Positions 1 to 43,559 of a DNA stretch of 43,559 nt are shown here, one piece after another (position 1 is the first letter of the stretch; every line of letters begins with the position of its first letter). The stretch covers positions 1 to 43,559 of the forward strand of contig JAFYHU010000016.1 in the NCBI GenBank assembly GCA_017538965.1, given 5' to 3'. Source of the DNA: Oscillospiraceae bacterium. GTDB lineage: Bacteria > Bacillota > Clostridia > Oscillospirales > Oscillospiraceae. Below the pieces are notes generated by a model. That model had not been told where the DNA came from. It searched no databases and worked only from the letters and a program-made list of their open reading frames with translations. The translations under genes and the position numbers were made by a program.

Positions 1-38
1 AACGGCAAGGCTATCTCGTGACGCCCAGCGCCACGTAG

Positions 39-67
39 ATTATACCCCGCCCTCTTGCTCTTGAAAA
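39..67 (-). promoter_or_regulatory. Candidate promoter reading out of the left edge
   Basis: Read on the minus strand there is a perfect TATAAT (39-44) with TTTTCA (62-67) 17 bases upstream. Part of the -35 region lies in an inverted repeat, TTGAAAA...TTTTCAA (61-80), which could also be the end signal of the gene at 123-1337 or an operator. The gene it would serve lies outside the window. Confidence 0.4.
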
Positions 68-122
68 GTCCCTTTTTCAAGGGGCTGAGATTTTTGCGCC
101 CACTTTCTGGATGGTACTCAAA

Positions 123-1337
123 TTACAATGTTTCAACCTTGGTTTTCTCCTTCAGAATGTTTTCCGTTTTTTTTCGGAGCGAGGAAAGGTCGGAATCGTT
201 GACGATGACGGCATCGCAGTGCCCGGCGTACCAGCTGTCGGGATGCTGGGCGGCAATGCGGAGCTCCGCATCCGCGCGGGAAAGGCCGTCGCGCGCCATG
301 ATGCGCTCCGTGCGCCGCTCGGCGGGTGCCGTGACGGCCAGGCTGAGGTCACAGCGGTCACCAAGGCCGCTTTCGATCAGTTTGACGGCGTCCACGGCGG
401 CATGCGTACCGCCTGACAGGGCATGACGGCGCAGAAGACGCTGCACCTCGTTCAGCAGAAAGGGATGCGTCACGGCATCCAGGAGCGCGACTGCCGCTGG
501 ATCGCGGAAGACGATGTCGCGGAGGGCAGGGCGAGAGAGCCGTCCGTCACGGACCGTGCCGGGAAAGGCAGCCTCGATGGCAGCCGGCAGTTTTGGATTC
601 TCCTCCAGCATCCGGTGATAGATCTGATCCAGGTCGAGAGGCAGAGCCCCGAACTCGGCACAGACCTGAAGAACCGTGGTCTTGCCGCAGCCGCTTGGGC
701 CGGTGATGCCGATCAGGAAGAGGGCATCGACAAGCGCATCTGCCAGTTCCTCTTCGGTGAGCGATCCCTCCCGCAGGACGCGGTAAGGCACGGATGTAAG
801 GTCAAAGACCGTCGAGGCACGACCGAGCGAGCAGGGGCCGCCGTCAAGGACGGCATCGATTTTCCCGTCGAAATAGGCGAGGACCTCCTCCGCGGTCGTG
901 GGGCTTGCAAGCCCGGAGGGATTGGCCGAGGGAACGGCCAGCGGAAACTCCAGCAGGCGAAGCAGACCGAGGGTCTTTTCATGCCGGGGGCAGCGCAGCC
1001 CGACGCTCGTACCGCCGGCACGCAGCAGAGACGGGATCGTATCCCTGGCAGGCAGAACCAGCGTCAGAGGGCCGGGCCAGAAACGGCCGGCCAGGACAGC
1101 GGCGGCGGGGGGCGCCTCGGGGCAGAGCGCAGCGATCGCCTCGGAACCGGGAACCATGAGTGCAATGGGCTTGACGGCGGGGCGGCCTTTGACATCGTAG
1201 ATTTTCTGAATCACGGCAGGGTCGAGGCCGTTTCCGGCGAGGCCGTAGACGGTCTCGGTCGGGACGGCGACCAGGCCGCCGCGGCACAGGATTTCGGCAG
1301 CTTCCTCCAGCCGGTCGGTAATCACACGCGTCTTCAA
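123..1337 (-). CDS. tsaC-coaE: Fused threonylcarbamoyl-AMP synthase (TsaC/YrdC) and dephospho-CoA kinase (CoaE)
   Basis: Residues 1 to about 200 are a YrdC/TsaC domain, which makes threonylcarbamoyl-AMP for the t6A37 modification of tRNA. It shows [12 protein letters not shown] with a downstream Pro, and the SANPSG motif. Residues from about 208 are a dephospho-CoA kinase, the last step of CoA synthesis, with P-loop [12 protein letters not shown], a DLDQIY segment in place of the usual DAD, a THPF segment and MARDGLS near the lid. The Sua5 C-terminal domain is absent. The two domains are joined by about 12 residues with no in-frame ATG, GTG or TTG between them, so this is a true fusion in the sequence as given. 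The start is TTG at 1337: GGAGG lies 7 bases upstream inside prfA, and TTGA overlaps the prfA stop. The P-loop is more nucleoside-kinase-like than the usual GLTGGIGSGKS. Both activities are inferred from motifs. Confidence 0.9.
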
Positions 1338-2416
1338 CTTTCCGCCTCCTCATGCACTGCCTGCAGCCGCTCCGCCCGATTCTGGGCGATCAGGGCATCC
1401 AGCATCGGGTCGAGGGCACCGCTCAGCACAGACTCGAGGTTGAAGCTGCGGCCTTCGCCGGTCAGCCGGTGATCGGTCACACGGTTCTGCGGGAAGTTAT
1501 AGGTCCGAATACGATCCGAGCGGTCGCCGGAGCCGATCTGGCTCTTCCGTTCGGCAGCAAGCGCGGAACGGCGGGCCTCCTGTTCGCGCTCGTAAAGCTT
1601 GGAGCGCATGACGGACAGCGCGCGGTCCTTGTTCTTGTACTGACTGCGCTCGTCCTGGCATTCGACCACAAGGCCGGTCGGCAGATGCGTGACGCGGATG
1701 GCACTCTCGGTTTTGTTGACGTGCTGACCGCCTGCGCCGGAGGAGCGGAACGTGTCGATCTTCAGCTCGTTCATGTCCAGTTTGAAGTCGGGCTCGTCCA
1801 CCTGCGGGAGTACGGCAACCGTTGCGGCGGAGGTGTGAATGCGTCCGCCCGATTCGGTGACGGGCACCCGCTGAACCCGGTGGCCGCCGCCTTCAAATTT
1901 CAGGCGCGAGAATGCCCCGTCGCCCACCACAAGGAAGCTGATTTCCTTCAGGCCGCCGAGCTCGGTCTCGTAAGCGCAGACGGTTTCGATTTTCCAGTGC
2001 CGGCTCTCGGCATACAGCGTATACATGCGGAAGAGGTCGGCAGCAAACAGGGCGCTCTCTTCCCCGCCGACGCCCGCACGAATCTCCAGAATGACGTCCC
2101 GCCTGTCACAGGGGTCGGCGGGAAGCAGCAGAAGCTTCATCTGTTCTTCCTCCTCCGCCCGGCGGCGGAGCAGCTTCTGCTGTTCTTCGGCGGCAAGCGC
2201 ACGCAGTTCCGGGTCTGAGAGCATCTCTTCCAGACCCTCCAGTTCGAGCCCCGTCGCTTCCCAGCGGGCATAGGCATCCGCCAGCGGGGTCAGTTCCTGC
2301 AGTTCCTTCTGGCAGCGGCTGAAGAGCGCCGGGTCCTGCCAGATTTCCGGTTCCTGCAGGCGGGCGCGAAGCTCTTCGGCCTGCCGGCTGACTTGTCTGA
2401 TTCGTTCAAAATTCAT
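1334..2416 (-). CDS. prfA: Peptide chain release factor 1
   Basis: This is a 360-residue class I release factor, the usual length for RF1. It has the GGQ motif that triggers peptidyl-tRNA hydrolysis ([13 protein letters not shown]), and the recognition tripeptide is of the PxT type (PVT in [12 protein letters not shown]), which fits RF1 (UAA/UAG) and not RF2 (SPF). PVT replaces the commoner PAT. It is the middle gene of a minus-strand operon: 24 bases after the DUF1002 lipoprotein and overlapping the TTG start of tsaC-coaE through TTGA, which suggests translational coupling. I did not see the prmC methyltransferase that often sits beside prfA. Confidence 0.96.
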
Positions 2417-2440
2417 CCTGTTATCCTGACGCCGTCCCTG

Positions 2441-3397
2441 TCAGCTGCCGAAGAGACCGCTCATCCGGTCCATAAAGGCTTCCATCGTGTCGATCAGCTG
2501 TTTGACGCTCTCGGCAAAGCCTACCACCTGATCCTTGGTCTCTTCTACCTTCTGGATGGTCTCTTTGGCATCCTCCACGCGTTTTTTCAGCGCATCGGGA
2601 TCCAGCTTTTCGAGCGTACGGCTCAGATCCAGCAGCTGTTCGACCTGTGCATCCGTCAGGCGCACCTTATGCCGCGAGGCGATATCGCGAATGGTCTCGC
2701 GGATCTCATCGTCCGTCATGTTGGGCGTTTTATCCAGCATTTCCTTCAGTTCGCCAATAATCGTCGTCGAATCATTCGCGCCTATTTCTTCCGCGAGTTC
2801 TCCCGTGACGGTCAGCTCCTGTGCACCGGCATCCTTGGCCTGCTCGTCGAGACTCTGCCCGGCGATATCCTCATATGCCTTGTAGATTCCGGCGATCGCG
2901 CCGGTCCCGCTGACCGAAAACGGCGCGGCGACAACCACGCGGGCATCCTGAATGCCGATGGTCTCCAGCGCGCTGGTGATCATCTCCGGTGTGCACCAGG
3001 TGATGTTTTCAAGGCGTACGTCGTAGCCGCTGCCCTCCGGCAGAAGCTCCAGGTAAACGCAGGAGATGGTTTTGGTTCCGAGAACGCTCTCGTCCACATG
3101 ACCGCGCATGGCCTCGTGCTCTTCCGCACTGGTCAGCCTCAGTTCCGGCACCTTCCAGCGCGGGAAGCCGAACAGATCATAAACCTGTTTGATCTGCTCC
3201 TCCGTCAGATCCGCTCCGATCACGGCCCGTCGCAGATCGGCGCTCATCGGGGATGCGGTCGGCGTCGGAGACGGAACCGGTTCAGGAGATGCGGCTCCCT
3301 CCCGGCCGCAGGCAGACAGCAGCATCGTCAGCAGCGCCGATACCAGGAAGAGAGACAGCATGCGGAAAACCCGGTTTTTATTGTTGCTTTGAATCAT
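2441..3397 (-). CDS. DUF1002 (YpuA-like) lipoprotein
   Basis: The protein has an N-terminal signal with a lipobox (LLSACG, Cys near residue 29), so it should be anchored on the outer face of the cytoplasmic membrane. Residues from about 55 match the DUF1002/YpuA family of Firmicutes: GADLTEEQIKQVYDLFG, a GTKTISCVYLELLPEG segment, NITWCTPEM and VVAAPFSVSGTGAIAGIYKA. The C-terminal third is helical and charged and may form a coiled coil. The biochemical role of the family is unknown; YpuA has been linked loosely to the cell envelope. The start ATG has GGAGG about 11 bases upstream. It leads the operon with prfA and tsaC-coaE and is divergent from the SH3 lipoprotein. Confidence 0.85.
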   Translation of the reverse strand: MIQSNNKNRVFRMLSLFLVSALLTMLLSACGREGAASPEPVPSPTPTASPMSADLRRAVIGADLTEEQIKQVYDLFGFPRWKVPELRLTSAEEHEAMRGHVDESVLGTKTISCVYLELLPEGSGYDVRLENITWCTPEMITSALETIGIQDARVVVAAPFSVSGTGAIAGIYKAYEDIAGQSLDEQAKDAGAQELTVTGELAEEIGANDSTTIIGELKEMLDKTPNMTDDEIRETIRDIASRHKVRLTDAQVEQLLDLSRTLEKLDPDALKKRVEDAKETIQKVEETKDQVVGFAESVKQLIDTMEAFMDRMSGLFGS

Positions 3398-3537
3398 ATC
3401 GCGGAAAACCTCCGTATCGCAGCAGAGATTCTGATTCCTTTCTCACGGCATGTCGAATGGTACCACAGTTTCAGACAGAAGAAAAGCGTATTTTTATTAA
3501 GAATTCTCAATTTTCTGCGGTTTTTTTCAGCTTGCGC

Positions 3538-3566
3538 TTGACGATTCTGCAAAAAAATCATATACT
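3538..3566 (+). promoter_or_regulatory. SigA-type promoter of the SH3 lipoprotein
   Basis: TTGACG (3538-3543) and TATACT (3561-3566) are separated by exactly 17 bases in an A/T-rich stretch. The gene start at 3612 is about 45 bases downstream with AGGAGG at 3601-3606. The 3398-3611 gap also holds the untraced promoter of the divergent DUF1002 operon; no equally good match is visible on that strand. Confidence 0.7.
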
Positions 3567-3611
3567 TGCGTGTAAGTACTCCTTATATTTTGTGTTTATC
3601 AGGAGGGAACC

Positions 3612-4346
3612 ATGAATAAGATCTTACGTACTGCAGGAATTCTCCTGCTGATCTGGGTCCTGATCAGCGCTCTTGCCGCCTGCGGGCAGACTGCCCAGCA
3701 GACACAGACACAGACGCCGACAGAGACGGAAACCAAAGAGATCGTGGTAGAGACGCCGCCGGCTTCTCCGACGCCGATGGCGACGCCCACGCCTTCCGTT
3801 CCGCCCGTCGCGGTGACCACGGTGCCCATGCCGATGCCTTCGGTATCTCCGACCCCGGGTGTCACCACCACCGATGCCGCAACGACCACCGCAGCGCCGG
3901 ATGCTTCGCCCGTCGTTTCGCCGAGCCCCTCGGTTTCTCCGAGTCCGGCCACGCCGGTCTATTCCGCCGACGCCGCCTTTGCTTCGACGATCCGGCCTGA
4001 CGGGGCCGTGGGAGGCGAGAGCACCGTTCCCGGTTTTGTCTCCGGCAACGGCGTCATCTTCCGTGCCGGCCCCAGCGCCAGCGCCAGAGCCATTGCGACG
4101 CTTGAGAACGGAACCTATGTCGACATTGTCGGTACCGAATACGGCTGGACCGAAGTCATCATCAACGGCGTGTACGGCTATATCAGCAGCGACTATGTCA
4201 CCCGCGGCAGCTATGTCGGCGGTTCGACAGGCAGTTACGGCGGCGGCAGCAACTCGACCGTGGTCGTTATTCCGGACAGCGAGCATCACAGCGCGGTGGT
4301 TACCAATAACGACGATTACTACTTCCTGGGCATTAAACCCGACTGA
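3612..4346 (+). CDS. SH3-domain lipoprotein with long Thr/Pro/Ser linker
   Basis: One of only two plus-strand genes I support here. Residues 1-25 are a lipoprotein signal (ISALAACGQ, Cys 25). Residues about 28-130 are a low-complexity linker rich in Thr, Pro, Ser and Val, typical of a wall-spanning spacer. Residues about 140-200 form a bacterial SH3 (SH3b/SH3_3) domain: GVIFRAGPSASARAIATL, GTYVDIVG and YGWTEVIINGVYGYISSDYV. Such domains usually bind peptidoglycan. The tail is Gly/Ser-rich and ends NDDYYFLGIKPD. No hydrolase domain is present, so it is more likely a wall-binding or sensing protein than an enzyme. It has its own promoter and terminator. Confidence 0.85.
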   Translation: MNKILRTAGILLLIWVLISALAACGQTAQQTQTQTPTETETKEIVVETPPASPTPMATPTPSVPPVAVTTVPMPMPSVSPTPGVTTTDAATTTAAPDASPVVSPSPSVSPSPATPVYSADAAFASTIRPDGAVGGESTVPGFVSGNGVIFRAGPSASARAIATLENGTYVDIVGTEYGWTEVIINGVYGYISSDYVTRGSYVGGSTGSYGGGSNSTVVVIPDSEHHSAVVTNNDDYYFLGIKPD

Positions 4347-4380
4347 TTTATTGAAAGCCCGATTATAGCTTTCTGCAATT

Positions 4381-4440
4381 GCGCGGCAGAGAAACCGATC
4401 TCATCGCACCGAAGTTTCTCCGCCGCGCTTTTGTATTTTA
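4381..4440 (+). terminator. Rho-independent terminator of the SH3 lipoprotein gene
   Basis: A 15-base arm at 4381-4395 (GCGCGGCAGAGAAAC) pairs with 4414-4428 with one mismatch and is followed by TTTTTGTATTTT. It lies 35 bases after the plus-strand stop codon. Confidence 0.75.
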
Positions 4441-4454
4441 TAAGCTGCAGATGT

Positions 4455-4673
4455 CTGCGGGTCTTCGTTCAAAGGGAATCTGTCTGAAAGCAAGCGCCCG
4501 TGCGGCGCTTGTGCTTTTTCCCTGCCCACGACAAAGACCCGCAGGCGTTTGGCCTGCGGGTCTTCGTTCAAAGGGTATCTGTCTGATGCAAGCGCCCGTG
4601 CGGCGCTTGTGCTTTTTTCCTGCCCACGACAAAGACCCGCAGGCGTTTGGCCTGCGGGTCTTCGTTCAAAGGG
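4455..4673. repeat. Tandem repeat of about 99 bp (2.2 copies) carrying paired terminator hairpins
   Basis: Units start at 4455, 4554 and 4652 (the last only 22 bases). Copies are nearly identical. Each full unit carries two perfect hairpins: an 8-bp stem CAAGCGCC/GGCGCTTG (4491-4511 and 4589-4609) followed by a T-rich tract on the plus strand, and a 13-bp stem AAGACCCGCAGGC with loop GTTTG (4534-4564 and 4632-4662) flanked by A-rich and T-rich bases, so able to act both ways. The array fills the gap between the convergent SH3 lipoprotein and htrA genes; no gene is seen in 4347-4710. Confidence 0.9.
4632..4662 (-). terminator. Likely terminator of htrA (proximal copy of repeated hairpin)
   Basis: A perfect 13-bp stem with a 5-base loop lies 49 bases beyond the htrA stop. 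Reading on the minus strand the descending arm ends in CTTTGTCG, a short T tract. An identical hairpin at 4534-4564 would act as backup. Confidence 0.6.
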
Positions 4674-4710
4674 AGAAAAGAGAGGATATAGGAGTAGAAA
4701 AGTGTCAGAA

Positions 4711-6114
4711 TCAGGAGTCGGGTTTGGCTTCGTCAAAGGTGATGCCCAGATGAAACTCTTCCCCGGCACGGTAAACCGTCAGGCTTGTCGTATCGCCTGC
4801 CGAGAAGTGACGCAGCGCATTTTTCACTTCATTGTAGCTTTCAACCGTATAGTCTCCGACGGCGGTAATGATATCGCCGGCTTTCAGCCCCGCCCTGTCG
4901 GCAGCGGTACCGGCGGTCACTTCGCCGACATAAGCGCCGAGCGGCATGCCGTAATACTGGCTGTACATCGAATTATAGCGCGAGTCGAAACTGACGCCCA
5001 TATAGGCTTTTCCGGTCACGTAACCGTTATTGATCAGGTCATCGGCAATTGCTTTCACATCGTTGATCGGAATTGCAAATCCGAGGCCTTCCACGCCTGA
5101 GGAGGAATACTTCGCGGTGACGATCCCGATTACTTCGCCCATGGCGTTGTAAACCGGTCCGCCCGAGTTGCCCTCGTTGACGGCAGCGTCGATCTGGAAC
5201 ATGTTGATCTTTTCGCTCTCCTGCGTATTGATCACGCGGTCCAGGGCGCTGACGTGTCCGCTTGACATGCTGAATTCCAGTTCGCCGAGAGGATTGCCGA
5301 CGGCATAGATCGCGTCGCCGACCCGCAGCTCGTCGCTGTTGCCCAGCGTCGCGGCGTTCAGGTTCTTCGCGTCAATCTTCAGCACGGCAACATCGTTGTT
5401 CGGCTCCACGCCGACGATTTTCGCGTTGTACTTGGTGCCGTCGTAGGCCATAACCTCCACATTGAGGTTCCCGACATAGGCGTTTTCGACCACATGGTAG
5501 TTCGTCAGGATATAGCCGTCCTCCGAGATGATGAACCCGGAACCGCTGACCGCGCCCGAGCTGGTCATGCCGAAGAAATTGGTCATGGTGACTTCCGTCC
5601 GGATTCCGACCGCCTGCTGCAGTGCCTGTTCGTAGATTTCTGCGGGATCCATGACCGCCGGCGTATCCGAGATCAGATTGTTGGTTGTCGTGCGGGGCGT
5701 GTTGGCTGAAGAGACGGAGGACGCCCTGCTGTTTTTCTGAACCATGGCAGCTTCATAGCTGCTCATGCTGCTCTCGAGGGTTTCGATGCGCTCGCTCAGT
5801 TTTCCGGATGTCAGCGCCGCACCGGCGAATCCGCCCAGCAGCGCAGCAACCAGAACCAGACAGATCGTCCCGGCAACCCTGCCGGCAGAAGTTTTTTTGC
5901 GTGCCTTTTTCTTTCTGGGTTCTCTGACCGGTTTTTCGGGCGGCGTATAATAACGCGGCGGAACCGTGCTTTCATCCGCGGGTTCGTAATGCGCGTCCGC
6001 GTAATCCTCGCGTCTGTATTCCGGCACAAAATGGTATTCCCCGTTGATCGGCTCGTGCCGTCCTCCCGCAGAATTGAATTCTGCCCAAAAATCCCTGTCT
6101 TCCTGCTCGTTCAT
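4711..6114 (-). CDS. htrA: HtrA/DegP-type membrane-anchored serine protease with one PDZ domain
   Basis: The 467-residue protein has a charged, Tyr/Pro-rich cytoplasmic N-terminus (1-78), one transmembrane helix (about 80-101), a short coiled coil (105-127), then a trypsin-like domain. The catalytic triad is visible: His207 in TNYHVVEN, Asp241 in NNDVAVLKI and Ser317 in GNSGGP. A single PDZ domain follows (about 365-460; YMGVSF..., GLKAGDIITAVG). The layout matches Firmicutes HtrA/YyxA proteins that degrade or refold misfolded proteins outside the membrane. It is last in the run COG2426-plsY-htrA, but a terminator follows plsY, so it is probably transcribed alone. The HtrA family is often induced by envelope stress; no CssR or WalR site is recognised here. 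Confidence 0.93.
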   Translation of the reverse strand: MNEQEDRDFWAEFNSAGGRHEPINGEYHFVPEYRREDYADAHYEPADESTVPPRYYTPPEKPVREPRKKKARKKTSAGRVAGTICLVLVAALLGGFAGAALTSGKLSERIETLESSMSSYEAAMVQKNSRASSVSSANTPRTTTNNLISDTPAVMDPAEIYEQALQQAVGIRTEVTMTNFFGMTSSGAVSGSGFIISEDGYILTNYHVVENAYVGNLNVEVMAYDGTKYNAKIVGVEPNNDVAVLKIDAKNLNAATLGNSDELRVGDAIYAVGNPLGELEFSMSSGHVSALDRVINTQESEKINMFQIDAAVNEGNSGGPVYNAMGEVIGIVTAKYSSSGVEGLGFAIPINDVKAIADDLINNGYVTGKAYMGVSFDSRYNSMYSQYYGMPLGAYVGEVTAGTAADRAGLKAGDIITAVGDYTVESYNEVKNALRHFSAGDTTSLTVYRAGEEFHLGITFDEAKPDS

Positions 6115-6162
6115 GGACCAGCCCTTCTTTTTCGTTTTATACAGACAGAATACCGTGGAATT

Positions 6163-6175
6163 ATTACCCTGTAAT
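6163..6175. promoter_or_regulatory. Palindrome upstream of htrA, candidate operator
   Basis: ATTAC-CCT-GTAAT is a perfect inverted repeat with a 3-base centre, about 50 bases upstream of the htrA start. Promoter boxes in this stretch are weak, which would suit an activated promoter. The binding protein is unknown. Confidence 0.35.
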
Positions 6176-6191
6176 GAACAAAAATCAGAGG

Positions 6192-6228
6192 AAATATGAA
6201 AAACACAGAGGCCCGGACCCCTGTGTTT
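6192..6228 (-). terminator. Terminator of the COG2426-plsY unit
   Basis: On the minus strand AAACACAG...CTGTGTTT forms a stem with a GC-rich upper part and is followed by TTTTTCATATTT. It begins about 18 bases after the plsY stop. Confidence 0.72.
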
Positions 6229-6246
6229 ATCCTGCTCCGCAGATGC

Positions 6247-6858
6247 TTATCGTACGCCCTTTCCGGCGCGGAAATCCGGCTCGGTCCCGGCAAGAAGACG
6301 CCGGATGTTCTCGGAATGCCGGTAGACTGCCAGGATCATCCCGACCGTTGCCATCACGATCATCGGCGGCCGCGGCGCAAACACCAGCGTCGCCGGAACG
6401 ATGGAAATCGCGGCGCAGATCGAGCCGAGCGAGACCTTCCTGCTCAGCAGGGCAACGATCAGAAATACGACGATGATCACCGCGAAAACGCGCCAGTCGA
6501 TCATGAGGCCGAGGGCGGCGCCGACCGAAATTCCCTTGCCTCCCTTGAAATGGTGAAATACCGGCCAGCAGTGCCCTACCATGCTGCCGATTCCGCCGAG
6601 ACAGATGCCGACATCACCGAGCAGGGCACGGCCGATCAGCATGGCCGCCACAGCCTTCAGAACGTCGAAAACCAGCGTCGCCACGCCGGCCGCCCAGCCG
6701 AAAACACGCGTCATATTGGTCGCGCCGGCATTTCCGCTTCCCTGCTGTCGTATATCGCGCCCGAGCATCCTGGACAGGATAATGGAAAAGCTCAGCGATC
6801 CCAGCAGATAGGCGGCCGCGGGCACGAGCAGCCATTTTAAGACAGTCATCGAAATCAC
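6247..6858 (-). CDS. plsY: Acyl-phosphate:glycerol-3-phosphate acyltransferase PlsY
   Basis: The 203-residue polytopic membrane protein has the PlsY pattern: N-terminal AAYLLGSLSFSIILS, then GSGNAGATNMTRVFG, GHCWPVFHHFKGGKGISVGAA and a final RRLLAGTEPDF. PlsY transfers an acyl group from acyl phosphate to glycerol 3-phosphate, the first step of phospholipid synthesis, and needs the PlsX product. The gene lies 36 bases after a COG2426 membrane protein and shares its promoter. Confidence 0.95.
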   Translation of the reverse strand: MISMTVLKWLLVPAAAYLLGSLSFSIILSRMLGRDIRQQGSGNAGATNMTRVFGWAAGVATLVFDVLKAVAAMLIGRALLGDVGICLGGIGSMVGHCWPVFHHFKGGKGISVGAALGLMIDWRVFAVIIVVFLIVALLSRKVSLGSICAAISIVPATLVFAPRPPMIVMATVGMILAVYRHSENIRRLLAGTEPDFRAGKGVR

Positions 6859-6894
6859 CCGGTTTCAGAACGAGAGGATACGGTCATCAGACAG

Positions 6895-7371
6895 TCAGAA
6901 AAGATGAATCGCGCCGAGCGTGGCTGCCGTCATAATCGCGGCGGCGATGCAGACACCGACGAAGATGATCGGAACGGCCTGCTTCAGCTTCATATCCAGG
7001 AGGGCGGCAATCAGGGCGCCGGTCCAGGCGCCGGTCCCCGGCGCGGGAATGGCGACGAACAGCAGCAGCCCCCAGGGGCCGTAGCGTTTCACGGTCTCGC
7101 CCTTATTGTCAGCCCGGTTCTCCATGGCCGTCACAACCCGGTTCATCCAGGGCCAGTACCGGCGGAGCCAGGCAAAAACCTTCTTGATAAAGATGATGAT
7201 GAAAGGAACCGGCAGCATATTGCCGATAATACAGGCCGGCAGCGCCAGATACAGCGGGAGCCCCTTGGCAATCGCCAGCGGCAGCCCGACGCGCAGTTCG
7301 CCCACCGGAAGCATCGAGATCAGGAAGGCATATAACATTTTCCCGGCAGTGGTGCCAGTCAGCCAGTTCAT
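6895..7371 (-). CDS. COG2426 small integral membrane protein (putative small multidrug export family)
   Basis: A 158-residue protein with about four membrane segments. It begins MNWLTGTTAGKMLYAFLISMLPVGELRVGLPLAIAKG-like sequence and has PLAIAKGLPLYLALPACIIGNMLPVPF and a PAPGTGAWTGALIAALL segment. These match the COG2426/PF06695 family, named 'small multi-drug export' although its substrate is not firmly known. ATG at 7371 is preferred over the in-frame start at 7413 because GAGGT lies 7 bases before it. It leads plsY, and the pairing suggests a membrane-lipid role is as likely as drug export. Confidence 0.85.
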   Translation of the reverse strand: MNWLTGTTAGKMLYAFLISMLPVGELRVGLPLAIAKGLPLYLALPACIIGNMLPVPFIIIFIKKVFAWLRRYWPWMNRVVTAMENRADNKGETVKRYGPWGLLLFVAIPAPGTGAWTGALIAALLDMKLKQAVPIIFVGVCIAAAIMTAATLGAIHLF

Positions 7372-7401
7372 AAAGAGTACCTCAGCAGTTAATCTCTTTT
7401 C

Positions 7402-7430
7402 ACTATAACACATGCCGTTGCGGGACGCAA
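7402..7430 (-). promoter_or_regulatory. Promoter of COG2426-plsY, nested in a hairpin
   Basis: On the minus strand TTGCGT (7425-7430) and TATAGT (7402-7407) are 17 bases apart. The -35 lies in the loop and arm of a 9-bp palindrome TGCCGTTGC/GCAACGGCA (7413-7435) that directly follows the gntR stop, so the palindrome could be a terminator remnant or an operator. Confidence 0.5.
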
Positions 7431-7440
7431 CGGCATTTTT

Positions 7441-8103
7441 TCACGCTTCTACGGGCTCCATGTGCTCCATGCGTTTCATGGCATTCTTCACATGGATCAG
7501 GACGGCTTCTTCGGCGGCATCCGGGTCGTGGGAGGCCAGCGCCTGATAAATGGCCATATGCTCGTCGTTCGACTGCAGCGCGCGGCTGTGCTCGCTGACC
7601 GAGGCCTTGCGGTATTTGGTCATCTTCTTATGGATGCGCAGGAGCACATCCGTATAGGCATTGCTTCCGCTGCATTGGTACAGAAGTTCGTGAAACTGCG
7701 AATCCAGATTCTTGATGTGTTCGGAACGGCTGCTGCCCTGCTTGTTGATGTAGTAGCGCTGCAGTTCGGTCAGTTCAAGCATCTGCGCCAGCTGATCGTC
7801 CGTGATATTCTCGGCGGCGCGCCGTGCCGAGGGGCCTTCCAGATGGATGCGGATATCGTACATATCCAGCATGTCCTCGCCGGAAATGCCGATCACCTCC
7901 ATGCCGCGTCCCGTCTCACGGAGAACGTTTTCCTGTTCCAGCCTCAGAAGCGCCTCGCGGATCGGCGTCCGGCTGACATCCAGCTCCTTCGACAGACGCA
8001 GTTCGCTCAGAATCTCTCCCCGTTTGTATTTTCCCGAGAGAATATCGCGCTCAAGCTGATCAAAAATCTGATCGGCGATGGAAATGTTTCTGTGTTCTTT
8101 CAT
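7441..8103 (-). CDS. GntR-family transcriptional regulator, FCD (FadR) subfamily
   Basis: Residues about 8-70 are a winged helix-turn-helix: ADQIFDQLERDILSGKYKRG, LRLSKELDVSRTPIREALLRLEQE. Residues about 78-205 are an all-helical FCD effector domain with an LDSQFHELLYQCS metal-binding stretch (Asp and His) and later His residues in SNDEHMAIYQAL and LIHVKNAM, as in FCD proteins that bind a metal and a carboxylate. It has its own promoter inside the end of the SRAP gene. The target is not clear; the palindromes TGTACA and TACCGGTA between its promoter and start may be its own operator. It differs from the second FCD regulator at 38643-39320. Confidence 0.92.
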   Translation of the reverse strand: MKEHRNISIADQIFDQLERDILSGKYKRGEILSELRLSKELDVSRTPIREALLRLEQENVLRETGRGMEVIGISGEDMLDMYDIRIHLEGPSARRAAENITDDQLAQMLELTELQRYYINKQGSSRSEHIKNLDSQFHELLYQCSGSNAYTDVLLRIHKKMTKYRKASVSEHSRALQSNDEHMAIYQALASHDPDAAEEAVLIHVKNAMKRMEHMEPVEA

Positions 8104-8151
8104 TGCGGTACTTCCTTAACAGCAATCCGTCTACCGGTATAGCTGTGTACA

Positions 8152-8180
8152 ATTATAGCGATATTCCATTCCGCCGTCAA
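8152..8180 (-). promoter_or_regulatory. Strong promoter of the gntR gene, overlapping the SRAP stop codon
   Basis: TTGACG (8175-8180) and a perfect TATAAT (8152-8157) are 17 bases apart on the minus strand. The -35 uses the TGA stop of the upstream SRAP gene. AAGGAAG lies before the gntR ATG. TACCGGTA (8132-8139) and TGTACA sit just downstream, where a repressor could act. Confidence 0.75.
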
Positions 8181-9034
8181 GAGGCAATCTTCTCTGCGGT
8201 CATCTCCGTCAGGGCAGACGGAAGCAGCATGTGCGGATTGATTCCCGGGTTGATCCATCGGTCGGTTTCTTCTTCCGGCAGAATCAGCGGCATCCGGTCA
8301 TGAAGGAAGGAGACGGATTCTCCGGGCGGCCGCGTCAGAACCACAAAGTGCGGATAGCCTTCCTCCAGACGGTACAGCCCGCAGAGCCATGTCACACGTT
8401 TGTCTTTCGGCGCGATTGCGTATTTTGCACGCGGTCTGCCTTTTTCGTTTTCTGTCGGATCACGTCCCCATTCCATATACCAGGAAGCCGGGATGACGCA
8501 GCGATGCATCGCCCAGCTTTCCCGGAACGTTGCTTTTTCCGCGGCAGTTTCCGAGCGGGCGTTGATGATCGGCCGCGCAAGCCCCTCAACATGATAACCC
8601 CAGATCATGGGAAAAACCGCTTTCCTCCCAGTCCTGCCGGTCGCGATGACAGGGACAAGATCGCCCGGAGAAACCTCGCCTTTGATCTTCAGAGGTCTGG
8701 GGACGGTTCCGATATGATCCCGATAGAGTTTCGATCTTTGGGCTGCCTCGACAATCGGGCGCAGTTCCGGTGACTCTTCCATATAATAGCGGCAGCACAT
8801 TTCCGTCATCCCCTCCTGTTCTTCTTCCGCAGCTTCCGTCCCGAGAGCATATTCCTCCAGCTTGCTGTCGATCTCTTCCTCAAAGCCCTTCAGCGCCGCA
8901 AAGGGAGAGAAAATCTTTGCCCGCCGGTCCAGGTTCATTCTGGGATGCCGAAAGGCAAATTCCGCGTCGTTCGTATGCTTCGGCCGCTCCTGCCGGAAAG
9001 CGTTTCTGTATTTTTCCTCTGCTGTCTGTTCCAT
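8177..9034 (-). CDS. YolD-like / SRAP (YedK-HMCES family) fusion with internal SRAP start
   Basis: Residues about 29-60 match the YolD-like domain found beside Firmicutes Y-family polymerases (HPRMNLDRRAKIFSPFAAL, then KGFEEEI). From residue 79 the chain is a full SRAP domain (MCCRYYMEE), which covalently caps abasic sites in single-stranded DNA. Expected catalytic residues are present: the Cys after Met, Asn in PIINARSET, Glu in PASWYMEWG and His in LHDRMPLIL. In known SRAP proteins the Cys must be residue 2. Here an AGGAGGGG ribosome site lies inside the reading frame (8810-8817), 9-11 bases before the ATG at 8800, so free SRAP of 207 residues can be made. The upstream start (9034) has no close ribosome site and is 9 bases after the polymerase stop. 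The usual C-terminal half of YolD is missing. Last gene of the SOS cassette. Confidence 0.88.
   Translation of the reverse strand: MEQTAEEKYRNAFRQERPKHTNDAEFAFRHPRMNLDRRAKIFSPFAALKGFEEEIDSKLEEYALGTEAAEEEQEGMTEMCCRYYMEESPELRPIVEAAQRSKLYRDHIGTVPRPLKIKGEVSPGDLVPVIATGRTGRKAVFPMIWGYHVEGLARPIINARSETAAEKATFRESWAMHRCVIPASWYMEWGRDPTENEKGRPRAKYAIAPKDKRVTWLCGLYRLEEGYPHFVVLTRPPGESVSFLHDRMPLILPEEETDRWINPGINPHMLLPSALTEMTAEKIAS
8798..8817 (-). promoter_or_regulatory. Internal ribosome binding site and start codon for free SRAP
   Basis: AGGAGGGG at 8810-8817 precedes two in-frame ATGs at 8809 and 8800. The first is too close (about 2 bases), the second is well spaced and gives Met-Cys-Cys-Arg-Tyr, placing the catalytic Cys at residue 2. 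It encodes Gln-Glu-Gly in the longer product. Confidence 0.7.
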
Positions 9035-9045
9035 ATTTTTTCGTA

Positions 9046-10443
9046 TTATGCACGGTGTCCTCCGATCTGCCTGCTGCGTTCCCTCGCCGTCGCACCGTCA
9101 AGGTAACTCATCCCCTTGAGGACGGAGGATGCGCCGTATCGCTTTTTGACCTCCAGCAGCGCCTTTCGAAGACATTTTTCCTTTTCAAGCACCGTGTGAT
9201 CCGTAAACATATCCATCTGGAAAACGCTTTCATCCGTCCGGACATCCTCCGCGCAGATATTCAGTCTGCGGAACAGGAGTCTGTGGTCGGTTCCGGCATC
9301 AAAGGCGTCGGCAAGCGCTTTCCCGATGATGCTGAAGGCGTTTGTCCGGGAACGGAGCCTGACCGTACCGCCGCTGTGGCAGGGGTGAAGCCGTCCGTAA
9401 AAATCAAGCTTTACCGGTCCGGAATAGCTCGGGTTGACTTCCAGGCTTTTATAATCATAAGACACCCACCATGTCAGGGCCGGTGTCGTCAGGTTCCCGG
9501 TCAGGAGATCCAGGCAGAGGATATCCAGCATCTCCGTGAATACGACCTTTGCTTCCTCGTAGGGATAGGGCCGGGGAAGCACCTGCCCCGCGGAAAGACT
9601 GTTGGCCTCTGTTTTGAAGGCCTTGATATTCTCCATGTTCACCGGTTCGATTCCCCACGCGTGGTCGATGAGAATCTCTCCGTCTATCCCGAAGATGCGG
9701 TAGAAAAACTCCTCATCCCGGAGACTTCTTTCCGCAATGTCGCCCATGGTAAAGAGCTGCGCGTCCATGAGCCGGCGTGCCTTTCCCGGCCCGATCTGCC
9801 AGAAGTCCGTGAGCGGCGTATGGTCCCAGAGCAGCGCGCGGTAACTCTGTTCGTCCAGTTCCGCAATTCTGGCGCCGTTTTGATCGGGCTGCGCTTTTTT
9901 CGCCACAATGTCCATGGCGACCTTGGCAAGATACAGGTTCGTCCCGATCCCGACCGTCGCGGTGATCCCGGTCTCAAAAAACACCTTGCCGATCACGGCT
10001 TCGGCCATGGCGCGCGCGGCGCTGATCCCCTTTCGCTCCGCATCCTTCCGATAGCGCGGCAGATAGCGCGTGCAGTCGATAAACGCCTCGTCGATGCTGT
10101 AGATATGGACATCCTCCGGCGCGGCATAGCGGAGATAGATGCCGAAAATCGTTGCCGAGATTTTTTCGTATTCCGCCATCCGGGGACGCGCAATAATATA
10201 GTCTGTCCTGGTGTGATGCCGGGCATCATGACGCGCTATCGCCTGTTTCGCTTCGAACAGTCTCGGGCGGGAGGGAACGCCCATCGCTTTCAGCGCCGGC
10301 GAGACCGCAAGGCAGATGGTCTGATCGGAACGGGTTTCATCGGCAACCAGCAGGCGGGCTTCCAACGGGTCCAGCCCGCGGGCAACGCATTCCACGGAGG
10401 CATAGTAACTTTTGAGATCAATACACATGCATGTTCTGCCCAT
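9046..10443 (-). CDS. Y-family (UmuC/DinB-like) translesion DNA polymerase
   Basis: The 465-residue protein has the Y-family palm and fingers with catalytic acids Asp9 (CIDLKSYYASVEC) and Asp118-Glu119 (YSIDEAFID), a helix-hairpin-helix region (IGPGKARRLMDAQLFTMGD) and a C-terminal little-finger domain. Near residue 408 QMDMF fits the beta-clamp binding motif QxxLF. The sequence belongs to the Firmicutes UmuC/UvrX-like group rather than classical DinB, judged by its partners: an S24 repressor 18 bases upstream and YolD-SRAP 11 bases downstream. It would copy past damaged bases after repressor cleavage. ATG at 10443 has GGAGG 5 bases upstream. Confidence 0.93.
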   Translation of the reverse strand: MGRTCMCIDLKSYYASVECVARGLDPLEARLLVADETRSDQTICLAVSPALKAMGVPSRPRLFEAKQAIARHDARHHTRTDYIIARPRMAEYEKISATIFGIYLRYAAPEDVHIYSIDEAFIDCTRYLPRYRKDAERKGISAARAMAEAVIGKVFFETGITATVGIGTNLYLAKVAMDIVAKKAQPDQNGARIAELDEQSYRALLWDHTPLTDFWQIGPGKARRLMDAQLFTMGDIAERSLRDEEFFYRIFGIDGEILIDHAWGIEPVNMENIKAFKTEANSLSAGQVLPRPYPYEEAKVVFTEMLDILCLDLLTGNLTTPALTWWVSYDYKSLEVNPSYSGPVKLDFYGRLHPCHSGGTVRLRSRTNAFSIIGKALADAFDAGTDHRLLFRRLNICAEDVRTDESVFQMDMFTDHTVLEKEKCLRKALLEVKKRYGASSVLKGMSYLDGATARERSRQIGGHRA

Positions 10444-10461
10444 CAGTGCCTCCGCTTCCGT

Positions 10462-11322
10462 CTATCCCGCCGCGCCGTGAATCGTGAGAAAGGCCTCGAT
10501 GTCCTCCTCGCCCGCGATTTCCTCCGGGGAGGCAATGCCGAGCACCCTGCCGATCAGATAGACGGGCTCCTCATCGGCAAAGCGCAGCACCTCATAGTTC
10601 TGATTGAGGGAATGCAGGCCGTCTTCCCGGTATTCCTTGATGTAGGTCTCGTTCCCGACAATAAATGCGCCGATTTCTCCGAATCGGAGGGATGAACTTC
10701 CGGAGAGCTTCTGCACAAGGACAAGATCTCCCGAACGGAACTCCGGCTCCATGCTGTCCCCGTTGACGCTGAAGACATAGTCCGCCCGGTCTACCTCCGG
10801 AGAGGCATAGAGCCAGATCGGCTCGGCCTCCTGTTCAAATTCCGTCGGGTCGCCGAAGCCCGCGGCCAGGGAGCGCTCGAAATACAGAAGCTCCCGGATT
10901 CCCGGCCGATTCCCGGCCCGCTGGACCAGACCGAGCGTTTCAACGGTCTTGTCCACGGCATAGCGGTTGCCGGCATTCAGCGCCCGATAGCCCTCGATCA
11001 GTTTCTTTTCCCGCTCATCCATCCGGTCGACCGGCATTTTCTCGCCGTAGAGATCATACAGCGTGATCTCCAGCGCCCTGCAGATCGCCGGGAGGAGATT
11101 CACGTCGGGCCGCGACCGCCCCCGCTCCCAGTTGCTTGCCGCATTCGCCGTGACGCCGATCAGCCCCGCAAATACCTTCTGCTCCAGGCCCCGTTTTTCA
11201 CGGTAAAACCGGATTCGCTCACAGATAAGCGGGAGCGCGTTTTTTTCGATCGGCGCTCCGGTGGCGGCATTGACGACCTTTGCCTCTGCCGGCGCGGAAA
11301 GATCAATTTTACGACGCGCCAC
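10462..11322 (-). CDS. XRE/LexA-like SOS repressor with S24 self-cleaving domain
   Basis: Counted from the GTG at 11322, residues about 33-95 are an XRE-type helix-turn-helix (ICERIRFYREKRGL, QKVFAGLIGVTANAASNWERG). Residues about 150-270 are an S24/LexA peptidase with Ser190 in NGDSMEPEF, Lys229 in ETYIKEY and an Ala154-Gly155 pair in SLAAGFGD as the likely cleavage bond. Such proteins cleave themselves when RecA filaments form. GTG at 11322 is preferred: AGGAGG is 8 bases upstream, whereas the outer ATG at 11340 would contain its own ribosome site. It opens the operon repressor-polymerase-YolD/SRAP, so it probably represses the cassette and itself. Confidence 0.92.
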   Translation of the reverse strand: MARRKIDLSAPAEAKVVNAATGAPIEKNALPLICERIRFYREKRGLEQKVFAGLIGVTANAASNWERGRSRPDVNLLPAICRALEITLYDLYGEKMPVDRMDEREKKLIEGYRALNAGNRYAVDKTVETLGLVQRAGNRPGIRELLYFERSLAAGFGDPTEFEQEAEPIWLYASPEVDRADYVFSVNGDSMEPEFRSGDLVLVQKLSGSSSLRFGEIGAFIVGNETYIKEYREDGLHSLNQNYEVLRFADEEPVYLIGRVLGIASPEEIAGEEDIEAFLTIHGAAG

Positions 11323-11348
11323 AATCATCCCCTCCTTCATTCAGGCAA

Positions 11349-11377
11349 ATCATATCACATTAACTTGCGATTGTAAA
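11349..11377 (-). promoter_or_regulatory. Promoter of the SOS cassette
   Basis: TTTACA (11372-11377) and TATGAT (11349-11354) are separated by exactly 17 bases on the minus strand, about 27 bases before the GTG start. It is the only good promoter seen before the three genes. Confidence 0.8.
11360..11377. promoter_or_regulatory. Candidate operator of the S24 repressor
   Basis: TTAAC-8-GTAAA is a near-perfect inverted repeat (TTWAC/GTWAA) covering the -35 box and half the spacer of the cassette promoter. Its position suits autorepression. It does not match the Firmicutes LexA box GAAC-4-GTTC, in keeping with a cassette-specific repressor. Confidence 0.45.
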
Positions 11378-11427
11378 GATTAATTTTTGTTATTTATGTA
11401 TTTTTATGTGTTATCAGGCAGAAAGCA

Positions 11428-11463
11428 ACCCGATCGGAACCTTTCGCTTCGATTCCGACCGGG
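11428..11463 (-). terminator. Hairpin after the PAS/GGDEF/EAL gene
   Basis: Arms ACCCGATCGGAA (11428-11439) and TTCCGACCGGGT (11452-11463) pair with an internal mismatch. On the minus strand a short T-rich stretch (TGCTTTCTG) follows. It lies between the large signalling gene and the SOS promoter and probably separates them. Confidence 0.5.
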
Positions 11464-11492
11464 TAATCTGTTGATGGGTTTTTTCAGAAGGC

Positions 11493-14400
11493 TTACTCTT
11501 CCCGGCAGAGCTGATCAGCGTGGGCAAAAACCGAGGCAACAGAGGATTTGCCGTCGTATTTTGCCATGCCGCAGGCGATCACCACGCCGCCGGACTCGCG
11601 GTTTCTGCGGCTGATCTCTTCCATCTCCGCCTTGAGTTCTTCCGCATGTTCATAGTCATGGCCCTGGGCGACGGCGGCAAACTGATCGCCGGCGACACGG
11701 AAGACCGGGCTGTGCTTGAAGACATCGCAGATGACGGCGCAGGCATCCCGGATCAACTGATCCCCTGCCTCGCGTCCGCGTGTCTCGTTGACCTCCGCGA
11801 GGCCTTCCACGCGGCAGAGCGCAATCGCATAATGGACGTCCTGCCCGCCCTCGATCTGCCGGGCGAGGTTTTCGGACATGCTTTCGTAGGCGTTTTTGTT
11901 CTTGACGCCCGTGAGGGTGTCGAGATTGGCCTTGCTGCGGGCGGCGGCGAGCTTGCGCTCATATTCCTGCTCGCGCCGGACCTGGGCGTCGACGTCGGTA
12001 ACGCCGATGATCAGCTGCGGCCCGTCCTGCTCTTCGACCAGCGTCGCCTTGAGCCCGGTGTAGTGCGGTTCGCCGTTGATGTTCATCCGGTACTGCATCG
12101 TGAAGAGACCGTTCTTCCGGATCTCGTCCATGATCCTTTCCTGCGTAAGCATCGTCTGGAACTTCTCGAGATCCTCCGGCCAGACAAGGCGGGCGCTCTG
12201 AATCCGGGATACGGAATAGAAGTCATCGCCTTCCTTCGGGATCTGGAGACCGGAATACCCGGCGGTCGCGCCGTACTCCACGAAGTGGCCGGTGACGGGA
12301 TTGACCGTGTAGATGCAGACATAATCGCGGGAGAGGGCATTGATGCGCGAATAGGTGATCTGCTCGGCCTTCAGGCGGTCCATTTCTTCCTTCTGCCGCA
12401 TCTGGGCGTCCACGTTGCTGACACCGATGATGATATGGCCCTTGTCCATCTGCATGCGCACGGCTTTCATGCTGACATAAATCGGGTTTTCGCCTATGAG
12501 CAGGCGGTAGTTCAGCGTGAAGGTCCCGTGCTCGTCCAGCGTGCGGAGGATGTTCTCCTTGGTGAAGGATTCGATGAAATAATCCCTGTCTTCCTTGTAG
12601 ATGAACAGCTGGGCGTCTTTGGCGCTGGCATGGAAGAAGTCTGTGCCGCGGCGCTCGACGGAAAGGTTCTCATGGCCCGAATCCGAAGTGTACTCGATAA
12701 AGTCTTCGGTTTCGATGTCGACATAGTAGAGATTCATATAGTCCGACGAGAGTGCGCGGGAGATGCTCTCAAAGCTGGCGCCGGCGCCTTCCTCTGCTTC
12801 TACGACGGCCAGGACGGCCACAGCGATGGCCGCGTTTCCCGAAACGGGGTTCACGGCGATGCGGCGGATGAAGGTATGGATGGTCGTTTTTTCGTCGACC
12901 TGCTCATCGATGAGCGCCCGGTTGCCGTCGTGGCTGCAGCGGATGATCGCGTTCATAAAGGAAGTTCCTTCCCCTTTGGGCATGTCGTTGGCATCGACGA
13001 CGACCTCCGTCTCGATCGCAGCGCCGAAGAGACGCTTCATGAAGTTGCGATAGGAACGGTTGCAGCGGATATACCACGCTTTGGAGCCGTTGACTTCCAT
13101 GACTGCCATGGGGATGGTGTCAAAATACCGCCGCAGCGACTCATCCTCCTCGCTGGCCAGCATGCTCATGTCGTACAGATTGATCTTCCCGATGGCGGTA
13201 TAGTAGTCCGCCTCCGCGGGGTTTTCAAAGTCCAGCTCCATGCCCGCTTTGTACTGGGCCAGCAGATCATCGAAGGACTTCGGTCTTCCGTAATAGAAGC
13301 CCTGAATCTTGGTGACGCCGATCTCGCGGAGAAAGTCCAGCTGCTCCTGCGTCTCCACGCCCTCGCAGACGGTCTCGATCCCCAGGCCGGCGGCCATCCT
13401 GCTCAGCTCGGTCAGGATGATTTTCGCGTCGTAGTTCTCGAAATGCTCCATAAAGCGCATGTCGATCTTGATCTGGTCAAAGCGGATCTGCTGCAGAACG
13501 TCCAGCGACGAGTACCCGCTGCCGAAGTCGTCCATCCAGACCTGGAAGCCCAGTTCCTGAAAACGCCGGACCTGTTCCCGCATGAATTCAAAATCGCTGC
13601 CGACGGTGCTCTCGGTGATCTCGATCGTCAGCATCGAGCGTGCAATCCCCGCAGCGTCGACCCGCTTGCGAATCTCTTCCACGATATCGCAGCTGTCGAA
13701 GTCCGTGCGGGAGAGGTTGATCGACTGCGGCACGGTAAAGATTCCGACTTCCGCCTGCTTCTTCAGTTTTTCCAGCACGCGCTCGACCACGTAGAGGTCC
13801 AGCTTGTAGATCAGCCTCGCTTCTTCCAGCGTAGGGATAAAGTCCGCCGGCGAGAGGAAGCCCCTCAGCGGGTCGATCCAGCGGGACAGCGCCTCTTCGT
13901 CGCAGGCCATGCCGTCAGACGCGCGGACGATTGCCTGATAGAAGACCGTGATCCATCGCTCGGTGATCGCGCGGTCCAGATTGTCGATGATATACTGTTT
14001 CTTTTCGGCCTCTGCCAGCATTTTCTCGTCAAAATACTGGAAGCAGGACACCCGGGTGCTGCGGTTCAGGTCACAGGCCATCTTCGCGCGGTCGCAGGCC
14101 GTCCCGATTTCCACGCCGTCCCCGGTAACCGGGTAAATGCCTGCCCGCACCGGCAGGGTATTTCCGCCGTTGAGCAGGATGCTCTCTTCAAAGATCTTTA
14201 TCAGCCGCCGATCAATTCCCTCGGTATCCGCCAGAACGGCAAAATGATCCTGTCCGAAGCGGGCGCAGTTCTCATTGCCGAATTCTTCGGCCAGAATGTT
14301 GCCGAAGGCCTGAATCAGCTTGTCTCCTTCCGCAAAGCCCCACTTGTTGTTGAAGGCCTTCATGCCGCAGAAATCCACAAAGAGAATGGCAGGCTGCCTG

Positions 14401-14954
14401 CCGCTCATTATCAGATTTTTGATCCCGGTCTCTGCGAGTTCGAAGAAATACGTCATATTGGGAAGCCCGGTCAGCGTGTCGTAGTGAATCTTCCGGCTTG
14501 CGCTGTCTTCCCGCAGCATTGTATTGTAGGTATTGGTCAGGTTGCTGTTCTCCGTCTTCTTTTCGCTGTATTCACCCTCGTCGAAATACCATACATAAGC
14601 AAGTCTTACCCCCGTCTCGGTAAAGACGTGGCGGCCTCTGGCGTGAACAACGATGATCTTGTCGCTGTTCTCCGATTTGGAGCGATAGACGACGTCATAC
14701 TCGCCTCCCTCGGTGGCAAAACGGAAAGCGGCATCGGCAATGCGGGCTTTGTCGTCCGGATGGGTGGAACGGTACATGTCGTTGTCCATCGCATAATAGG
14801 CCTCTTGTCTGTCCTCAAAGCCGAACAGATCACAGAAGCCTCTGGACAGAATAAGCGTCACAACCCGCCTGTCCAGGAACTGATAGACCGCAAAAGGAAT
14901 CGGAGAATTCTCCAGACTGCTTCTGACGGCCGGTTCAAACTGATACTTTTCCAT
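11493..14954 (-). CDS. Cyclic-di-GMP signalling protein: PAS, degenerate GGDEF, EAL, PAS-like repeats, degenerate GGDEF
   Basis: A 1153-residue cytoplasmic protein. Order: PAS (about 10-130), GGDEF-type domain (about 155-315) in which the active motif reads GQDHF, EAL phosphodiesterase (about 325-590), PAS-like repeats (about 610-980), and a last GGDEF-type domain (about 1000-1145) reading AGDQF. The EAL domain looks active: EEALSRW, Asn in SINLSR, EITES, DDFGSGYS, Lys in QIKIDM, CEGVET and a QGFYYGRP segment. Both GGDEF sites are degraded, so the likely net activity is c-di-GMP hydrolysis with nucleotide-binding or sensory GGDEF remnants. ATG at 14954 is chosen because AAGGAG lies 8 bases upstream. 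No membrane segment is seen. The gene stands alone between terminators. Confidence 0.9.
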   Translation of the reverse strand: MEKYQFEPAVRSSLENSPIPFAVYQFLDRRVVTLILSRGFCDLFGFEDRQEAYYAMDNDMYRSTHPDDKARIADAAFRFATEGGEYDVVYRSKSENSDKIIVVHARGRHVFTETGVRLAYVWYFDEGEYSEKKTENSNLTNTYNTMLREDSASRKIHYDTLTGLPNMTYFFELAETGIKNLIMSGRQPAILFVDFCGMKAFNNKWGFAEGDKLIQAFGNILAEEFGNENCARFGQDHFAVLADTEGIDRRLIKIFEESILLNGGNTLPVRAGIYPVTGDGVEIGTACDRAKMACDLNRSTRVSCFQYFDEKMLAEAEKKQYIIDNLDRAITERWITVFYQAIVRASDGMACDEEALSRWIDPLRGFLSPADFIPTLEEARLIYKLDLYVVERVLEKLKKQAEVGIFTVPQSINLSRTDFDSCDIVEEIRKRVDAAGIARSMLTIEITESTVGSDFEFMREQVRRFQELGFQVWMDDFGSGYSSLDVLQQIRFDQIKIDMRFMEHFENYDAKIILTELSRMAAGLGIETVCEGVETQEQLDFLREIGVTKIQGFYYGRPKSFDDLLAQYKAGMELDFENPAEADYYTAIGKINLYDMSMLASEEDESLRRYFDTIPMAVMEVNGSKAWYIRCNRSYRNFMKRLFGAAIETEVVVDANDMPKGEGTSFMNAIIRCSHDGNRALIDEQVDEKTTIHTFIRRIAVNPVSGNAAIAVAVLAVVEAEEGAGASFESISRALSSDYMNLYYVDIETEDFIEYTSDSGHENLSVERRGTDFFHASAKDAQLFIYKEDRDYFIESFTKENILRTLDEHGTFTLNYRLLIGENPIYVSMKAVRMQMDKGHIIIGVSNVDAQMRQKEEMDRLKAEQITYSRINALSRDYVCIYTVNPVTGHFVEYGATAGYSGLQIPKEGDDFYSVSRIQSARLVWPEDLEKFQTMLTQERIMDEIRKNGLFTMQYRMNINGEPHYTGLKATLVEEQDGPQLIIGVTDVDAQVRREQEYERKLAAARSKANLDTLTGVKNKNAYESMSENLARQIEGGQDVHYAIALCRVEGLAEVNETRGREAGDQLIRDACAVICDVFKHSPVFRVAGDQFAAVAQGHDYEHAEELKAEMEEISRRNRESGGVVIACGMAKYDGKSSVASVFAHADQLCREE

Positions 14955-15063
14955 ATGTGGCACTCCTTCTCAACGGGATGATGTCACAGTCCGACAGCTT
15001 CCTGCCACCTGCCTGCTGATGCCAATACACAGTCAGTTTACCATACCCCGTGCTGAAACACAA

Positions 15064-15100
15064 CAAAAAATACAGACGGTCCGTGGAAAACCGTCTGTAT
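15064..15100 (-). terminator. Terminator of the housekeeping operon after ftsH
   Basis: ATACAGACGG (minus strand) pairs perfectly with CCGTCTGTAT around an 11-base loop and is followed by six T residues. It starts about 7 bases after the ftsH stop. Confidence 0.88.
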
Positions 15101-15106
15101 GGCACA

Positions 15107-17176
<2,070 letters not shown>

Positions 17177-17209
17177 ATACGTTCACATCCGTTCTAAAAG
17201 GGAGATTGC

Positions 17210-17743
17210 TCAGGAGTAGATTTCCGGCTTTAAAATGCCGATATACGGGAGGTTCCTGTACCGTTCGTTATAGTCCAGCCCGTAGCCCACCACGAAGGCA
17301 TCCGGCACCTTGAAGCAGGAATAATCCGGCTGAATGTCCGCCTTTCTTCTGGCCGGCTTGTCCAGAAGCGTCGCGATATGGATCGAGGCCGGCTGGCGGA
17401 CCGTCAGGTACTGTTTCAGATAGTTCAGCGTCACGCCGGAGTCAAGAATATCCTCCACGAGGATCAGATGCCGGCCGGCGATGTCCTCGCTCAGGTCCTT
17501 GTTGATCTTTACGGCGCCGGTCGAACTCGTTCCGCTGTAGGAAGAAACGGCCATAAAGTCCATGGAGCAGGGAATGTCCACGTTGCGCATAAGGTCTGCC
17601 ATGAAAATGAAGCAGCCTTTCAGAACGCCGATAAAGATCGGGTTTTTCCCGTGAAAATCCTGCGAAATCTGTTTTCCGATCTCCGTAACCTTTGCCCGGA
17701 TCTCTTCCTCCGAGAGGAGCACGCGCTCAATATCTTTCGTCAT
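17210..17743 (-). CDS. hpt: Hypoxanthine phosphoribosyltransferase
   Basis: The 177-residue enzyme salvages hypoxanthine or guanine with PRPP to IMP or GMP. It shows the PRPP motif LILVEDILDSGVTL, a flexible-loop segment (DFMAVSSYSGTSSTG) and the C-terminal DAFVVGYGLDYNERYRNLPYIG. ATG at 17743 is preferred over the in-frame start at 17845 since it has AAAGGA upstream and gives the normal family length. It sits between tilS and ftsH, the order usual in Firmicutes. The 113-base gap to tilS holds GC-rich palindromic sequence (17760-17790) but nothing I can name. Confidence 0.96.
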   Translation of the reverse strand: MTKDIERVLLSEEEIRAKVTEIGKQISQDFHGKNPIFIGVLKGCFIFMADLMRNVDIPCSMDFMAVSSYSGTSSTGAVKINKDLSEDIAGRHLILVEDILDSGVTLNYLKQYLTVRQPASIHIATLLDKPARRKADIQPDYSCFKVPDAFVVGYGLDYNERYRNLPYIGILKPEIYS

Positions 17744-17856
17744 GGTTTTCCTTTCCGTCCGCCGCGGCCCCTGCAGGGCCCGCGGGCACGTAGATGGTAT
17801 CTTACCACAGAAGTACGAAGTTTTGAAGATGCAAGTTTTGAACAAGCCGTTAATTT

Positions 17857-18783
17857 CTATTTTTCAAAAATGAGTTCGCCCTTCTGCCGCCGGACCTTCT
17901 GGCCCGGCAGTTCCAGCACGCCGCGTTCGGTCCCCCCTGCAAATGCGAGCAGCGCCCGGGTGCGCTCCATGCTGACGCCGGTTCCGCACAGAAGGCGCAG
18001 GACCCGGCTCGCCACAACCGGCTCAAGCCTGGCCAGCTCCGCCGCGGGAAGCCGGTTTCCGTTCCGGTGCTCCCTCAGAAAGTCCTCCGCCATTCCGCTG
18101 AGGAAATCCTCATCCGCACGCAGCAGCGAGGCGGTTCGGCCGAATGCCGCCAGCACGGAGGGGTTCATCTCTTCCAGCATCGGGATCATCTGATGGCGGA
18201 TGCGGTTTCTCAGGTTCCCGTCTTCCTGATTGCTGCTGTCCTCGATGTGCGGAATGCCGTTTTCCTGAAGCCAGGCTTCGATCTCCGTCCGGTCTGTCTG
18301 CAGCAGCGGCCGGATCAGCCTCCCCCGAACGGGCGGGATGCCCGCCAGACCGCGCGTGCCGGCGCCCCGGCACAGATTCATCAGCATGGTCTCGGCGTTG
18401 TCGTTCCGGTTGTGCGCTGTCGCAATCCGGTCGCAGCCGAGCCGGTCCGCCGTCTCGTCGAGAAAGCGGTAGCGCAGAATTCTCGCCGCTTCTTCCAGAC
18501 CGATTTTCTGCCGGGCGGCAAAGGCAGGGACATCCCCTTTCCCGAGGGTGAAGGGAATTTCCAGCTTTCGGCACTGCTCTTCGGCAAACCCGGCATCCCG
18601 AAGAGACTCGTCTCCGCGGATGCCGTGTTCAAAATGGGCTGCATACAGCGCAAACCGACGCTCCTGCCGCAGCTGCCGCAGCCAGTGCAGCAGGCACATG
18701 CTGTCGGCGCCGCCCGAAACGGCACAGAGCACCCGGCTTCCCTCCGGAAGCATCCCGTATTGATCAATCAGATCAGTTTTCAT
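17857..18783 (-). CDS. tilS: tRNA(Ile)-lysidine synthase
   Basis: 308 residues with the N-type ATP pyrophosphatase motif VSGGADSMCLLH near the start, then the HFEHGIRGDES and THHNDNAET-type segments (here AHNRNDNAETMLMNL). TilS converts cytidine 34 of tRNA-Ile(CAU) to lysidine so that it reads AUA. The C-terminal TilS substrate domain is short (VLELPGQKVRRQKGELIFEK). Three consecutive ATGs (18789, 18786, 18783) are possible; 18783 has a GGCGG 7 bases upstream and overlaps the dnaB stop by 11 bases, which points to coupling with dnaB. Confidence 0.94.
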   Translation of the reverse strand: MKTDLIDQYGMLPEGSRVLCAVSGGADSMCLLHWLRQLRQERRFALYAAHFEHGIRGDESLRDAGFAEEQCRKLEIPFTLGKGDVPAFAARQKIGLEEAARILRYRFLDETADRLGCDRIATAHNRNDNAETMLMNLCRGAGTRGLAGIPPVRGRLIRPLLQTDRTEIEAWLQENGIPHIEDSSNQEDGNLRNRIRHQMIPMLEEMNPSVLAAFGRTASLLRADEDFLSGMAEDFLREHRNGNRLPAAELARLEPVVASRVLRLLCGTGVSMERTRALLAFAGGTERGVLELPGQKVRRQKGELIFEK

Positions 18784-20119
18784 CATCATACCGCCGTTCA
18801 ACCGATGAAAACGACGTGTATTCCGGAAGCCAGTTGAGCTGGATGGTTCCTGTCGCGCCCTTGCGGTTTTTCAGGATGATGGCCTCAGCCAGGTTCGGGT
18901 TTTCACTCTGCTTGTTGTAATACCCGTCGCGGTACAGACCGATGACCACGTCGGCATCCTGCTCGATGGCGCCGGATTCGCGCAGATCCGAGAGCATCGG
19001 GCGCTTGTCCTGTCGCGACTCGTTGGCACGCGAGAGCTGGGAAAGGCAGATCACCGGGACGTTCAGTTCCTTGGCCATGATCTTCATCATCCGGCTGATG
19101 TCGCTGACCGCCTGGGTACGGCTCTCGTTGGACCAGCTGTGTCCGCTTCCGGCGGACTGCATCAGCTGCAGATAGTCGATGACCACCAGATCCAGATTCT
19201 TGACGCGCCTGCACTGGGCGTTCATGTCCGACACCGTCAGCGTCGGGTTGTCGTCGATGCGGATGTCGGTGGTGCTGAGGGTCTGCGCGGCGTCGGTGAC
19301 GTCACGCCATTGGCGTTCGGTCAGCTGACCGGTCTGAAGATTCTGGGAGGGGATCAGCGCCGCCCGCGAGAGCAGGCGGGAGACCAGCTGTTCCCGCGAC
19401 ATCTCCAGGGAAAAGATGGCGACCGTTTTCCCGAGATTCAGCCCCGCGTTCAGGGCCATGTTCAGCGCGATGCTGGTTTTTCCCATGCCGGGCCGCGCCG
19501 CAATCAGGATCAGCTCTGATTTGTTCAGGCCGAGAATCATCCGATCGAGATCCGACAGCCCCGTTGAGATTCCCGGAAACTTTCTGCCGGAATCCGCGGC
19601 TTCGGACATCTGGTCGAAAACCGTCTGTACCACCGACGATACCGGCACCAGACCGCCGACGTTTCTGCCCTGGCGCAGGGCATAGATTTTCCGCTCCGCT
19701 GCTTCGAGAGCGGCATCCGCTTCTCCGCTTCCCTCGTAAACCAGCTTGTTGATGTCGTCCGCAGCCTCGCCGAGCCGGCGCAGCAGCGCGCGGTCGCTCA
19801 CGATGTCCGCATATTCCAGGACGTTTGCCGCCGTCGGCGTCATGCGCATGACTTCGGCCAGATACTGCTCGCAGTTGTCCTGCCAGACGCCTCGGGTGCG
19901 CATCTGGTTCAGAATCGTGACCGGGTCGATCGTAATGCCGTAGGCAAACATGTGGTAGATCGTCTCGTAGATATCCCGGTTCAGTTTTCCGTAAAACTCT
20001 TCCGCGCGCAGCTTTTCCATCACTGCCGGCGCGCAGTCCGGATCAATCAGAATCGAGCCGATCACCGCCTGTTCCGCCTGGGCGGAAAACGGGACCTTTC
20101 TCCCTAACAGCTCGTCCAT
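18773..20119 (-). CDS. dnaB: Replicative DNA helicase DnaB
   Basis: 448 residues: N-terminal helical collar (about 8-110), linker, and RecA-type helicase domain with Walker A ARPGMGKTS (208-216), IFSLEMSREQLVSRL, Walker B LDLVVIDYLQLM and an arginine-finger region (RESGAIEQDADVVIGLYR). It unwinds the fork as a hexamer (named DnaC in Bacillus). It starts 3 bases after rplI, with GGAAGG upstream of ATG. gdpP-rplI-dnaB is a conserved Firmicutes order. No intein is present. Confidence 0.97.
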   Translation of the reverse strand: MDELLGRKVPFSAQAEQAVIGSILIDPDCAPAVMEKLRAEEFYGKLNRDIYETIYHMFAYGITIDPVTILNQMRTRGVWQDNCEQYLAEVMRMTPTAANVLEYADIVSDRALLRRLGEAADDINKLVYEGSGEADAALEAAERKIYALRQGRNVGGLVPVSSVVQTVFDQMSEAADSGRKFPGISTGLSDLDRMILGLNKSELILIAARPGMGKTSIALNMALNAGLNLGKTVAIFSLEMSREQLVSRLLSRAALIPSQNLQTGQLTERQWRDVTDAAQTLSTTDIRIDDNPTLTVSDMNAQCRRVKNLDLVVIDYLQLMQSAGSGHSWSNESRTQAVSDISRMMKIMAKELNVPVICLSQLSRANESRQDKRPMLSDLRESGAIEQDADVVIGLYRDGYYNKQSENPNLAEAIILKNRKGATGTIQLNWLPEYTSFSSVERRYDDEN

Positions 20120-20122
20120 GAA

Positions 20123-20569
20123 TCAGCCTTCCACCACCAGAACAGAAATGTTTCCGCTTACCTCGTATCCGAGCTTTGCCTTCACGGTATAGCTTCCGTA
20201 GCTTTTGATGGGCTCGCTCTGGACGATCTTGTTCTTCTCGATGTCCATGTCAAACTGTTCCTTCAGCGCCTTGCTGATCGCTTCGGAAGTCACGGCGCCG
20301 AACAGTTTTCCTCCGTTGCCGGCTTTCGCGCGGATGGTCACCTGGACGGCTTCAAGCCGCTCGGCATATTCCTGCGCAACAGCCTTCTCCTTCGCCGCCT
20401 GCGCCGCTTTGGCCTTTTCCTTCAGCTTGATGGCATTGATGGCATCGGCCGTGGCCTCGGAGGCCAGCTTGCGGGGCAGCAGATAGTTGCGGGCGTAGCC
20501 GTCGGAGACTTCCTTGATCTCGCCCTTTTTCCCCTGCCCTCTGACATCCTGATTAAAAACAACCTTCAT
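20123..20569 (-). CDS. rplI: 50S ribosomal protein L9
   Basis: 148 residues, the normal length. The N-terminal RNA-binding part has the L9 signature ([26 protein letters not shown]), followed by a long connecting helix rich in Lys, Ala and Glu and a C-terminal domain ([14 protein letters not shown]). It lies between gdpP and dnaB. Its leader contains a 7-bp tandem repeat (20583-20618). Confidence 0.97.
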
Positions 20570-20582
20570 TGTCTTCTCTCCC

Positions 20583-20618
20583 GTCTTTGAACTTTGAACT
20601 CTGAACTTTAAACTTTAA
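20583..20618. repeat. 7-bp tandem repeat AGTTYRR between gdpP and rplI
   Basis: On the minus strand AGTTTAA, AGTTCAG, AGTTCAA and AGTTCAA follow one another directly. The first TAA of the array is the gdpP stop. Same family as arrays at 22696, 25549, 26309, 37484, 37536, 39476 and 43317. Confidence 0.8.
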
Positions 20619-22609
20619 GAGTAGTACTCATTAATCGCCGCCAGGATTTTCTCCTCCGCCTGCTGCGGCGTCGTATTGCCGAGGCGGGCCGCCGCGGCGC
20701 TGCGGTTTCCTCCGCCGCCCATTTTTTCCATCAGAATCTGGACATTCAGTTCTCCGATGGAGCGGGCCGAGACATGCATGCCGCCCTCGCCGTCCGGAGA
20801 AGCGACCACCGAGGCTTCCACGCCCGAGATGTTGAGCAGTTCGTCCGCGGCCTGAGCCGCTACGAGGCGCTCCTGCTTTTCATCGGTTACCACCACGGCA
20901 ACCCCCCGGTAGAGCTGCGCGTTCTGCATCAGCTTGTAGCGCGCCACGGTGGTGTCCATATCAATCTGGAACAGCTTTTTCACTTCCGAGGTCTCGGCGC
21001 CTGCCCGGCGCAGCCAGGCTGCCGCATCAAAAGTCCGTTCGCCGGTGCGGATGGAAAAGCTCTTGGTGTCCAGAACGATGCCCGAGAGCAGCGCTTCGGC
21101 TTCCAGCTTCTTCAGATCGGAGGGTTCCATCAGCTCCTGCAGGATTTCGGTAATCAGTTCGCAGGCAGAAGATGCATAGGGCTCGATGAATCCCAGCGCT
21201 GCGTTCTGAATGTAGGTCGCGCCGACCCGATGATGGTCGATGACGGCGACCCGGTTGCAGGACGCCAGGAGGCTGGCATCCTCGACGCTCTCCGGCCGGT
21301 TGGTGTCGACGACCACCAGCAGCGTGCGCGCATCCGCCAGGATCATGGCTTCGTGCGGGGAAAGGAACGCATCCCGATAATCGGCATCCTTTTTCGCACG
21401 GTCGATGAGCATTCCTGCTGCGCTGAAGTTCTGGTCAATCACCACATGCGCCTTGATGCCCAGCTTCCGGGCCATACAGCAGATGCCCATATCGGCGCCC
21501 ACGGCATCCAGATCGGCATATTTGTGGCCCATGACGAAGACATGGGACGAATCCTTCATCAGTTCGGCCAGCGTATTGGCCATCACGCGCGATTTGACCT
21601 TCGTGCGCTTTTCAATCTCCAGTCCGCGCCCGCCGAAGAACTCGAAGTTGAGCCGGTTTTTGATCACCGTCTGGTCTCCTCCCCGGGAGAGCGCAAGCTC
21701 TGTGCCGATATCGGCAAACTGCAGGCCTTCTTCCAGGCTGCCGGCGTCCTCTCCGAATCCGATGCTGATGCTGGCGGGAATGCCGTTGGGATTCTCGACC
21801 TGATGCATCTCGGTGACAATGGGGAACTGCTCCTTCCGCATCTGATCGATGTCCTTTTTCTCGAACACGGCCAGATAGCGGTCTCTGTCATAGCGGCGCA
21901 GGAAGCCGTGATATTTCTCGCTCCACTTGTGCAGGCGGTCTTCCACGTTCTCGCGGATGTCATTTTTGACGCGGTCGGGGTAGTTGCGTACCAGTTCGTC
22001 CAGATTGTCAAGGACAATGACGGCCGGCACCGGACGCGACTGCTCGTACAGAATACGGGTGTTGTCGTAGTCCGTCACGTCCAGCCAGTAGGTAATGCCC
22101 ATGATGGCATTGTTTTCATCGTCTTTATCTCCGCGGATCAGATTGCCGAACATCTGATACTTGCGCTCCCGGATCTCGATCAGGCTGGGATAGCGGGTTT
22201 TCCCTTCCATCAGCCACTTTCCCGAGAAATCCGGAATCAGGGAAGCCAGCTGCGCATCAATACGCGTTCCGCCGACGCCGAACATCGCGAAAAACGCGTC
22301 GTTGCCCCAGACCACATCGGAATTGGAGAGCCGGAACACCGCCATCGGCAGCGGAAAGCTGAGCAGCGTGCTGTTCTTCGCGTTTTCCGTGTCATACGTG
22401 ATCGATTCGATGTAGGCATCCAGGGCTTTCGCATTGCGTCTGCGGGTAATGATGGAAACGATGAGAAGGACCAGGAATACTACCCCTTCCGCGATTGCCA
22501 GCCGGTAATGCTTCAGCAGGAACGCGGCCAGGGCAAACAGCGCGATGAAGAACAGATAGAGCACCTGGGTCGGTTCCAGAATCCGTTGATAAGACTGTTT
22601 GGATTTCAC
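20615..22609 (-). CDS. gdpP: Cyclic-di-AMP phosphodiesterase GdpP
   Basis: 664 residues from GTG at 22609, chosen because GAGGT is 5 bases upstream and the length fits the family (about 655-660). Order: two membrane helices (about 15-55), PAS-like domain, degenerate GGDEF (RRYDRDRYLAVFEK), DHH domain with GHKYADLDAVGAD and VIDHHRVGATYI, and DHHA1 with MGGGGNRSAAAA. GdpP hydrolyses c-di-AMP to pApA and so tunes osmolyte transport and cell-wall balance. A promoter lies just upstream, between polA and this gene. An earlier in-frame TTG at 22645 is less likely. Confidence 0.95.
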   Translation of the reverse strand: MKSKQSYQRILEPTQVLYLFFIALFALAAFLLKHYRLAIAEGVVFLVLLIVSIITRRRNAKALDAYIESITYDTENAKNSTLLSFPLPMAVFRLSNSDVVWGNDAFFAMFGVGGTRIDAQLASLIPDFSGKWLMEGKTRYPSLIEIRERKYQMFGNLIRGDKDDENNAIMGITYWLDVTDYDNTRILYEQSRPVPAVIVLDNLDELVRNYPDRVKNDIRENVEDRLHKWSEKYHGFLRRYDRDRYLAVFEKKDIDQMRKEQFPIVTEMHQVENPNGIPASISIGFGEDAGSLEEGLQFADIGTELALSRGGDQTVIKNRLNFEFFGGRGLEIEKRTKVKSRVMANTLAELMKDSSHVFVMGHKYADLDAVGADMGICCMARKLGIKAHVVIDQNFSAAGMLIDRAKKDADYRDAFLSPHEAMILADARTLLVVVDTNRPESVEDASLLASCNRVAVIDHHRVGATYIQNAALGFIEPYASSACELITEILQELMEPSDLKKLEAEALLSGIVLDTKSFSIRTGERTFDAAAWLRRAGAETSEVKKLFQIDMDTTVARYKLMQNAQLYRGVAVVVTDEKQERLVAAQAADELLNISGVEASVVASPDGEGGMHVSARSIGELNVQILMEKMGGGGNRSAAAARLGNTTPQQAEEKILAAINEYYS

Positions 22610-22644
22610 TGCGCACCTCAATCTCAGCAGGCTAAGATACAGCA

Positions 22645-22693
22645 AAGCCTTTTCCGATATAAAAAGTAAAGTTTATTATATCAGAAAAGGCTT
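22645..22693. other. Large hairpin between polA and gdpP
   Basis: AAGCCTTTTC (22645-22654) pairs perfectly with GAAAAGGCTT (22684-22693), and after one mismatch another 7 bp pair. No T tract follows on the minus strand, so it may be a weak polA terminator or a structure over the gdpP promoter, whose -10 lies in the loop. Confidence 0.6.
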
Positions 22694-22703
22694 ATAACTT
22701 CAA
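22675..22703 (-). promoter_or_regulatory. Promoter of gdpP-rplI-dnaB
   Basis: TTGAAG (22698-22703) and a perfect TATAAT (22675-22680) are 17 bases apart. The -35 is supplied by the 7-bp repeat that also carries the polA stop codon. Confidence 0.62.
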
Positions 22704-22713
22704 CTACCAACTA
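22696..22713. repeat. 7-bp tandem repeat at the polA stop codon
   Basis: On the minus strand TAG (stop of polA) begins TAGTTGGTAGTTGAAGTT, two and a half AGTTNNN units. Confidence 0.7.
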
Positions 22714-25356
22714 ATGCGCTTCTGCCCACGTCCGTCCCCAGTTCGCCTCTACCGTCAGCGGCACCGACAGCGCCGTCACCTGTTCCATCTCGGCGCGGAG
22801 AATTTCTGCCGTGCGCTCTGCTTCGTCTTCCGGACACTCGACGATCAGTTCGTCGTGTACCTGCAGGACCAGCCGGCCGGCCAGGCCTTCCGCAATCAGC
22901 CGGTCACGCACGCGGACCATGGCCAGTTTGATGATGTCGGCCGCTGTGCCCTGGATGGGCATGTTCAGCGCAACCCGTTCCCCGAAGGAGCGGGTGTTGA
23001 AGTTTGCGCTCTTCAACTCGGGCAGATCGCGCTTGCGGTTCCACAGGGTGCGGACACAGCCGTCGCGCCGCGCCTGTTCCACCACGTTGTGCATATAGTC
23101 CCGCACTCCGGTAAAGCGGCTCAGATAGGCTTCCATGTAGGCCTTCGCTTCGGCCGGGCGCACCCCGATGTCCTGGGCCAGCGAAAAGGCGGAAATGCCG
23201 TAGACAATCCCGAAGTTGACCGCCTTCGCGCGCGAGCGCATCGTATGCGTCACCTCGTCCAGGGGCACGTTGAAGACCTGCGAAGCCGTAACCGCGTGAA
23301 AGTCCTCCCCGGAGAGGAAAGCCTGCTGCATTGCCTCATCCCCCGAGATATGCGCCAGCAGGCGCAGCTCGATCTGGCTGTAGTCGGCGTCGACCAGCAC
23401 CGATCCTTTCGGCGCCGCAAACATGGTGCGGATCTGCGCCCCCAGCTCGCGCCGAACGGGGATGTTCTGCAGATTGGGCTCGGTCGAGGACAGGCGCCCC
23501 GTTGCCGTGACGGTCATCTGAAAACTGGTGTGGATCCGCCCGTCCGGCGCGATGACCCTCAGCAGGCCGTCCGCATAGGTGCTCTTCAGTTTTGTCAGCG
23601 TGCGGTAATCCAGCACCTTCTGCACAATCGGATGCTTGTCGCGCAGACGCTCGAGCACGTCGGCGTTTGTGCTCCAGCCTGTTTTCGTCTTCTTGCCGGC
23701 CGGCAGCATCAGCTCTTCGAACAGTACCGTGCCCAGCTGTTTGGGGGAAAGAATGTTGAAGGGATGCCCCGCCAGCGCGCAGATTTCTTCCTCCAGCGCG
23801 CTGATGCCGGCCGTCAGCCCCTCGCCGTAGGCGGTCAGGGCTGCACGGTCCACCAGGAAGCCCTTCTCCTCCATCTCGGACAGGACGCGGCAGAGCGGAA
23901 GTTCGATTTCCGAGAAGAGCGCCGTCATGCCCTCTTTCTCGAGCGCCTTTGTCAGTATCGGGGTCAGCGCGGCGATCTGGGCTGCCGCACAGGGGTCCTC
24001 TCCCGTCTGCCAGCGCATGCTGAGCGCGGGAATGCTGTAGTCGGAATCGGTCGCCCGCAGCAGATAGGCGGCAAGCGCGACATCGAATACGAAGCCGTCC
24101 CGCGAGAGTCCCGCGGCTGCAGTCAGATTCATCAGGTCCTTGACCCCGTGGGCGCTTTTCTTCACATTCTCCGAGAAGACCGTCTGCAGGGCAGCGTCAA
24201 AAGCCTCCGGGTCGAGGAGCATCTGCGTCAGGCGGTAAACCGTCCCGTCTCCGGGCACCGGGCAGAGCTCCAGCATTCCCAGGTCTCCGTCCGGCAGCGA
24301 TACCGCCGTCCACTCTGCCTCGCGCGCCTTCTTCAGAACCGCGTCCAGCTCCGCCGCGTCCTCCACATTCCGTACTTCCGTGTTCCCCTTGCCTTCCCCT
24401 TCAGGGGAAGGTGGCGCCGCAGCGCCGGATGAGGTCCCCGCAGCAGCGGGCATTTCCACTTTTTCTAATTTCCACTGTTCAATCAGTCTTCGAAACCCGA
24501 GCCGCCGCATCATCGCCAGCAGCTCCGGGGTTCTCTTCAGCGACCAGCGCAGATTTTCGGCTGCCGTGCCGGGACAGGTCTCGCATTTCTCAAGCGGGAC
24601 CTCCCGGAAGATCGTGGCCAGCCAGAAAGACGTGTGCGCGCTCCCCTCGCCTTCCGTCAGCTTTTTCCGCAGGCTGTCCTTTATTTCGGCCTGCGGGTCC
24701 TTTACCGCGTCATATACGCCGTCCAGGGATCCGAAGCGGCGAACAAGATCCAGCGCCGTCTTCTCGCCTACCCCGGGCACGCCGGGGATATTGTCCGAGC
24801 TGTCGCCCATCAGGGCTTTCAGGTCCACCAGCCGTTTCGGCGGAAAACCGTATTCTTCCTGAAAGACCTCGGGGGTATACAGTGTATGATCGCTTTTTCC
24901 GCCGCGGGACACGACATGAACGACCCCGACCTGCCCGTCCACCAGCTGTAGGGCATCGCGGTCGCCGGTAACCAGCAGACAGCTGTCCCCTTCCTTTTCG
25001 CATTGTGCGGACAGGGTACCGAGAATGTCGTCGGCCTCATAGCCTGCAAGTTCGATTCTCGTGATGCCGAGCACATCCAGCACTTCTTTCAGAATGGGCA
25101 TCTGGACGGCCAGTTCCTCGGGCATCGGCTTGCGCTGGGCTTTGTAAAAGCCGCAGGCGCGGTGCCGGAAGGTCGGCTCGTGCCGGTCAAAAGCCACGGC
25201 CAGCGCATCCGGCTTGTACTCCTCCAGAAGAGGGCGCAGGATGGCGAGAAAGCCGTAAACGGCATTGGTCGGGGTGCCGTCCGGGGCATTCAGGGTCCGT
25301 ACGCCGTAAAACGCCCGGTTGACAAGACTGTTGCCGTCAATCGCCATCAGAATCAT
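22711..25356 (-). CDS. polA: DNA polymerase I
   Basis: 881 residues. The N-terminal 5' nuclease (about 1-290) has AIDGNSLVNRAFYG, YEADDILGTL, TGDRDALQLV and GDSSDNIPGVPGVGEKTA. A middle exonuclease-like domain (about 330-500) lacks the DxE and other acidic residues of proofreading enzymes, so it is probably inactive, as in Bacillus. The polymerase domain has DADYSQIELRLLAHISGD, KAVNFGIVYGIS and HDELIVECPE. Residues about 303-325 (AAAGTSSGAAAPPSPEGEGKG) are a Pro/Gly/Ala-rich insert encoded by a copy of a dispersed intergenic palindromic element. It fills the linker between nuclease and exonuclease-like domains, where it should be tolerated. ATG at 25356 has GGAG upstream. Confidence 0.96.
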   Translation of the reverse strand: MILMAIDGNSLVNRAFYGVRTLNAPDGTPTNAVYGFLAILRPLLEEYKPDALAVAFDRHEPTFRHRACGFYKAQRKPMPEELAVQMPILKEVLDVLGITRIELAGYEADDILGTLSAQCEKEGDSCLLVTGDRDALQLVDGQVGVVHVVSRGGKSDHTLYTPEVFQEEYGFPPKRLVDLKALMGDSSDNIPGVPGVGEKTALDLVRRFGSLDGVYDAVKDPQAEIKDSLRKKLTEGEGSAHTSFWLATIFREVPLEKCETCPGTAAENLRWSLKRTPELLAMMRRLGFRRLIEQWKLEKVEMPAAAGTSSGAAAPPSPEGEGKGNTEVRNVEDAAELDAVLKKAREAEWTAVSLPDGDLGMLELCPVPGDGTVYRLTQMLLDPEAFDAALQTVFSENVKKSAHGVKDLMNLTAAAGLSRDGFVFDVALAAYLLRATDSDYSIPALSMRWQTGEDPCAAAQIAALTPILTKALEKEGMTALFSEIELPLCRVLSEMEEKGFLVDRAALTAYGEGLTAGISALEEEICALAGHPFNILSPKQLGTVLFEELMLPAGKKTKTGWSTNADVLERLRDKHPIVQKVLDYRTLTKLKSTYADGLLRVIAPDGRIHTSFQMTVTATGRLSSTEPNLQNIPVRRELGAQIRTMFAAPKGSVLVDADYSQIELRLLAHISGDEAMQQAFLSGEDFHAVTASQVFNVPLDEVTHTMRSRAKAVNFGIVYGISAFSLAQDIGVRPAEAKAYMEAYLSRFTGVRDYMHNVVEQARRDGCVRTLWNRKRDLPELKSANFNTRSFGERVALNMPIQGTAADIIKLAMVRVRDRLIAEGLAGRLVLQVHDELIVECPEDEAERTAEILRAEMEQVTALSVPLTVEANWGRTWAEAH
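24383..24449. repeat. Palindromic element (family B) inserted in frame in polA
   Basis: CCTTGCCTTCCCCTT...GGGGAAGGTGGC, a GC palindrome, then GGATGAGGTCCCCGCAGCAGCGG. The same order of blocks occurs in intergenic copies at 38481-38623 and 43243-43309. It encodes about 22 residues of the DNA polymerase I linker and keeps the frame. Confidence 0.85.
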
Positions 25357-25381
25357 ACGTACTCACTCCATTCTTTCGGGA

Positions 25382-25412
25382 GTGTGTCAGGGGGACGGTT
25401 CTCCTGACACAC
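25382..25412. repeat. REP-like palindrome with GGGGACGGTTC core
   Basis: GTGTGTCAG and CTGACACAC flank a core containing GGGGACGGTTC. A second copy of the core with different arms is at 33541-33565. Here it may end transcription of the catabolic operon before polA. Confidence 0.7.
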
Positions 25413-25476
25413 TTTACCGCCGGTTTTTTATCAGTTTACCCCAAACCCCCGTCAATATCAACCACGAACTTCTCCC

Positions 25477-25578
25477 CGCCCGCAGGCGCCTTGCCTTCCC
25501 CTTTGCTTCCTCGTAGGGAGCGATCCCCGCGCCCGCAGGCGCCATCTCCTGCCAACTGCCAACTGATCTTTTAACTTT
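25477..25578. repeat. Cluster of family A/B fragments and a 7-bp repeat between metallophosphoesterase and polA
   Basis: CCCGCCCGCAGGCGCCTTGCC (in part, 25477 on), then CGTAGGGAGCGATCCCCGC with GCCCGCAGGCGCC (25512-25543), then (AGTTGGC) units read on the minus strand (25549-25565). The 227-base gap 25357-25583 holds only these repeats and the GGGGACGGTTC palindrome. Confidence 0.75.
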
Positions 25579-25583
25579 CTCCT

Positions 25584-26285
25584 CTACCCTGCGCTCTCAT
25601 AGAATCTCTCGCCTGTCTCCAGACGGACGCAGGCCAGTCTGCCGCCCTGCCCGGTCCCGTAGGCACAGCCGCAGTCAATCCACATGATTTTTCCGTCCTG
25701 CAGGATTTCCATCGGGATGATGCCGGAAAGATACTCCGTCGGCGTGTGCCCGCAGACCATCAGATCCTGCGGAAACTCCACCCCGCTGCCGGGTGCGATT
25801 CTGTTCCAGACGGCAAATTCCGTTTTGTTCTTCAGCCCCGCCGCGCCCTCGCTGAAAAGAAACGTCGGCGAGGCGTGCACCAGCAGAATTCTTTTCCCGT
25901 TGACGTTGATTTCCATGTTCTCCGGCAGTTCGCGGAGATAGTTCAGGATTCGGTCTTTTGTTCTCTGCGATTCTCTGAGAAACGCATAGTAGGTCACCCA
26001 GCCCCCGTTGAGGTTGCACCAGCGATCCATTTTCCGGATCCATCCGTCAAAATCCGTATCCGGGTCCGCATCCAGAAAATCCAGCATCATATACTCATGG
26101 TTTCCGAGAAGCATATGAATATTGGGCGCTTCCATGATCTCTTTCAGGATGGTAATGCCGCTCGGATTCCGGTCTATGACATCCCCGAGGATATAGAGCG
26201 TGTCGCTCCTGCGGAATCCGATCCTCTTCAGCATTCTGTGATACGGCCGGATTCTGCCGTGAATATCCGAAAGAACATAGGTCAT
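25584..26285 (-). CDS. Metallophosphoesterase (PrpE/PP1-like serine/threonine phosphatase or ApaH-like)
   Basis: 233 residues with the binuclear-metal motifs of the PPP-type family: SDIHGR near the start (D-x-H-G), LGDVIDRNP (G-D-x-x-D-R), LLGNHEYM (G-N-H-E), later LLVHASP and VCGHTPT. It could dephosphorylate proteins or cleave dinucleoside polyphosphates; the sequence does not decide. ATG at 26285 is preferred over the in-frame GTG at 26309 because AAAGGG lies 8 bases upstream. It follows lplA by 30 bases and may be the last gene of the catabolic operon. Confidence 0.85.
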   Translation of the reverse strand: MTYVLSDIHGRIRPYHRMLKRIGFRRSDTLYILGDVIDRNPSGITILKEIMEAPNIHMLLGNHEYMMLDFLDADPDTDFDGWIRKMDRWCNLNGGWVTYYAFLRESQRTKDRILNYLRELPENMEINVNGKRILLVHASPTFLFSEGAAGLKNKTEFAVWNRIAPGSGVEFPQDLMVCGHTPTEYLSGIIPMEILQDGKIMWIDCGCAYGTGQGGRLACVRLETGERFYESAG

Positions 26286-26308
26286 CTGATCATCCCTTTC
26301 CCCGTGCA

Positions 26309-26340
26309 CTGCCGACTACTTGCTGCCAACTAACAACTCT
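26309..26340. repeat. Degenerate 7-bp repeat at the lplA stop codon
   Basis: Minus strand AGTTGTTAGTTGGCAGCAAGTAGTCGGCAG: two to three AGTTNNN units encode the last residues of lplA and its TAG stop. Confidence 0.6.
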
Positions 26341-27308
26341 AAAATTTCCTCTTCCCGGATACCGCCGAACAGAGCAGGAATCTCAAAACGGGAGAAGACC
26401 TTTCGGAGAGCCTCCCGCTCCGGTCTGACGCCGCGCAGCGCCTCTGTGAGCTCTGTCTGCGGAGCGGTGGCCATAAAATCCCCGTAGAAGACGATGTCCT
26501 CGATGCGTCCGGCATGAACCTTCATCCGAATCTCCAGCGTTCCCCCCGGAAACCGCTCCCTCTTGCGGCAGTCATAATCCGGGCTGCGGCCGTAGGTCCA
26601 TTCCCAGCTCCGGTATTTGCTTTCCGCAAGCTCCCGGATTTCCGCGTATTCCGCATCGCTCAGCGTTTCCTGCTCCGGTCCTTCCGGCGTCAGCTCTTTC
26701 AGGAGTCTCTCCCAAAATTGCTGCAGACCGATGCCCTCCGGGAGATAGTCCGACAGGTTGCCGACGCGCGCCCGTACGGATTTGGCGCTCTTGGAGCGGA
26801 ACTTGGACGGATCTGCCTGCAGCGCCCCGGCAATCATCGCAGGGTCGGAGTGAAAGAGCAGCGTTCCGTGGTGCAGAATCCGTCCTTTGACGATGCGCTG
26901 TGCCACGCCGGAAACCTTCTTTCCGTCCACGAGGATGTCGTTTCGCCCGCTGGTCTGAGCGCAGACGCCCATCGCGGCGAGTGCCCGGCAGACCGGTTCG
27001 GTAAAGCGCCGGATCGACAGATCCTCGGCATTGCCGACGTCGCAGATGAAGGAGTAGTTCAGGTTCCCGAGGTCGTGATATACCGCGCCGCCCCCGGTCA
27101 TGCGCCGCACAACCGTGATGCCGTGCTCCTCGACAAAGGCGGCGTTGATCTCCTCCGCCGTATTCTGGTTCAGCCCGATGACGACAGTGTTGGCGTTCTG
27201 CCAGAGCAGCAGCCATTCGCCCTCACGCCTGTTTTCCAGAATGTACTGTTCCAGCGCCAGATTATAGCAGGGGTCCGTCGACCCGGTTTCCAGATATCGC
27301 ACGGCCAT
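26316..27308 (-). CDS. lplA: Lipoate-protein ligase A
   Basis: 330 residues with the LplA signature RRMTGGGAVYHDLGNLNYSF, the Lys/Arg-containing GRNDILVDGKKVSGVAQR and HHGTLLFHSD. LplA activates free lipoate with ATP and attaches it to the Lys of lipoyl domains. It sits downstream of the E2 and E3 genes, both of which carry lipoyl domains, so it most likely charges them. The C-terminal accessory domain is present (from about 250). ATG at 27308 is preferred: AAGGAGGT lies 7 bases upstream, whereas the GTG at 27317 overlaps it. Its last residues (LLVGSK) come from the 7-bp repeat. Confidence 0.94.
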   Translation of the reverse strand: MAVRYLETGSTDPCYNLALEQYILENRREGEWLLLWQNANTVVIGLNQNTAEEINAAFVEEHGITVVRRMTGGGAVYHDLGNLNYSFICDVGNAEDLSIRRFTEPVCRALAAMGVCAQTSGRNDILVDGKKVSGVAQRIVKGRILHHGTLLFHSDPAMIAGALQADPSKFRSKSAKSVRARVGNLSDYLPEGIGLQQFWERLLKELTPEGPEQETLSDAEYAEIRELAESKYRSWEWTYGRSPDYDCRKRERFPGGTLEIRMKVHAGRIEDIVFYGDFMATAPQTELTEALRGVRPEREALRKVFSRFEIPALFGGIREEEILELLVGSK

Positions 27309-27342
27309 CTCCCGCACCTCCTTCCGATTGCCGGCTGTTCAC

Positions 27343-28377
27343 TCACGGATACAGAAACATCTTGCCCGGTGCGCCGCTGCGCATCTTCGCGAATCCCGCT
27401 TCAAAATCCTCCAGGGCAAACTTTCCGCCGATGACCCGGTTCATATCATAGATCGGATCCTTCATGACGGTGGTGAAATCATCCCAGGTCTCCCAGATCC
27501 GTCTTCCGCAGATTCCCGAGAGGCGGATCTGGCGGTAGAAAAGATCCTCTGTCATGTCCATCGTGACGGGTTCGCCGGGCAGTCCGACCGAAACCAGCCG
27601 TCCGCCCGCCATGACGCTCTTCAGCGAGGCGTTCAGAGAGACCGGTGACCCGGTCACATCGATGGCCGCCTCGACGCCGAGACCGTCCGTCAGATCCAGG
27701 ACGCTGCGTACCAGATCCTGATTTCTGCTGTTGATGACGATGTCCGCACCCATCTGCTTCGCGGCCTCCAGCTTTTCATCAAAGAGGTCGCAGGCGATGA
27801 TCCGCTTTGCGCCGAAGACGCGGCAGGCCGCTACCACGGTCAGACCGATCGCGCCGCACCCGGCCACGAGGACATCCTTCCCCGCAACTCCAGCTTCCTC
27901 GACGCCGTGTACGCCGGAGCCCATCGGCTCGAAAATGCATCCCTGCTCATCACTCAGCGCGTCGTCCAGGACATAAGTCGCATCCGCGCGCACCTTGGAA
28001 TACTCCGCGAAGGCACCGTCCGTCTGAATGCCGTAAAGCGTCATATGCTGGCAGATATGCCGGTTCCCTGCGCGGCAGTGAGGGCAGCTGCCGTCCCAGA
28101 TGTGCGTCTCCACGGATACCCGCTGTCCGACGAAGCGATCCTTCACGTTCTTTCCGACCTCGATGATTTCACCCGTCGTCTCGTGGCCGATGATCCGCGG
28201 AAATGTCGTGATGCGTTTTCGTGCCCATGCGCCCCAGTCGTAGATGCCGAGGTCCGTTCCGCAGATGGAAGCACAGCGGATCTTCATCAGCACCTCGTCA
28301 TCCCCGATGACCGGCACGGGAAGATCGGTACGGTACTCCAGCCCCTTTCCCGCTTCGGTCTTTACAATTCCTCTCAT
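27343..28377 (-). CDS. Zinc-dependent medium-chain dehydrogenase, L-threonine 3-dehydrogenase-like
   Basis: 344 residues. Catalytic zinc ligands are seen in ASICGTD and IIGHETTGE, the NAD fold in VLVAGCGAIGLTVV, and a GRRIWETWDDF segment that resembles GREMFETW of E. coli threonine dehydrogenase, as do IYDWGAW near the start and MRSGAPGKMFL at the end. The structural zinc site keeps three Cys (SCPHCRAGNRHIC), but the first usual Cys is Asp. L-threonine to 2-amino-3-ketobutyrate is the best guess; butanediol or polyol dehydrogenase remain possible since no kbl gene is next to it. It follows the dehydrogenase complex after a strong hairpin. Confidence 0.8.
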   Translation of the reverse strand: MRGIVKTEAGKGLEYRTDLPVPVIGDDEVLMKIRCASICGTDLGIYDWGAWARKRITTFPRIIGHETTGEIIEVGKNVKDRFVGQRVSVETHIWDGSCPHCRAGNRHICQHMTLYGIQTDGAFAEYSKVRADATYVLDDALSDEQGCIFEPMGSGVHGVEEAGVAGKDVLVAGCGAIGLTVVAACRVFGAKRIIACDLFDEKLEAAKQMGADIVINSRNQDLVRSVLDLTDGLGVEAAIDVTGSPVSLNASLKSVMAGGRLVSVGLPGEPVTMDMTEDLFYRQIRLSGICGRRIWETWDDFTTVMKDPIYDMNRVIGGKFALEDFEAGFAKMRSGAPGKMFLYP

Positions 28378-28393
28378 CTGTTCTCCTCCCTGT

Positions 28394-28430
28394 CGAAAAT
28401 TCCCCGGAAGATTTTGCGCTTCCGGGGAAT
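28394..28430 (-). terminator. Hairpin between the E3 gene and the zinc dehydrogenase
   Basis: ATTCCCCGGAAG and CTTCCGGGGAAT form a perfect 12-bp stem with an 8-base loop, followed on the minus strand by TTTTCG. It may stop most transcripts after the complex genes or protect their 3' end. Confidence 0.6.
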
Positions 28431-28450
28431 CATTCTCTTGGTCTTTCGCT

Positions 28451-30160
28451 TTACTTCCGATTCGGGATGTGGATGGCCTTCTTGTCGACGGCCAGGGCGC
28501 ATTCGCGCACCGCCTCCGCCACCGTCGGGTGGCAGTGAACGGTCTGCGTGAACTCTTCCAGCGTCGCTTCCAGCTTGATGGCCAGAGCCGCTTCTTCGAT
28601 CAGCTCCGTCGCGCTGGGTGCCAGGATGTGCACGCCGAGAATCTCTCCGTACTTCTCCCCCGCCAGAATCTTGATCATGCCGTCGGTATGTCCGGCTACC
28701 AGACTGCGGCCGTTGCCGCTGGTCGGGAACTTTCCGACCTTGTAGGCGATGCCGAGTTTCTTTGCCTTCTCCTCCGTGTAGCCGACGCCCGCGAATTCCG
28801 GTCCCACATAAGCGCAGATCGGGCATTCCTCCGTGCGGAAGCAGCGGTCGCCGCCCATGACGTTCTCCGCCGCGACTTCACCCATGGCCATGGCGCCGTG
28901 GGCAAGCATCACGCTGCAGGTGCAGTCGCCGATCGCGTACACGCCCGGCACGCTGGTCTCCATCTTCTCGTTCGTCTGAATGAAGCCCTTCTCGACCTTG
29001 ACGCCGGTGGTCTCCAGGCCGATTCCCGCGGTCTGCGGGGCGCGGCCGGTCGCAACCAGAACCTTCTCCGCCTCGAACACCTTTTCGCCGTCCGGGCACT
29101 TGACCGTGATCTTCGCACCCTTTTCGGTATCCTCGACCTTCTGAACGGCAGAGTCGGTATAAATCTCCATGCCCTGTCCGCTCAGTTTTGCCTGCAGCAG
29201 CGTGGTGAGTTCCCCGTCCATGCCGGGCAGCAGCTTCGGCATCATTTCGACGACCGTGACCTTGGTGCCGTAGCGCAGATACACGCTTCCGAGCTCCAGG
29301 CCGATGACGCCGCCGCCGATGATCAGAAGGCTCTCCGGGATGTGGTCCATCTCCAGGCAGGCGGTCGAGTCGATGCAGGCCTTGCTCTCTTTCACGCCGG
29401 GGATGCCCGGGATGAACGGGAAAGAGCCGGCCGCGATGATGACCTTGTCCGCGCTGTAGCTGTCTGCTCCGACCTTTACCGTCTTCGGCCCGGTAAACAC
29501 GGCCTCACCCATGACGAGCTTGACCTTGTTCGCCTTGCACAGCGCCTTGACGCCGGAGGTCAGTTTTTCCACGACGGACGCGCGGAAGCCCTGCACCTTC
29601 TCCCAGTCAACCAGCACTTCGGGGCACGAAATACCAATGTCGGCGCTGTTCTTTGCCTCGTCATAGATCTCCGAGGTGTGCAGCATCGCCTTTGTCGGCA
29701 TGCAGCCGCGGTTCAGGCAGGTACCGCCGACCTTGTCCTTTTCGATCAGGGTGACTTTGGCGCCGAGCTGCGCCGCGCGGATGGCGGCGACATAGCCGCC
29801 CGGGCCGCCGCCGACCACCAGAACGCTGTTGGCTTCCGCCGCCGGGGCCGCTGTCGCAGCCGGAGTTGCCGCCGGAGCTGCCGGGGCCGCAACGGATGAG
29901 GTGTCCGCCGGCACCGCTTCTCCCGCCGCGCCGAGCCAGCCGATCACCGTCTTGCAGGGGACCGTCTCCCCCGCCTGAACGAGAATCGCCAGCAGCACAC
30001 CGTCCGCTTCCGCTTCCACGTCATTTGTGAGCTTGTCGGTCTCCACGGAGAAAAGAATCTCTCCCTTTGCCACCGTATCGCCGACATTCTTCTTCCATCC
30101 GTCGATCGTACCCTCGGTCATGGTCAGACCGAGTTTCGGCATTAAGATCTCAGTTGCCAC
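28451..30160 (-). CDS. lpdA: Dihydrolipoyl dehydrogenase (E3) with N-terminal lipoyl domain
   Basis: 569 residues. Residues 1-80 are a lipoyl domain (Lys43 in ETDKLTND), then an Ala/Pro linker (85-112), then a flavoprotein: FAD fold VLVVGGGPGGYVAA, redox disulphide GGTCLNRGCMPTKA, NAD fold LLIIGGGVIGLELGSVY and the C-terminal His-Glu pair in HCHPTVAEAVREC. It reoxidises dihydrolipoyl groups of E2 with NAD. The GTG start (30160) has AAGGAGG about 10 bases upstream. Its lipoyl domain is almost identical to that of E2. It lies 15 bases after E2. Confidence 0.95.
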   Translation of the reverse strand: MATEILMPKLGLTMTEGTIDGWKKNVGDTVAKGEILFSVETDKLTNDVEAEADGVLLAILVQAGETVPCKTVIGWLGAAGEAVPADTSSVAAPAAPAATPAATAAPAAEANSVLVVGGGPGGYVAAIRAAQLGAKVTLIEKDKVGGTCLNRGCMPTKAMLHTSEIYDEAKNSADIGISCPEVLVDWEKVQGFRASVVEKLTSGVKALCKANKVKLVMGEAVFTGPKTVKVGADSYSADKVIIAAGSFPFIPGIPGVKESKACIDSTACLEMDHIPESLLIIGGGVIGLELGSVYLRYGTKVTVVEMMPKLLPGMDGELTTLLQAKLSGQGMEIYTDSAVQKVEDTEKGAKITVKCPDGEKVFEAEKVLVATGRAPQTAGIGLETTGVKVEKGFIQTNEKMETSVPGVYAIGDCTCSVMLAHGAMAMGEVAAENVMGGDRCFRTEECPICAYVGPEFAGVGYTEEKAKKLGIAYKVGKFPTSGNGRSLVAGHTDGMIKILAGEKYGEILGVHILAPSATELIEEAALAIKLEATLEEFTQTVHCHPTVAEAVRECALAVDKKAIHIPNRK

Positions 30161-30175
30161 TGTTCTGCCGCCTCC

Positions 30176-31528
30176 TTACGCCAGGATCAGGGCCGGATTC
30201 TCCATCAGGCTCTTGACTCTCTGCAGGAATTCCGCCGCCACGGAGCCGTCTACCACGCGGTGATCCGCCGTGAGACTCAGATTCATGATCGGGCGGATGC
30301 ACATCTCGCCGTTGCGGACCACGACCTTGTCCTCCATGGTGTTGACACCGAGGATCGCCACCTCGGGCTGGTTGATGATCGGGGTGAAGCTCTCAATGCC
30401 GTACATGCCGAGGTTGGTGATCGTAAAGGTGCCGCCCTTCAGCTTTTCCGGCGGGAGCTTTCCCTCGCGGGCCTGTTTTGCCATCTCCTTGACCTCCGCG
30501 GAGATCTGGGTCAGGCTCTTCTTGTCCGCATCCTGAATGTTGGGTACCAGCAGTCCGCTGTCCAGCGCGACCGCCACGCCCATATTCACATAGTGCTTGT
30601 AGATGATCTTGTTGTCCTCGACCGAGCAGTTAAGCAGCGGGAACTCCGTGAGCGCCTTTGCGACAAACTTCACCAGCAGGTCGGTATAGCTGACCTTGAT
30701 TTCCTTCGCCTTGAGCTGCTCGCGATAGCGCTTCATCTCGGTCATGTCGATGCCGAGGTTGAAGGTGACGGTCGGGGAGGTCTGGACCGAGGCCAGCATG
30801 TTCTTGGCGATGGCCTTGCGCATGCCGTTCATGGGCTTGACTTCCTCGCGCTCGCCTGCCGCGTCGTCCGTCTTCTTCTCGCGTGTCTCGGCGATATACC
30901 GCAGCAGGTCCTCCGCCAGGACGCGCCCGTGCGCCGCCTTGACGTCCGCAAGATCGATGCCCAGATCCGCGGCGACCTTCTCCGCCAGCGGGCTGGCCTT
31001 GACCGCTGCAGGCGCCGCTGCCGCGGCTGCCGCAGCCGGGACAAAGCTCTCGACATCTTTCGCGACGACAACGCCCTTATAGCCCGTTGCCGGAATCTGT
31101 GCGAGGTCGAAGCCCTTTTCCTTCGCCAGCTTCTTCGCATACGGCGTCGCGAGTACGTACTCTCCCGCCGCGCGTGCCGGTGCGGCCGCAGGCGCCGCTG
31201 CCGCGGCTGCCGCTCCCTTGCCTTCCCCTTCGGGGGAAGCCGGCGCGGCCTCAGCCGGGGCGGAGGAGCTGCCTGCCGGCACCGCTTCGCCCGCAGCGCC
31301 GAGCCAGCCGATCACCGTCTTGCAGGCGACCGTTTCGCCGGCCGGTACCGTGATCGCCAGCAGCACGCCGTCCGCTTCCGCTTCCACGTCGTTGGTCAGC
31401 TTGTCGGTCTCCACGGAGAACAGAATCTCTCCCTTCGCAACCGCGTCGCCGACCTTCTTTTTCCATTCGTCGATGGTGCCTTCGGTCATGGTAAGGCCAA
31501 GCTTCGGCATTAAAATTTCAGTTGCCAT
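30176..31528 (-). CDS. Dihydrolipoyl acyltransferase (E2) of a 2-oxoacid/acetoin dehydrogenase complex
   Basis: 450 residues: lipoyl domain (1-80, Lys43), Ala/Pro linker, two peripheral-subunit binding domains (about 125-160, TPYAKKLAKEKG; about 185-222, SPLAEKVAADLG), and the catalytic domain ending TADHRVVDGSVAAEF with the active His. E2 moves the acyl group from lipoate to CoA. Two binding domains in one chain may let E1 and E3 dock separately. Part of the linker (about 94-106, ASPEGEGKG) is encoded by half of the family B palindromic element. Substrate (pyruvate, acetoin or a branched oxoacid) is not fixed by sequence. ATG has AAGGAG upstream. Confidence 0.93.
   Translation of the reverse strand: MATEILMPKLGLTMTEGTIDEWKKKVGDAVAKGEILFSVETDKLTNDVEAEADGVLLAITVPAGETVACKTVIGWLGAAGEAVPAGSSSAPAEAAPASPEGEGKGAAAAAAAPAAAPARAAGEYVLATPYAKKLAKEKGFDLAQIPATGYKGVVVAKDVESFVPAAAAAAAAPAAVKASPLAEKVAADLGIDLADVKAAHGRVLAEDLLRYIAETREKKTDDAAGEREEVKPMNGMRKAIAKNMLASVQTSPTVTFNLGIDMTEMKRYREQLKAKEIKVSYTDLLVKFVAKALTEFPLLNCSVEDNKIIYKHYVNMGVAVALDSGLLVPNIQDADKKSLTQISAEVKEMAKQAREGKLPPEKLKGGTFTITNLGMYGIESFTPIINQPEVAILGVNTMEDKVVVRNGEMCIRPIMNLSLTADHRVVDGSVAAEFLQRVKSLMENPALILA
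31213..31248. repeat. Left half of palindromic element (family B) inside the E2 gene
   Basis: CCCTTGCCTTCCCCTTCGGGGGAAGCCGG resembles the left half of the element in polA (24383) and encodes the same residues, SPEGEGKG, in the E2 linker. Confidence 0.75.
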
Positions 31529-31553
31529 GTCTCATTCTCCTTACCGTGTTCTT

Positions 31554-32528
31554 TTAAAGGACGCCCTTGATGCCTTTGACCAGATCCTCGGGATAGACTC
31601 TATACAGTTTCTCCAGTGTGGGTGCGAAGGGGATCGGCGTAAACGGTGCGCCGTAGCGCAGGATCGGGGCATCCAGATACTCCAGGCCCTCTTCCGCGAC
31701 GGTCGCCGCAACCTCTGCCAGGGCGCCGCCCTGCTTGACGCACTCAGACACCAGGCACAGGCGATGGGTCTTCTTGACGGAGTTCAGCACGCATTCCTTG
31801 TCCCACGGGGACAGCGTAATCAGGTCGACAACCTCTGCGGAAATGCCGTCCTTTGCCAGGAGATCCGCGGCCGCGCGGGCGTTCTTCATGCCGATGGAGT
31901 AGGACACGATGGTGACGTCCTTGCCCTCGCGCTCGACGCGGGCCTTTCCGATCGTATACGGAACCTCGTCCTCTTTTTCGGGAACCTCGCCCGACTCCTT
32001 GTACAGCACCTTGTTCTCAAAGTACAGCACCGGGTCGTCGCACTCGATAGCCGCTTTCAGGACCATCTTTGCATCATAGGGGTTGGAGGGCGCCACGACC
32101 TTGATGCCGGGGATGTGGATGAACCAGCTCTCCACGCTCTGGGAGTGCTGCGCCGCGCCGCCGCCGGCCAGGCCGTCCGGGGCACGCAGAACCAGAGGAA
32201 TCTTCGCCTGGCCGCCGAACATGTAGCGCGCCTTGGCCATCTGGTTGAATACTTCGTCCATGCAGACGCCGATGAAGTCGGCAAAGTGCATGTCGACGAC
32301 CGGGCGTGCGCCGCCCAGCGCCGCGCCGACGCCGCCGCCGACGATGAAGGTCTCGGAGATCGGGGTGTCGATCACTCTGCCCGGGAACTCGTCCGGCAGA
32401 CCCTTGAACTGTCCGAAGATACCGCCCTGACGCGCGATATCCTCACCCATGACGAATACTTCCGGATACTTTTCCATCTCCTCCGCCATGGCTTCGCGGG
32501 TCGCATCAGAGAATGTTATTTTACGCAT
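31554..32528 (-). CDS. Thiamine-diphosphate-dependent dehydrogenase E1 component, beta subunit
   Basis: 324 residues of the transketolase-like beta fold: VFVMGEDIARQGG, GRVIDTPISETFIVGGGVGAA, DGLAGGGAAQHSQSVESWF and IPGIKVVAPSNPYDAK. With the alpha subunit it decarboxylates a 2-oxoacid or cleaves acetoin and loads the product on E2. Conserved Glu and His (GED, QHSQS) are in place. ATG at 32528 has GGAGGT 8 bases upstream, and the gene lies 15 bases after E1 alpha. Confidence 0.94.
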   Translation of the reverse strand: MRKITFSDATREAMAEEMEKYPEVFVMGEDIARQGGIFGQFKGLPDEFPGRVIDTPISETFIVGGGVGAALGGARPVVDMHFADFIGVCMDEVFNQMAKARYMFGGQAKIPLVLRAPDGLAGGGAAQHSQSVESWFIHIPGIKVVAPSNPYDAKMVLKAAIECDDPVLYFENKVLYKESGEVPEKEDEVPYTIGKARVEREGKDVTIVSYSIGMKNARAAADLLAKDGISAEVVDLITLSPWDKECVLNSVKKTHRLCLVSECVKQGGALAEVAATVAEEGLEYLDAPILRYGAPFTPIPFAPTLEKLYRVYPEDLVKGIKGVL

Positions 32529-32543
32529 AATCTCGCACCTCCC

Positions 32544-33515
32544 TTAATCCACGTAGACATCTTTGAAGTACTCGGACTCATCCGGATACTCGCAGCTTAC
32601 GGCAAATTCCTTCGCCGCCGCGACCTTGGCGCGGGCCGCCGCAAGGATCTCGTCGAGTTCCGCCTGTGTAAATTCCACACCGGCCGGCAACTTGTCCAGG
32701 AAGTGGGTCAGCGGATCGGTGTCGTGGAAGATCTGCATGGTCTCTTCCTTTTTGCGGTACTTCTCCGGGTCACCGACAAAGTGCCCTTCAATACGGTAGG
32801 TCTTGGCTTCGATGAAGGTCGGTCCTTCACCGCGGCGGGCTCTTTCCACCGCTTCACAGGCCGCGGCATAGACTTCAAACACGTTCTGACCGTCTACGAT
32901 CACTCTCGGCATTCCGTAACCCAGCGCGCGGTCGGAGATGTTCTCGACGGCGGTGGTGGTGCGGTACGGGGTCGTGGAAGCCCAGCAGTTCATCTCGTTG
33001 ACGAAGATTACCGGAAGCTTCCATGCGGCCGCCACGTTCGCAGCCTCGTGGAAGGTGCCGCGGTTGGAGGCGCCGTCGCCGAAGAAGACGACGGAAACAT
33101 TGTCGTTTTTCAGGATCATCTTGCTGGCCAGCGCCGCGCCGGTAGCCAGGTTGTAGCCGCCGCCGACGACGCCGTTGGCGCCCAGCATGCCGACCGAGAA
33201 GTCCGCAATGTGCATGCTGCCGCCCTTGCCCTTGCAAAGGCCGTCCTTCCTGCCGAAGATCTCCGCCATCATTTTATTCACATCCGCGCCTTTTGCGATG
33301 CAGTGGCCGTGGCCGCGGTGAGTACTCTCGATAAAGTCCGTGTCGCGGAGCGCGGCACAGATGCCGGTTCCGATGGCTTCCTCGCCGATATACAGGTGAA
33401 CGAAGCCGGGGATTTCGCCGTTCAGGAAGTCCTTCTTGACCGACTCCTCGAAGCAGCGAATGGTGCACATGGTTTCATAGAACTTTTTTGCTTGCTCTTT
33501 TGTTACCTCAGGCAA
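32544..33515 (-). CDS. Thiamine-diphosphate-dependent dehydrogenase E1 component, alpha subunit
   Basis: 323 residues. Clear alpha-subunit motifs: HLYIGEEAIGTGICAALRD, STHRGHGHCIAKG, GKGGSMHIADFSVGMLGANG and the thiamine-diphosphate motif GDGASNRGTFHEAAN. The RGHGH and GGSMHIAD stretches are as close to acetoin dehydrogenase AcoA as to pyruvate dehydrogenase, so the substrate is open. TTG at 33515 has AAAGG 10 bases upstream; the in-frame GTG at 33524 would have only 1 base of spacing, so I chose TTG with moderate certainty. A GGGGACGGTTC palindrome lies between this gene and the PPC-domain gene upstream. Confidence 0.93.
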   Translation of the reverse strand: MPEVTKEQAKKFYETMCTIRCFEESVKKDFLNGEIPGFVHLYIGEEAIGTGICAALRDTDFIESTHRGHGHCIAKGADVNKMMAEIFGRKDGLCKGKGGSMHIADFSVGMLGANGVVGGGYNLATGAALASKMILKNDNVSVVFFGDGASNRGTFHEAANVAAAWKLPVIFVNEMNCWASTTPYRTTTAVENISDRALGYGMPRVIVDGQNVFEVYAAACEAVERARRGEGPTFIEAKTYRIEGHFVGDPEKYRKKEETMQIFHDTDPLTHFLDKLPAGVEFTQAELDEILAAARAKVAAAKEFAVSCEYPDESEYFKDVYVD

Positions 33516-33540
33516 TGTTCTCACACCTTTCTCAATTTTT

Positions 33541-33565
33541 GAAACAGGGGACGGTTCCTCGTTTC
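33541..33565. repeat. REP-like palindrome with GGGGACGGTTC core
   Basis: GAAAC...GTTTC arms around AGGGGACGGTTCCTC, followed by a T-rich tract on the plus strand. It shares its core with 25382-25412 and sits between the PPC-domain gene and E1 alpha. Confidence 0.7.
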
Positions 33566-33608
33566 ATTTTTTCTCTCTCAAATTCCCGTCGCAGCGGATA
33601 TTTCAACT

Positions 33609-34085
33609 TTATTTTTGTACCGGATTCAAAAGCCACACGTCCATCTCTTCGTCGTACTCCCGCAGCATGCTTACCCCTTCGATTTCTCCCAGGACAATAT
33701 CCGCGGTCATCAGAACTTCCGTCCCTTCCACAAGATGCCCTCCGTAGGCTTTTCCGTTTTTATCGCTCATGCTGATATGAATGTGCAGGTTGATATTCTG
33801 GTCGGCATCGCTGCAGATCACGCCTCCGGCACCGGTCAGCTCGATGGTCTCGTCCAGGGCGAGAATCTTCCCGTATCCGTATCCGCATTTCTTGTCCGGC
33901 AGCGCTTCCACATCGCAGAAGCGCACCTTTTTCAGGCTGCCGATCGCGCTGATCACCACGCCGTTGTGAATCTGATAGCGTTCGCAGGCCGCCTGGATTC
34001 CGCCCAGCAGATCTGTCCCGGGCTTCAGGCGTATAACAACGACACGGCCCATCCGGCCCTGTGCCGCATTGAACTCTTCGCTCAT
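33609..34085 (-). CDS. PPC/DUF296 domain protein
   Basis: 158 residues of the plants-and-prokaryotes-conserved (PPC/DUF296) fold: VVVIRLKPGTDLLGGIQAACERY, GVVISAIGSLKKVRFCDV, ELTGAGGVI and INLHIHISMSDKNGKAYGGHL. The LHIHIS histidines and GGH segment may bind a metal in the trimer. In archaea and bacteria the role is unclear; plant members bind AT-rich DNA. ATG at 34085 is preferred (AGGAG 8 bases upstream) over the in-frame start at 34163. It heads the dehydrogenase operon directly behind operator site 1, so it may help regulate or process the substrate. Confidence 0.85.
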   Translation of the reverse strand: MSEEFNAAQGRMGRVVVIRLKPGTDLLGGIQAACERYQIHNGVVISAIGSLKKVRFCDVEALPDKKCGYGYGKILALDETIELTGAGGVICSDADQNINLHIHISMSDKNGKAYGGHLVEGTEVLMTADIVLGEIEGVSMLREYDEEMDVWLLNPVQK

Positions 34086-34100
34086 GGCAGAATCTCCTGA

Positions 34101-34124
34101 CTTTTGGTATATTGGTCCTACCAA
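34101..34124. promoter_or_regulatory. Operator site 1 of the FCD regulator, before the dehydrogenase operon
   Basis: CTTTTGG, nine bases, then GTCCTACCAA. The core TTGGT-CCT-ACCAA (34112-34124) is a perfect palindrome of the FadR-family form TNGTnnnACNA. It matches site 2 at 23 of 24 bases and lies 16 bases before the PPC-domain ATG. No clear -35/-10 pair is seen here. Confidence 0.75.
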
Positions 34125-34133
34125 CCGCTTTGG

Positions 34134-34168
34134 GAAATATGCCCTGCAGAAGCTGCAGGGCATATTTC
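34134..34168 (-). terminator. Terminator of the TRAP operon after dctP
   Basis: A perfect 16-bp stem (GAAATATGCCCTGCAG) with a 3-base loop, 14 bases after the dctP stop. The T tract is short, but the stem is very stable and separates dctP from the operator of the next operon. Confidence 0.7.
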
Positions 34169-34182
34169 AGGTTTGAACGAAA

Positions 34183-35226
34183 TTACTTTGTGAAGACGTC
34201 GATCAGGCTGGACATCTCGTCCTCGGTGAAGCCGTAGTCTTTCACGCAGGTCTCGGCCCACTCGGCCGGGACGTTGGCAGCGCCTTCCTGGAACTCCTTA
34301 ACCTCATCCTCGGTGAGGTAGGTGAAGGTCACGCCGGCCTTGGTCCACTTGTCGATGACGACCTGGTCGCCTTCGCGCTCGAGCTGGCGCTGCTGGGCAG
34401 CGGCCCAGGCACCGGCCTCGTCGACGAGAGCCTGGAGCTCGGGAGACAGGGAGTCATACAGATCCTGGTTCATGCAGAAGAAGATGCAGTCATACACACC
34501 GGTCCAGTAGGTGCAGTAGCTCTGGACGTCGCTGATGGAGCCGCCGTCTGCGGTGGGCAGGGGGTTCTCCTGGCCGTCATAGGTGCCCTGCTGCAGGGCG
34601 GTGTAAACTTCGCTCCAGTTCGCGATCTGCCAGTTGGAGCCCCAGTCGCCGTAGGCATAGGTCAGAACAGCGGTGTTCGGGATACGGATCTTCAGACCGA
34701 CCATATCAGCCGGGCTCTTGATCTCGTGCTTGCTGTTGGTGACATGACGGAAGCCGTTCTCGGCAATGCCCAGCAGGTGCAGGCCCAGACCCTCGACAAT
34801 GGGGGCAAGGGCTTCATAGCCGGCGCCGCCCGGGCTGAGCAGGGCGTCGACGTCATCGGTGGACTCGAAAATGAACGGCAGGGACACGACGTTCAGTCTC
34901 TGATCGAAACCGGACATGATCAGGTTGGAGTGTGCGCACATATCGGTGGATCCGTCGATAACGGCCTGGATGCCTTCCTGCTGGTTACCGGCAGTGAGCT
35001 GGTCCTGTGCATAAACCGTAACGGTGATCTTGCCGTCCGTGCGGTCGCTCAGATACTTGCCGAACTGACGGCCCATATCGGCCCAGCAGGTGTTGTCGGT
35101 GGCGGAGCAGGCGAAGGACCACTCCATCGGCTTTTTCACTTCGACGACGGTATCATCGGCGAAGGCGGTTGCGCCGAGTGCAAATACCAGCGTCAGCGCA
35201 AGAACGATTGCTAAGAACTTCTTCAT
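34183..35226 (-). CDS. dctP: TRAP transporter solute-binding protein (DctP family)
   Basis: 347 residues with a Sec signal peptide (MKKFLAIVLALTLVFALG, cleavage near AFA-DD). The mature part is a DctP/TAXI-like binding protein of the TRAP_dctP family: DLTAGNQ-type region (QLTAGNQQEGIQAVIDG), LPFIFEST, and the carboxylate-binding Arg region GLKIRIPNTAV. It should capture an organic acid outside the membrane for DctQM. ATG at 35226 has AGGAGG 6 bases upstream; an in-frame earlier ATG at 35268 is rejected. It is the third gene of dctQ-dctM-dctP and is separated from dctM by a palindromic repeat. Confidence 0.93.
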   Translation of the reverse strand: MKKFLAIVLALTLVFALGATAFADDTVVEVKKPMEWSFACSATDNTCWADMGRQFGKYLSDRTDGKITVTVYAQDQLTAGNQQEGIQAVIDGSTDMCAHSNLIMSGFDQRLNVVSLPFIFESTDDVDALLSPGGAGYEALAPIVEGLGLHLLGIAENGFRHVTNSKHEIKSPADMVGLKIRIPNTAVLTYAYGDWGSNWQIANWSEVYTALQQGTYDGQENPLPTADGGSISDVQSYCTYWTGVYDCIFFCMNQDLYDSLSPELQALVDEAGAWAAAQQRQLEREGDQVVIDKWTKAGVTFTYLTEDEVKEFQEGAANVPAEWAETCVKDYGFTEDEMSSLIDVFTK

Positions 35227-35309
35227 TGTTTTCCTCCTGTTTTTTTGTTTTTTATCTGTATCACACATTGTGTGACATCAGCCTTTTCAGACTCCCTCTT
35301 CCTCTATTT

Positions 35310-35353
35310 GGCTCCCTCTCTGAGGGAGCTGTCAGCGTAGCTGACTGAGGGAG
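35310..35353. repeat. Palindromic element (family B variant) between dctM and dctP
   Basis: GGCTCCCTCTCTGAGGGAGC, then TGTCAGCGTAGCTGACTGAGGGAG. Two hairpins in series, ending at the dctM stop codon. A closely related copy is at 39343-39402. Confidence 0.8.
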
Positions 35354-36658
35354 TTAGCCGCCCAGAATCATCAGGCTGAACCAGGGCACATACGTGATCA
35401 GCAGCAGCGCGACCACACAGGCGATAATCATCGGCCATACAGCCTTCGAGATACTCGCGATCGTAACGCGTGTCTTGTCTCTCAGTTCTCCCAGGCTGTC
35501 CGAAATGCCGATCGCGACAAACAGGTTCACGCCGACGGGCGGGGTCACCTGTCCGATGGCGAGGTTCACGGTGGCAATGACGCCGAAGTGAACCAGATCG
35601 ATGCCGAGCTCCTCGGCAACGGGCGCCATGATCGGGATAAAGATATACATGGCGGAGTTTGCGTCCACGAAGCATCCGGCAATCAGGAAGATGATGTTGA
35701 TGATGATGAGGAATACATACTTGTTTCCGGATACCTGCAGCAGCAGCGCCTGCGCCGCTTTCGAAATGCCGAACTTCATGCAGACGTAGGAGAAGACCGC
35801 CGCGGTACCGATGATCAGCATGATGGAGCCGGTCGTCTTGCCCGAGTCTACCATAATCTTGATGAAGTTTTTGATCTTGATTTCGCGGTAAATGAAGATG
35901 CCGACGATCAGCGCATAGACCACCGATACGGCTGCCGCCTCGGTCGGGGTGAAGACGCCGCCGTAGATGCCGCCCAGAATGATGACCGGAACCAGGAAGC
36001 CCCAGAGTGCCTGAAGGAAGGTCTTGCCGCGGTGCGCCCAGGTGGAGCGCTCACGGCTGGCGGTGATGCCTCTTTTCTTTACTTCGATCAGCACGATCGC
36101 GATCAGGGCCAGACCCATCATGATGCCGGGGATGATGCCTGCCATGAACATGTTGCCGACGGAGACGCCCGTAATGGACGCGTAGACGACGAAGGCGATC
36201 GACGGCGGTATGACGATGGCGATGGATGAGGCTGCCGCCATCAGCGCCGAGGCAAACGGCGCCGAAAAGCCTCCGCTGTTGATCATGGCCGGAATCAGAA
36301 TGATGCCCAGCGCTGCGACCGTCGCCGGCCCGGAGCCGGAGATGGCGCCGAAGAACATAGCCACGATGACGCAGACGATGGCAATGCCGCCCTTCTGATG
36401 ACCGACGCAGTCGTCAATGAAGGCGATCAGACGGCGGGAAATGCCCGCCTCCGCCATCACGTTGCCGGATATGACAAAGAAGGGAATGGCCAGCAGCAGG
36501 AACTTTGCCATGCCGTTGTAGAGGTTCGTGGGGATGACCGTAAACTTGGTCCCGCCGTACATCATGGCAAAGACGGAACTCAGACCCAGGCTTGCCGCGA
36601 TCGGGACATTCAGAAGAAGCAGAATGAAGAAGCTGCCGAAAAGAATAAAGTTAATCAT
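35354..36658 (-). CDS. dctM: TRAP transporter large permease (DctM family)
   Basis: 434 residues with about 12 membrane segments. Family features include an N-terminal LNVPIAASLGLSS, AIPFFVISGNVMAEAGISRRL, GAISGSGPATVAALG, GFSAPFASALMAAASSIA, PPSIAFVVY and GQVTPPVGVNLFV near the end. It forms the sodium-driven channel with DctQ and DctP. It overlaps dctQ by 4 bases (ATGA). Its stop is at the edge of a palindromic element. Confidence 0.95.
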   Translation of the reverse strand: MINFILFGSFFILLLLNVPIAASLGLSSVFAMMYGGTKFTVIPTNLYNGMAKFLLLAIPFFVISGNVMAEAGISRRLIAFIDDCVGHQKGGIAIVCVIVAMFFGAISGSGPATVAALGIILIPAMINSGGFSAPFASALMAAASSIAIVIPPSIAFVVYASITGVSVGNMFMAGIIPGIMMGLALIAIVLIEVKKRGITASRERSTWAHRGKTFLQALWGFLVPVIILGGIYGGVFTPTEAAAVSVVYALIVGIFIYREIKIKNFIKIMVDSGKTTGSIMLIIGTAAVFSYVCMKFGISKAAQALLLQVSGNKYVFLIIINIIFLIAGCFVDANSAMYIFIPIMAPVAEELGIDLVHFGVIATVNLAIGQVTPPVGVNLFVAIGISDSLGELRDKTRVTIASISKAVWPMIIACVVALLLITYVPWFSLMILGG

Positions 36659-37185
36659 GTTTCAGCCGCCTCCTCTTTCTTGGGTTCGGGAGTCTGCATG
36701 CAGGGTGCCTTCTCCGTCAGCACGTCGATCATATATTCGATCGAATGCAGGATCAGGAGAATGCCGCCCAGCGGCAGCGCTGCCATAAACCAGCCCTCCG
36801 GAATCAGCAGCGAAGCCGTCAGCTTGTGCTGATGCAGCAGGGTCGCCGTCTTATCCCAGCCGGTATAGACGATCACCGCATAGAAAGCGATGCTGAGGAC
36901 CGTGAAGATTACTGCCATAATCTTTTTGCCCTTTTTCCCGACGAGGTCGAACACCAGCGACAGGCTGATCAGACTGCCGCTGCGGGCGCAGAGTGCGCAG
37001 CCGCACATGATCATCAGCACGAAAATGTTGACCGTGAGTTCCTCGGTATAGGCCAGCTTACCGTTTGAAAGGTAGCGCACACAGACATTGGCAAAGGCGA
37101 TAACCGTAATCACGACTCCGATGAGCACCTGGATCGTGGATTCCAGATACCCGAGGATATCCATGATCTTTTTGTAAACCTTCAT
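36655..37185 (-). CDS. dctQ: TRAP transporter small permease (DctQ family)
   Basis: 176 residues with four membrane helices typical of DctQ: MDILGYLESTIQVLIGVVIT, RYLSNGKLAYTEELTVNIFVL, CALCARSGSLISLSLVFD and VYTGWDK. It precedes and overlaps dctM. ATG at 37185 has GAAGGG 9 bases upstream. Promoter and operator site 2 are upstream. Confidence 0.93.
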   Translation of the reverse strand: MKVYKKIMDILGYLESTIQVLIGVVITVIAFANVCVRYLSNGKLAYTEELTVNIFVLMIMCGCALCARSGSLISLSLVFDLVGKKGKKIMAVIFTVLSIAFYAVIVYTGWDKTATLLHQHKLTASLLIPEGWFMAALPLGGILLILHSIEYMIDVLTEKAPCMQTPEPKKEEAAET

Positions 37186-37238
37186 TCCATCATTCCCTTC
37201 CGCGGGTTGTCGCTGCTGCCGGACGGCGGCTGTGACAG

Positions 37239-37262
37239 CTTTTGGTATTTTGGTCCTACCAA
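37239..37262. promoter_or_regulatory. Operator site 2 of the FCD regulator, before the TRAP operon
   Basis: The same 24-base motif as site 1, with one mismatch; core TTGGT-CCT-ACCAA at 37250-37262. It lies 12 bases downstream of the -10 box, so a bound repressor would cover the transcription start region. Confidence 0.8.
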
Positions 37263-37274
37263 TTCGGTGTCTCT

Positions 37275-37303
37275 ATTCTACATCTTTCCAACCGCTTCTT
37301 CAA
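37275..37303 (-). promoter_or_regulatory. Promoter of the TRAP operon
   Basis: TTGAAG (37298-37303) and TAGAAT (37275-37280) are 17 bases apart on the minus strand, about 90 bases before dctQ. Confidence 0.65.
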
Positions 37304-37422
37304 GCATTATCCGTTCGGCAAAACAGCGAAAAAACCCACCTCTATTTGTATAAATATCACAAAAACTTTGTTATTAATTTATCATTCTGCTCCCCATCTC
37401 GCTCCCTCCCTGTTCGCGCTTC

Positions 37423-37473
37423 CGTAGGGAGCGATCCCCAGATCGCTCCGCAATCCCCGCGCCCGCAGGCGCC
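37423..37473. repeat. Dispersed element family A
   Basis: CGTAGGGAGCGATCCC...GATCGCTCCGCAATCC, then CGCGCCCGCAGGCGCCC. Near-identical copy at 38431-38482, partial copies at 25512-25543 and 43207-43243. It contains GGAGCGATC...GATCGCTCC and GCGCCCGCAGGCGC palindromes. It occupies the 37263-37609 gap, where no gene is seen. Confidence 0.85.
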
Positions 37474-37483
37474 CTTCCCCCGT

Positions 37484-37560
<77 letters not shown>

Positions 37561-37574
37561 AAATCTCCTCTCTC

Positions 37575-37603
37575 TTTACTTTCTCCCTTTCCCGCCTTAT
37601 AAT
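37575..37603 (+). promoter_or_regulatory. Promoter giving a possibly leaderless mRNA
   Basis: TTTACT (37575-37580) and a perfect TATAAT (37598-37603) are 17 bases apart. The ATG at 37610 begins 7 bases after the -10, where transcription should start. Confidence 0.6.
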
Positions 37604-37609
37604 GCCCCT

Positions 37610-38326
37610 ATGAAAACCATGTTCTCTAAAAACTCAAACCCGCTCCCGCCGGAGCTGGAACGCGCGGCCAGCGAGCGCTTCGGGAAACATGTCTCGCCGC
37701 AGAAGGCTCTCGTAACGCTGATCTTTTCCCTCCTGACGGCGGCATCTCCCATGCTGCTCGGCCTTCGCCTGTGGGATCGGATCCCCTCCCTTGTGGAAAC
37801 GGGCCTGATCGGCCCGGGCGGAACGGACGATTCCATGCCCCGCGCCGTTCTGGTCTTCGGAGTTCCCGGCCTCTTTTGCGTGCTCAACGCCATCTGCCAC
37901 GGCCAACTCTGGCTGCACCAGAAAGCAAGCCGGGTTCCCCCCTCTTCGGTCCGCCTCCTCGGGCGGTGGAGCATCCCGGTCATCTCCGTGCTGCTCAGTT
38001 CCTTCTGGATTGCCCTCGCAGCCGGGGAGCATCCCGATCTTTCGTTCTATCTCCCCTGCGCGCTGGCGCTGTTGCTGATCCTGCTGGGCGCGCATTTCTT
38101 CGACTGCAGCCGCGAATCCAAACTCGCCTTTCATCTGAGCAGGATTGAACATTGGGAAGGCCCCTGGCGCAAAACCCACCGCCTCGCCGGCGTCTGCTGG
38201 ATGCTCGCCGGGCTGCAGATTCTGATGTTCTGGTTCCTCTTCGGCAGTCTTCCTTGGTATTCCATGGTGTTCGTCCTGCTGCTGACGCTCTCCGAGTTTC
38301 CCGCCGCCATGTACTTTTCGAAATAA
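37610..38326 (+). CDS. Polytopic membrane protein of unknown function (faintly DUF1648-like)
   Basis: 238 residues. A charged N-terminus with LPPELERAASERFGKHVSP is followed by about five or six hydrophobic segments (about 38-55, 80-100, 122-142, 148-165, 190-210, 214-232). RIPSLVETGLIGPGG followed by MPRAVLVFGVPGLFCVLNA recalls the layout of DUF1648 proteins, but the match is weak and I do not claim it. It stands alone on the plus strand with its own promoter and terminator. There is no ribosome site before ATG 37610, consistent with a leaderless message; ATG 37619 is the alternative. The promoter region abuts repeat DNA. Confidence 0.7.
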   Translation: MKTMFSKNSNPLPPELERAASERFGKHVSPQKALVTLIFSLLTAASPMLLGLRLWDRIPSLVETGLIGPGGTDDSMPRAVLVFGVPGLFCVLNAICHGQLWLHQKASRVPPSSVRLLGRWSIPVISVLLSSFWIALAAGEHPDLSFYLPCALALLLILLGAHFFDCSRESKLAFHLSRIEHWEGPWRKTHRLAGVCWMLAGLQILMFWFLFGSLPWYSMVFVLLLTLSEFPAAMYFSK

Positions 38327-38331
38327 AGAAA

Positions 38332-38381
38332 AAGGCCTCCTCTGCCGGCGCCTTCCGCGCCCCAGAAGAGGTCTTATTCTA
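38332..38381 (+). terminator. Terminator of the membrane protein gene
   Basis: AAGGCCTCCTCTG (38332-38344) pairs with CAGAAGAGGTCTT (38363-38375) through two wobble positions, followed by a T-rich tail. Confidence 0.65.
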
Positions 38382-38430
38382 TCTTTTCTCTCCCCGCCTC
38401 CGAAGCGGATTTCTCAACTCTGCAGTACCC

Positions 38431-38482
38431 CGTAGGGAGCGATCCCCAGATCGCTCCGCAATCCCCACGCCCGCAGGCGCCC
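38431..38482. repeat. Dispersed element family A
   Basis: Second near-complete copy of the 37423-37473 element, joined directly to a family B element. The 316-base gap 38327-38642 holds only the terminator and these repeats. Confidence 0.85.
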
Positions 38483-38623
38483 TTGCCTTCCCCCTTGGGG
38501 CGCGACGCGTTAAGCAAACGTGCCGGTGGCACGTTTGTAGCCAAAGCGGGAAGCGATCTGTGATCGCGACCCGGAAGGTGGCATCGCCGCAGGCGATGAC
38601 GGATGAGGTCCCCGCCGCAGCGG
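38481..38623. repeat. Long palindromic element family B with nested hairpins
   Basis: CCTTGCCTTCCCCCTTGGGG at the left and GGATGAGGTCCCCGCCGCAGCGG at the right enclose further palindromes: AAACGTGCC...GGCACGTTT, GCGATCTGTGATCGC and GGCATCGCCGCAGGCGATG. Compared with 43243-43309 the middle is expanded by about 75 bases. Confidence 0.8.
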
Positions 38624-38642
38624 TTAACTACCAGCTATAATC

Positions 38643-39320
38643 CTATCTCTCATCATAATTCTCAATAATCTTCAAATGCCGCCCCATCTCATAGACGGCC
38701 AGCTCCTCGTCCCGCGCCTTGACTGCTTCATAAATCCGCCGGTGCGCCTCGGCCGTCATGCCGTGATATTCTTCTCTTTCGAAGAAGCGCATGCGCAGCT
38801 CCAGGATCAGGCTGTTGACGTAGTTGAGCATCACTCCGAAGATCGTATTGTGGCTGGCATAGGCAAGATTGACGTGGAAATCCACATCGGCCTCAAAATC
38901 CGTGGCGTCGGATTCCAGTCTTTCGACAGAGTCACGAAGCCGTTCCAGATCCTCTTCCGTCGCTCGCCTGCAGGCAAGCCGAGCAATCTCCCTCTCGTTC
39001 ACCCTCCGGAATTCCATGAAGTCCTCAAAGGTGTCCTGCGAATAGGAAAGCTCGATCAGCGAGCGCGCCTTCCGGAACCGGTCCGCGTTCTTCACCAGGA
39101 TTTTCCGGTTGCCGCGGTTCTCCACGATCCCCATGAAGCTCATGATTGCGAGACACTCCCGCAGGGAGTTTCTGGAGATGCCGAGCGCTTCCGCCAGATC
39201 GCGCTCCGGAGGCAGTTCCTCCCCGACCTGAATGGTACCCGCTTCCATCGCTTTCAGCAGGCTGTCCATTACCAGCTCCGGTACTTTCGGTCCGTTGTTC
39301 TGAATCTTCTCAAACTGCAT
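38643..39320 (-). CDS. GntR-family regulator, FCD (FadR) subfamily, likely controller of the local regulon
   Basis: 225 residues. Winged helix-turn-helix (about 15-75): MDSLLKAMEAGTIQVGEELP and ERDLAEALGISRNSLRECL. FCD domain (about 95-215) with DFEADVDFHVNLAYAS and a later His in MTAEAHRRIYEA, the usual metal-ligand pattern. It is 170 bases after the SGNH hydrolase gene on the same strand and probably in its operon, so it would be under operator site 3. The three sites in this window with FadR-type symmetry make it the best candidate regulator of the TRAP and dehydrogenase operons. ATG has GGAG about 9 bases upstream. Confidence 0.93.
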   Translation of the reverse strand: MQFEKIQNNGPKVPELVMDSLLKAMEAGTIQVGEELPPERDLAEALGISRNSLRECLAIMSFMGIVENRGNRKILVKNADRFRKARSLIELSYSQDTFEDFMEFRRVNEREIARLACRRATEEDLERLRDSVERLESDATDFEADVDFHVNLAYASHNTIFGVMLNYVNSLILELRMRFFEREEYHGMTAEAHRRIYEAVKARDEELAVYEMGRHLKIIENYDER

Positions 39321-39342
39321 ACCCGTTCTCTCCCCGTCTCTC

Positions 39343-39470
39343 CGGCTTCCCCTCTGGGGAAGCTGTCAGCGCAGCTGACTGATGAGGTCCCCGCCGCAGC
39401 GGCTCCCCGCGCCCTCCGCCGCCCTTGCCTCCCTCCTTGAGGGAGGTGGCCCGTAGGGCCGGAGGGAGTT
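39343..39470. repeat. Two palindromic elements (family B variants) in series
   Basis: 39343-39402: CGGCTTCCCC..GGGGAAGCTGTCAGCGCAGCTGACTGATGAGG then CCCCGCCGCAGCGG (described in parts; hairpin, hairpin, tail). 39423-39470: CCTTGCCTCCCTCC..GAGGGAGG, a small GGCCCGTAGGGCC-like palindrome, then GGAGGGAG. They fill the gap between the SGNH and gntR genes. Confidence 0.8.
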
Positions 39471-39490
39471 CCCCCGTCTTTGAACTTTAC

Positions 39491-40093
39491 TTACGGATTC
39501 ATCGTCTCCCGTTCCATCACGCCGATCACTTTTACGACGCGTTCGGCCATGACGCGGTGTCCCTCCGGATTCAGATGCAGGCCGTCCAGGTACAGCTCCG
39601 TGCGCACCCGGCCGTCCCGGTCGCGAAAGTCCCTGCGAAAATCGATCATCCGCACCCCGAAACTGCTGCAAAAGCGCTCCAGCCATGCATAGTAGCGCTC
39701 GATCTCCTCCGCCGCTTCCGGGAAATCCACCAAGTCCGTCCAGGCGCTCGGATAATGTCCCTGTGCAACGCCCGGTCCGATCGCGATCAGCGGCATCTCG
39801 CCCGCCGCGAAGAGCTGATGCGTCATTGCCGCCATGTTCTCTCTGGCGCCGGTGCTGCTTCCGGAGAAAAAGATGTCGTTGCATCCGCCCATCAGCAGGA
39901 AACAGCGTTCCCCGCCGCTCTTCTCCCTCAGGATCTCCCGCAGACGTACAAGCATGCCGCCTGTCGTATCCCCGCAGATGCCATGGTTGCGAAGCGTCCA
40001 TCCGCTCATTGCGGAAGCAAGCTCCGTCCAGCATTGCGCCCTGCGCACGCCGTATCCGTATGTCAGGCTGTCGCCGATGCAGATCATATCCAT
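39491..40093 (-). CDS. SGNH/GDSL-type hydrolase
   Basis: 200 residues with the four SGNH blocks: Ser in CIGDSLTYGYG, Gly in the GICGDTTGGML stretch, Asn in LMGGCNDIFF and Asp/His in DGLHLNPEGH. There is no signal peptide, so it acts in the cytoplasm. It probably removes an acyl or acetyl ester from a small molecule; the true substrate may be the compound brought in by the TRAP system. It has a perfect promoter overlapped by operator site 3 and precedes the FCD regulator gene. A short 7-bp repeat follows its TAA. Confidence 0.9.
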   Translation of the reverse strand: MDMICIGDSLTYGYGVRRAQCWTELASAMSGWTLRNHGICGDTTGGMLVRLREILREKSGGERCFLLMGGCNDIFFSGSSTGARENMAAMTHQLFAAGEMPLIAIGPGVAQGHYPSAWTDLVDFPEAAEEIERYYAWLERFCSSFGVRMIDFRRDFRDRDGRVRTELYLDGLHLNPEGHRVMAERVVKVIGVMERETMNP

Positions 40094-40138
40094 TTCTCTG
40101 CCCTCGCTTAATTCCCGTCTCTCGCGTCTTTCGATTTT

Positions 40139-40167
40139 ATTATAATGTACTCTTGGTCTTTTGGCAA
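40139..40167 (-). promoter_or_regulatory. Promoter of the SGNH hydrolase-gntR operon
   Basis: TTGCCA (40162-40167) and TATAAT (40139-40144) are 17 bases apart. The -35 box lies within operator site 3. Confidence 0.75.
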
Positions 40168-40181
40168 GACCGTCCTACCAA
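40158..40181. promoter_or_regulatory. Operator site 3 of the FCD regulator
   Basis: CTTTTGG at the left and GTCCTACCAA at the right at exactly the same spacing as sites 1 and 2; 18 of 24 bases match site 1. The differing bases are all in the middle. It covers the -35 box of the SGNH-gntR promoter, a typical repressor position. Confidence 0.65.
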
Positions 40182-40299
40182 ATTTTCCTGATCCCTTCCG
40201 CAGCCGCTCCTGCTCTCCTATAACGATAAATATGCTCCGATCGCGATTTCGCCCTATGTTCCCTTCCGTATCTTCGGCCGCGTCCTGATCTGATAAACG

Positions 40300-40337
40300 T
40301 ACGAGCCCGGCGGAACCTACACTCCGCTGAGCTCGTA
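40300..40337 (-). terminator. Likely terminator of the ABC transporter operon
   Basis: TACGAGC and GCTCGTA with an inner GCGGA/TCCGC pairing form an imperfect hairpin, followed on the minus strand by GTTTATC. The 348-base gap 40094-40441 holds this, operator site 3 and the SGNH promoter, and no gene I can support. Confidence 0.45.
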
Positions 40338-40441
40338 TATAGCTCGTATATTTTATATGGTAATCCGTGCATCCGCGTAAAATGGCGAAGCGCAAAACCG
40401 CAGCCGCCCAGAATCAGAGCCGGAACAAGTATCTTGACGCC

Positions 40442-41533
40442 TTACTCCCGGATGGACAGGACTATCTGATTCGGAAGGTCGGTATTCTCCTGACGGCTGT
40501 ATGTCATCTCCGACACGGCGCTTTTCAGGACGGCCAGAGAGAGCTCGTCGCCTGTCTTTGTGATATTCGCCTCCAGCCCGCCATATTGAACGGTCATCGT
40601 CGTCTTTTCTTCGGCAGCCGAGTATTCGATCACCGTATGGATCCGGGGATTTTCCATCACCGGAATGAGCAGCTGCTGGGTCAGCTCTTCAAAGGTGAGC
40701 TGGATCCGGTGTGTCGTTTTGGGCGGGATCTGGTTACGGCTGCAGTACTGCTCGATCACCCCGGACATGCCCAGAAAATCATAGTCCCTGTTCTCAATTT
40801 CAAGCTCCAGCACCTTCAGCCGGCGAATGAAACGGCGCGTCTTTTCCCGCATGGGGTTGTCGAAAATCTGCTCCGGCGGGCCGTCCTCATAGATGCCGCC
40901 CTCATCCATATAGAAGATGCGATTGCAGATCGCCCGGGCAAAGTTCATCTCGTGGGTCACGATCATCATCGTTTTGCCGGTCTGCGCCATGTCCCTGATG
41001 ACCGCCTGGACTTCGCCGACCATCGTCGGGTCCAGAGCGCTGGTAGGCTCATCCAGAAGGATGATATCCGGGTCCATCGCCAGCGTCCGCGCGATGGCGA
41101 TACGCTGCTTCTGTCCGCCGGAAAGCTCATCGGGGTAGTTCAGCGCCTTCTCCGCCAGACCGACCATCCGCAGCAGGCGCATGGCATCGTCATAAGCCTC
41201 CTGCTTTTTCTTTCCCAGCAGGGTCATGGGCGAGAACATGATGTTTTCGATCACCGTCATATGGGAGAACAGATTGAAGGACTGGAACACCATGCCCATT
41301 TTCTGCCGCACCTTGTTGATGTCGCAGTTCGGATCGGTGATTTCCACATCGTCGATCCAGACCTTCCCCGAGGTCGGCATTTCCATCTGATTGATACAGC
41401 GAAGCAGCGTGCTCTTGCCGGTGCCGGAAGGACCGATCACGGAGATCACATCCCCGTCGTTAATCTCCACGCAGACATCCTTCAACGGTGTGACGTTCGG
41501 ATAGGCTTTTTTCAGATGCTCGATCCTAATCAT
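40442..41533 (-). CDS. Polar amino-acid ABC transporter ATPase (GlnQ-like) with a C-terminal RsbW/HATPase-like domain
   Basis: 363 residues. Residues 1-235 are a GlnQ-type ATPase: Walker A GPSGTGKST (34-42), Q-loop VFQSFNLF, signature LSGGQKQR (137-144), Walker B IILLDEPTSALDP and switch His193 in VTHEMNF. GlnQ proteins normally end near residue 240. Residues about 241-363 form an extra domain whose order (LGMSGVIEQYC, RIQLTFEELTQQLL, TVIEYSAAEEKTTMTVQYGG, LSLAVLKSAVSEMTYSR, NQIVLSI) resembles the RsbW/HATPase_c_2 fold. The N-box Asn and the G1 Asp are not kept, so ATP binding there is unlikely; it may be a regulatory domain. It overlaps the permease gene by 8 bases. Confidence 0.88.
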   Translation of the reverse strand: MIRIEHLKKAYPNVTPLKDVCVEINDGDVISVIGPSGTGKSTLLRCINQMEMPTSGKVWIDDVEITDPNCDINKVRQKMGMVFQSFNLFSHMTVIENIMFSPMTLLGKKKQEAYDDAMRLLRMVGLAEKALNYPDELSGGQKQRIAIARTLAMDPDIILLDEPTSALDPTMVGEVQAVIRDMAQTGKTMMIVTHEMNFARAICNRIFYMDEGGIYEDGPPEQIFDNPMREKTRRFIRRLKVLELEIENRDYDFLGMSGVIEQYCSRNQIPPKTTHRIQLTFEELTQQLLIPVMENPRIHTVIEYSAAEEKTTMTVQYGGLEANITKTGDELSLAVLKSAVSEMTYSRQENTDLPNQIVLSIRE

Positions 41534-43064
41534 CGGTCTTCACTCCCTTCAGGATATTTTCCCGCTTGCGGCGTTTGGGATTGATGTTGACATTGATGCG
41601 GCGGATAAGCAATCCGAGCAAAGCCTCCAGAACAAAATAGATGATCGTGATTGCGATCAGGGGGAAGAAGGCCTCATAGGTCCTGCTTCGCACGATGTCG
41701 CCCATCTTGGTCAGATCCTGCACGGCGATATAACCGACGATGGCCGTGGCCTGGATGAGGCTGACGACCTCCGACTTGTATGACGGCAGGATGTGGGGCA
41801 GCGCCTGCGGCAGGATGATCCTGAAAAACGTATGCCGGCTGGAATGGCCGAGCGCGTAGGCGGCTTCATACTGTCCCTTGTCCACGGCGCCGACCCCCAT
41901 CTGCAGCAGGCCGAACACCGCGGCGCTGAAAGTCAGCGTAAAGCCGATCACGGAGACCATCAGCCCGGTAATAGCCACGCTGCCAAAGACAATGTAATAC
42001 AGGATCATGAGCAGCACCACCATGGGCATGCCCTTGATCAGCCATGTGACAGCGCCCGTCACGGTGTTGGCAATGCGGTTTCCGTTCCGACACAGCATAA
42101 AGACGATAAATCCGAGCGCTGTGCCGAAGATCATGGACAGCACCGTGATCAGCAGCGTGTTAAGAATTCCCTGCAGGAACAGCTGCCAGCGGTTTTCTCG
42201 AATGAAAGTCCGCTCAATGCTGTCCCCGATGCTTTTCCAGAAGGAAGTGCCTTCCGAAACAGACTCATCGGCCTTCAGCACGGTCATCAGCGTGCCGCAG
42301 ACAAGGTACGGCTCGGAAAAATTGACCATCTCCTGCCGCTCCGGCTGAACGACGAAGGACGCGGCGGCGAAATCGGCTTTTCCCGCCTGCACGGCCGGTA
42401 TGATGCCGTCGAAATTCATCGCATCCACGATCAGGCCGTAGCCGCACGCCTCACAGAAGCGGGCTGTCATATCCACTTCAAAGCCGATCAGTTCCGTGCC
42501 TCTGTAATAATTCATCGGGGTATAAGCCCCTTCCGTAAGCATACGGAGCGTCCCATTCGGCGCGGGGAAACTGGCGTAATCAGGCACGGTTTTTTCGCTT
42601 TCCGGACCTTCGATCCACTTGTACGCAATCTCATCCAGTTCGCCGCTGGCCCTCGCAGATCGGATCCATGTATTCAGTTCTTCCCGCAGCCTGTCGCCTT
42701 CCGTGCTCTTCGGCAGGACATAGGCCATTTCAACCGGGTTCATATCATCCGGCAGCACGACCAGCTTGTCGTCCTCCGCTGCCATGAATTTCAGCACGGG
42801 TTCATCTCCGGGAAAGCCGTCGATCTTGTTGGTTTCCAGAGCGGCTGCCAGGTCAGGATAGGAGCTGTAAAAGATGCACTCGGCCTCCGGAAGCAGGTCC
42901 CATACGATCAGTTCATAGTCCGTTCCGACCTGGATCCCGATGCGTTTGCCGTTCAGCTCCGACAGGGATTGATAGACACCGCCCGTGCTGTTATCTGCCA
43001 GTACGGTCGGACAGAGCGCAAGCGCGAGCAGCAGCATCAGCACCAGAGCGATGCTTTTTCTCAT
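41526..43064 (-). CDS. Amino-acid ABC transporter: fused solute-binding and permease protein with reversed lobe order
   Basis: About 512 residues. A signal peptide (MRKSIALVLMLLLALALC) is followed by lobe-II-like sequence of an SBP_bac_3 protein (about 33-152: LNGKRIGIQVGTDYE, IFYSSYPDLAAAL, ELDEIAYKW), then lobe-I-like sequence (about 170-260: NGTLRMLTEGAYTPMNYY, IGFEVDMTARFC, FDGIIPAVQAGKADFAA, VNFSEPYL), then a HisM/GlnP permease with about five helices and the EAA loop (YEAAYALGHSSRHTFFRIILP). In ordinary binding proteins lobe I comes first. It may be a permuted or half-duplicated binding domain tethered to the channel. ATG 43064 is preferred since AGGATG is 9 bases upstream; ATG 43076 is possible. 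It pairs with the ATPase at 40442. Confidence 0.88.
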   Translation of the reverse strand: MRKSIALVLMLLLALALCPTVLADNSTGGVYQSLSELNGKRIGIQVGTDYELIVWDLLPEAECIFYSSYPDLAAALETNKIDGFPGDEPVLKFMAAEDDKLVVLPDDMNPVEMAYVLPKSTEGDRLREELNTWIRSARASGELDEIAYKWIEGPESEKTVPDYASFPAPNGTLRMLTEGAYTPMNYYRGTELIGFEVDMTARFCEACGYGLIVDAMNFDGIIPAVQAGKADFAAASFVVQPERQEMVNFSEPYLVCGTLMTVLKADESVSEGTSFWKSIGDSIERTFIRENRWQLFLQGILNTLLITVLSMIFGTALGFIVFMLCRNGNRIANTVTGAVTWLIKGMPMVVLLMILYYIVFGSVAITGLMVSVIGFTLTFSAAVFGLLQMGVGAVDKGQYEAAYALGHSSRHTFFRIILPQALPHILPSYKSEVVSLIQATAIVGYIAVQDLTKMGDIVRSRTYEAFFPLIAITIIYFVLEALLGLLIRRINVNINPKRRKRENILKGVKTDD

Positions 43065-43206
43065 GGGGTTTTCCATCCTTTCAATTTCTGTCTGTACGTC
43101 AGCGCCGTGGAGCGACGGATCATCCGCGGCATTCGGTCAAATCACTTAACTCAAACTTCCCATAGCGATTTGCAAGTATTTTATAAAAGTTATAGAAGCT
43201 TACTGC

Positions 43207-43343
43207 CCCAGATTGCTCCGCAAGCCCCGCGCCCGCAGGCGCCCTTGCCTTCTCCTTAGGAGAAGGTGGCCGAGCGAAGCGAGGTCGGATGAGGTCCCCG
43301 CCGCAGCGGTAATCTCTTCTCTCAACTCTCAACTCTCAACTCT
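43207..43343. repeat. Composite repeat: family A fragment, family B element, 7-bp array
   Basis: 43207-43243 is the end of family A (GATTGCTCCGCAAGCC...GCCCGCAGGCGCC). 43243-43309 is a complete family B element with the palindrome CCGAGCGAAGCGAGGTCGG in the middle. 43317-43343 is about three and a half copies of CTCAACT. The array supplies the last codons and stop of the HD-GYP gene. The rest of the 43065-43321 gap (A/T-rich around 43140-43195) should hold the ABC operon promoter, but no clear boxes stand out. Confidence 0.85.
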
Positions 43344-43559
43344 GCGCCGCTTCGCGGCGCTTCGTCTCCCTGCTGAGACAGTTCGGCAAATTCGTCCTTG
43401 TGGTTCAAAAACACCTGTGCGAGGTTCGGGTCAAATTGCTTGCCCGCTTCCTCGCGAATGATCTCAAAGGCCCTTTCCGGAGTCACGGCGAGAATCGCAT
43501 CGCCGAAGCGCTTCATCACCACACCGTCGAGGCGCGGCATCAGGGCCATCAGGCTGAAG
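43322..43559 (-). CDS. C-terminal end of an HD-GYP domain protein (partial, runs off the right edge)
   Basis: About 78 residues are visible; the start lies outside the window. VTPERAFEIIREEAGKQFDP followed by NLAQVFLNHKDEF is the typical end of an HD-GYP phosphodiesterase domain (c-di-GMP or related cyclic dinucleotide hydrolysis). The metal-binding HD and GYP motifs would be upstream and cannot be checked. The last residues, GAELRVES and the TGA stop, are encoded by the 7-bp repeat, so the natural C-terminus has been changed or extended by it. Confidence 0.75.
   Translation of the reverse strand, partial: FSLMALMPRLDGVVMKRFGDAILAVTPERAFEIIREEAGKQFDPNLAQVFLNHKDEFAELSQQGDEAPRSGAELRVES

Follow-up and report, generated by a model that had tools for sequence, protein, structure and literature searches.

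The operators of the FCD regulators FadR, PdhR and LldR have the consensus TNGTNNNACNA or TTGGT-N3-ACCAA. The operator of E. coli NanR before nanA, (GGTATA)3, is a direct repeat with half-sites 9 and then 8 bp apart. In the published description, the NanR operator is common to three operons and lies downstream of the polymerase-binding site, each NanR dimer places one domain on the consensus while its other domain contacts neighbouring sequence outside the consensus, an N-terminal extension is required for NanR cooperativity, and R59, R69 and R73 are named as likely base contacts (PMC8012715).

The DNA analysed here (the window) is a stretch of 43,559 nucleotides from an Oscillospiraceae bacterium (GCA_017538965.1, contig JAFYHU010000016.1). 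It contains a gene for an FCD-type GntR regulator (38643..39320, minus strand) and, as for NanR, three operons with a common putative operator. The regulator scores above the Pfam cut-offs for both FCD (PF07729, 76.8 bits, cut-off 24.3) and GntR (PF00392, 38.9 bits, cut-off 27) and its domain architecture is equal to that of E. coli NanR. NanR is also the best-scoring NCBIfam model, but the score of 108.1 bits is well below the cut-off of 260, and the equivalog cut-offs for PdhR (77 against 330), LldR (92.3 against 311), GlcC (87 against 301) and FadR (46.4 against 189) are likewise not reached. Residues R40, R50 and R54 align with NanR R59, R69 and R73. The N-terminal extension is about 19 residues shorter than that of NanR in the alignment and, unlike NanR, the regulator has no sialic acid genes among the annotated genes of its cluster. 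Residues D145, H149, H193 and H215, which we take to be the metal ligands of FCD proteins, are invariant in all 12 orthologues and in the four rows of the alignment with NanR. Because these Asp/His metal-site residues are kept, the effector is likely to be a carboxylate.

Genes and promoters of the cluster

All the genes of the cluster, from the SGNH hydrolase to the lipoate ligase, are on the minus strand. The FCD gene lies within one of the three operator-bearing operons, the first gene of which encodes an SGNH/GDSL hydrolase (39491..40093). The TRAP genes encode the small permease DctQ (36655..37185; named from position and synteny, with no NCBIfam match), the large permease DctM (35354..36658) and the solute-binding protein DctP (34183..35226; best solved relative by sequence, 4p8b). 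The third set begins with a PPC/DUF296 protein (33609..34085) and continues with E1 alpha (32544..33524), E1 beta (31554..32528), an E2 acyltransferase with a lipoyl domain (30176..31528), an E3 dihydrolipoyl dehydrogenase with an N-terminal lipoyl domain (28451..30160), a threonine-3-dehydrogenase (TDH)-like zinc dehydrogenase (27343..28377) and a lipoate-protein ligase (26316..27317). A gene for a calcineurin-like phosphoesterase (25584..26309, minus strand) is possibly the last of the E1 operon, but its membership is uncertain; no match to it was reported in the stretches from relatives.

The first-pass annotation had placed one site before the dehydrogenase operon, one after the TRAP -10 and one on the -35 of the SGNH-gntR promoter, and this placement holds. 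The TRAP promoter, TTGAAG-17-TAGAAT (37275..37303, minus strand), has 9 of 12 consensus bases and is weak by itself; TAGAAT- or TAAAAT-like boxes stand ahead of operator B in the orthologous loci. The SGNH-FCD promoter, TTGCCA-17-TATAAT (40139..40167, minus strand), has 11 of 12 consensus bases. A consensus scan, which could have missed one, found no promoter-like site on the minus strand ahead of operator A, which is 15 bases from the PPC start codon. There is a hairpin between dctP and operator A (34134..34168, minus strand). It is present in all 10 loci with a site at this position, has 13 consensus pairs, four of them with compensatory changes, and lies 12-13 bases upstream of the operator (9 in the window, which has a longer stem).

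This arrangement suggests how repression might work at each site. Regulator bound at operator B, directly after the TRAP -10, could act by steric block, and at operator C, over the -35 of its own promoter, it could combine steric repression with autoregulation. Transcription of the PPC-E1 genes may come from polymerase that reads through from the TRAP genes, in which case regulator bound at operator A would block its passage.

The proposed operators and their occurrence in the genome

The three sites are 24 bases long and lie on the minus strand: operator A (site 1, 34101..34124, CTTTTGGTATATTGGTCCTACCAA), operator B (site 2, 37239..37262, CTTTTGGTATTTTGGTCCTACCAA) and operator C (site 3, 40158..40181, CTTTTGGCAAGACCGTCCTACCAA). 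The first-pass annotation had the coordinates right, and its counts of matching bases also hold: 23 of 24 between sites 1 and 2, and 18 of 24 for site 3, which differs in the centre. The formula given there, CTTTTGG followed by a spacer of 9, is wrong: the true spacer is 7, and the N9 form has no match in the window even at three mismatches. The core TTGGT-N3-ACCAA, proposed for all three sites, is found without change in sites 1 and 2, but site 3 has three mismatches to TTGGTCCTACCAA. Site 3 is a second, conserved operator form that contains the -35 box and does not have the core of sites 1 and 2.

On the operon strand, operator A reads TTGGTAGGACCAATATACCAA followed by AAG. The operator combines a TGGTA-N-GACCA palindrome with a third half-site, ACC, which follows on one side only at a step of 8 bp. 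The central palindrome TTGGT-N3-ACCAA is common with the operators of FadR, PdhR and LldR, from which the present operator differs in its invariant asymmetric centre (A-N-G) and in the conserved one-sided third half-site. The period is nearly equal to that of the NanR operator before nanA, but here two half-sites are inverted and the third forms a direct repeat.

We searched the whole assembly (3,393,808 bases in 91 contigs, 93.9% complete) for further copies. TTGGTNNNACCAA occurs at sites 1 and 2 only, and a degenerate 24-mer drawn from the three sites matches those three only at up to three mismatches; its reversed control has no match in the assembly at the same setting. The motif therefore has three copies, all in the cluster, and is not the dispersed repeat that would have told against the regulon. 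Other repeated intergenic elements can be seen by eye in the window. These elements and the -35 hexamer inside site 3 could be taken to mean that the motif is a repeat, or a promoter or RNA element, and not a regulator site. This is very unlikely: there are only three copies in 3.39 Mb, the three sites differ in position relative to the promoters, the conserved columns fit FCD operators, and Rfam has no match in 33000-43559, the hairpin included.

Conservation within the genus and in other genera

Among 102 genomes of the genus, 12, counting the present one, encode an orthologue of the regulator at 48-95% identity (E no worse than 1e-40). The genus is a large one, and its named records here are ruminant-gut MAGs. 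In a phylum sample of 398 genomes an orthologue at E 1e-45 was found in the present genome only. Of the 12 loci, 11 have an operator ahead of DctQ and 10 have one ahead of the PPC gene, which the contig of L037 does not reach. The motif accompanies the FCD orthologue and the equivalent operons in 11 of 12 loci. L039, despite an FCD protein of 68% identity, has no operator before either gene. Read on the operon strand, the class A/B sites (those equivalent to operators A and B, 21 in all) give TTGGTAGGACCAAnAnACCna; TGGTA, GACCA and C18 are invariant in all 21, counting both of the near-identical loci L052 and L053, and the flanks have diverged. A weight matrix scanned over the 12 loci (247,005 bases) gave 25 matches of at least 12 bits, 21 of them its own training sites: 22 of class A/B type, one of which is an additional L037 site, on the SGNH side, three equivalents of site 3, and nothing else. 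Shuffled sequence gave 0.6 matches per replicate, counted in TGGT-anchored windows only.

Three species, represented by the window, L047 and L048, have the site 3 sequence TTGGTAGGACGGTCTTGCCAA without any difference. A TTGCCA-17-TATAAT promoter can be read in each of the three, so that the right arm doubles as the -35 box. Elsewhere, a site of the full type lies further upstream in L037, the equivalents in L036 (8.1 bits), L038 (0.0 bits) and L049 (0.5 bits) are degenerate, and there is none worth naming in L039, L050, L051, L052 and L053. Because class C sites are strong in three loci only, autoregulation is well supported for part of the genus only; this and the lack of a site in L039 count against the regulon.

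Similar clusters are found in other genera. In the records named Oscillibacter ruminantium GH1, Oscillibacter sp. RGIG9025 and Anaerotruncus massiliensis, FCD genes with 47-54% identity lie beside TRAP and E1 genes, and the clusters contain TTGGT-N3-ACCAA or one-mismatch sites. The cluster of Vescimonas fastidiosa encodes an FCD protein (49% identity), DctPQM (24-40%), a HIBADH-like dehydrogenase, an MBL-fold hydrolase and a PPC protein (52%), followed by E1 alpha, E1 beta, E2, E3 and lipoate ligase. Its TRAP operator, GGTATTTTGGTATCGTGGTTAGATGGTATGACCAAATTACC, has four GGT at 8-bp steps and then two ACC, also at an 8-bp step. As its TRAP proteins are only 24-40% identical, the acid may differ in Vescimonas.

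With a limit of E 1e-15, the present genome encodes five FCD proteins, one of which (7441-8103) is likewise encoded in the window. It could be argued that one of the others binds the sites and that the FCD protein encoded beside them has different targets, since the promoter of the FCD operon has no site in five of the 12 loci and only a degenerate one in three. However, the sites lie beside this FCD orthologue wherever they are found, in the genus loci and in the clusters of other genera, and the present genome has no sites elsewhere (in the relatives the search covered the FCD loci), which makes binding by another FCD protein improbable. The reading as an FCD-regulated catabolic regulon is supported: in its own genome the motif occurs in the cluster only, it follows the FCD orthologue, and it recurs in Oscillibacter, Anaerotruncus and Vescimonas. 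The comparative data point with good confidence to the three sites being operators of the 38643-39320 protein, a predicted local repressor that would be released by a small carboxylate. The conserved switch beside the regulator gene very probably controls one uptake-and-breakdown pathway for a small organic acid. Regulons of this kind are known. The new elements are an operator of mixed form, the internal junction of hairpin and operator, and a hypothetical pathway that gives a PPC protein a role; a literature search outside subscription journals and preprints found no paper that combined the terms looked for. With this, a gene cluster that had no name, in a large genus, can be tested as a regulon whose switch is defined and whose chemistry is predicted.

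The third half-site

The extra ACC is kept in operators A and B, whose promoter contexts differ, and it therefore probably belongs to the regulator: the one-sided ACC, 8 bp from the ACC of the palindrome, is probably a regulator-related feature. We looked at TGGTNNNACCA sites in other FCD loci. In 101 such loci, 35 of these sites, from 24 loci, lie no more than 600 bp from the FCD gene, and 16 of the 35 have an ACC/GGT repeat at exactly 8 bp, compared with 0-3 at the other offsets from 3 to 15. When the FCD proteins are clustered at 45% identity, the repeat at 8 bp is found in eight of 15 clusters, one of which contains orthologues of the present regulator, and at offsets of 6, 7, 9 and 10 in 0-3.

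The controls set limits to this rule. A scan of 119 whole genomes shows no enrichment, TTGGTNNNACCANNNNACC giving 44 matches in 31 genomes and the one-base-longer spacing 73 in 45. A second set of 90 FCD loci has three TGGT-N3-ACCA sites only, one of them with the repeat; with any complementary core letter, two of nine sites in this set have it at 8 bp and likewise two of nine at 7 bp. In the first set none of the eight sites with a core letter other than G has the 8-bp repeat. Among sites far from the FCD gene, examined in 43 loci, the repeat is present at 8 bp in one of 11 and at 7 bp in two of 11. Because of these negative results, we claim the 8-bp rule only for FCD genes near TGGT-N3-ACCA sites. 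Palindromic and direct-repeat FCD operators may both be cuts from one 8-bp lattice.

The predicted pathway

The thiamine-dependent complex proposed as part of the regulon is present, and its type can be narrowed: the E1-E2-E3 complex looks like one of the acetoin-dehydrogenase type. E1 alpha is 49.5-52.3% identical to E1 genes of acetoin operons, and all four neighbourhoods opened (the best match and three near it, plasmid records only) read as aco. Similarity in E1 alpha, the E2, the lipoyl-bearing E3 and the lipoate ligase are common to the present cluster and the acetoin operon acoABCL. In comparison with acoABCL and its butanediol dehydrogenase, the present cluster adds TRAP uptake and the PPC protein. 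The regulator here is of the FCD type, whereas the acetoin operons examined have a sigma-54 regulator. The TDH-like enzyme, present here in place of a butanediol dehydrogenase, is 34% identical to butanediol dehydrogenase over 260 residues and falls under both L-threonine 3-dehydrogenase cut-offs (330.8 against 380 and 334.7 against 458.35 bits). Its gene adjoins the FCD gene in L036, L037, L038 and L049, lies beyond E3 in L048, L052 and L053, and was not seen in the stretches examined of the other four relatives.

The PPC protein scores above the cut-off for PF03479, and it has both the acetolactate-decarboxylase fold and the HxH...GGH motif. It is 14% identical to acetolactate decarboxylase (PF03306), and a common fold alone shows no function. 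The likeness in sequence is limited to one motif, and this motif is absent from seven of 28 other PPC proteins extracted. PF03306 itself gives no match to the PPC protein at E up to 10 within the HMMER filters, and hhalign gives probabilities of 0.4% with one sequence and 4.8% with an alignment. In 60 genomes (the present one, 36 of the genus and 23 of the order), the sole match to a canonical acetolactate decarboxylase is in another family.

These genes suggest a pathway in which the TRAP transporter would import a 2,3-dihydroxy acid, the TDH-like enzyme (in Vescimonas the HIBADH-like one) would oxidise the beta-hydroxyl, the PPC protein would decarboxylate the resulting beta-keto acid, and the acetoin-dehydrogenase-type complex would cleave the acyloin to acyl-CoA and an aldehyde. 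As a whole this pathway is tentative and we regard it as rather doubtful. A realistic possibility is that the regulon is right and that the pathway runs from a 2-hydroxy acid through a 2-oxo acid to acyl-CoA, with oxidative decarboxylation by E1-E2-E3 and an accessory PPC protein. E1 alpha does score with the pyruvate dehydrogenase model TIGR03182, below its cut-off (327.5 against 393.85 bits), and E1 beta passes a pyruvate dehydrogenase subfamily cut-off (321.9 against 321). Moreover, E1 alpha has only 38.3% identity to one gene that carries the annotation acetoin oxidoreductase E1, which is no closer to it than some pdhA genes are, and the class of the dehydrogenase varies between genera. 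Against this route, the four regions inspected at 49.5-52.3% E1 identity all read as acetoin operons, and it leaves a conserved protein of decarboxylase fold without a role.

With the dihydroxy-acid pathway there is a concrete hypothesis on what a PPC/DUF296 protein may catalyse. In its widest form the proposal would be an undescribed fermentative 2,3-dihydroxy-acid route in gut Oscillospiraceae, with the PPC protein as the counterpart of acetolactate decarboxylase and a repressor that reads an 8-bp half-site lattice linking the FadR palindrome and the NanR direct repeats, general for the TGGT-N3-ACCA branch of FCD regulators; in this full extent it is unlikely. In public records the PPC/DUF296 protein carries a 'DNA-binding' annotation despite its acetolactate decarboxylase fold.

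The FCD locus of Oceanobacillus (L064) contains three ATGGT-N3-ACCA sites, at 961, 3964 and 6746, and each of the three has an ACC at +8. These sites are an independent example of the predicted three-half-site operator, in which a TGGT-N3-ACCA palindrome is followed 8 bp further on one side by an additional ACC.

In Oscillibacter, a single FCD cluster carries two differing pairs of genes for the thiamine-dependent E1 alpha and beta subunits (L057, 2417-18502; L059, 11950-20680), which possibly serve two acids. At the orthologous locus L036 in G029, dctP, the gene for the TRAP solute-binding protein, comes out in two fragments (6669-7575), through either a frameshift or an assembly error.

Between the TRAP and FCD operons of the window, and on the opposite strand to both, lies a 238-aa gene (37610-38326, +) whose product had no Pfam match at 1e-10. 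Several orthologous loci have DNA homologous to this region near the equivalent place, as seen with a query in the wrong frame. Repeated intergenic elements were found by eye close to the operons (approximately 37417-37470 and 38430-38485; 35310-35355 and 39340-39385) and are of two types, GGGAGCGATCCCCAGATCGCTCC and GCTGTCAGCG-AGCTGACTGA.

Elsewhere in the window, a second FCD-type GntR regulator (7441-8103, -) adjoins a small multidrug-export-like protein. The consecutive genes at 8177-11340 (-) encode a SRAP-domain protein, a polymerase of the Y family and an HTH/S24 repressor resembling LexA; together they form an SOS-type mutagenesis cassette.
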